DNA of 33,771 nucleotides from a virus: positions 1-33,771 of IMG/VR virus record IMGVR_UViG_3300031857_000734; one strand, 5' to 3'. Shown here piece by piece: positions 1-33,771 of this stretch. A program made the translations under genes and the position numbers. The notes beneath the pieces were generated by a model, which saw only the letters and a program-made list of their open reading frames with translations, did not search any database and was not told the origin of the DNA. Position 1 is the first letter of the stretch. Every line of letters begins with the position of its first letter.

Positions 1-3
1 CCC

Positions 4-21
4 GCCCCAGCATGCGGGGGC
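4..21. other. GC-rich hairpin at left edge
   Basis: GCCCC at 4-8 and GGGGC at 17-21 are perfect 5-bp inverted arms around an 8-base loop. No T-run follows on either strand, so it is not a convincing intrinsic terminator. It could be part of a packaging or end region if the window is a whole phage genome, but nothing in the sequence proves that. Confidence 0.3.
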
Positions 22-39
22 AGGAAGGACCCAAGCCGA

Positions 40-77
40 TTCTCACTTTGAGACGGCTTTTGTCTCATTTTGAGACA
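40..77. promoter_or_regulatory. two tandem operator-like dyads (TCTCANTTTGAGA)
   Basis: The first dyad (40-54) has TCTCA and TGAGA arms around CTT. The second, TGTCTCATTTTGAGACA (61-77), has perfect 7-bp arms around TTT. Their centres (47 and 69) are 22 bp apart, two helical turns, so two protein dimers would bind the same face of the DNA. This arrangement is typical of phage repressor operators. They lie just past the 3' end of the resolvase gene, so the target promoter may be outside the window, or on the other side of the junction if the genome is circular. On RNA the second dyad could also fold as a short hairpin. Confidence 0.5.
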
Positions 78-97
78 TGCAGCAGGTCGGGTGGGTG

Positions 98-556
98 TCA
101 CCCGCCAAGTTGCTCGAGGGCCTGCATCACCGCTGTGAGCTCTTGCCTCAGCTCATTGGCTCTTTGCTCGAGCTCGGCTCGCAGGTCGCATGAATCGGCC
201 TGTTGAGACCCTCCCTGGGGCTCCAAGGAGACCACCAGCTTTCCGTTTTTGCAGCAGTTGCGCCGGTAGAGGTGGATTTCTTCGATCTGGTGATCGTCCA
301 GGTACAAGCCTGCGTGGGCCATCGCATCGAGTGGAGCCTTGAGCAGGTTGTCCAGATCTCTTCGCCGGCGATCGGGTGGATGTGCTTCAATCGTGATGGC
401 AATTGGTCCATCAAGAGAACCGCGGCTGCCGTCCCTGGTCAGCCTGATCACTTCCTCTCTGAACTCTCGGCCAGCTCGGCTGATGATCGTCCTGGCACCG
501 ACGCGCCGCCAGTAGTGATTCATCGATGGTGGGAATGGCAGATCGATGTTTGGCAT
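98..556 (-). CDS. rusA: RusA-type Holliday junction resolvase
   Basis: A 152-residue protein of the RusA family, which cuts four-way DNA junctions left by recombination or replication. It has the family opening (FPPSMNHYWRR, 8-18) and the core PDRRRRDLDNLLKAPLDA (61-78). D67, D69, K73 and D87/D88 (LYLDDHQ) match the acidic and lysine catalytic residues known from E. coli RusA. A helical tail of about 35 residues (from 123 on) extends the usual 120-residue length and may be a coiled coil. GGAGGG sits 8 bases before the ATG. It is the only resolvase seen and would process junctions made by the exonuclease/annealing module on the opposite strand, before packaging. It is transcribed away from the early block. 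Confidence 0.88.
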   Translation of the reverse strand: MPNIDLPFPPSMNHYWRRVGARTIISRAGREFREEVIRLTRDGSRGSLDGPIAITIEAHPPDRRRRDLDNLLKAPLDAMAHAGLYLDDHQIEEIHLYRRNCCKNGKLVVSLEPQGGSQQADSCDLRAELEQRANELRQELTAVMQALEQLGG

Positions 557-938
557 GGCTTGGCCCTCCAGGTGGCAGGGTAGCAGGCCTGGTGCCCAAA
601 GTCCAACAGAGGAGTTTCACCGGGGAAAATCCCGCGTCCCTAATAAGCACCCCCTGGGAAGACAAAGATCAGATAAAAGAGACCCATAGAGAACAGTGAA
701 ACTCCTCTCTCTCTCTCTTCTCTTTTCTAATGTTTTATTGGTCCAAACAGATTCACTAGGAGTTTCACCACAGGTTCACCTTTCCATCCCCCCTTGCAGG
801 TGTCCACCGGAACTGAGTGAAACTCGTGCCCCCAAAAATATATCTTTCCCTATTGCCCCCCCGGTACCGGTCCGATATAGTTTCATCAGCTGACCCACTT
901 TGGTGAGGCATGACTCAACACCGCGATGGAGCACGATC
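557..938. promoter_or_regulatory. divergent control region between rusA and the early block
   Basis: This 382-bp stretch has no supportable gene. It holds four GAGTTTCAC motifs in alternating orientation, a CT-rich run (about 704-727), an AT-rich patch (about 833-848) and a C7 run near 866. It separates the minus-strand resolvase from the first plus-strand gene, so it should carry promoters for both. I see no clean -35/-10 pair. CAAACAGATT at 744-753 recurs at 3308-3317 in the other early control region, so it may be a shared promoter or activator element. An origin of replication is a second possibility. Confidence 0.5.
601..825. repeat. four GAGTTTCAC motifs in alternating orientation
   Basis: GAGTTTCAC is at 612-620 (+) and 760-768 (+), and its reverse complement GTGAAACTC is at 696-704 and 817-825. 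Intervals are 84, 64 and 57 bp. The two plus copies share a longer unit: both read GGAGTTTCACC and both are preceded by GTCCAA(A)CAGA (601-610 and 741-751). A one-mismatch relative, GAGGTTCAC, is at 32771-32779 before another plus-strand gene. Four copies of a 9-mer in about 215 bp is far beyond chance, which suggests a cluster of protein-binding sites. Confidence 0.65.
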
Positions 939-1331
939 ATGGCAGGAACAAAGGGCTGGTACATCGACGCGATGGTGGAAGAGATCAAGTCTGGTAAGAC
1001 CACCATCGACCAAGTGCCAGAGCAGCACAGGGCCAAGGTGACCAAGGCTCTGGATCGCAGCAGCAGGCCCCAGATGGAACGCTGGACCATCGGCAAGTGG
1101 AAGCACCCAGTCACCGCCAGGGAGCGTTTGTACGTCAACAGCCGCGAGATCTGGCGAGGAGTCAAGGTCTGGTTCGAATGCGGGGTGGCCGATGTGGTCA
1201 GGATCGAGGTGCTCGGGGACGACCCTAGGGCAGTGGCCGAGGCTCGAAAGCTGGCTGAGGAGATCGCCACCAAATTTGCCGGCAGCTATTCCGCGATCGC
1301 CGCGGTGGCGAAGCCGCCTTTCAAATCTTGA
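939..1331 (+). CDS. unknown protein, first gene of early block
   Basis: A 130-residue soluble protein that I do not recognise. It starts MAGTKGWYIDAMVEEIKSG, has a basic middle (RPQMERWTIGKWKHPVTARERL) and ends in an Ala-rich helical stretch. I chose the ATG at 939. A TTG 39 bases upstream is also in frame but encodes an unconvincing lead and has no better ribosome site. It is followed after 24 bases by the next gene and probably shares its transcript. Its place as the first gene downstream of the repeat-rich control region is where phages often put host-takeover or regulatory proteins. That is only a positional inference. Confidence 0.6.
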   Translation: MAGTKGWYIDAMVEEIKSGKTTIDQVPEQHRAKVTKALDRSSRPQMERWTIGKWKHPVTARERLYVNSREIWRGVKVWFECGVADVVRIEVLGDDPRAVAEARKLAEEIATKFAGSYSAIAAVAKPPFKS

Positions 1332-1355
1332 GTTTTCGCAATCGGAGAGACACTC

Positions 1356-1655
1356 ATGCAAATGCAAGTTTATGAGACTGAATTCTGTGGGGACCATTAC
1401 TGGGTTCGCGCCGACTGGTCGCACCCACACTGCCAGGTGGCGATGGCTACATGCGATGGCAAACTGGCTTTCGACGAGATCGAGCCAGACTGGGTGTACT
1501 GTGGGTTTGAGGTCGAGGAGGCCACTACGCCATCGGATGCGATGGAGTTGGTTCTCCGTGAGATCGTGCGAGATTCTGGCGATGATCCAGACCGGATCGC
1601 AAACCGTTGCCTGATTCTGATGGCATTGGATCGCCTGCAGGAGGTGGATTCATGA
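1356..1655 (+). CDS. unknown small acidic protein
   Basis: A 99-residue acidic protein with clusters such as DEIEPDW, EVEEA and DSGDDPD, and no recognisable domain. The start is fixed by GGAGAG and the GAGACAC motif (1347-1353), which ends two bases before the ATG. The stop overlaps the next gene in an ATGA, implying translational coupling. The net negative charge and small size would fit a DNA mimic or host inhibitor, but no motif supports that specifically. Confidence 0.6.
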   Translation: MQMQVYETEFCGDHYWVRADWSHPHCQVAMATCDGKLAFDEIEPDWVYCGFEVEEATTPSDAMELVLREIVRDSGDDPDRIANRCLILMALDRLQEVDS

Positions 1656-1948
1656 GCACGAAGCACAAATCCGCTGGGATGGCCGCCGCGCTGACCAACA
1701 CCCTGGCCGGACTGCCTGAGGCTAGGCTGGAGGAGATCTGGCGATCGTGGCGAGACGCCAGCACCAATCTCCTGCAGCTCGAGCGGCTGCTGGAGGATGT
1801 CCGAGGGGAGGATGGTGAGCAGCCGTCTCTCGTCCAGGCTGCGATCGACAGCCAACTGTCTGAGATTCGAGCCGCCAATGCCCAGATCGGCCTGTGCTGG
1901 TTGCCATGGGCCCTTAGAAACGCCAGCCGAGCAAAGGGGGTGAGCTGA
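1652..1948 (+). CDS. unknown helical protein
   Basis: A 98-residue, largely helical protein with several Glu/Leu-rich stretches (RLEEIWRSWRD, LQLERLLEDVRGEDGE). It may form a coiled coil or helical bundle. I do not recognise a family. An excellent AGGAGG (about 1639-1644) within the end of the previous gene sets the ATG at 1652. An upstream in-frame start at 1607 has no such site. It ends in TGATG, so the next gene starts at its last base. Confidence 0.6.
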   Translation: MSTKHKSAGMAAALTNTLAGLPEARLEEIWRSWRDASTNLLQLERLLEDVRGEDGEQPSLVQAAIDSQLSEIRAANAQIGLCWLPWALRNASRAKGVS

Positions 1949-2205
1949 TGGAAGTGGTTAGGATTCAAATTTACTGGGGCAAGGACAAGAAAGGCATGGA
2001 AGGCTGGCGGTATCGGGTGTGGACATCTGACGGATCCCGCGAGTCCGGCTGGGTGGCTGAGTTCAAGGACATCCCAGATCGAGCCAGCAACACCGAGCTG
2101 GAGGAGGCAGTCAAAGAGATCGGGTACCAGCTGGACGCTGATACCGATCAGGGGTCGATCGCCGTGATCAATACCGATGGAGGGTACGCTGAATGGCACA
2201 ACTAA
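1948..2205 (+). CDS. unknown small protein
   Basis: An 85-residue acidic protein beginning MEVVRIQIYWGKDKKG. Predicted beta strands at both ends (VVRIQIYW, SIAVINTDGG) flank a helix (NTELEEAVKEIGYQL), giving a small alpha/beta look. No known domain is recognised. Start and stop overlap the neighbours (TGATG upstream, 13 bases downstream), so it lies within a tight early operon. Confidence 0.58.
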   Translation: MEVVRIQIYWGKDKKGMEGWRYRVWTSDGSRESGWVAEFKDIPDRASNTELEEAVKEIGYQLDADTDQGSIAVINTDGGYAEWHN

Positions 2206-2483
2206 CTTACCTGTTGAGGTTGCCTGCCGCCCACCTTGAGGCATTTCGGCGCCGAGCCAGCCTCGATGGCTGCAAGTTGGCCGCCTGGCTCGACCAGGCA
2301 TGCCTGGAGTACCTGGCCAGACTGCAGCAGGAGCCCCTGGCCGCTGTGGTGTCGAAGCTGGGCCCGAGGCCAGGCTACGGTGGCGACCCAGTGTGTACCG
2401 AGGCTGCCGAGGAGATCGGTGGGCCTGGTCCGGTAGATGGCTGGGGGGACGGTGGAACTGCTACCAAGGAGGGTACACCATGA
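2193..2483 (+). CDS. unknown small protein, helical N-terminus
   Basis: A 96-residue protein. The first half (LTYLLRLPAAHLEAFRRRASLDGCKLAAWLDQACLEYLAR) looks like a strand followed by two helices. This resembles ribbon-helix-helix or Arc-type DNA-binding folds, in which a short strand pairs in the dimer. The second half is Gly/Pro-rich and probably disordered. The ribbon-helix-helix assignment is tentative. GGAGGG about 9 bases upstream sets the start, and the stop overlaps the next ATG (ATGA). Confidence 0.55.
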   Translation: MAQLTYLLRLPAAHLEAFRRRASLDGCKLAAWLDQACLEYLARLQQEPLAAVVSKLGPRPGYGGDPVCTEAAEEIGGPGPVDGWGDGGTATKEGTP

Positions 2484-2923
2484 CTTTCATGCTCAACTTT
2501 GCCCTGGCCCTGGGGGTCGCCGTCCCAATGACGCTGCTTTGCAGCACTTTTTACCTGCTCTACTGCCTCGATCGTGAACTGGCCAAGGCCGAGATCGAGG
2601 CCCAAGACCTTCGCTCACAGCTGCGGAATCTGAATGTGCTGCTGGTTTTTTCCGGGTACGACTACTACCCAGAGGGTGGCTGGCGAGACGCTGCTGGCAC
2701 CTTTGAGACGTTGGAGAAGGCCAGGAGATCGATCGAGCTGACCGCCTGCGACCATGTGACCGGCAGGGCCAATCCGTATGATTGGTGCCATGTGATCGAC
2801 GCCAGGGACGGGGAGACGGTTTGGGCTGGCCGCCTGAGAGAAGGGCTTAGCAAAGACAAGTTTCCAGCGCCTGGGGAGACATGGTACGAGGAAGACGATG
2901 GCCTCCAGGAGGATTGGGAATGA
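2480..2923 (+). CDS. membrane-anchored unknown protein
   Basis: A 147-residue protein with one clear N-terminal membrane segment (about residues 5-28, FMLNFALALGVAVPMTLLCSTFYLLY), then a short coiled-coil-like helix and an acidic soluble domain ending DDGLQEDWE. The first charged residues after the segment are mixed, so topology is not certain. An N-out/C-in signal anchor is possible. The start is at the ATGA overlap and is served by AAGGAGGG. Early-expressed membrane proteins of phages often act in exclusion or host membrane remodelling, but nothing specific is visible. Confidence 0.58.
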   Translation: MTFMLNFALALGVAVPMTLLCSTFYLLYCLDRELAKAEIEAQDLRSQLRNLNVLLVFSGYDYYPEGGWRDAAGTFETLEKARRSIELTACDHVTGRANPYDWCHVIDARDGETVWAGRLREGLSKDKFPAPGETWYEEDDGLQEDWE

Positions 2924-3138
2924 TTCGATGGACTTTGCCTGGGTTCAATGCAGTCGATCTGGACGACACAATCCAGGTTGGTGACTGGGTGGCCGAATGC
3001 ATCGATGGAGATCTGTCGATTGGGACTCCAGGTGTATGGCAACCTGCCAATGGTACGCTGGGCCAGACACCGCGCAGGGCCAGGGTTTTTGCCTGCCGGC
3101 CAGTGGCCAGGCCAGATCAGGAGGTGCCTGGGAAATAA
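2920..3138 (+). CDS. unknown small protein
   Basis: A 72-residue protein starting MIRWTLPGFNAVDLDDTIQVGDWVAE. The VGDWV phrase and strand-rich pattern suggest a small beta-barrel of SH3 type, like modules in the larger protein at 5882-7465. That is a weak comparison. GGAGG lies about 9 bases upstream and the start overlaps the previous stop (ATGA). It is the last gene before the 3139-3371 control region, so this first early transcript probably ends soon after. Confidence 0.52.
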   Translation: MIRWTLPGFNAVDLDDTIQVGDWVAECIDGDLSIGTPGVWQPANGTLGQTPRRARVFACRPVARPDQEVPGK

Positions 3139-3180
3139 AAAGCTTGCCATGGGCCCTGGGATCGCATATCCTTTGCCCAC

Positions 3181-3214
3181 GAGACACACTAGAGACACGA
3201 GACACACGAGACAC
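3181..3214 (+). repeat. GAGACAC direct-repeat array
   Basis: Four exact copies lie at 3181-3187, 3192-3198, 3199-3205 and 3208-3214, with start intervals of 11, 7 and 9 bases. An inverted copy, GTGTCTC, is at 3268-3274 inside the loop of the nearby hairpin. The same heptamer stands before several plus-strand starts (1356, 3372, 5882, 9178). The irregular spacing and lack of distinct spacers rule out a CRISPR array. Confidence 0.65.
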
Positions 3215-3241
3215 CACAGGCAGCCGACGCACATCTGCATT

Positions 3242-3294
3242 CCCCTGCCACCCCCTCACGTGGTCCAGTGTCTCGCCTCCGGGGGTGGCAGGGG
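3242..3294. other. long GC-rich hairpin, perfect 14-bp stem
   Basis: CCCCTGCCACCCCC (3242-3255) is the exact reverse complement of GGGGGTGGCAGGGG (3281-3294), enclosing a 25-base loop. The loop contains the palindrome CACGTG (3258-3263) and an inverted GAGACAC (3268-3274). No T-run follows (next bases are CTCTTCGATAG), so it is not a standard intrinsic terminator. It may still halt transcription from the upstream operon, or serve as a single-strand initiation or protein-binding structure. Confidence 0.6.
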
Positions 3295-3332
3295 CTCTTC
3301 GATAGTTCAAACAGATTTTCAAACCGCTTGAG

Positions 3333-3350
3333 TTGTATACACGTTTACAA
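3333..3350. promoter_or_regulatory. dyad operator TTGTATAC-AC-GTTTACAA
   Basis: An 18-bp inverted repeat with 8-bp arms (7 of 8 positions pair) around a 2-bp centre. It matches the dyad at 32724-32741 with consensus TGTWWAC-N2-GTWWACA. It ends 21 bases before the ATG of the RecE-like gene and overlaps the -10-like TACAAT (3346-3351), a position that fits repression. The TGT-N10-ACA spacing is not that of the E. coli LexA box (CTGT-N8-ACAG). Confidence 0.55.
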
Positions 3351-3371
3351 TGACCAAAGGAGACACACCAC

Positions 3372-4217
3372 ATGCCTAAGCTTCCATGGCAGTCGCACCC
3401 AACCACTCAGATCGTGCCCTGCACAGTCGCAGAGTACGAGCAGGCCAGGGGCCAATTTATGGGATCGCACCTGCTGGATCTCTTCAACCACTCGCCGCGT
3501 TCGTGCCAGTGGAAGATGCAGGGCCTGCTGCAGGAGGCCAGCCGGCCAGCTTATGACCTTGGCCGCGCAATCCACTGCTTCATATTGGAGGGCCCCACCG
3601 AATTCCATCAGCGCTACGAGATCGCCGAGGGTCCGATCAACGAAAAGACCGGCAAGCCCTTTGGCCGTGATTCCAAGGCCTGGCAGGAATGGAATGAGGA
3701 GCTGCTGGCCCAGGGCCGCCAGGTGATCAATGGGGAGGAATTTACCAGGATGAATGCCATGGCCGAGTCGATCGCTGAAACCGACGCGCAGCAGCTGCTC
3801 CACATTGGGCTGCCAGAGGTGACCATCCGCGGTGAGCTTCATGGGGTCCGCTGCCAGAGCCGTCTGGACTTCTTCAACCGGGATGCCGGCTGGATTGTCG
3901 ATCTTAAGACCTGCGAGGATCTGGACCGGTTCTCCAGGGATTTCAGCCGGTTTGGCTACGATCGGCAGCTGGCATTCTACAGGGGCATGGTCCAGGGCCT
4001 CGGGCTGCCGGTCCAGCCCAGGGTCTATGTGATCGCTGCCGAGAAATCCGAGCCGTTTCGGTCGCATGTTTTTGAGGTCTCACCTGAGACCCTCGACCTG
4101 GCCGCCGAGCAGATCCAGGGATCGCTGCTGACCTATCGTCAGCTGGTCGCCACCCTCGGATTCGATCGCCCTTGGCCGCGATCGCTCAAGTTTGGCCGCA
4201 CTGTCACCCAGCTCTGA
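3372..4217 (+). CDS. RecE-like exonuclease (PD-(D/E)XK, YqaJ/Exo VIII type)
   Basis: A 281-residue protein matching the compact phage form of exodeoxyribonuclease VIII, which chews one strand of double-stranded DNA to expose ssDNA for annealing. Visible family features are GRAIHCFILEG (64-74, conserved H68), LPEVTIRGELHGVRCQSRLDFF (147-168, with E149 and D166), then WIVDLKTCEDL (174-184), whose D177 and K179 complete the metal-binding core. The RFGYDRQLAFYRG helix (193-205) carries the conserved Tyr and Gln. AAGGAG plus GAGACAC set the start. It heads the recombination module and is followed after 8 bases by its likely partner ATPase. Confidence 0.85.
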   Translation: MPKLPWQSHPTTQIVPCTVAEYEQARGQFMGSHLLDLFNHSPRSCQWKMQGLLQEASRPAYDLGRAIHCFILEGPTEFHQRYEIAEGPINEKTGKPFGRDSKAWQEWNEELLAQGRQVINGEEFTRMNAMAESIAETDAQQLLHIGLPEVTIRGELHGVRCQSRLDFFNRDAGWIVDLKTCEDLDRFSRDFSRFGYDRQLAFYRGMVQGLGLPVQPRVYVIAAEKSEPFRSHVFEVSPETLDLAAEQIQGSLLTYRQLVATLGFDRPWPRSLKFGRTVTQL

Positions 4218-4225
4218 GGGCCATC

Positions 4226-4954
4226 ATGCTGAATCTACCGACAGGCAAAGTGATCAAGCCGCGCCGAACATTCGTTTACGGGCCAGGGGGAATTGGAAAA
4301 AGCACCTTTGCAGCCCAGGCACCTGGGTGTGTTTTTGTTCCAACCGAGGAAGGGGCCAACGATATCGAGGTCGCCAAGTTTCCGGTGTGCACCAGCTGGG
4401 ACCAGCTGATGTGGTGCATTGGCCAGCTGTGCAGTGAGCAGCACCAGTATCGAACCGTCACCATCGACACGGTGGATTGGGCCGAGAAGCTGGTGCACTC
4501 TAAGGTGGCCGCCGCCCATGGGGTGGAGCAGATCGGCGATATCAAATACGGTCGGGGGTATCCTCTGGCCGCGCAGATGTTCAGGGTCCTGCTGCAAGGC
4601 CTCGACTGGCTGCGAGACAATCGAGGCATGGGAGTGATCTTGCTGGCCCATGCCAAGGTCGAGAAATTCGACGATCCAGAGACTGCCAGCTACGATCGCT
4701 ACAGCCCGAAGCTGCACGATCAGGTGCAGAACATGATCTTTGAATGGGCCGATGAAGTGTTTTTTGCCAACTATCAAACCGTTGTTAAGGAGGAGGATGG
4801 AGGCTTCAAAAAGACGATCACCAAAGGTGTTGGCACCGGTCTGAGGATTCTCAGGACCACCGGAAAACCAGCAGCCAAGGCAAAAAACCGGCTCGGGATG
4901 CCGGACCAAATCCCGTTCAGCTATGCAGAGTATGCCAAGTTTTTACCTCAATAA
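4226..4954 (+). CDS. Sak4-like phage recombinase ATPase (AAA_24)
   Basis: A 242-residue RecA-fold ATPase of the phage nucleotide-binding family (AAA_24, Sak4-like), whose members promote single-strand annealing or strand exchange with an SSB partner. The Walker A is GPGGIGKST (19-27) and the Walker B is TVTIDTVDW with D81. The C-terminus (AKNRLGMPDQIPF then a helix YAEYAKFL) is typical of the family. The chosen ATG lies 8 bases past the exonuclease stop. An in-frame start at 4172 would overlap that gene by 46 bases. Its genomic partners fit: a 5'-3' type exonuclease upstream and a DUF669 ssDNA-binding candidate downstream. Confidence 0.82.
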   Translation: MLNLPTGKVIKPRRTFVYGPGGIGKSTFAAQAPGCVFVPTEEGANDIEVAKFPVCTSWDQLMWCIGQLCSEQHQYRTVTIDTVDWAEKLVHSKVAAAHGVEQIGDIKYGRGYPLAAQMFRVLLQGLDWLRDNRGMGVILLAHAKVEKFDDPETASYDRYSPKLHDQVQNMIFEWADEVFFANYQTVVKEEDGGFKKTITKGVGTGLRILRTTGKPAAKAKNRLGMPDQIPFSYAEYAKFLPQ

Positions 4955-4966
4955 GGAATCGATCAG

Positions 4967-5791
4967 ATGCCAGAAATCAATTTCAATGCCGCCGCCATCC
5001 CAGAGAGCCGGACTGCGGTGCCCGCTGGTGATTACATGGTTTGGGTGAAGGGCTCAAAGTGTGTCGATGGAGACAGGGACGACCAGCAGCAGCAGCAATT
5101 CCAGCCCAATCCGCACACAGAAAAGAAAAAGCTGGTGTTGGATATCGAGATCCTCCAGCCCGAATCTGTGGCCGGCCAGGTGATCCACGAGGGGTACTGG
5201 ATGCGCCACCCCAATCCAAAGGCCGTGGAGGTTAGCAATCGCCTGCTGGCCAATGTGTGCCGCGCGGTGAACCAGATGAGCCCGAGCCACTCTGAGCAGC
5301 TGCACCAGATCCCATTCTGGGCCAGGTTGGACGTTAAGGAGCTCGACAGTGGGGCCTTGGTGAATGAGATCCGAGCAGTCTGGAGCACCCAGAGCCAGGC
5401 ACCTCCGCAGATGAAGCCGAGGGCCCAAAAGCCGCAACAGCAGCAGTTTGTTCCAGGTGCCCAGTCTGGCTTCATGCCACCGCAGACCCAGCAGCCGTGG
5501 CAGCAGGCACCACAGCAGGCCCCCATGGCACCGCAGTTGGGCCAGCCAGTGCAGCAGCCGCAGTACCAGGCCCCAATGGCTCAGCCGCTGCAGCAGCACC
5601 CGCCGCAGGGCCACCAGACCCAGTGGGCCCAGCAACCTGGCCAGCCGCCGTTTCCTCCGCAGCAGTCATACGAGCAGCCAGCTCCAGCAGCTGCACCAGC
5701 TCAGCCTCAGCAGGGTGGATTTCAGCCACCGGTTAAGCAGGCACCGCCGCCATGGGCCCAGCAGCCAGGGCAGAATGGAACGCCATTTTAG
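4967..5791 (+). CDS. DUF669-family protein, probable ssDNA-binding partner
   Basis: A 274-residue protein. The first 135 residues fit DUF669 (INFNAAAIPE, VPAGDYMVWV, KKLVLDIEILQPESVAGQVIHEGYW, LANVCRAVNQ). From about 145 to the end it is a Gln/Pro-rich, low-complexity tail with many PQQQ and QAP units. It ends GQNGTPF: the terminal Pro-Phe copies the SSB tip that recruits other proteins, although the usual acidic run before it is missing. DUF669 genes regularly sit beside Sak4-like ATPases. The inferred role is coating ssDNA made by the exonuclease. The tail's codon pattern (repeated CAG/CCG) suggests slippage-driven length variation. Confidence 0.75.
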   Translation: MPEINFNAAAIPESRTAVPAGDYMVWVKGSKCVDGDRDDQQQQQFQPNPHTEKKKLVLDIEILQPESVAGQVIHEGYWMRHPNPKAVEVSNRLLANVCRAVNQMSPSHSEQLHQIPFWARLDVKELDSGALVNEIRAVWSTQSQAPPQMKPRAQKPQQQQFVPGAQSGFMPPQTQQPWQQAPQQAPMAPQLGQPVQQPQYQAPMAQPLQQHPPQGHQTQWAQQPGQPPFPPQQSYEQPAPAAAPAQPQQGGFQPPVKQAPPPWAQQPGQNGTPF

Positions 5792-5854
5792 TGATCGTTG
5801 ACGGAACTCCATGGCAGGAACCAGCCGCCTGCCATGGCTCACTGTGGCTGGGAA

Positions 5855-5876
5855 GAGACACTAAACGAGGAGACAC
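5855..5876 (+). promoter_or_regulatory. paired GAGACAC motifs before the 5882 start
   Basis: GAGACAC at 5855-5861 and 5870-5876, 15 bases apart. The second is fused to the ribosome site (GAGGAGACACAGGAC then ATG). With the copies at 1347-1353, 3360-3366 and 9170-9176 this makes a recurrent start-associated element. Confidence 0.5.
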
Positions 5877-5881
5877 AGGAC

Positions 5882-7465
5882 ATGAATGCTAAGGAAAGAC
5901 TGCTGAGAATTACTAGAGCCCAAAACAGCCTGCTCAGAGCCAAAAACCATCTGCGGCTGGCCCAGAATTCGATTCGCAAGGAATACGATCTTTGCGTCCA
6001 GGAGGCAGCCGACGCTGATGGGTTTGTCGCCGACTGTGACGAGCGGATCGAGAGAGCCGGCAGCTGGGACGGAGCCCAGCCGGATGCCTTCTTTGGGAAA
6101 TCGATCAAGTGGCGCCGCTGTGACAGCCGGGACTTTGGCCGCCTGGTCAGGGTGTCCCTGGATCCGATCGCCGACCCTCTCCAGCAGCCTGAGGCAAAGC
6201 TGATCGGTATCGACTATGGTCCAGATGGTGATATCGAGGCATTCCAGTGCGAAGGCAGCAAAGGCCAGGCAGTACACTGGAAAGCCGCCTGGGTTCAGCT
6301 GCAGGATGGCGAGGAGCTCCGGGCTCCGCCAAATGGTCGCAGGTTTACGCGGATCCACATGGAGGGGGTCGATTTTAGCGCTGGAAGCCAGCCCAAGGAT
6401 AGCAGCCTATGGGATGTGATCGCTGAGAAATGGCACCTCAGGCCGCTCGATCTCGTTTACCTCGTGGCGCCTCCCAAGTGGGCACAGTGGCCGACCTGGA
6501 GGACGCTTCATGATCTAGTGCTCAGGAATCACAGGTTTGTGATCGATCCAGAGGCCGAGGCAAAGGTTTCAGAGACTGGAGAGATCGCCATCAAGGTGCT
6601 CGGCCTGTGGGTCAATGTCGAGTGGCTCCATGTGGATCACAGCTTCAGGGCCAAGGCTGCGCAGCTGCTGGCGAAGGATCACCACTGGGAGCCAACTACC
6701 TTTGGCGAGGCCATGCTGGCTAACCGGCCACCAGCCGAGCCAGCGAAGGAGCCAGAGCCAGACCATCCGGCATGGGAGCCGAAGGTTGGCGACTGGGTGC
6801 GGGTGACTAGGCCAAAGACGCCGGAGGTTAGCGATGACACGCTTTGGCTGGCCGATATGGACCGGTTCGACGGCGCCGTAATGCAGGTCGAACAGTTTGG
6901 CGAATCGTACCAGTCGGCAGTGGTTATTCTTGCCGGCTATGCTTTCAAGGTTGACTGGCTTGCGCCTGCCGAGGCACCCGAGCCGGAACATCCGGCAGGG
7001 CCACGCGCTGTCCCCAGGATGTCGCCAGGCGAATGGCTGGACATTCGCGACGCATATCGCGACGCAACGGCTGCCGACGTTGGCAAGCTTGTGTATGTTC
7101 GCAATGGAGAGATTGAGCCATGGAGTGAGCTGCGGCTGGCTGAAGTTACCGGTTGGATTTTGCCATTCAAATGCACTCGTGATGGCCTAGATCCAAACAG
7201 GTGGCAGGAATTCCGATATGCCGTCATCAGAAACGAGGGGCCAGCAAAATCGGAAGTTGGTGCAGGCTATCGACACCCCATACATATAGACCTAGGAGAG
7301 CAGTGCGAATTTTCTGCTGGGTTGACCAACCCAAACGGGTCTTTGGTGTGGGGTATTTTTGCCCGTCTGATGCGCTGCCAAAAAGACTTAGACAGCAATG
7401 CAATCAGGTATTACACCGAAGACGGCACTTACTACCATCACTGCCGCGTGAAGGTGGAGGGCTGA
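5882..7465 (+). CDS. large modular unknown protein with SH3-like repeats
   Basis: A 527-residue protein with a helical N-terminus (about 1-45) followed by strand-rich modules. Two modules resemble each other: CDSRDFGRLVRVS near residue 85 and ATAADVGKLVYVRNGEIEPW near 395. This recurring phage phrase (D-x-GKxVxVxx ... W) is of unknown function. A third type, KVGDWVRVTRPK ... LADMDRFDG ... FKVDWL (about 300-360), looks like the SH3-type barrel in many phage early proteins. Linkers are Pro/Glu-rich. I take the ATG at 5882 because of GAGGAG plus GAGACAC; the 84 upstream in-frame bases have no ribosome site. It lies between the ssDNA-binding candidate and the helicase, so a scaffold role in replication is possible. 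Confidence 0.65.
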   Translation: MNAKERLLRITRAQNSLLRAKNHLRLAQNSIRKEYDLCVQEAADADGFVADCDERIERAGSWDGAQPDAFFGKSIKWRRCDSRDFGRLVRVSLDPIADPLQQPEAKLIGIDYGPDGDIEAFQCEGSKGQAVHWKAAWVQLQDGEELRAPPNGRRFTRIHMEGVDFSAGSQPKDSSLWDVIAEKWHLRPLDLVYLVAPPKWAQWPTWRTLHDLVLRNHRFVIDPEAEAKVSETGEIAIKVLGLWVNVEWLHVDHSFRAKAAQLLAKDHHWEPTTFGEAMLANRPPAEPAKEPEPDHPAWEPKVGDWVRVTRPKTPEVSDDTLWLADMDRFDGAVMQVEQFGESYQSAVVILAGYAFKVDWLAPAEAPEPEHPAGPRAVPRMSPGEWLDIRDAYRDATAADVGKLVYVRNGEIEPWSELRLAEVTGWILPFKCTRDGLDPNRWQEFRYAVIRNEGPAKSEVGAGYRHPIHIDLGEQCEFSAGLTNPNGSLVWGIFARLMRCQKDLDSNAIRYYTEDGTYYHHCRVKVEG

Positions 7466-7467
7466 CC

Positions 7468-9168
7468 ATGGAGCCTAGGTGGTACCAGAGCCAAGCAGTC
7501 CAAGCGGTCTGGCAATTCATGCGAGAGCAACCAGGCAACCCATGCCTGGTACTGCCCACAGGAGCAGGCAAATCGCTGACGATCGCCATGATGGCTCGGG
7601 ATATTCTGGCATGGAAGTCCCGCTGCTTGGTTCTGGCCCACCGTAAGGAGCTGCTCCAGCAGAATGCTGAGAAGATCGAAGCCTGCATTCCGGGGCTCCA
7701 GGCTGGCATTTACTCGGCTGGGATCGGTCGCCGGGACTACCTGGCTGATGTGGTGGTGGCTGGGATCCAGTCCGTGTACCGCCAAAAAGCCGCTTACCAA
7801 CTCGGCCACAGGGATGTGGTTATCGTCGACGAAGCTCACCTGATCCCTGGTGATGGTGAGGGGATGTACTTTGAGCTCTTCAGCAATCTGCAGAAGATCA
7901 ATCCGAAGATCCGATTCGTCGGGCTGACAGCCACACCATACCGCCTCGATCATGGCATGGTGGTTGGGGAGGGCAGGCTCTTTTCCAAAATCTGCTACGA
8001 GGTGCCACTGCTCGAGCTGATCCAGCAGGGTTTCCTCTGCCCACTGACCAGCAAAGAGCCAGGCAATCTGATGCAGGTCGCTGACGTTGGCACCAGGGGT
8101 GGCGAATTCATCCAGTCGCAGCTGGACCGCGCCGCTGCTCAGGAAGAGACGGTCCGCCAGGCAGTCGAGGAGCTCCTCAGCTGGTCAGCCGATCGCCGAT
8201 CGGTGCTCATCTTCACCTGTGGCCGCCGCCATGCTGCACTTGTCGAGGAGCACTTGGCCAAGGCTGTGGGGGCAGCATCCGTGGGGTATGTAGATGGAAC
8301 CACCAAGCCAGCCGCCAGGCAGAAGGTCCTGGACGGTTTCAAGGCTGGTGCCATCAGGTTTCTGATAAATATCGATGTGCTCACCACAGGATTCGACGCG
8401 CCCAACATCGACTGTGTAGCTCTTCTGAGGCCGACCCTTAGCCCTGGCCTGCTTTACCAGATGATTGGCAGAGGATTCAGGCTCCATCCCAGCAAACAGA
8501 ATTGCCTGGTGCTGGACTTCGCAGGCAATATCGAACGCCATGGGCCAGTGGATCGCCTCAGGCCTCCAAAGACCAAGGGCCTGGGCGCTGGTTCAGGTGG
8601 TGAAGCACCGGCTAGGGCATGCCCCAAGTGTAAGGAGCTCGTGGCCATCCAGGCCAGGGAATGCCCAGCCTGTGGGTACCAGTGGCCAGAGCCAGAAGCC
8701 AAGCACGATGCCAAAGCCAGCACGCTCCCGGTGCTCTCTGACGGATCGCCATCAAAGGAGGATGAATGGATCGAGGTGCTGGGCGATCCAGCCTACCTGG
8801 TGTATTCGCCGCCTGGCAAAAAGCGATCGCTCAGGGTGATCTACAAGCTGAGGGGCACCAATGCATTCAGCGAATTTCTTAGCCTGGATCACCCCCATGA
8901 TTCAACAGCCAAGAAGCAGGCCGAGCGATGGTGGCGCCGCCGCAGTGATGTGCCATGCCCAGGATCATGCTGGGAGGCCTGGCACATTCTGAAGAAATGC
9001 CCAGAGGCAGTGGCCAAGCCAGCTAGGGTCCTGATGAGGTGGACGCCTGGCCGCAAGTTTCCAGAAATTGTTGACGTTGAATTCCATCCCAGGGGCCATT
9101 TCAGTCTCATCGATCTCGATGAGGCCAAGCTTACCGCGCAGGTTCAGGCCCAGCTATTTCGATCATAG
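7468..9168 (+). CDS. SF2 DEAH-box helicase with C-terminal zinc ribbon
   Basis: A 566-residue helicase related to type I restriction HsdR/UvrB-like phage helicases. Motif I is PTGAGKS (30-36), motif II VDEAH (120-124), motif III LTATP (153-157), a motif V region TTGFDAPN (306-313) and motif VI QMIGRGFR (331-338). A four-cysteine knuckle follows (C385, C388, C399, C402; CPKC...CPAC), then a C-terminal region of about 150 residues unlike the helicase core, beginning near WIEVLG. The ATG is set by GGTGGAGG and lies 2 bases after the previous stop. It probably unwinds DNA or branch-migrates recombination intermediates for phage replication. Confidence 0.85.
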   Translation: MEPRWYQSQAVQAVWQFMREQPGNPCLVLPTGAGKSLTIAMMARDILAWKSRCLVLAHRKELLQQNAEKIEACIPGLQAGIYSAGIGRRDYLADVVVAGIQSVYRQKAAYQLGHRDVVIVDEAHLIPGDGEGMYFELFSNLQKINPKIRFVGLTATPYRLDHGMVVGEGRLFSKICYEVPLLELIQQGFLCPLTSKEPGNLMQVADVGTRGGEFIQSQLDRAAAQEETVRQAVEELLSWSADRRSVLIFTCGRRHAALVEEHLAKAVGAASVGYVDGTTKPAARQKVLDGFKAGAIRFLINIDVLTTGFDAPNIDCVALLRPTLSPGLLYQMIGRGFRLHPSKQNCLVLDFAGNIERHGPVDRLRPPKTKGLGAGSGGEAPARACPKCKELVAIQARECPACGYQWPEPEAKHDAKASTLPVLSDGSPSKEDEWIEVLGDPAYLVYSPPGKKRSLRVIYKLRGTNAFSEFLSLDHPHDSTAKKQAERWWRRRSDVPCPGSCWEAWHILKKCPEAVAKPARVLMRWTPGRKFPEIVDVEFHPRGHFSLIDLDEAKLTAQVQAQLFRS

Positions 9169-9169
9169 A

Positions 9170-9176
9170 GAGACAC
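9170..9176 (+). promoter_or_regulatory. GAGACAC motif abutting the primase start
   Basis: GAGACAC is separated from the ATG at 9178 by a single base. No normal Shine-Dalgarno fits here (only GAGAG, very close to the start), so the motif itself may be what marks or controls this start. Confidence 0.45.
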
Positions 9177-9177
9177 C

Positions 9178-11379
9178 ATGCAGATCCCGCACGCCATGAG
9201 GGCAGCCCACCAGTGGGTGCTGTGGAAGCTTGAGAAGCGCGATGGCAAGGCCACCAAGGTGCCGTACCAGGTGAATGGCCGGATGGCCAGCTCCACCGAC
9301 CCAGCGCACTGGTCCAGCTTTGAGGCTGTCCAGCAGGTGCTCCAGGGCAATCTGGCAACGTACACCGGGTGCGGATTCGTCTTTGCACCTGGTGATGACT
9401 TCGTGGGGGTCGACCTAGACAACTGCATGGACACTGACTGGCAGCTCGATGATTGGGCAAAGGATGTGCTGGCGCACCTTCCGAGCTACACCGAGGTCAG
9501 CCCCAGTGGCAAAGGTCTCAAGATCTTCTGCCTTGGGAGGCCGAACATCGCCAAGGGTCGAAAGCTGCAAATCCCAGGCAAGCCAGGTGCCAGGATAGAG
9601 ATCTACAGCTCTGGCCGATATTTCACCGTGACTGGCGACCAGTGGGGATCGGTGGACCAGGTGGAGAACTGCCAGGCCGGAATCGACTGGCTGACGGATG
9701 TGGTGATCCCTCCAGAGCCAGCTGCAGCTGCGAGACCTGCGCCGCTGCCGAGGCAGGAGCCAAGACCGCACCAACCTGGCCGGCCAGACGCCGAACAAAG
9801 GGCCAGGCTGTACGCTCAGAGCTACCCAGCCGCGATCAGTGGCCAGGATGGCCATGGGGTGACATTCCGCCTGGCTTGCGTCCTTGTGACCGGATTCGAA
9901 CTTGGAATTGATGGGGCCAGGCAGATCCTGGCCGATTGGAATCAGGGGTGCCAGCCGCCTTGGAGCGATCGAGAGCTGGAGCACAAGCTCCGCCATGCAG
10001 AGAATGCTGGCCGGCTCGAGGGCTCACAGGGCTGGATGCTGGAGGAGGAGTCCATTCGACTCGAGCAATCCGCCGAGCCACTGAGCCAGACGGAGCTGGA
10101 TCGATGGGATGTGTACCTCGGTGGACTGATGGCTCAGGCCCAGCAGGAGAGCCACAGCCGGGACTTTCCCGCCCACTTGCTCAAGGTGCCAGGATTCTGC
10201 TCTGACGTCGCCGACTGGATCACCAGCCAGAACCCTAGAAAGAATCGGGTGCTGTCTCTGGTGGCCGCCGTGGCCCTCCAGGGAGCCTTGATCGGTGGCA
10301 AGTGTAAGGATCGAGCCGGCAGCCGCTCAAATCTCTATTTCGTCTGCCTGGCGCCGTCTGGTGGTGGCAAGCAGGCCCCGCAGACCTGCGTGAAGAAGAT
10401 ACTTAACGCGATCGGTGCCGGCCAGCTGTACGGTGGTAAGGTTTCATCCGACTCTGCGCTGGCCTCGGATCTCCTGGTCAGCCGTTCTAAGCTGTACCTT
10501 TGGGATGAAGTCGGGCGATTCATTGCCAAGACCAAGGTGCAGACCGGTGGAGCCCACCTCCATGCGGTCCAGGAGGCGCTCCTCGAGCTCTGGGGAGAGG
10601 CTGGAGGTGTGTGGAAGCAGAAGAGCTACGCTGACAGCAAAAACAATAAGGAGGTGTACCTGCCCTGCTGCAGCTTCCTGGGGATGACGGTGCCAGAGCA
10701 CTTCTGGGCTGGCCTCGAGGAGGGCCATCTGCAGGACGGTTTCGCCGCGCGAATGATGGTGATCGACTCAGGACCGAAAGCCAGGTCTGAGGATATCGAG
10801 GAGACCAACCCACCCATGGGGATCCTGGAGCTGGCCGATTACTGGATGAAGCTGAGCCCAGGAGGCAACCTGGGGAGCCAGTGGCCGGATGCCATCCTGG
10901 TGCCAGAGTCGCCGGCAGCCACCGATGCATTCCGCCAGCTGGTCGCCAAGGCTGAGGATGCCGGGACGGATGAAACTGAGAACGCTGTTTGGGCCAGATG
11001 CATCGAGAAGGCTCGGCGATTAGCTCTGATCTACGCCTGCAGCCGCGACCATGTGGCCCCAGTGATCGATGATCTGGCCGCCAGGTGGGGAATCGATTTT
11101 GCCACCTGGTGCACCGAGCGATTCATTGCCGTGGCAAAGGACGAAGTGGCAAGCAGCGATCCAGCCCAGCAGAAGTGGCAAAGGATCCGCAAGATCGTAA
11201 ACGAATGGACCAAGCGAAAGCAGCTCTGCAGCCGAACGGCTCTAATCAGGGCCTGCAAATGGACTGCCAAGGATCTCGATAAAATACTCGAGACGATGGT
11301 CCAGGCCGGTGTGATCGAGGCCAAGCAGGTGCCATCGAGCAATGGGAAATTCGTGACGTATTACTCGGTGAAGGGGTGA
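9178..11379 (+). CDS. primase-polymerase fused to DUF3987-type ATPase
   Basis: A 733-residue protein. The N-terminal third (1-170) resembles archaeo-eukaryotic-type prim-pol domains of phages: VLWKLEKRDGKATKVPY (14-30), the acidic GVDLDNC (77-83, D79 and D81), SPSGKGLK (108-115) and RIEIYSSGRYFTVTGD (139-154). A Pro-rich linker (177-205) and a helical primase C-terminal-like region follow. From about 330 it resembles DUF3987 helicase-like ATPases, with LYLWDEVG (439-446) as Walker B. The A-loop is APSGGGKQ (392-399), with Gln where Ser/Thr normally binds Mg-ATP. It presumably primes and drives replication. No separate DNA polymerase is seen, so it may also extend, or host polymerase is used. 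Confidence 0.8.
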   Translation: MQIPHAMRAAHQWVLWKLEKRDGKATKVPYQVNGRMASSTDPAHWSSFEAVQQVLQGNLATYTGCGFVFAPGDDFVGVDLDNCMDTDWQLDDWAKDVLAHLPSYTEVSPSGKGLKIFCLGRPNIAKGRKLQIPGKPGARIEIYSSGRYFTVTGDQWGSVDQVENCQAGIDWLTDVVIPPEPAAAARPAPLPRQEPRPHQPGRPDAEQRARLYAQSYPAAISGQDGHGVTFRLACVLVTGFELGIDGARQILADWNQGCQPPWSDRELEHKLRHAENAGRLEGSQGWMLEEESIRLEQSAEPLSQTELDRWDVYLGGLMAQAQQESHSRDFPAHLLKVPGFCSDVADWITSQNPRKNRVLSLVAAVALQGALIGGKCKDRAGSRSNLYFVCLAPSGGGKQAPQTCVKKILNAIGAGQLYGGKVSSDSALASDLLVSRSKLYLWDEVGRFIAKTKVQTGGAHLHAVQEALLELWGEAGGVWKQKSYADSKNNKEVYLPCCSFLGMTVPEHFWAGLEEGHLQDGFAARMMVIDSGPKARSEDIEETNPPMGILELADYWMKLSPGGNLGSQWPDAILVPESPAATDAFRQLVAKAEDAGTDETENAVWARCIEKARRLALIYACSRDHVAPVIDDLAARWGIDFATWCTERFIAVAKDEVASSDPAQQKWQRIRKIVNEWTKRKQLCSRTALIRACKWTAKDLDKILETMVQAGVIEAKQVPSSNGKFVTYYSVKG

Positions 11380-11381
11380 CC

Positions 11382-11459
11382 ATGGAGCTGCATGAGCTGG
11401 TTGGGATCGCCGCCGTCCTCGTCCTGATTCTGGCCGTTCACTGGATTGGAGATCTGTGA
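11382..11459 (+). CDS. 25-residue membrane peptide
   Basis: MELHELVGIAAVLVLILAVH... is a single hydrophobic helix (about residues 7-20) after an acidic lead, ending WIGDL. It starts 2 bases after the primase stop, with AAGGGG at 11371-11376 about 5 bases before the ATG, and its TGA overlaps the next ATG (TGATG). The tight coupling on both sides argues that it is translated. Function is unknown; tiny phage membrane peptides can regulate host membrane enzymes or lysis. It might alternatively be only a coupling leader for the next gene. Confidence 0.5.
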   Translation: MELHELVGIAAVLVLILAVHWIGDL

Positions 11460-11812
11460 TGTTCTACCTGGCTGGTCCCTACTCTCACCCCGATCTGGCT
11501 GTCCGCTGCCTACGGTTCAACCAGATGAACGTAATTGCCGGAAAGCTGATGAAGGATGGGTATCACATTTTCTCCCCGATCAGCCACTGCCATCCGATTG
11601 CCGAGGCAGTTGGCCTGCCCACCGATTTCCGTTTTTGGGAGTCTTACGATATGGCCATCCTGAGCAGGTGCACCAGGTTGGTGGTCGCCATGCTGCCTGG
11701 CTGGGCTGCCTCGGATGGATTGGCTGCCGAGATCGAGATGGCCAGATCGCTTGGGCTGCCGATTGTCTGGCTCGATCCAGATGAGTATCTGGTTGGCTTT
11801 GCGGCTACCTAA
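11459..11812 (+). CDS. DUF1937 protein, nucleoside deoxyribosyltransferase-like
   Basis: A 117-residue protein matching DUF1937 by pattern: FYLAGPYSHPD (2-12), VFSPIxHxHPIAE-like HIFSPISHCHPIAEAVGLP, FWESYDMAIL, and MLPGWAASDGLAAEIEMARSLGLPIVWLDP. This is the fold of nucleoside 2-deoxyribosyltransferases, where the Glu in the G-x-x-x-E-I segment is catalytic and the GPY loop binds the substrate. The role could be nucleotide salvage or hydrolysis of a modified nucleotide. The exact reaction cannot be read from sequence. ATG at 11459 overlaps the preceding peptide. Its last 8 bases overlap the convergent HNH gene. Confidence 0.75.
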   Translation: MFYLAGPYSHPDLAVRCLRFNQMNVIAGKLMKDGYHIFSPISHCHPIAEAVGLPTDFRFWESYDMAILSRCTRLVVAMLPGWAASDGLAAEIEMARSLGLPIVWLDPDEYLVGFAAT

Positions 11813-12260
11813 GGATTGGCCGACCTGCCAGCACCTGGCCGGCATGCTCGATCACTCGCGGATTGTAGGCCCTCCAGCTGGGACGCTCTGGCTCCCAGGG
11901 GCCGTCAGGATCGTGGCCGACTCGGAAGTGGTGCTCTCGGCAAAGTGTGATGAGGTTTGACTCCACAAGCTCGAGATCTGGCCGAAGGTAAAACGGAATG
12001 AGGTGGTGGACGTTGAGGTCGATCCGCTTTCCACACGCTGCACAGGCCGGATTCTTGGCGACGAATGCCGCTCTGGTCTCTGGCCAGAGGTCGCTTCGAT
12101 TGCCCTCGAGCAGTGGAGGATCGTCGACTGATTCCCGCAGCTCACTGGGAGGGGCAGGAGGAATTATGGGGTGGCTGGTTGCCCAAGACACCAAGACCGC
12201 CGCCAATACCGCCGCGATCGCAACCAGCAGATCTAGAGCCCAGCTATTCTTCAGGATCAA
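11805..12260 (-). CDS. membrane-anchored HNH endonuclease
   Basis: A 151-residue protein with an N-terminal hydrophobic segment (about 9-26, LDLLVAIAAVLAAVLVSW), a Pro-rich linker, then an HNH domain: CAACGKR zinc pair, NVHHLIPF with the catalytic His, LVESNLITLC and the final HHFRVGH. HNH nucleases commonly nick DNA, and in phages they often assist terminase. A membrane anchor is unusual for that job. The start is set by AGGAGG at 12268-12273: a TTG at 12266 is too close, so the TTG at 12260 (7 bases) is preferred. It overlaps the upstream gene by 17 bases and is the last gene of the late block. Confidence 0.75.
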   Translation of the reverse strand: MILKNSWALDLLVAIAAVLAAVLVSWATSHPIIPPAPPSELRESVDDPPLLEGNRSDLWPETRAAFVAKNPACAACGKRIDLNVHHLIPFYLRPDLELVESNLITLCREHHFRVGHDPDGPWEPERPSWRAYNPRVIEHAGQVLAGRPILR

Positions 12261-12438
12261 GGCCAAGCCTCCTGCGCACCACCTGGACCGCCTCCTCGCT
12301 CCTGGCTCGATAGTAGCCTACAAACCACTGACGCCTGGCAGGGTGCCCCTTTGGGAATGGGTTGGTGTCTGCCTCAAGCCCTTCCTCCCAGGCAAATTCC
12401 CCCTGCTCCTCTGGGTTCAGCAGATCTCCGATTTCCAT
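12244..12438 (-). CDS. small Rmf/CrpP-like protein
   Basis: A 64-residue protein. NPFPKGHPARRQWFVGYYRAR (about 26-46) follows the NPYPxGTxxHxxWxxGW pattern of ribosome modulation factor and CrpP-like small proteins common in phages. The rest is acidic and helical. Rmf pairs ribosomes into inactive dimers; what phage relatives do is mostly unknown. The ATG overlaps the upstream stop (TAATG) and the stop lies inside the HNH gene. The family match rests on one short motif. Confidence 0.6.
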   Translation of the reverse strand: MEIGDLLNPEEQGEFAWEEGLEADTNPFPKGHPARRQWFVGYYRARSEEAVQVVRRRLGLDPEE

Positions 12439-12947
12439 TAGGTTTCAGCCCCCCACCAATCGGCTCGGCCAATGTCCGCAGTCTGGCAGTCCTCCTGGGT
12501 CCGCTTGCATGCCTCGCGGATCAGCGATCGCCAGGGATCGAGCGGATTCAGCCAGACGATGGCACCTGTTCTGGCCGCTCTTAGCACTGCGCCGACAGTC
12601 ACCATCCAATTGTATTCCTTGGCATTGGCCTCCAGCTTCTCGGCCAGTGGCTCAATCTGCTCGAGGCAGATCCTCCATCCAGCAGCATTCATTTCTCTTT
12701 GCAGTTGCCGGCATGTGCAGTTGGGGGCTGGGTCGATCCCAAAATGGTGCTTGATCATGAGCTGCAGCCGATCGCCTGGTCGGTCGGCTCGGTGCCTCTG
12801 GGCACTCGCTGGCTGATCGATTCGAATCACCTGCTTCCTGCTGGTGTCGATCACTGGATCTTGGCCAGAGGGGCAGCATGCAAAGATCGTCACCGGTGCC
12901 GGTGCTCGATGGACAAAGCCGCATCGCGGACAGGTGCTGTCGATCAT
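12438..12947 (-). CDS. zinc-knuckle protein of the tail-tip region
   Basis: A 169-residue protein starting at the ATGA overlap (12947-12944). It opens with CPRCGFVHRA and a second Cys pair (FACCPSG), a probable small zinc site. Its middle, PGDRLQLMIKHHFGI ... NCTCRQLQREMNAAGWRICLEQIE, matches a phage module (G-x-x-L ... CxC ... MNxxG ... C) seen near tail genes. Its function is not known to me. The C-terminal part is helical and acidic/basic mixed. Position at the 3' end of the tail cluster suggests a virion or tail-associated component. Confidence 0.6.
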   Translation of the reverse strand: MIDSTCPRCGFVHRAPAPVTIFACCPSGQDPVIDTSRKQVIRIDQPASAQRHRADRPGDRLQLMIKHHFGIDPAPNCTCRQLQREMNAAGWRICLEQIEPLAEKLEANAKEYNWMVTVGAVLRAARTGAIVWLNPLDPWRSLIREACKRTQEDCQTADIGRADWWGAET

Positions 12948-14488
12948 GTGCAGTTTATCGTGACTGAGACCAGGAAAGGGACATTCCAACCGGTTGGAAT
13001 CGTCACCGTGGCAGGATCGGTGCCCTCGCAACAGCTGGAGAGCCAAAGACCACAGGCAGGGACCACCGCATCATCGCCGGTGGTGCATTGCGAAACTGGG
13101 CAGGTAGAAAAGTCAAAGATGATATCTTCGACGTCCCCGGTTGCGGTTGGAGGATATTCGACGAGTGGAACGGGATGGGGGCTGCACACACTGTAGCTGC
13201 CAGTGCATGTCCAGTTGGCCTCGCCATCGTAATCTCCCGCCCCCTCATACGCCCAACGAGCTGATCCCACATTATGAGTCCCGCAGCCGCTTAAGCAGAT
13301 CGTTGGCCTGGGGTCCATGGGATCTCGGATATCGCACTGCTGGTCTGGGTAGGTCCCAGACATCAGTCGATCGAATGGGAATGTGTTGAACCGATTAGTG
13401 TCTCTGCGGAATAGATTGAACTCGATCCAGTCGCCGAGCTGATTCACATCCTCCCAAAGCTTGTCCTTTGGATTGATCAGGAAACAGGTTGGGTCTCCAG
13501 GTCGGGCTGTCTCCCAGTCCTGGTCCGAGGTTACCACTGCCAGCCGGCCACCGATCAGCTTGATTGGTCCGCCGCTGCAGATTGTTAGCATCTTGGTACA
13601 GCCTTCCTGCCATGTACCAGCTTCCTGCATGTAGGAATCGAAGCAGTATGTACTGGTGGTTGCTTCGACCCAGTTGGGTGTGTCTGTGGCACAGTCGAAG
13701 AATCGATACTGCCGAAGTCCATCCTGGCCATGGAATCCATTCTCACAGTAGAAACTGCCGAGTACTTGGTCAGGATAGACTCCACTCACCGGCTCAGTGC
13801 AATCCGCAGCAGCAACAGTGCATTCATAATCCCTTGGGCAATTGTCGTTGTAGTATCCGGTGATCGAAAAGCTTACCTTGTGCTGCACATCGACCATGGT
13901 CACCTTTGAGACATCAAAGGCCATCGCGAGCGGTGGAATGAATCGGATCGAAACGCTGTACTCATGCCAAACCTTGACCTTGATATCAGCTGTTACATCG
14001 TGCACCTTGAAGGTGGTGATGTAATACTCGGTCATCTGGCAGGGCCAATCGACATCTGGGAATTCCTCACTGGGCTCCTGCTTGTATGCGGTCCCACACA
14101 CAATGCAGCCGGTTGGGGTGACTGGCCCAGGTCCTCCACCTGGAGACATTGGGGCTGGCCCACCGCCGCTCTCTGCTAGGCAGCATCGCTGTGGCCAAAG
14201 AGGCTGGACATAGTGAGCATCCTGCCCGATATCAGCAAATGGTTTCCAACAATCGCCGTTGCGCCCGTCATACGCTGTGACTGCCGAATAGTCCAGAAGA
14301 TCATAGATCACTGGATCGCTGCAGTGCCTCAGCAGCAGGGTGCAGCCAGCCAGTGTGTGCATGAACTGATTGACTGGCCAGGATACTGTCTCGCTGTTGA
14401 TCGTTACCGCCACACTGGTGATGAAACGATTGCAGGTCGAGCAGTCCTCCTGGCAGCATGTGCAGCCAGCGCCGTGTTTGTTGGGCAT
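12944..14488 (-). CDS. cysteine-rich virion protein, probably tail tip
   Basis: A 514-residue protein with about 33 cysteines, including the opening GCTCCQEDCSTC and many CxC, CC and spaced pairs up to the last residues. Much of it is beta-strand with Gly/Pro-rich linkers (GGGPAPMSPGGGPGPV). There is no signal peptide or membrane segment. Its place after the distal tail genes suggests an extended tail-tip or host-contact protein held together by disulfides or metal. Family not recognised. It starts at the last base of the previous gene (TGATG). Confidence 0.65.
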   Translation of the reverse strand: MPNKHGAGCTCCQEDCSTCNRFITSVAVTINSETVSWPVNQFMHTLAGCTLLLRHCSDPVIYDLLDYSAVTAYDGRNGDCWKPFADIGQDAHYVQPLWPQRCCLAESGGGPAPMSPGGGPGPVTPTGCIVCGTAYKQEPSEEFPDVDWPCQMTEYYITTFKVHDVTADIKVKVWHEYSVSIRFIPPLAMAFDVSKVTMVDVQHKVSFSITGYYNDNCPRDYECTVAAADCTEPVSGVYPDQVLGSFYCENGFHGQDGLRQYRFFDCATDTPNWVEATTSTYCFDSYMQEAGTWQEGCTKMLTICSGGPIKLIGGRLAVVTSDQDWETARPGDPTCFLINPKDKLWEDVNQLGDWIEFNLFRRDTNRFNTFPFDRLMSGTYPDQQCDIRDPMDPRPTICLSGCGTHNVGSARWAYEGAGDYDGEANWTCTGSYSVCSPHPVPLVEYPPTATGDVEDIIFDFSTCPVSQCTTGDDAVVPACGLWLSSCCEGTDPATVTIPTGWNVPFLVSVTINCT

Positions 14489-14856
14489 CAGCTAATTCCG
14501 CAGTTGAGTAGCAGAGTCCGATTGGCCGCCTCGTTCGGCGATGCATTGCTGACAACTTTCAGCAAAGTCGGACTGGTGGAGGAGGCACCGACCACGCCAC
14601 GAAAAACGGCTGCATCCAAGGCCACATGCCTGGCCTCGGCTGTCCCGATCGTGACAGTGTACTCGGTGCCGTCTTTGTACAGCTTGCGGTAGGTGGCTCC
14701 TTGATCGTCCGAAACCTCAAACCGCAGGCTGGTGCCAGTCATTGCCGAGGGTACGACAATGGACTGGGGAGTCTTGTCCAGTGGGATGGAAACTGCAGCA
14801 CTGGCCACAGCGCCGCTGGAGATCGTAACTGTCACCCGCTCAAGCTTTGTTGCCAT
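14488..14856 (-). CDS. small beta-rich virion protein
   Basis: A 122-residue protein with alternating strands (ERVTVTISSGAVASAAVSIPL, SIVVPSAMTGTSLRFEVSDDQGATYRKLY). SLRFEVSDDQGATYRKLYKDGTEYTV is a pattern typical of phage proteins that sit on capsids or tails as beta-sandwiches. The start is one base after the preceding stop. Probably structural; the precise place is unknown. Confidence 0.6.
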   Translation of the reverse strand: MATKLERVTVTISSGAVASAAVSIPLDKTPQSIVVPSAMTGTSLRFEVSDDQGATYRKLYKDGTEYTVTIGTAEARHVALDAAVFRGVVGASSTSPTLLKVVSNASPNEAANRTLLLNCGIS

Positions 14857-14857
14857 T

Positions 14858-15481
14858 TCAGCATGCCTCGAAGTCTAGGAACCAGTTGCCAGAATACCAT
14901 TCACGCTTTGCCTGCACCCACTGGCCTGCAGCTATTGGGGCAGTCGACAGATTGTACACCTGTATGGGAGTCCCCACCGTTTGCAGTTGGCCTATGGAAT
15001 TCAGCAGATAGGGCTGCATATTGCCGACTCCAGGGTATGCAAAAGCTGGATTCCTGCCTGTTATCCCACCCGCTGCAACCACCCCAATCATCGCCCATCC
15101 TGGCCGAGCATAGACGTCCAGCACAATTAGTGTGCCGTCCTGAGTCCGACTGGCCAGAAAGTATTCGTTGTCCCTGATGAATCGATCGGTGAGGTTGTAC
15201 ACCAGACCAGAGACTGGGGTGCTGTTTGGCTCGTGGGGCTCCAGGAGGCCGGTGGTTTTATTCCTCAATGCGATCTGTGCGTCGCCAGTGGAGAAAGCTG
15301 GTGTGGCCGCCCCATAGTTCCCAGCCGCGATATCTTCCTCAGCTCGCATCAGCCAGCTGGCTCCGACGTTGGACGGCATTCTCCGCTCGGTTGGTGTCGA
15401 GACGGCTGTCACCTTTTCGCGTACCATGCGCTGCACAGCAGCTGCTAGCTCAGGAGTCAGGACGGCTGCTCGCTTGGCCAT
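14858..15481 (-). CDS. tail-region structural protein
   Basis: A 207-residue protein. The N-terminus is a helix (LTPELAAAVQRMVREKVTAV, 9-28), followed by a beta-rich body with YNLTDRFIRDNEYFLASRTQDG and a Gly-rich, strand-forming end. The ATG at 15481 overlaps the upstream stop (TAATG). The in-frame ATG at 15496 lies within the preceding gene and is less likely. I know similar unnamed proteins only from planctomycete-type phage tail clusters. No enzymatic motif is seen. Confidence 0.6.
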   Translation of the reverse strand: MAKRAAVLTPELAAAVQRMVREKVTAVSTPTERRMPSNVGASWLMRAEEDIAAGNYGAATPAFSTGDAQIALRNKTTGLLEPHEPNSTPVSGLVYNLTDRFIRDNEYFLASRTQDGTLIVLDVYARPGWAMIGVVAAGGITGRNPAFAYPGVGNMQPYLLNSIGQLQTVGTPIQVYNLSTAPIAAGQWVQAKREWYSGNWFLDFEAC

Positions 15482-16389
15482 TATGCCCAGCTCCATGGCC
15501 CAAGGCCTAAGACATTGAAGTCTACCGATTGGTACCTGTTAAATGCAGGTGTGATGAACACCGGTGTGCTCAGGCTGGTATTGATCCCGCCCGATCCGTT
15601 GAGGTTGCCAGTCACCTGCTGGAATGCATCATCACCAAATGGCCTTCTTGTCCCTGTTCCTTTGGTGCCACCCGTCCAATAGTACGTGCCTTCGTCCAGC
15701 AGCTTGATCCTCCAGCCTTCGCCGCCGTTGTACCAGAACTTGAACCGGTACTCCACCTGCCAGTATCTGGTGGTATCTTTCCGCTGCTGCTGCGCGGTGA
15801 TCTCTGAGCACAATACCTGGTTGGCCGACCAGCCCCAGAACGGCTGGCTGTTGACTCGGTTCATGTAGGACTGAATTTGGATGTGATCGAAATAGAGCTC
15901 TGCCCGGCTGATCGTGAGCACTGGCACTGACTCTGGTGTGGTGAGCGGTGGGAGCTGCTCGCCGGCACTGTTAAGGATGGGCCTGGTCGGGTCCTGTGCA
16001 TCATAGATCAGTGGCACCTCGATCGTTTCTGCCGACCACTGCCAGGTGGGTGTGAGATCCCATGGCTCCTGGTTCATCTCATTCGGCCTGAGAGCCGTGT
16101 TGTCAAAGGTGCATTCCACCTCCCACACACCCTGGCCAATTTCCACTGGGCTGCGCCGGTTGCAGAATGCACCAGGGGCGATCTCACTGGCAGCACCGAG
16201 GGCCGGGACGCCTGGCACCAGCAGCACCTGATCCTCTCTGGCCAGTGCATCTCTGCTGCCTGTGAGCCCTGGCCCTGTGGTCATCACGACCACATAAACC
16301 ATCGAATGCTCGACGTTGACCCGGAAGTTGTCCAGGTTGATTGTCTCGGATCCATTGATCCCGATTCGTGGGCCAAAGCACGCGCTCAT
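15481..16389 (-). CDS. distal tail / baseplate-type protein
   Basis: A 302-residue beta-rich protein immediately downstream of the tape measure gene, the usual place of the distal tail protein. Recognisable phrases are TTPESVPVLTISRAELYF, VNSQPFWGWSANQVLCSEITA and YWQVEYRFKFWYNGGEGWRIKLLDEG. They recur in tail-tip genes of planctomycete-type phages. The link to baseplate attachment is by position and not by a known domain. ATGA overlap with the tape measure gene. Confidence 0.6.
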   Translation of the reverse strand: MSACFGPRIGINGSETINLDNFRVNVEHSMVYVVVMTTGPGLTGSRDALAREDQVLLVPGVPALGAASEIAPGAFCNRRSPVEIGQGVWEVECTFDNTALRPNEMNQEPWDLTPTWQWSAETIEVPLIYDAQDPTRPILNSAGEQLPPLTTPESVPVLTISRAELYFDHIQIQSYMNRVNSQPFWGWSANQVLCSEITAQQQRKDTTRYWQVEYRFKFWYNGGEGWRIKLLDEGTYYWTGGTKGTGTRRPFGDDAFQQVTGNLNGSGGINTSLSTPVFITPAFNRYQSVDFNVLGLGPWSWA

Positions 16390-18149
16390 ACACCAAACTC
16401 CGTCAGTAAAAGCTTTGGATCCCGCAGCACCTTGACGACCTGCTGCAGCAGCTGGGCCTGCTGCCTCTGGATCACCAGCTGCTGATTCAGTGCATTCTCT
16501 CTGAACTTCTCGATGGCCGCTGTGCTGGTCGCCTCGAGGGCCTGAGGTGTGGCCAGCTGCACCGTCTTATTCGCTGCCTCCTGCTGGGCCTCCAAGGCCG
16601 CCTGGCGATCCATTTCCTTGGCTCGCTCCGCCGAATCATCGACTGCCGGCTTTTCCTTGGCTGGCTTTGGTGCTCCAGCTCCTTCTGGCTGGCCGGCTTT
16701 CAGATCCTGCAGCTGCTCGAGGTTGGTCAGTGCCACCTGCTGGCCAGCTTCCAGCTGCTTCTGGACTGCGTCCTGTGACTTCTCGACTCCGTCAGCCGCA
16801 TCCTGCGCCGCCTTGGCCGTCTCTGCCTTGGCTGCTTCCCGGGCCGCCATGATCTGCTCGCGCTGCTTGTCAAACTTGGCTTTTTGGTCGGCAACGAATG
16901 CCTGAACATCGGCCACAGCCTTCTCGCCAGCCTTTGGGTCCATCAGGGTGTCGAAGCCAGCTTCGACTCGCTTGCGGTTTTCTTCCTGCAGTTTGGTGGT
17001 GGCCGCGCTCACCTCGTCCACAATGCTGACCAGGTTATCGATCGACTCTTTGCCAAAGACACCTCGAGCCAATGGGTTATTGATCATCAGCTTAAAAAGG
17101 CCCATGAGGTTCAGCATCAGCTGGCGCATGGTCCCCATCAGCATGTTGAAGCCGGTATCCACCAGAGCAAAAGCTTTGACGATGTAGCCGGCTGCACTGC
17201 TCGCCAGCAAAGCATTGTCTCCCAAGCCACCCAGTGCACCGCCAAGGCCTCCAGCTGATTGCTCTGTGACACCCATGCTCATGATCAGCTCCCGGAAATA
17301 TCCCAAAAGAGCCTGAGCAATTGGAATGAAGATTTGCCCGATGGTTGCTGATACGTCATTGATCGTAGCCTGGAGGGCCTTCAGACGATTGGCAAAGGAG
17401 TCTCCAGATCGGATCACATCGCCCTGTGCCAAGGTCGACCCCTGCAGAATCAGGTTGTATCGAGCCATCGCTTTCTGTGCCTGGTTGGCTGTCTCGGGAT
17501 TCAGGCCTTTGGCCAGGAGCTCTGCCTTTACCGCTGCCTCATCCAGCTTTGGCCCCAGCCTGCCGAGGGCCTCAGCTTCGCCGAGCATTGCAGTCCGAAC
17601 TGCATTGAATGCTTCAGCATCGCTGACATTGTTGAGGCTGGCAAAATCGTAGGCTAGGCTCGTAAGGGTTTTGCTCATCTCGGCTGCCATCGCGGGGTCA
17701 ATGCCTAGTGGCACGAGCTGGCCTTGGGACATTGCCAAGAAGTCCAAGACCTCCTGGCGAGATCTACCAATCTGGCTCGCAAAGGTAGTCCCCCATTGCT
17801 GCATCGATTCGGCTTGCGACCCAAAAACCACATTGAATTTGTTGAGTGTCTCCTCCAGGTTGGAAGCAGCAAAGATCGCCTTGGTCATCCCAGCCACTGC
17901 AGCACCGCCGATGGCAGCTCCTGCGATCGATCCATACTTCAGAGTGATCTTTGTGAGGTCGGCAAATTCCTTTTTGGCACTCTTGAAAAACTTGTTCAGC
18001 GCCGATGTGTTGGGGGCTGCTTTGACACCTGCCAGCCTGGTAGCAAAGTTGCGAACGCTTGCCTGCATTTCGGCAAAGGCCTTGGCAAATTCCTCTTTGC
18101 CCTTCACCGACATCTCTACATAGGCCTGGCCGGCCAGCTCTGCACTCAT
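16386..18149 (-). CDS. tail tape measure protein
   Basis: A 587-residue protein with the tape-measure pattern: a helical start (KGKEEFAKAFAEMQASVRNFATRLAG), a hydrophobic Gly/Ala section (IAGAAIGGAAVAGMTKAIF, about 75-93), FNVVFGSQAESMQQWGTTFASQIGRS and further amphipathic or hydrophobic stretches to about 345. A long charged coiled coil (about 370-560) rich in Ala, Lys, Glu and Gln follows. Tape measures set tail length at roughly 1.5 angstrom per residue, which gives about 85-90 nm for a long flexible siphovirus tail, if the whole chain counts. It overlaps both neighbours by ATGA. Confidence 0.85.
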   Translation of the reverse strand: MSAELAGQAYVEMSVKGKEEFAKAFAEMQASVRNFATRLAGVKAAPNTSALNKFFKSAKKEFADLTKITLKYGSIAGAAIGGAAVAGMTKAIFAASNLEETLNKFNVVFGSQAESMQQWGTTFASQIGRSRQEVLDFLAMSQGQLVPLGIDPAMAAEMSKTLTSLAYDFASLNNVSDAEAFNAVRTAMLGEAEALGRLGPKLDEAAVKAELLAKGLNPETANQAQKAMARYNLILQGSTLAQGDVIRSGDSFANRLKALQATINDVSATIGQIFIPIAQALLGYFRELIMSMGVTEQSAGGLGGALGGLGDNALLASSAAGYIVKAFALVDTGFNMLMGTMRQLMLNLMGLFKLMINNPLARGVFGKESIDNLVSIVDEVSAATTKLQEENRKRVEAGFDTLMDPKAGEKAVADVQAFVADQKAKFDKQREQIMAAREAAKAETAKAAQDAADGVEKSQDAVQKQLEAGQQVALTNLEQLQDLKAGQPEGAGAPKPAKEKPAVDDSAERAKEMDRQAALEAQQEAANKTVQLATPQALEATSTAAIEKFRENALNQQLVIQRQQAQLLQQVVKVLRDPKLLLTEFGV

Positions 18150-18874
18150 CGCCTGCCCCTTGTGGCTTGGTAGTATTCCTTCCAGATCTTCGTCGCCTTG
18201 GACTTGTGACGCTGGAAGGCTGGCCGCATGTAGGGCCGTCTGGGAATCTTGACCCTGGTCGAGGTTCCGCCAATGCTCTCGATGATATCCATGCCAGATC
18301 TGACCTTAGTCAGAGACTGGATTTTCTTGCCTCGGCTTGTGGTGTTGGTCCTCTTCTTCAGGTCATTCATCGTGGTGATCGTTGGGATCCTTCGGATTCG
18401 CACCGTGATCGTTGCGCCGAACTCGTGGAGGTCAGGGACGGTCTTGCCGTTGTACGTCTTGCCGTTGCTCTGGACCGTACCGATTCGCACCCTGGATCGC
18501 TGCCGATCGGTCTTGTAAATGATGTTCCTGAGGCTCATGTAATCGGACTTGCCACGATCCTTGGGAGGTTTTCCAGGAGGTCGTGGCTTGGGTGGTGGGG
18601 TGCTTACCAGGATGTTCTGGCGCCGCAGGTAGGTTCTGCCGCTCTGGCTCACAACAGGAACCATCACCATCTTTTTGGTGATCTTCCTTGGCCGGCTTGG
18701 CTGCCCGATCAGCTTCCTTGCATCCTGCCTGATGATTGCCCCAAATCGATCGAGGGTCTTTGTCGTGGCCGAATCAGCCCTGCGGATCTGCTTGGACCGC
18801 GTCCGCTCGATCTCTCTCAGCTTCGCCTTGTTTGGCTTGATCCGAATGTCCAGCAGACGTTTGGATAGTCCCAT
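18146..18874 (-). CDS. HK97 gp10-like tail protein
   Basis: A 242-residue, very basic protein. LDRFGAIIRQDARKLIG (about 41-57) and the C-terminal RRPYMRPAFQRHKSKATKIWKEYY (about 211-234) are hallmarks of HK97-gp10 / minor tail proteins that help complete or join the tail. The middle (PPPKPRPPGKPPKDRG) is a Pro/Lys-rich linker, with NGKTVPDLHEFGATITVRIRR as a strand region. ATG at 18874 is preceded by GGAG. It overlaps the tape measure (ATGA) and about 100 bases of the frameshifted chaperone frame. Confidence 0.72.
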   Translation of the reverse strand: MGLSKRLLDIRIKPNKAKLREIERTRSKQIRRADSATTKTLDRFGAIIRQDARKLIGQPSRPRKITKKMVMVPVVSQSGRTYLRRQNILVSTPPPKPRPPGKPPKDRGKSDYMSLRNIIYKTDRQRSRVRIGTVQSNGKTYNGKTVPDLHEFGATITVRIRRIPTITTMNDLKKRTNTTSRGKKIQSLTKVRSGMDIIESIGGTSTRVKIPRRPYMRPAFQRHKSKATKIWKEYYQATRGRR

Positions 18875-19447
18875 TCGGCTGCCGCTCCAGAAATACCTTG
18901 AGGGATGAGATCGTTCTGCCAGTCAGCCCGATCTGGTTTTTGCCTTTGCGCCGCCGCCGTCCGCCCTGCATAAGCTCTGGCCTCGCACCGTTGGCCATCT
19001 CGAGGATCATCCAGGCCTTGAGTCCCCTGGGATCGATTCCAGCAACTCCTGCAAGTCTGAACAGATAGACGAAGAAGCTTGTATCGTCAGATCTGCCCGA
19101 GCTCGCTCCGCCTTCTTGCTCGCGTCCCACAGCAGGGCCAGCAGCTGACCCTGGGCCGGGGACTGGTGCACGAAAAAATCGATGTACTCCGCCATCCACT
19201 TTTCCCAGGCCTGGCTCAGGATCTTGCCATCGAGTCGCTTGGCGAACTCGACGGGCCCCAGACCCTTGGCCTTGGCCTGGTCGTGGCAGGTGATCCAGAT
19301 CACACCGACCATCTTTTCCACGCTGGATGGCAGGGTCTCTGGATTGTCCATCAGATTGAGGCCGAGCTCTGACTTGATCGCCAGGAAGTGGCCAACCGTG
19401 AGATCGAGCTCCCATGGTTGGCCTGTCTTATCTTCGAAGATCCTCAT
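18774..19447 (-). CDS. tail assembly chaperone GT-type fusion, probable -1 frameshift
   Basis: A -1 shift from the shorter chaperone at 19007-19447 would join its first 92 residues to a second frame ending at 18774, giving about 224 residues. The heptamer T TTT TTC lies at 19178-19172 in the correct zero-frame phase (codons F91-F92). A 9-bp hairpin (19133-19153, one U-G pair, 3-base loop) follows 18 bases later. The extension contains a natural-looking part, FRLAGVAGIDPRGLKAWMILEMANGARPEL, resembling T-domain extensions of phage GT proteins. The residues right after the heptamer look like a low-complexity linker. The exact slip site is inferred. Confidence 0.6.
19007..19447 (-). CDS. tail assembly chaperone, G-type
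   Basis: A 146-residue helical protein between tail tube and tape measure genes, the standard chaperone position. It starts MRIFEDKTGQPWELDLTVGHFLAIKSELGLNLM, a pattern I associate with G-like proteins of planctomycete-type phages, and contains AEYIDFF (87-92). The ATG at 19447 follows GAGGGCC, 14 bases after the tail tube stop. An in-frame upstream ORF extension to 19525 would overlap the tail tube gene and lacks support. It should keep the tape measure soluble until the tail tube forms around it. Confidence 0.7.
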   Translation of the reverse strand: MRIFEDKTGQPWELDLTVGHFLAIKSELGLNLMDNPETLPSSVEKMVGVIWITCHDQAKAKGLGPVEFAKRLDGKILSQAWEKWMAEYIDFFVHQSPAQGQLLALLWDASKKAERARADLTIQASSSICSDLQELLESIPGDSRPG

Positions 19448-19461
19448 GGAGGCCCTCAGGT

Positions 19462-19932
19462 TTATGGGACGACGTACCAGCTGGGTGCTACATGCGCCCC
19501 TGAAACGCCACCCGCATTCTTGCATGGACGCAAAGAAACGTCCACCATGATGGCCTCGCCGAGGTTTTCGTTGAGCGTGAAGCTCTTCACCATGCAGAAC
19601 GCGCGCAGCCCCTGGTTGCCGGTCGATCCAGCACCGGTGATGATGCCGTCCATCACGGCAAATTCCACAGCACTCTTTGCGAAGAATGCATCCTCCAGTG
19701 CGGTAAAGTCCTGATCCGCTGGATCGTACAGCATCGAGAAGTCGATCGTGGCATCGATCATTCCATCGACGTATTCCTGGAATCCATTGCTGGCCCTGGT
19801 TGTGACGTCAGTCTCGCCTTTGTCCAGGCTCAGGGTCAGATCTTTGACGTTGGCGATCTCGTTCCAGGTCGGGCTCGCATTGGTCCCAGTGTTCCGGTAA
19901 AGCTTGGCATTCTCAGACAGCTTGTGCGCCAT
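19462..19932 (-). CDS. major tail (tube) protein
   Basis: A 156-residue protein with the tail-tube pattern: WNEIANVKDLTLSLDKGETDVTTRASNGFQEYVDGMIDATIDFSMLYDPADQDF, then AVMDGIITGAGSTG and a closing strand region with SFTLNENLGEAIMVDVSLRP. The tube protein forms stacked hexamers through which DNA passes. I used the ATG at 19932. A TTG six bases upstream is in frame but overlaps the previous stop. It lies between the neck genes and the chaperones, as expected. Confidence 0.8.
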   Translation of the reverse strand: MAHKLSENAKLYRNTGTNASPTWNEIANVKDLTLSLDKGETDVTTRASNGFQEYVDGMIDATIDFSMLYDPADQDFTALEDAFFAKSAVEFAVMDGIITGAGSTGNQGLRAFCMVKSFTLNENLGEAIMVDVSLRPCKNAGGVSGAHVAPSWYVVP

Positions 19933-19934
19933 GT

Positions 19935-20366
19935 TCAAAATCCTTTGAATCGGATGGTGATGGTGGTAAACAGCAGCCCGAGCTCACTGACTTTGGCCGC
20001 ATCGAATGGAATATCTGTCTCGATCTCGTCTGGTATCTTGCCACCTGGTCGGAAGGTCTCCAGGCTGGTGGCGATCTCGTCGATCAGCTGCAGGAACTGG
20101 CCAGCCTTCGTCTCCTGCTCGGCTGCCGACACATCAGCGCTGTATCTGACAACGACGCCAATGCTGTAGGTTTTTAGGTGGCTCCCCGACCTGGCCAGCT
20201 TCTCCCTGGATGACGGGCCAGCATAGACCGACACATCCCATCCACTCAGCAGGTCCCGATCGAACACAGGCACCAGCTGCTTGCGCGGAGTGAATGCTTG
20301 GCTGTACGTTGCAGCGTCGATATAAGCCACTGCATCGTTGACCAGAGTCTCCTGCACGCCTGCCAT
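19935..20366 (-). CDS. tail terminator-like neck protein
   Basis: A 143-residue protein. The order (capsid, connector, this gene, tail tube) and the alpha/beta pattern (VNDAVAYIDAATYSQAFTPRKQLVPVFD, TYSIGVVVRYSADVS, LQLIDEIATSL, FTTITIRFKGF) match tail terminator proteins that cap the tube and join it to the head. The start overlaps the upstream stop by one base; the in-frame start at 20423 is less likely. Assignment is by position and pattern, with no single decisive motif. Confidence 0.65.
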   Translation of the reverse strand: MAGVQETLVNDAVAYIDAATYSQAFTPRKQLVPVFDRDLLSGWDVSVYAGPSSREKLARSGSHLKTYSIGVVVRYSADVSAAEQETKAGQFLQLIDEIATSLETFRPGGKIPDEIETDIPFDAAKVSELGLLFTTITIRFKGF

Positions 20367-20731
20367 CACATCTCCCTGGTATGGATCCTGATGATCACCT
20401 GGCTTGGATCGGTGTACTTCCACTGGGCCTCAGTCCCAGTGGTGAGAACAGCATAGGTCTTGCCACTTTCCTGGATCCTGTCCCCCTTCCTCGGCAGCGT
20501 CTGGGATCCTCCCAGTATCAAGTCCGCAACGCGCACCAGGTAATCTCTGGACTTGACCTGCTCGATAACCATCCCATCCTGGGTTATCTCGTGATCAGAT
20601 CGGCCAGTGACCACCTTTGAGAGAGCCACCGACTGGGTAGCCGATGGCCTCTCGTAGGTGATGTTCACGCCATGGACCACCTGCAGTGCCCGATAGGCAT
20701 GCAGGGCCGCTGCCGCAAAGGGGGTGCTCAT
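20366..20731 (-). CDS. head-tail connector / neck protein
   Basis: A 121-residue protein directly downstream of the capsid gene. Features include VNITYERPSATQSV, VKSRDYLVRVADLILGGSQTLPRKGDRI and YTDPSQVIIRIHTRE. These are typical of small beta-rich head-closure proteins in the planctomycete-type phage neck region. It would seal the portal after packaging and receive the tail. Its start overlaps the capsid stop (TAATG). Confidence 0.65.
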   Translation of the reverse strand: MSTPFAAAALHAYRALQVVHGVNITYERPSATQSVALSKVVTGRSDHEITQDGMVIEQVKSRDYLVRVADLILGGSQTLPRKGDRIQESGKTYAVLTTGTEAQWKYTDPSQVIIRIHTREM

Positions 20732-21660
20732 TACGTCAGCAGGGCCTCAGTGGAGCTGATCCGATCGGTGACGATGATGGGCACGCCAAAGGATTCCTGC
20801 GGGAATGGCGCAGGTGATCCAGTTGGATTGGTCGCCGTCCGGCTGCGCTGCAGCTGGCCGAGCGATCGCCGATTCATCACGCAGACCGTTGGGCCTCGGC
20901 CAGCTGGGAATCGCTCGATTGCTTGGCTGATCAGGCTGTCGGTCAGTCCTTTGCCACTGTCCGCAGTCAGGTTAGCGATTCTAACCGCACTGTTGACGGT
21001 ACCGACCTTGAGACCGCACCATCCGTGGATCGAGTGAGCCAGGGCCCAGAATCGGCCAGTGCTCGATCCTGCTCGCTCCACTCGGGTCCGCTCGCCGATC
21101 GAGATCACGCCCTGTGCACCCCAGACGAGCTGGAGATCTTCCTCACCCATCCGCAGCAACCAGCACGATGAGCCGGTAGCCGCAGTGGTACCAGCAGCAT
21201 TCACCACCTGTGCGTCTGCGATGTTGTTCAAATTCGTCTGCTGGGCCAGACCATCGAAGCCACCGGCCTGGTTGCCGGTGCCGTAGATAATCTGCTCTTC
21301 GATCTCAGCCATCGCCTGGCGAAGGTGTGAGATCGCCTCGATCCCCATGATGTGATCGACACCACGATCATCAACCAGCGCGGCTGCTTCGTCCACAGCG
21401 AAACTGGCATCGAGGAATCGCAGAGTGGTGGTGACGGTGGTGTAGGTGCCGATGGTGTTTTCAACCCCATCGTTGACCGCTCGGAAACCAACCGCTGGGT
21501 TGGCCGTCTTTTTGTTGTACACGAACGTGGCACCGGCAGTGGTTCGGGCTGCCATCGCTGCCACGAGTGGCGACTCGTCGAGCACATCGCTCAAAAGAAG
21601 CTCCATGTCGACCTTGTTGAAGGCCACCACATTGGCACTGGTCAGGTAACTATCAGGCAT
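20731..21660 (-). CDS. major capsid protein (HK97-like fold)
   Basis: A 309-residue protein between prohead protease and neck genes. Capsid-like phrases are VLDESPLVAAMAARTTAGATFVYNKKT, FLDASFAVDEAAAL, AMAEIEEQIIYGTGNQAGGFDGLAQ, SIHGWCGLKVGTVNSAVRIANLT, VCVMNRRSLGQLQRSRTAT and SFGVPIIVTDRIS near the end. They match HK97-fold capsids in general and planctomycete-type phage capsids in particular (from memory). ACGGAGC precedes the ATG. The upstream 63-base gap contains a hairpin that may raise its expression over its neighbours. Confidence 0.82.
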   Translation of the reverse strand: MPDSYLTSANVVAFNKVDMELLLSDVLDESPLVAAMAARTTAGATFVYNKKTANPAVGFRAVNDGVENTIGTYTTVTTTLRFLDASFAVDEAAALVDDRGVDHIMGIEAISHLRQAMAEIEEQIIYGTGNQAGGFDGLAQQTNLNNIADAQVVNAAGTTAATGSSCWLLRMGEEDLQLVWGAQGVISIGERTRVERAGSSTGRFWALAHSIHGWCGLKVGTVNSAVRIANLTADSGKGLTDSLISQAIERFPAGRGPTVCVMNRRSLGQLQRSRTATNPTGSPAPFPQESFGVPIIVTDRISSTEALLT

Positions 21661-21705
21661 GTTGTTTGCTCCGTCAAAGACTTTCTGGAATGGGTAGAAT
21701 CAACT

Positions 21706-21719
21706 GGCTCTGGAGAGCC
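21706..21719 (-). other. hairpin between protease and capsid genes
   Basis: GGCTCT (21706-21711) and AGAGCC (21714-21719) are perfect inverted arms two bases apart, inside the 63-base gap before the capsid gene. This is the largest gap in the head-gene part of an otherwise overlapping block. It could protect or process mRNA to favour capsid synthesis, or flank an internal promoter. No T-run follows, so termination is unlikely. Confidence 0.4.
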
Positions 21720-21723
21720 GAAA

Positions 21724-22797
21724 CTAGTTAGCCAGGGCTGCGCCCCACTTGCTCGTCACAGCAGAGCCGCCTTTGGCTTTCAGCTCTTCCTGCTTCTGCA
21801 GGGCTCTTTTCTTTTCGTCGCTGATCTCGATCCGTGGAGCCGAGGACAGTGCCTCTGGTTCTCCAGCTGCTGCCCGCGTGGCGGCTGCCAGTCGAGTCTC
21901 GAGATCTGCTACCTTGGCCGACAGGTCGGCATTCTCAGCTCGCAGCTCGGTGGTCACCTCGGCAAAGCATTCGGTGATCGATCGGCCTTCCAAAAACCAC
22001 TTCGCGCCGCGATCCCCGAATGTCTCGAGGTACGGCTTGGCCGCGTCCAGAGTCAGGCCAGCAGGAGCCGCAGGGGCCGGAGCTGTGGTCTGATCCTGGC
22101 CAGCTTTTCCCGCTAGCACTTCATCCATAATGTCCCTTCCATAATGCTTGGACAAAAAGGAGCACATCCTTTCAACCACCTCGCGGGGCTCCCGATCCGC
22201 AAAGTGGGTGTTCACAATCCAGCTGGTAAGAGCTGGCAGGCCGGCCATGGTGGTCATATCGAACAAGCCGCCGCGGGTAGCTGCTGGCTCGTCAACGATG
22301 TCGATCGCTCGCAGGCCGTCCAGCCGCAGAGGAATGACTTCGCCTTCTGGCGGTTCCTGATTCATCGAGAAGTGCAGCCTGGTGGCAGCGCTGACCCCAA
22401 AGGCCTCAGGATCCTCCTCGGCCAGGTCCATGACGTAGGTGGCCAGGTCGCCGTTGGGGGTGTCGAAAGCAGAATCGGCCAGCTGCAGATCAGCGTAGAC
22501 CGCATCGCCATCCCGCCTGAAGTTGGTCCACCGGCCAAGGTACTTCCCGAATCCGTCATCACTCATGCTGGGGTGGGTGTACCTGGCCTTTGTGCCTTTG
22601 TTGTACGACCTGCCAAAGTTGACCACCTGGTCGAGAGTGGTCTCATCGACCTCCCAGGGCCGGCTGTCATTGACTCGGCCAAGCTGCATCACCTTGGCAC
22701 CATTGATCCGTCTGGCCTCTCGATCGACTCCAACCATGGGAGCCGCTCGCATGGTGGCCGTCCGAAAGCTTTCAGCTGCTGCTTGAATCGTCGCCAT
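21724..22797 (-). CDS. prohead protease with scaffold-like C-terminus
   Basis: A 357-residue protein. The N-terminal part (about 20-170) resembles phage prohead proteases (U35/S78-like): VGVDREARRINGAKVMQLG, KARYTHPSMSDDGFGKYLGRW with a probable catalytic His, LADSAFDTPNGDLATYVMDLAEEDPEAFGVS, and LRAIDIVDEPAATRGGLF. From about 245 the Ala/Pro linker and Glu/Lys coiled coil (ELRAENADLSAKVADLETRLA) look like an internal scaffold that the protease removes. GAGAGGA before the ATG at 22797 supports this start. It overlaps the portal gene by 26 bases. Confidence 0.78.
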   Translation of the reverse strand: MATIQAAAESFRTATMRAAPMVGVDREARRINGAKVMQLGRVNDSRPWEVDETTLDQVVNFGRSYNKGTKARYTHPSMSDDGFGKYLGRWTNFRRDGDAVYADLQLADSAFDTPNGDLATYVMDLAEEDPEAFGVSAATRLHFSMNQEPPEGEVIPLRLDGLRAIDIVDEPAATRGGLFDMTTMAGLPALTSWIVNTHFADREPREVVERMCSFLSKHYGRDIMDEVLAGKAGQDQTTAPAPAAPAGLTLDAAKPYLETFGDRGAKWFLEGRSITECFAEVTTELRAENADLSAKVADLETRLAAATRAAAGEPEALSSAPRIEISDEKKRALQKQEELKAKGGSAVTSKWGAALAN

Positions 22798-24220
22798 TGT
22801 CTTCCTCTCCGTTGCTTTCGTCTTCGTCATCTGGCTCGTCCGCCTCTTCCTCTGGCTCCATCGATGGGGCTGGCCCTGGCGGTTGCTCAGTGGTGGCCGC
22901 AGACATCCCCATCTCCTCGAGGAATCGCTCCTCTTGAGCCAGCTGGCGGACAACATCCCGCCAATCGTCGCCGTATCGTTCGCGCCTGATCTCTGACCTG
23001 GTGCGCAGTTTGTTCTGGATGGCGAGCACATCGCCTGCGATCTCGTCCTTTGGATTCCACCAGGGCATGCCGGCAGGGATCCAGTCCCATTTCAGGTCAT
23101 CGACGGTGTAGCCTCGAGGCAGCACAAGAGCACCTTCAGCCACCCAGCTCAGGATCTTCCAGACTGTGATTCGATCGAGGATCTCGACGATGTCAGCCCG
23201 TTTGCTTTTCACACTCTGCAGATACTGGATCAGTGCAGCGCGACTGCCAAAGAAATTCGTGAAGCTTTCATCGTAGAAAGACCATGGAATATCTAGGCTC
23301 TTGAGCGCCGCCTGCATGCAGATCGTTAGGAATGCCTGGAATTCCGTGGAGGGGTGCCGGCTCTCCAGGAAATCCATCTTATCCCCTGGATCAAGCTCGA
23401 CCTTTACTGGGCCTCGGCCAAGATCGATCTGATAGCTCGAGCCGACCTCCTCCTCGTCGTCCGAATCCGCCATCTCTCGAGTGATCGCCAGAGCAAAGAG
23501 CTGGGTGATCTTTGCCTTAGCTCTTGCGTAGTCTTTGACCTCCATGCTGTCCTGGAATTCGGCAATGGCCGACACCAGTGGGGAGACCCCGCGCACCTGG
23601 TCGAATGAGTCCCAGTAGGCCAGCTGCATGCAGTTGCCGGCCAGTACCTGCTTTTCTTCCTCATAGCGTCCATCGCTGTGACGTTTGAAGACCTGAACTG
23701 CGGACATTCCACCGCCTGGATTAAGCCGGATTCCATGGGTCCAGTTGGTGCCACCATTGCCATTGATCTGGCTGGTTGGATTCTGGATCCGGTCGCCTTC
23801 GATCCCCTGCAGTTTGCCGTTTACCTTCACCAGGAAGATGTCGCCATCGAGCACCCGCCTGGCCTCGGCCAATCGGATCATGCGCCGCAGGGAATGCCTG
23901 GCCGCGACATCGCAGTTGATCGGCCTGGACCACCAGGCCATCAGCGACTCGAGCCGCTCATTAAAAACCGGATCCTCGGTGCTGGCCTGGAAGGTAAAAG
24001 TGGAAACGAAATCCAGGTGCTTTCTGACTGCCCAGGCAGCCACTGAGTAATTCCGCCAGAGCTCTCGAGCTCCTTCGATCACTCTTTTCCGTTTGGTCGA
24101 ATCCAGCAGTGCATCGCTGGACTGGATCCTGGTGCCAGGGTCCCGCCGCTGGTTGCCAGCTTCGCCTGCGATGTATCGCCCAAAAAGGCCTTGAAGTCGA
24201 TCCTGTACCTGTTTGATCAT
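22772..24220 (-). CDS. portal protein (lambda type)
   Basis: A 482-residue portal, the dodecameric ring for DNA entry and exit. Family phrases are RELWRNYSVAAWAVRKHLDFVSTFTFQ, AARHSLRRMIRLAEARRVLDGDIFLVKVNGKLQGIEGDRIQNP, YWDSFDQVRGVSPLVSAIAEFQD, SLDIPWSFYDESFTNFFGSRAALIQYL and VWKILSWVAEGAL. The C-terminus is a very acidic, Ser-rich tail (EEEADEPDDEDESNGEEDNGDDSSSS), probably disordered. The ATGA overlap with the gpW-like gene and the downstream protease place it in a lambda-like head gene order. Confidence 0.85.
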   Translation of the reverse strand: MIKQVQDRLQGLFGRYIAGEAGNQRRDPGTRIQSSDALLDSTKRKRVIEGARELWRNYSVAAWAVRKHLDFVSTFTFQASTEDPVFNERLESLMAWWSRPINCDVAARHSLRRMIRLAEARRVLDGDIFLVKVNGKLQGIEGDRIQNPTSQINGNGGTNWTHGIRLNPGGGMSAVQVFKRHSDGRYEEEKQVLAGNCMQLAYWDSFDQVRGVSPLVSAIAEFQDSMEVKDYARAKAKITQLFALAITREMADSDDEEEVGSSYQIDLGRGPVKVELDPGDKMDFLESRHPSTEFQAFLTICMQAALKSLDIPWSFYDESFTNFFGSRAALIQYLQSVKSKRADIVEILDRITVWKILSWVAEGALVLPRGYTVDDLKWDWIPAGMPWWNPKDEIAGDVLAIQNKLRTRSEIRRERYGDDWRDVVRQLAQEERFLEEMGMSAATTEQPPGPAPSMEPEEEADEPDDEDESNGEEDNGDDSSSS

Positions 24221-24453
24221 GGGCCGTGGCTGTTGCCTAAGTTGAAGGTAGAGAATCGGGACTTTGCGCGAGAGTAGCGAATCACCTGCTTACGCCACAT
24301 CTCGAGCTCTTTGACCGCAGCCTCGCGCTGATACTGGACATAGGCTCCATCGATCGACACGGAGAAAATTCCAGCCCCAGTGGACAGCTGCTCTTCAAAG
24401 ACAGCCACCATCTTCTTGGCATGCTCGAGTTTTTGGATTCTTTGATCGTGCAT
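24217..24453 (-). CDS. gpW-like head-tail joining protein
   Basis: A 78-residue protein between terminase and portal, as gpW is in lambda. The pattern is a helix (HDQRIQKLEHAKKMVAVFEEQL), a short beta hairpin (GIFSVSIDGAYVQYQ) and a second helix (AAVKELEMWRKQVIRYSRA), matching gpW: helix, hairpin, helix. The start is uncertain. The ATG at 24453 has no ribosome site, while AGGAGAGG lies 28 bases upstream with no standard start codon close after it, so the true start may be upstream and non-canonical. Confidence 0.65.
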   Translation of the reverse strand: MHDQRIQKLEHAKKMVAVFEEQLSTGAGIFSVSIDGAYVQYQREAAVKELEMWRKQVIRYSRAKSRFSTFNLGNSHGP

Positions 24454-24490
24454 GCTGAAATGATATCGTGCCTGATCTTTGATCCTCTCC

Positions 24491-24730
24491 TTAAATCCCT
24501 TGATCTGGTCCAGGATCTGGAGTGATCGGCCAGACCTCGCGCAGGGTAAAAGGGCTCTCGCATGCTTTGCACCGAACGTGATAAAGCTTGATCCGGTTTC
24601 CATCATGCTCAAATTCATGATAAGCGCCGGACTGCTTGAGAACTCCAGCAGCTTGGCTGCAATGTGGGCAAACCGGCATTGTGATCGTTGCCCTCAGCTT
24701 GGGCTGGTCGGCTCGCTTCTTGGTGCTCAT
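24491..24730 (-). CDS. small zinc-finger protein
   Basis: A 79-residue protein with CPHC (about 21-24) and CKAC (about 54-57), a classic four-cysteine zinc ribbon, in VCPHCSQAAG ... YHVRCKACESPFTLREVW. Small zinc ribbons often sit beside terminase genes and may help in DNA recognition or take the place of a small subunit, but this is inference. The ATGA overlap couples it to the terminase gene. Confidence 0.65.
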   Translation of the reverse strand: MSTKKRADQPKLRATITMPVCPHCSQAAGVLKQSGAYHEFEHDGNRIKLYHVRCKACESPFTLREVWPITPDPGPDQGI

Positions 24731-26871
24731 AGATATTCCACCCTCCTTGATCGTTTTGGCTTTGGTCCGTGCGATGGAATCGGTTGCTCTGGAATTGGTG
24801 CTCCAGTTGGAGAGCCTTCAATGGATCCCACAGCAGCGCGAGATTTCCTGATCTTTCGGCCAGACTCGCCCTCTAGTCGGCAGCCTTCGACGCTGGCCGC
24901 CACACAGCAGCCGACCAGGCAATCGAACCAGTGATTATCTGGCCGGTCTGGCTTGTGCTTCCACTCGTCAACTGTCCGCCCTTTACCCTCTGTTCGAACT
25001 GGGTATTCCGCCCGTAGGTGCTTGGCCAGGGTGGCATGCTCGTGCGCGTCGCCCTTGTGCAGCACGAGGCTGCCGCTGGTCCCTGGTTCGGTCGCCAGCC
25101 TGGAATGCAAAAAAGACTTCCAAAAATTGGTATCGAAAAGCACATGCCGGATTGGAATGTCTTTGGCTCGATCGATTCGCCAATGCTGGCCGGTGGCTCT
25201 GCCGAATCGTTTCACATGGTGTGCATTCAGTGGCTCACTGCTTGCCGTGATTCCTCGTCCGTGACTTGGGAAAAGAATCGATCGGTGGAGGCTAGTCCGG
25301 CAGAACTCATAAACCAGGTTCCTCGACTGGCCCCAGTTGGCATCAATCATGATCCGGCTGAATGGCACCTCAGCGCCCGCTGCACTCTTCCACTGCTTAG
25401 TGGCCAGGTGGTGAACCAGGTCTTTTAGTGCCTTGGTCAGCCGCACCTCGAGCGAGTCAGCAGGGTACAGCTTGGAAAGTGTCTTTCTGGCTGTCGACAG
25501 CTTAAAGTTGTTTCCGCGCTGCTGTGGCCAGGCTCCATACTCCACCACTGTGCCGGTGAAGTCAGATCGCCAGGCCACCACCGACCAGAAGAGCATTTCC
25601 TTTTGCACATCGATAAAACCGACCAGCTGGTCGGTGTGCTCCTGCAGCTGCCCCTTGGCAGTGATTCCAACCCGATCACAGATCTCCTTCTCGCCGAGGA
25701 TCGAATCGTCGGCCTGCTTTTCCATGGGATGGTTTTGGTACTCAGCCCAGAAGCTCTCTTCGTCCCTGAAGTAGAGATTCATAGCGTTCTGGATCGCTGA
25801 GAGCTCATCTGGGTTGAATCGCTCGGACCAGGACGCCTCGCAGCCCGAATCCATCGCCGCCTGGTTCTCTCGATAAAACTCAGTCGCCTCCGCCCCTTCG
25901 CCGCCATTCCTCAGGCTGGCTTTCTTTATCTCGTAGTATTCCTGCCACAGGTCCATGTTTGACGGCATGCCATAGAGCAGCTGGGTGCGCTCGCCATGCC
26001 ACTCTGGCGACTGCTGCCGATCGAGGGCAGTATCGGCCAAATCGCCCTTGCGAATGACAGTGCATGGCATGACGCCAGCGATCTTAACCCCAGGCCCAGA
26101 GAGCCCGAGCACATCGCCGTTTATCGTGGCGATCCGGTTATCGGTCTGCAGGTTGCTGTGGGCTGACTCTCGCGTTTGTGGATCGTCAGGGATGACGTAA
26201 TCCGGTCGCAGCACTTCGCCGTTGGGGGTGGTGTACTGCTGGCCTCTGACGTCCCCAGTAATACCGCAGACCGACACCACCGATCCGCTGGCCTTGGATC
26301 CTGGGATCGTTGGCAGGATTAGCAGATTGGACAGCCACTGGATCCCAGTGGGCTCGCCCTGATAGGTCTGACCTCCTGCTCTAGCAGCTCGCCCCTCCAG
26401 TTGCCGGATCGGAAAGCACACCTCGGGGAAGTCCTCCAGTAGGAGGCTGTTAAATCGCAGCTCAGACTTGATCGAGCTGAGCAGCTTTTCTGCCTTGCCT
26501 TCGGTGGCACCGATCAGGCAGGCCCATCGCCGATATCCGTATAGCAGGGACCACAGAGCAGCCGTCACCGCCAGTGTGGTCTTGCCGTTGCCTCGAGGCA
26601 TGGCCAGAGCGAACAGTCCGCCATGCCTCACAGTGATCTCGATCCGGTCGATCACCCGCAGGTGATCCCTGGACCACCCCAGGGAAAAGGCTGCTGGCCG
26701 GTAGGTCTCGCAGAACTGGCGAAAAGATTCAGCACACTTTTTCCGCCGCTTGGGATTCTCGATCTTTGGTAGCTCGCCAATGTCAGATCCGGCTGCGCGG
26801 AGGGATCGCATTCGCTCCGCCATCTTTTGCCGGTGCTGCTCGTAGCTTTTCTTATCCAGCTTGGCTGGCAT
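24727..26871 (-). CDS. terL: large terminase subunit
   Basis: A 714-residue DNA-packaging motor of the lambda gpA-like type. The ATPase region has MPRGNGKTT (about 89-97) as Walker A and other conserved stretches (ALWSLLYGYRRWACLIGATEGKA). A Walker B-like YVIPDDPQT is near 225. The nuclease half has FIDVQKEMLFWSVVAW, FSRIMIDANWGQSRNL and DNHWFDCLVGCCVAA, where acidic residues would hold metal. The last 50 residues are basic and Pro/Ser-rich. No adjacent gene looks like a normal small subunit. It starts at the last base of the fibre gene (TGATG). Confidence 0.85.
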   Translation of the reverse strand: MPAKLDKKSYEQHRQKMAERMRSLRAAGSDIGELPKIENPKRRKKCAESFRQFCETYRPAAFSLGWSRDHLRVIDRIEITVRHGGLFALAMPRGNGKTTLAVTAALWSLLYGYRRWACLIGATEGKAEKLLSSIKSELRFNSLLLEDFPEVCFPIRQLEGRAARAGGQTYQGEPTGIQWLSNLLILPTIPGSKASGSVVSVCGITGDVRGQQYTTPNGEVLRPDYVIPDDPQTRESAHSNLQTDNRIATINGDVLGLSGPGVKIAGVMPCTVIRKGDLADTALDRQQSPEWHGERTQLLYGMPSNMDLWQEYYEIKKASLRNGGEGAEATEFYRENQAAMDSGCEASWSERFNPDELSAIQNAMNLYFRDEESFWAEYQNHPMEKQADDSILGEKEICDRVGITAKGQLQEHTDQLVGFIDVQKEMLFWSVVAWRSDFTGTVVEYGAWPQQRGNNFKLSTARKTLSKLYPADSLEVRLTKALKDLVHHLATKQWKSAAGAEVPFSRIMIDANWGQSRNLVYEFCRTSLHRSILFPSHGRGITASSEPLNAHHVKRFGRATGQHWRIDRAKDIPIRHVLFDTNFWKSFLHSRLATEPGTSGSLVLHKGDAHEHATLAKHLRAEYPVRTEGKGRTVDEWKHKPDRPDNHWFDCLVGCCVAASVEGCRLEGESGRKIRKSRAAVGSIEGSPTGAPIPEQPIPSHGPKPKRSRRVEYL

Positions 26872-28730
26872 CAGGGAGACCCGAGGAGGCTGTTGAGCTC
26901 GAGGGTACCGATGGCATCCTCAGGAATTGTCACATAGACCACCTGGCCGGTTCCCCGCTGGCAAGCATACCGAATGCCAGGAGTCAGGTCGGTAAACTGT
27001 GCCACTCCAGCCCCATTGCTGGTAGTGGTCCTGGTTCCGGTGTCGATCGCCAGACCGGTGGATCCATGGGGCACCGCGGTGGCCTGCATGGACATCGTAA
27101 CCCCAGACTCTGGCAGACCGTTGACCCCTAGGCAAAGCCAGTAGCCTGTGACGCCACCAGGTCCGCTGGGTGTGATGGAGATGGCCGTCAGGGTGTAGGT
27201 CTGGGTCTGGTTCGCGCTGACCACCAGCACTGCGCCGCCAAAGGTCGCATTGGGCGATCCGATCCCCACCACCCAGCTGCCATCATCGACATTGAAGGTA
27301 ATCTGGCCAGAGACGTTGGTCGAGCCGACGTAAGTCTCAGCCGCCTTGGTCAGCCGCACCCTGGCACCCTCCACCGGTGCTCCAGCTAGAAGGACCGTGA
27401 TGGTCACTGTTCGCGCGCCGGTTCCGGTTCCACCACCGCCGCCACCGGTTGGTGCCAGGCTGAGTGCACTGGCCGTCCACTTGGCATTCGGTGTACCGCT
27501 GCCAGTGATCATCGTCACCAGGTCGACCAGGACCGACAGGGCCGCCACTGCATTGGCCACCTCGGTGGCTGCCGAACTGGCGAGGGCATTGGAATCGAGT
27601 GCACCTGTCTGGAATGCCAGGTTGGTGATTACGCCTGGCTGGATTTCGTGGACGTCAGCGCCGATGTGCCCAGCGCCGCTGCCTGTCACCTTCACCGTCC
27701 GATTGTCATTGTCGCTGATCAGGATCCGGTCGCCAAAGGATCCATTGGCGTAGCCAGCGCTCGGCAGAGCATTGAGCACAGCATCCCGATTCTGGTTGGC
27801 CGTGGGGATGTCCCCAACCGCAGCTGGCAGGGCTGGAAGATTGTCGGTCTTTGCTTTGATCGCCTGGAGGACCGTCAGGCTGTCGTAGTCCACCACCGCC
27901 CCAATCCACTCGCTGTACCTCGCCTCGCCACTGACGGTGCCAGAGATCGTGACGCGCAGGCTCTCCGCTGCATGGGTGCTGGCCACAGTGTAGGTGAAGG
28001 TGTACCGACCAGTCGCTGGATTGGAGACCGCCGACAGATTGGCCGATCGGCTTGTGCCAGCTGCATTGGCCGCCGCGATCGTCGGGGTGGAATCAAGGTT
28101 TACCAGCTTGTCTTCGTCGTCTCTGACGATGACAGTGAAAGCATAGACCAGGCTGCCAGACTCTGGGATTTCCATCAGTGGAGCTGCGTAAACATTTACC
28201 TTGGCCGAAAGATTGTTGAGCCCCTGGACTGCCGACAGGATTGAGGCAGCCGTTGCCTCCTTGGCCAGGATGGTGGACGCCTCGATCTGGGCTAGGGTTG
28301 GCCGATTGGTCAAAGTGGTCTCGCTGGCCACCGAGGCTGGCAGTGTGACTGGGGCTCCAGCTGTGATCGCCTGGCCGGCAAACCGCCGAACGTCACCAAG
28401 GCCGTTGGCACTGTCCAATGCCTTATCAAAAAGAGCATCAAAGACAGTGGGCTCCATCACCATGTAATGATGGTTTGACATGCTCATGGCTGAATTGTTG
28501 ACGCTGATGGAGGCCCTGCCGATGGCATCTGTGTTGCCGGTGCTCAGTATGACCAAGTAATAGCCGTTGTGAGAATGAGTGGATGTGGTTGGACTGGCCA
28601 GCGCAGCAGTGCTGCCGACCTTGGTCAAATTAAAATCTCCAACCACAGCAGTGGTGACTGCCAGGCCTGAAGAATCCAGCACAGGCCCAACCAGTACGGT
28701 AGCCGCCGTGTTTTGACGCAAAGCCTGCAC
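26871..28730 (-). CDS. tail fibre / host-contact protein
   Basis: A 619-residue protein that I start at a GTG overlapping the upstream TAG, with GGAGGG 9 bases before it. It opens VQALRQNTAATVLVGPVLDSSG, a common first module of fibres and adhesins. Strand and Ala/Ser-rich repeats and short coiled stretches (AVLQAIKAKTDNLP) follow, then Ig-like sections (SLVYAFTVIVRDDEDKLV, GRYTFTYTVAS). A Gly6 hinge (about 455-463) precedes a C-terminal carboxypeptidase-regulatory-like sandwich (VEGARVRLTKAAETYVGSTNVSG). Receptor binding is inferred from architecture. Its position before terminase is unusual. Confidence 0.65.
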   Translation of the reverse strand: MQALRQNTAATVLVGPVLDSSGLAVTTAVVGDFNLTKVGSTAALASPTTSTHSHNGYYLVILSTGNTDAIGRASISVNNSAMSMSNHHYMVMEPTVFDALFDKALDSANGLGDVRRFAGQAITAGAPVTLPASVASETTLTNRPTLAQIEASTILAKEATAASILSAVQGLNNLSAKVNVYAAPLMEIPESGSLVYAFTVIVRDDEDKLVNLDSTPTIAAANAAGTSRSANLSAVSNPATGRYTFTYTVASTHAAESLRVTISGTVSGEARYSEWIGAVVDYDSLTVLQAIKAKTDNLPALPAAVGDIPTANQNRDAVLNALPSAGYANGSFGDRILISDNDNRTVKVTGSGAGHIGADVHEIQPGVITNLAFQTGALDSNALASSAATEVANAVAALSVLVDLVTMITGSGTPNAKWTASALSLAPTGGGGGGTGTGARTVTITVLLAGAPVEGARVRLTKAAETYVGSTNVSGQITFNVDDGSWVVGIGSPNATFGGAVLVVSANQTQTYTLTAISITPSGPGGVTGYWLCLGVNGLPESGVTMSMQATAVPHGSTGLAIDTGTRTTTSNGAGVAQFTDLTPGIRYACQRGTGQVVYVTIPEDAIGTLELNSLLGSP

Positions 28731-29533
28731 TATGTCAGCCCTCCACAAATTAGCCGCCGCCTGCGGTTGCCACCTGTCACACCTTCGAACGCATTCCGCC
28801 ATCGTTTTGATCTCAAGCCAGAATGCCGGCCATCACGCCACATCTGGTACACCTCAGATGGTGTGTGTACCACATTGTAGACTCTGGCATCGTCCGCTCG
28901 CCCAAGATAAAAGCTGGCTGCTGAAACTCGAAAATACGCGCCAAGACTTAGCCTGTTTAATGTCATAGTCCGAGCAACAGTATCAGACTGCGCCACATCC
29001 AGAACACCGTTTACATAGATCGCAGTCTGGGCTGTGCTTTGACTGACGTAGATATGGGTCCACTGGTTGGAGTTTGTTGTCCTGGTTCCTGTTCGATCAA
29101 TTGTTCCTGTGCCGCCATCCGACCTCACACTCAGGATGACATTCCGGCCAGAATTTATAGTTCCGATGATCCAATATGGATTGTTTGACGCTGAGCTCGT
29201 AAATCCCCAAATCCCTCGATATCCGGTCGTGGAATCGTTGTTTCGAATCCACACCGACATAGCAATGGACTTTGTAGCAGGGATGTTACCAATGCCACCG
29301 CTGCCAACTGATGTGGTTGTTACCACATCGTTTGTCCCATCAAAGTCCAGCGCAACATATTGACCATCCGCAATGTAATCCTCGGATGGTGCCATGTTGG
29401 TCAGTGTTCCACTGCTTCTACCGCCGACTCGATCCAAAAGAATCGTGCCGTATGGAGGCAAGCCAGGCACCCAGGCACAGACTAGGCCTCTTAGTGATGG
29501 GCATCCAGATGTTTTTGGCTTTCGTTTGTACAT
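28730..29533 (-). CDS. LamG-domain virion protein
   Basis: A 267-residue protein with a concanavalin-like (LamG) fold: YVALDFDGTNDVV, ATKSIAMSVWIRNND, QWTHIYVSQSTAQTAIYVNGVLDVAQSD, ASFYLGRADDARVYN, HTPSEVYQMW. These domains bind carbohydrate or protein, so it is a candidate for host-surface recognition. The last 30 residues are Arg-rich (RSKRWRNAFEG, NRRRRL). The ATG at 29533 follows the previous stop by one base; the upstream in-frame start at 29590 would overlap that gene. Codon use is similar to neighbours. Confidence 0.78.
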   Translation of the reverse strand: MYKRKPKTSGCPSLRGLVCAWVPGLPPYGTILLDRVGGRSSGTLTNMAPSEDYIADGQYVALDFDGTNDVVTTTSVGSGGIGNIPATKSIAMSVWIRNNDSTTGYRGIWGFTSSASNNPYWIIGTINSGRNVILSVRSDGGTGTIDRTGTRTTNSNQWTHIYVSQSTAQTAIYVNGVLDVAQSDTVARTMTLNRLSLGAYFRVSAASFYLGRADDARVYNVVHTPSEVYQMWRDGRHSGLRSKRWRNAFEGVTGGNRRRRLICGGLT

Positions 29534-29534
29534 A

Positions 29535-30026
29535 TCAAATCGAATCGTACACTGGCTGGATTCGGATGTAATGATTGCCAGCAGTAGCATTCAGCGCCAC
29601 TGATGTGCTGTGCGTGACAAAGAAGACAACTTTCTCTGGCACATCGCCTCCAAAGATGTCGCTCAGCAGCCGAGGCCCAAACTCCGTGACGAGGTTAGAG
29701 CCTGCTGGCATGGTAGCCTGGTGCACCAGTCGGCAAAAACCAAGTTTTTGCACAGCAGTGGAAATGGTTTCTGCCGAATCTGTTCCGTCAAAAACATCGG
29801 GCCATCCAGTGCCATTCCATCCGATTGCATGGACCTCGATGGATCCCGCCAGGTTGCTTGTTCCGGTCGTGATCTTGCCGGCCACCCATGCATCACGATA
29901 TCCGTTGGCCGTGTTGGTCCATTCGGTGCTTTCTCGGCCAGCAAGGAGGTTAGCATCCGCTGCCAGGCTGGCGATCGTGATGGTAATATCCGACGCGGCT
30001 ACATAGTTGGTCTTTGCGTTTGGCAT
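29535..30026 (-). CDS. virion fibre-associated protein
   Basis: A 163-residue beta-rich protein. YVAASDITITIASLAADANLLAGRESTEWTN and the end VVFFVTHSTSVALNATAGNHYIRIQPVY recall virion proteins that accompany LamG-like fibre genes in planctomycete-type phages. No enzymatic residues are seen. It starts at the stop of the preceding gene (TGATG). Probably a structural partner of the LamG protein. Confidence 0.6.
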   Translation of the reverse strand: MPNAKTNYVAASDITITIASLAADANLLAGRESTEWTNTANGYRDAWVAGKITTGTSNLAGSIEVHAIGWNGTGWPDVFDGTDSAETISTAVQKLGFCRLVHQATMPAGSNLVTEFGPRLLSDIFGGDVPEKVVFFVTHSTSVALNATAGNHYIRIQPVYDSI

Positions 30027-30451
30027 CACTTCCTCGCATTCTGAACCAGGCCGACACCAACAGTCCCAATCCCTTCATGCTCCACCCATGGCACCGTTTG
30101 ATTGGCCATGGCATCGAGCTCGTTCACCACCTGCTGGCTTGCAAAGCCGCAATCCACCAGCCCCTGCAGCATCTGCTTGGTTTCTGCCAGATCCATATCC
30201 ACCGTATCCAGCTTGGTGGAGGTGATGTACTCCAGAATGTTTATCGCCAATTCCTGGCATGGGTTGGATGGATCGGTCTTGGCCAGCTCAAGTTTCGAGC
30301 GATACTGTCGCTGGCTCGCATGAGCGATCACTCGCCAAAGTGGTACTGGTCGCCGCACCTCCACCATCTTGGCCATGATGGCACTGGCAGCCTGCTGATC
30401 GCTCAGCCCCTGATACTGTGGCTTTGACAATTCATCTCGAAGCTTTTGCAT
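30026..30451 (-). CDS. unknown soluble helical protein near lysis genes
   Basis: A 141-residue helical protein. The N-terminal half, MQKLRDELSKPQYQGLSDQQAASAIMAKMVEVRRPVPLWRVIAHA, follows a recurrent phage pattern (LRDE ... YxGxTDxQAAxxxNA) found between tail-fibre and lysis genes, of unknown role. The C-terminus (CGFASQQVVNELDAMANQTVPWVEHEG) is helical too. Start at the TGATG overlap with the holin-like gene. Function is not known. Confidence 0.6.
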   Translation of the reverse strand: MQKLRDELSKPQYQGLSDQQAASAIMAKMVEVRRPVPLWRVIAHASQRQYRSKLELAKTDPSNPCQELAINILEYITSTKLDTVDMDLAETKQMLQGLVDCGFASQQVVNELDAMANQTVPWVEHEGIGTVGVGLVQNARK

Positions 30452-30672
30452 CAGGATTCCTCGCTCTTTCTTTCCGCCACTTCCTTGATCGAAATCCAAA
30501 GACGCTCCCGATCCTCACGGCATTCTTTAAGATCTGCCTTAATTGCTTCGGTGTTGCGCTCCACCTGCTTGTACAAATGCAGCACCACACCAGAGAGAAC
30601 GGATAGGCCACCCAGAAGCAGCCCAACCAGACTGGTGTCTACAGCAGCGATAAGGGTTGGGGTTTCAAACAT
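30451..30672 (-). CDS. holin-like membrane protein
   Basis: A 73-residue protein with one membrane segment (about 10-31, VDTSLVGLLLGGLSVLSGVVLHLY), then a charged helix (KQVERNTEAIKADLKECREDRERLWISIKEVAERKSE) that should be a cytoplasmic coiled coil. This outline matches class III-like phage holins and related superfamily III proteins. It follows the papain-like peptidase gene directly (TGA then ATG) and is a good candidate to control timing or release of that enzyme. It could also be an antiholin. Confidence 0.6.
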   Translation of the reverse strand: MFETPTLIAAVDTSLVGLLLGGLSVLSGVVLHLYKQVERNTEAIKADLKECREDRERLWISIKEVAERKSEES

Positions 30673-31494
30673 TCAAATGGCTCCAGGTGTATCACCTTTG
30701 TCAAAGGTGGTTGAACGTATCAAATAGAAGGCATGGTATCTGATTGTGGATTGCAAGTGGCTGGCCCAGGTGATCCAGTTGTGGCCCTTGTTCCCCCACT
30801 TTAGCCCCCAGCTGTTGGCCGATTCAAATTCATAGCTGCCGGCAGAAGAGATCCGAATATCGTGGACCAGCACAGCATGATTGCCTGGCCCACTGGCTGG
30901 AGGGCTGACGCCTCGACCATCGAGTCGCCCATAGGACTGGGTGGCATGGACAGCAACCACGCCACAGAATCCAGCAGCCAATCCGCTCGCCAGCTCGTCC
31001 TCTGTCTCGACTCGGTAGCACTCGTGCGCACGGTTGCGCCGCATCGAATCCACAGCTTCTTTTGAAAGCTGTCTCTGAGTCAGGAATTTGGCCAATGGGA
31101 CATACTGCTCCTCAGGCACTCCATTGTTTTTAAGGGCATGCATCCCATCGTCCAGCATGCTGCCCTGGTCCCTGCCTCCGTTTATGAGGGCATAGAGGCC
31201 TTCGCCAGAAAGCCGCCGCCGCCTGATACCTCTGGACACCTGTGTCCTCTCAAGGGCATGAGCTGCTGCCTGGCCGTTGCAGCTGCCGACATTCCCCTGG
31301 TTGCGGATCCATTCCTCTGGCTTCCACAGCCTGGATCCAGCCACCCGCCCTGGATCCGTGACGATCCTGGCGATCTGGTCCCGTGTGAACATTGGGCCGT
31401 TCTCGCCGTAGACAGGAAAGGTCCGAGGCTTGAATGCTGGCAGCAAAAGGCCTGTGCCAAACTCCTGGCCATCGACGACGATGATCTCACTCAT
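30673..31494 (-). CDS. papain-family (C1) cysteine peptidase, candidate endolysin
   Basis: A 273-residue protein with a full papain catalytic set. RNQGNVGSCNGQAAAHALER (64-83) gives Q66 (oxyanion) and C72 (nucleophile), GPGNHAVLVHDI (202-213) gives H206, and FESANSWGLKWGNKGHNW (223-240) gives N227 in the classic NSWG...WG form. There is no signal peptide or transmembrane segment. The N-terminal 60 residues may act as a propeptide. It lies beside a holin-like gene, with no lysozyme, amidase or transglycosylase in the window, so it is the best candidate for the lysis enzyme. Alternative roles are virion maturation or host-protein cleavage. Confidence 0.78.
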   Translation of the reverse strand: MSEIIVVDGQEFGTGLLLPAFKPRTFPVYGENGPMFTRDQIARIVTDPGRVAGSRLWKPEEWIRNQGNVGSCNGQAAAHALERTQVSRGIRRRRLSGEGLYALINGGRDQGSMLDDGMHALKNNGVPEEQYVPLAKFLTQRQLSKEAVDSMRRNRAHECYRVETEDELASGLAAGFCGVVAVHATQSYGRLDGRGVSPPASGPGNHAVLVHDIRISSAGSYEFESANSWGLKWGNKGHNWITWASHLQSTIRYHAFYLIRSTTFDKGDTPGAI

Positions 31495-31886
31495 AAGCCA
31501 GCATACCTCTTGGTGAGCCGATCGATCTCCTCGGTGGAATCAGGCAGCTTGCCCTGGTAGAGCACCTTGCTGCGCTCGCCTGGTGTCTGGATCAGGATCC
31601 CTGGCACCTGGCCACCGAGAGCCTTCACCTGGCTGGCCGCTTCTTCCTGATCCTTGTCGTAAATGATCCAGTTGAGACCCTTGTCTCGCAGGCTCTGCCA
31701 GTAGGCCGCATTGGTAACGATCTTGGTGATCTCGGGAGTACGCTGGCTGGTCTCTTCAACCACAACCACCCAGGCCCCCTGGATCGGATCGACTGGCCGG
31801 ATCGGATCCACAGAATCGCTCTTGCGACTGGACAGCAGCAGAAGAAGGATCACCACCAGAGGTGCCCAGCGATCGAAACCTTTCAT
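31491..31886 (-). CDS. membrane-anchored thioredoxin-like protein
   Basis: A 131-residue protein. A short N-terminal membrane segment (about 8-20, APLVVILLLLLSS) is followed by a linker with PIRPVDPI and a compact alpha/beta domain (AWVVVVEETS, WIIYDKDQEEAASQVKALGGQVPGILIQTP, EEIDRLTKRY). The GQVPGILI loop looks like the cis-proline loop of the thioredoxin fold, but there is no CxxC, so it would not be a redox enzyme. It overlaps the peptidase gene (ATGA) and belongs to the lysis region. Signal-anchor topology suggests a periplasm-facing domain. Confidence 0.6.
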   Translation of the reverse strand: MKGFDRWAPLVVILLLLLSSRKSDSVDPIRPVDPIQGAWVVVVEETSQRTPEITKIVTNAAYWQSLRDKGLNWIIYDKDQEEAASQVKALGGQVPGILIQTPGERSKVLYQGKLPDSTEEIDRLTKRYAGL

Positions 31887-32171
31887 CTACTGCCCCCAAA
31901 TCGAGGAGACGATCTCAGCCAGTTTCGGCTTGGCCTGGTCGATTTTTTGTTGGGCCAGATAGCTCGCCAGTGTGTCAGCTGCATTCATGGCCTGCAGTCG
32001 ACTGATCGCTCCAACCGGGGTTGGTGGTGGCTCAGGTGGCTCAGGTGGGACTGGTGGAGGTGGGGCTGGCTGGGGCTGGCTGTTACCGCCAAGGATGTTC
32101 CGCCATGCCCAATAGGCGCCGATCAGCAGGGCACCGGCTCTCCAGGGATTGTTGATCACATCATCCCACAT
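31887..32171 (-). CDS. small membrane protein with Pro-rich linker
   Basis: A 94-residue protein with a hydrophobic N-terminal segment (about 12-27, AGALLIGAYWAWRNIL), a linker of repeated Pro and Glu residues (about 32-52) and a helical C-terminus (AADTLASYLAQQKIDQAKPKLAEIV). The order anchor, Pro-rich linker, helix resembles a phage spanin-type part, but a lipobox cysteine is absent. The ATG at 32171 overlaps the preceding gene by 11 bases. The longer in-frame start at 32225 looks artificial. Confidence 0.55.
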   Translation of the reverse strand: MWDDVINNPWRAGALLIGAYWAWRNILGGNSQPQPAPPPPVPPEPPEPPPTPVGAISRLQAMNAADTLASYLAQQKIDQAKPKLAEIVSSIWGQ

Positions 32172-32442
32172 CGTCGGTGTCCTCCTGCCAAGGCTCGCCG
32201 AGCTCTGGCTCGTCTGCTGGATCATCCTCCTGCTGCTCTCGCCACCACAGCCAAAGCTTGATTGCCAGTTGGGCCAGCATCAGGATGGTGGCAGGGTCGA
32301 GGCCGACCAGCTGCGGATCGCTCTTTGCCAGGCCTTCGAATTCCACTTTGCAGCGCTCGACATCGCGGTACTGTCGCCAGAGCTGGGCAGCTAACTGCCG
32401 AGCTCGACGTTTGGCCCTGAGCCTTTCGAGTGGTCCGCTCAT
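32161..32442 (-). CDS. unknown small protein with hydrophobic helix
   Basis: A 93-residue protein: a basic start (GPLERLRAKRRARQLAAQLWRQYRD), a hydrophobic helix (about 48-66, DPATILMLAQLAIKLWLWW) and an acidic tail ending EDTDDVG. It may be peripheral to or span the membrane. No family recognised. The ATG at 32442 is 2 bases after the upstream stop. The ORF extends upstream to 32673, but that part overlaps another gene in a different frame and looks unnatural. Confidence 0.55.
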   Translation of the reverse strand: MSGPLERLRAKRRARQLAAQLWRQYRDVERCKVEFEGLAKSDPQLVGLDPATILMLAQLAIKLWLWWREQQEDDPADEPELGEPWQEDTDDVG

Positions 32443-32444
32443 GT

Positions 32445-32627
32445 TCAGCGCTCCGAGGATCGCAGCGATTCGCCAACGATCCACGAGCCGACAAGCAGCA
32501 CGACCTGAGTGATCTGCTCCTCGGTCAATGGGATCGCCATGGTTTCCTTGAGCACCACAACTGCGACACCAGCAGCCGCGATCCAGAATCGCCGAGATTT
32601 TAGCAGAGAATCCAGCTTGGCCTGCAT
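32445..32627 (-). CDS. small membrane protein, first gene of late block
   Basis: A 60-residue protein with two hydrophobic segments: RFWIAAAGVAVVVLKETM (about 12-29) and ITQVVLLVGSWIVGES (about 39-54), joined by IPLTEEQ. This two-helix pattern is common in phage holin-like and superinfection-related small membrane proteins. The ATG at 32627 follows CGAGG. As the first gene of the minus-strand block it lies just downstream of the probable late promoter. Confidence 0.58.
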   Translation of the reverse strand: MQAKLDSLLKSRRFWIAAAGVAVVVLKETMAIPLTEEQITQVVLLVGSWIVGESLRSSER

Positions 32628-32803
32628 GGTTGCCTCGAGTGGTGTGGCCTGGTGATGTGTCTGCCGCGCGCAACCAGTATAGGGGCCCTTGGCCGACATT
32701 CCAGAAATCTCGCCGAATAAATCTTGTTTACGTGTTTACAGGTCGATACCATGGCAGTGCCAGTGTGGCAGAGGTTCACAGACATTTGATCAGGAGAAAT
32801 GGG
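32628..32803. promoter_or_regulatory. divergent control region of late block and right-end genes
   Basis: This 176-base gap separates the 20.8-kb minus-strand block from a plus-strand cluster. It holds the second TTGTWWAC dyad (32724-32741), GAGGTTCAC (32771-32779), and on the minus strand a TATACT (32681-32676) that could be a -10 box about 50 bases before the first late ATG. There is no good -35 at the usual distance (CTGGAA region), which would fit a promoter needing an activator at the dyad. The promoter call is weak. Confidence 0.4.
32724..32741. promoter_or_regulatory. dyad operator TTGTTTAC-GT-GTTTACAG
   Basis: Arms TGTTTAC (32725-32731) and GTTTACA (32734-32740) surround GT. This matches the dyad at 3333-3350 at 14 of 17 positions when the latter is read on the opposite strand. 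It is also a direct repeat of GTTTAC at an 8-bp interval. It lies between the divergent late and right-end transcripts, upstream of the putative late -10 sequence. Confidence 0.5.
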
Positions 32804-32950
32804 ATGGGATTCATTGAAACCTTTTTGATGGTGATTCTTGGCGGAATGATCGAAAGTGAGTGGCGAGTCCTTGAACGAGCCACCGAAGGTGTCACCGGCC
32901 AGGACTGGGGCCATGAGGGCATCGCCGCAGAAGATCAGCCGCTCTGGTAA
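32804..32950 (+). CDS. small membrane-associated protein
   Basis: A 48-residue protein with a short hydrophobic start (GFIETFLMVILGGMI, 2-16), then an acidic soluble part. AGGAGA about 7 bases upstream supports the ATG at 32804 (another ATG five bases earlier is out of frame). No family recognised. It is the first plus-strand gene beyond the dyad, so it may be controlled by that site. Confidence 0.5.
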   Translation: MGFIETFLMVILGGMIESEWRVLERATEGVTGQDWGHEGIAAEDQPLW

Positions 32951-33171
32951 AGAGCCACCTGTTGGCGAGATGGATCGGGGGATCGACATGGCCAATCTCG
33001 CCAGGGCTCCGGCCAGCTGCGTAGCCGGACAAAAATATCCGCAGCAGCACCGGCCTGTGGAACTCTCCTACGCGGATGGGTGACGGTGCCAGGGTGGTGG
33101 GTAATTGCCCCCAGGAGGATTCGAGGCCTCCCATCCTGTTGGCGAGACACGCCAATCAAGAGGCAAACATC
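32951..33171 (+). other. hairpin-rich non-coding stretch
   Basis: This 221-base gap has several inverted repeats: TGGCGAGA (32963-32970) with TCTCGCCA (32996-33003), a CCGG-stemmed element near 33013-33032, and TTGGCG-AGACA-CGCCAA (33139-33155). CTGTTGGCGAGA occurs twice (32959-32970 and 33136-33147). The last hairpin contains GAGACAC and stands 16 bases before the next start codon, so it may control that gene. Part could encode an RNA. An open frame here lacks a ribosome site. Confidence 0.4.
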
Positions 33172-33366
33172 ATGACGATGATCCGAGTGAAAGAATCGAC
33201 GCGTCAGAAACTGCAGCGTCTGGCCGTCCGCCTGCTGGGTACTCCAGGAGTTGAGCCGGCCAAGCATTCAGGCCAGCAGTTTGTACCTGCAGACCAGGTG
33301 ATCCGCAGGGCACTGGAGGCCCTCGAGACCTCGCTCGAGCAGCCGGCCAGGAGGCCATCGCCGTGA
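33172..33366 (+). CDS. ribbon-helix-helix-like small regulator
   Basis: A 64-residue basic protein. MIRVKESTRQKLQRLAVRLLG is the strand plus first helix of ribbon-helix-helix repressors (for example the Arc, MetJ and antitoxin type), followed by a loop and a second helix (FVPADQVIRRALEALETSL). Such dimers bind palindromic DNA, so it is a candidate reader of the dyads in this window. AAGAGG lies 8 bases before the ATG. The end overlaps the next gene (GTGA). Confidence 0.6.
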   Translation: MTMIRVKESTRQKLQRLAVRLLGTPGVEPAKHSGQQFVPADQVIRRALEALETSLEQPARRPSP

Positions 33367-33692
33367 CCTGGCATGCTGATCGGTGGATCGACGATCGCCC
33401 GCAGCTGCTGGGGATGGCTGTTGAGCCGATGCGGATCGAGGCCTGCCCACAGGCTGATGGCTCGACGATGTACGCGGTGCGACAGGCCGATGCATGCCTC
33501 AGCCGCGATGGCCGCTGGTGGGCCGAGCCGACACCCAGCGAAGAGACCAGGTGGCTGCCCCATGGCAGTCAGGCATTCCGAGCAGCCTGCCGATTCCCAA
33601 CTTGGGAGACTGCAGCTCTCGAGGCCGACCGCCAGCCACCAGCCGGCAGGTTCCACGCTGGCATTCTGACCAGCCTCTGGCCCATGGACTGA
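33363..33692 (+). CDS. unknown small protein
   Basis: A 109-residue protein starting at GTG with AGGAGG seven bases upstream and a GTGA overlap with the previous stop. It has phrases such as MRIEACPQADGSTMYAVRQADACLSRDGRWWAEPTPSEETRWL, a beta-rich character and several Trp residues. No family is recognised. The tight coupling suggests it works with the ribbon-helix-helix protein, but a toxin role cannot be claimed from the sequence. Confidence 0.55.
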   Translation: MTWHADRWIDDRPQLLGMAVEPMRIEACPQADGSTMYAVRQADACLSRDGRWWAEPTPSEETRWLPHGSQAFRAACRFPTWETAALEADRQPPAGRFHAGILTSLWPMD

Positions 33693-33737
33693 TCTGGCCA
33701 GGGCACACCCCGCAGGCTAGCGACCAGCCAACCAGCC

Positions 33738-33768
33738 AAACCGGGGAAATAAACTTACCCCCGTTTTT
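33738..33768 (+). terminator. intrinsic terminator-like hairpin
   Basis: AAACCGGGG (33738-33746) pairs with CCCCCGTTT (33758-33766) with one mismatch, around an 11-base A/T-rich loop, and the run of T continues to 33768. This fits a Rho-independent terminator for the right-end plus-strand genes. The A-rich left side also gives a partial T-run on the opposite strand. Confidence 0.55.
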
Positions 33769-33771
33769 GGT

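Follow-up and report, generated by a model that had tools for sequence, protein, structure and literature searches.

In the 33,771-base virus record analysed here (the window), a papain-like cysteine peptidase of family C1 occupies the slot usually held by a wall hydrolase, and its gene is nearly always accompanied by one for a membrane-anchored thioredoxin-like protein. This combination suggests that the host is burst by cutting proteins or peptides, not the sugar chains of the wall. The reading preferred here, with somewhat better than even confidence, is that the peptidase serves as lysis enzyme in a holin-dependent cassette and acts outside the membrane. Several lines of evidence support a lysis role: a block of membrane-protein genes by the terminase, a holin-like gene, replacement within the slot by other papain-like proteins, a membrane segment at the N-terminus of some variants in more distant relatives, and the fusion or adjacency of C1 domains to lysins in Alicyclobacillus and Thermoanaerobacterium phages. 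An earlier note on this DNA had proposed that the peptidase and a neighbouring holin-like protein form a lysis system built on protein cleavage. Gene context supports the lysis role. It does not discriminate between cleavage of proteins and of peptidoglycan peptides, and the holin candidate chosen was the weaker of two. The features discussed are collected in table 1.

Table 1. Features of the peptidase cassette and late genes in the window.
Feature	Position	Strand	Description or evidence
C1 (papain-like) cysteine peptidase	30673..31494	(-)	273 aa; PF00112, AlphaFold2, Foldseek, homolog conservation
Codon of Q66	31297-31299		peptidase catalytic set
Codon of C72	31279-31281		peptidase catalytic set
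Codon of H206	30877-30879		peptidase catalytic set
Codon of N227	30814-30816		peptidase catalytic set
Thioredoxin-fold partner	31491..31886	(-)	131 aa, membrane-anchored, N-terminal TM; AlphaFold2, Foldseek, synteny
Best holin candidate	32445..32627	(-)	60 aa, one or two hydrophobic segments; PHROG 9987 'holin'
Small cassette protein	32161..32442	(-)	basic N-terminus, hydrophobic segment, acidic tail; homologs in order
Small cassette protein	31887..32171	(-)	one TM, Pro-rich linker, small C-terminal domain; homologs in order
One-TM protein	30451..30672	(-)	73 aa, charged coiled-coil-like tail; directly downstream of peptidase
Terminase large subunit	24727..26871	(-)	PF20454 E 2.4e-18; PHROG 38 E 2.1e-31
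Portal	22772-24220
Major capsid	20731-21660
Tail tube	19462-19938
Tape-measure-like	16386-18149

The assignment to family C1 draws on profile, structure and conservation. The product matches Peptidase_C1 (PF00112) with an E-value of 2.7e-8 and 34.6 bits, above the curated cut-off of 20.7 bits, and this was its only match in the Pfam search. It also matches PHROG 16701 ('peptidase'), and cathepsin K is a sequence-level match. The AlphaFold2 model has a papain fold (mean pLDDT 90.6, pTM 0.91), and in the structural comparison with C1 peptidases that the earlier note had recommended, the best PDB matches found by Foldseek are xylellain and procathepsins (E to 1.6e-14). The catalytic set read from the letters (Q66, C72, H206 and N227) is borne out by the profile match, the fold and an alignment of 33 diverse viral homologs. 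The first three residues are present in every homolog; N227 is kept in 28, with Q in four and G in one. The loss of catalytic residues in most homologs, which the note had named as contrary evidence, is thus not seen. Estimates of dN/dS against two relatives (0.08 and 0.05, the latter with dS near saturation) indicate strong purifying selection. The C1 peptidase of one locus (L051) is split by an intein (Intein_splicing, E 5.8e-10) inserted immediately ahead of the catalytic cysteine. Inteins typically sit in essential active sites, for example just before a catalytic residue. Taken together, the sequence data and the model identify 30673-31494 as a real C1 peptidase gene, not a chance resemblance. 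As a separate observation, the L051 peptidase intein (L051:4651-6555) carries a LAGLIDADG-like segment.

The late operon with the terminase lies downstream of the cassette. The cassette also adjoins or lies near terminase genes of several different types in unrelated phages (L010, L023, L072, L079, L080 and L084), in agreement with the placement of the peptidase among late genes first proposed for the window. Phage lambda also has its lysis genes ahead of those for the terminase. Between cassette and terminase, the window encodes a protein with a Laminin-G-like (ConA lectin) domain (28730-29590), probably a receptor-binding or virion protein.

In order of transcription, the block runs 32445-32627, 32161-32442, the gene ending at 31887, 31491-31886, the peptidase and 30451-30672. 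The first product has a weak match to PHROG 9987 ('holin', E 2.7e-4), and its homologs occupy the same place in related phages. Homologs of 32161-32442 stand in the same order in close relatives, and proteins resembling its product occur in L038, L040, L045, L058, L063 and L065. The third gene, whose start at 32171 is taken from its homologs, likewise has same-order homologs, with similar-looking proteins in sister phages. The last product resembles a 68-aa protein of L040 and has a homolog in L007. Its matches to PHROG 9120, a family without assigned function in PHROG (1.3e-3), and to a PADLOC '4TM' effector (3.5e-3) are weak, and neither Pfam nor PHROG places it in a family with confidence; it could be a holin, an antiholin or an inner-membrane spanin-like protein. 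This was the gene originally paired with the peptidase. Its position directly downstream stands, the label 'holin-like' is weak on the PHROG 9120 match, and by sequence 32445-32627 appears to be the better holin candidate. Among 72 small membrane neighbours compared with PHROG, there were almost no matches.

The most conserved companion of the peptidase is the thioredoxin-fold gene, which the proposed lysis pairing had passed over. It lies directly upstream of the peptidase and overlaps its start in an ATGA. The AlphaFold2 model (pLDDT 87) is thioredoxin-like (Foldseek E about 4e-4). The domain contains no cysteines; W63 and P95 are invariant, and P95 is probably the cis-proline. A partner profile locates the protein immediately ahead of the peptidase gene at 61 of 66 viral loci; the loci were taken one per contig, and as some contigs are near-identical, independent events are fewer than 66. 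The CxxC active site is absent in all 61. The pair also occurs in very divergent loci and in a 595-kb phage. One locus counted as partner-less (L005) is an ORF-calling artefact, the partner being seen there in a separate profile search. At L087 and L088, where the partner was not found, the proteins are divergent and have a signal or membrane segment of their own. The sister phages L129 and L100 have a different membrane-anchored protein.

These sister phages, found via the window's terminase (77% TerL identity for L129, 71% for L100), bear on whether the slot is taken over by classical endolysins in related phages, a check that the earlier note had proposed. The slot holds another papain-like protein instead. 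The window-type peptidase is absent from both, and the protein in its place carries Q66, C71, H239 and N257-SWG. It goes unrecognised by Pfam but is matched by a combined papain profile; as that profile contains these sequences, the match is not independent. A third version of the slot protein, in L106, is PF00112-positive. The more distant relatives G037 and G039 encode the L129-type protein with an N-terminal membrane segment, preceded in G039 by small membrane genes. The occupant of the slot stays papain-like across changes of sequence type, and some types are apparently targeted to the membrane or across it. In another sister phage (L097:1299-2448), the upstream membrane genes of the cassette are followed by no intact peptidase frame, possibly through a frameshift or sequencing error.

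Downstream of the peptidase, further proteins with cysteine motifs are encoded in several relatives. Small CxxC proteins, by sequence exported, lipoprotein-like or membrane-anchored, follow directly in L037, L038, L041, L039, L046, L058, L065 and L083. Only that of L083 has a Pfam thioredoxin match (PF00085, E 5.4e-7); the others look thioredoxin-like by motif and layout. No CxxC gene stands next to the peptidase in the window. A cysteine peptidase at work in an oxidising compartment would be well served by an exported reductant. Small secreted proteins with cysteine motifs near one end (e.g. CPTGNC, CVGGNC, CGPNGC) are also encoded downstream of the peptidase in L040 (8798-9046), L044 (8068-8484), L054, L061, L106, L129 and L100. 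In L025, a trypsin-like protease with a probable signal peptide (6010-6699; PF13365, E 3e-11) is encoded directly downstream of the C1 peptidase.

A planctomycete-type host is suggested by the terminase. The best 80 relatives in cellular genomes comprise 54 from Planctomycetota, 14 from other PVC bacteria and 12 other or unnamed (hand count of record titles), at identities of only about 47-51%, and give a moderate indication of a Planctomycetota or PVC host. No homolog of the window peptidase subfamily was recognised in 392 Planctomycetota genomes, where only cellular-looking C1 proteins appeared at strict E-values, so the host is drawn from TerL only. One scan of genome contigs for prophage copies of the peptidase in named hosts gave none, and the terminase-relative loci in cellular genomes carry no such peptidase. 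No close DNA relatives were found among cultured phages. In three Planctomycetes chromosomes (L194, L206, L222), the terminase relative is accompanied, by eye, by helicase/primase-like and ParB-like genes, and no capsid genes were noticed within 10 kb of it; these loci are possibly phage satellites or remnants. In Planctopirus limnophila, most peptidoglycan-synthesis genes are dispensable (PMC10632474), and wall preparations of Planctomycetales contain cysteine-rich YTV proteins (PMC8567305).

The following course of events is proposed. (i) The peptidase would accumulate in the cytoplasm, as no signal peptide was seen on it. (ii) A holin, most likely 32445-32627, would release it at lysis time. 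(iii) Outside the inner membrane, it would meet the partner protein, the thioredoxin-fold domain of which is expected on the periplasmic side. (iv) The partner may anchor, chaperone or position the peptidase. (v) Where relatives encode an exported CxxC protein, as several do, this could maintain the catalytic cysteine in reduced form or break disulfide bonds of the envelope. (vi) Finally, the peptidase would cleave either wall peptides or a protein of the envelope. If the host is of the Planctomycetales type, the cysteine-rich protein wall would be the natural target, an attractive but only possible substrate; the enzyme may act on a wall protein, an S-layer-like protein or wall peptides. A bolder version of the scheme, put forward tentatively and at well under even confidence, makes the papain-family protease and its near-obligate, redox-dead thioredoxin-fold partner a new phage lysis module for disulfide-linked, cysteine-rich protein walls, which would cut protein and possibly reduce cross-links, with a redox-active thioredoxin added in some phages.

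Searches of the window revealed no lysozyme, SLT, Amidase_2, M15, NlpC/P60 or M23 domain, and the earlier statement that it encodes no lysozyme, amidase or transglycosylase held in searches with PF00959, PF01510 and PF01464. Across 40 viral records (25 with the peptidase and 15 terminase relatives), PF00959, PF01464, PF01510, PF13539 and PF00877 had no match, and PF01551 had one, below the cut-off. This absence discriminates poorly, because the terminase relatives, in most of which no papain-like gene of any kind was found, show no classical lysins either. It may reflect the insensitivity of such searches to divergent lysins, and the record is possibly incomplete. Within the cassette, the peptidase offers only a C1 domain and no known peptidoglycan hydrolase.

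An unrecognised wall hydrolase could perform the main lysis, with the peptidase as an accessory envelope protease that removes S-layer or other surface protein. We consider this unlikely. It would fit the firmicute phages, where the C1 domain accompanies a normal lysin: the C1 gene of THSA-485A has a GH25 lysozyme gene as its neighbour, and the MMB025 domain is part of a fusion with a glycosidase-like endolysin. The trypsin-like exported protease gene that follows the C1 gene in L025 points the same way, as does a small L042 protein with, by eye, a possible NlpC/YiiX-like look, which no Pfam profile matched. Against such an accessory role, six wall-hydrolase families give no match above cut-off in the 25 peptidase-bearing records, and the slot in sister phages keeps a papain-like protein without exchange for a wall hydrolase.

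No greater probability attaches to a lysin that, like its superfamily relatives of the NlpC/P60 and CHAP types, cuts peptidoglycan peptides and not proteins. CHAP provides the precedent of a papain-superfamily lysin that cuts wall peptides (PMC10318531), the pseudomurein endoisopeptidases PeiW and PeiP cleave the wall peptides of methanogens (PMC4592898), and planctomycetes are reported to possess peptidoglycan (PMC4432640). However, profile and fold group the enzyme as a true C1 peptidase with cathepsins and xylellain, not with NlpC/P60 (no match to PF00877), and it bears no wall-binding domain.

A cytoplasmic protease for host takeover, anti-defence or superinfection, anchored to the membrane or inhibited by the thioredoxin-fold protein, is improbable. 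In its favour, the window peptidase shows no signal peptide or N-terminal membrane segment of the kind expected of a secreted or SAR endolysin, and the tight two-gene pair could represent a protease and its inhibitor. However, the partner is membrane-anchored, an action outside the membrane is favoured by the exported CxxC proteins and by the peptidase variants with a membrane anchor, and the gene sits among late genes. A role in a defence system was considered and set aside, as PADLOC matched neither peptidase nor partner. Processing of capsid or tail proteins by a morphogenetic protease would agree with the late-gene location and is very improbable, given that the gene lies among those for membrane proteins and at a distance from portal and capsid, and that a membrane-anchored partner is conserved.

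Annotations of phage C1A peptidases (BFVD, THSA-485A) and lysins of the papain superfamily are already known. In the open-licence literature, no description was found of a C1 peptidase in a holin cassette, or of a true C1 enzyme that apparently does the main work of lysis and is almost always paired with a thioredoxin-fold protein; neither 'papain' nor 'cysteine' occurs in the main text of a catalogue of viral lytic proteins published in 2025. If true, proteolytic lysis would widen the endolysin idea beyond peptidoglycan hydrolases. The peptidase would also allow a direct test of which components give planctomycete-type cells their cohesion: P. limnophila can do without most peptidoglycan-synthesis genes (PMC10632474), and YTV proteins occur in Planctomycetales wall preparations (PMC8567305). 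Even without proteolytic lysis, so strict a pairing in phages that differ widely offers a clear way into an uncharacterised system.

Known systems resemble the cassette in part. The closest viral folds are the C1A peptidases A0A6J5QDM8 (TM-score 0.87/0.90, 30% identity) and A0A6J7XQB9 of uncultured Caudovirales, whose function in BFVD is a domain name only. Xylellain (3OIS) and the cathepsins share the family C1 fold and catalytic residues with the window peptidase, but they are cellular, and the cathepsins have pro-regions and are secreted or lysosomal, whereas the window peptidase has no recognisable secretion signal. PeiW and PeiP, members of a different family, differ in substrate and in having dedicated wall-binding domains. 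They are alike in the principle of peptide-bond-cleaving lysis suited to an unusual wall (PMC4592898). The annotated endolysin of Alicyclobacillus phage MMB025 (XXN61434.1, PV686781.1) shares with the window peptidase a C1 domain of PHROG 16701, which is N-terminal there; unlike it, the domain is followed by an Rv2525c-like glycosidase domain and then a peptidoglycan-binding domain, and the partner profile found no thioredoxin-fold protein. Thermoanaerobacterium phage THSA-485A likewise has a C1 peptidase gene (peptidase C1A, AFK87691.1), which adjoins a lysin gene; unlike in the window, the neighbour directly upstream encodes a classical GH25 lysozyme with a peptidoglycan-binding domain, and the profile found no thioredoxin-fold partner. 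Structure matches in BFVD also include phage proteins named peptidoglycan-binding-like and N-acetylmuramidase. MMB025, THSA-485A and these last BFVD matches tie C1 domains to lysis, but as companions of a classical enzyme.
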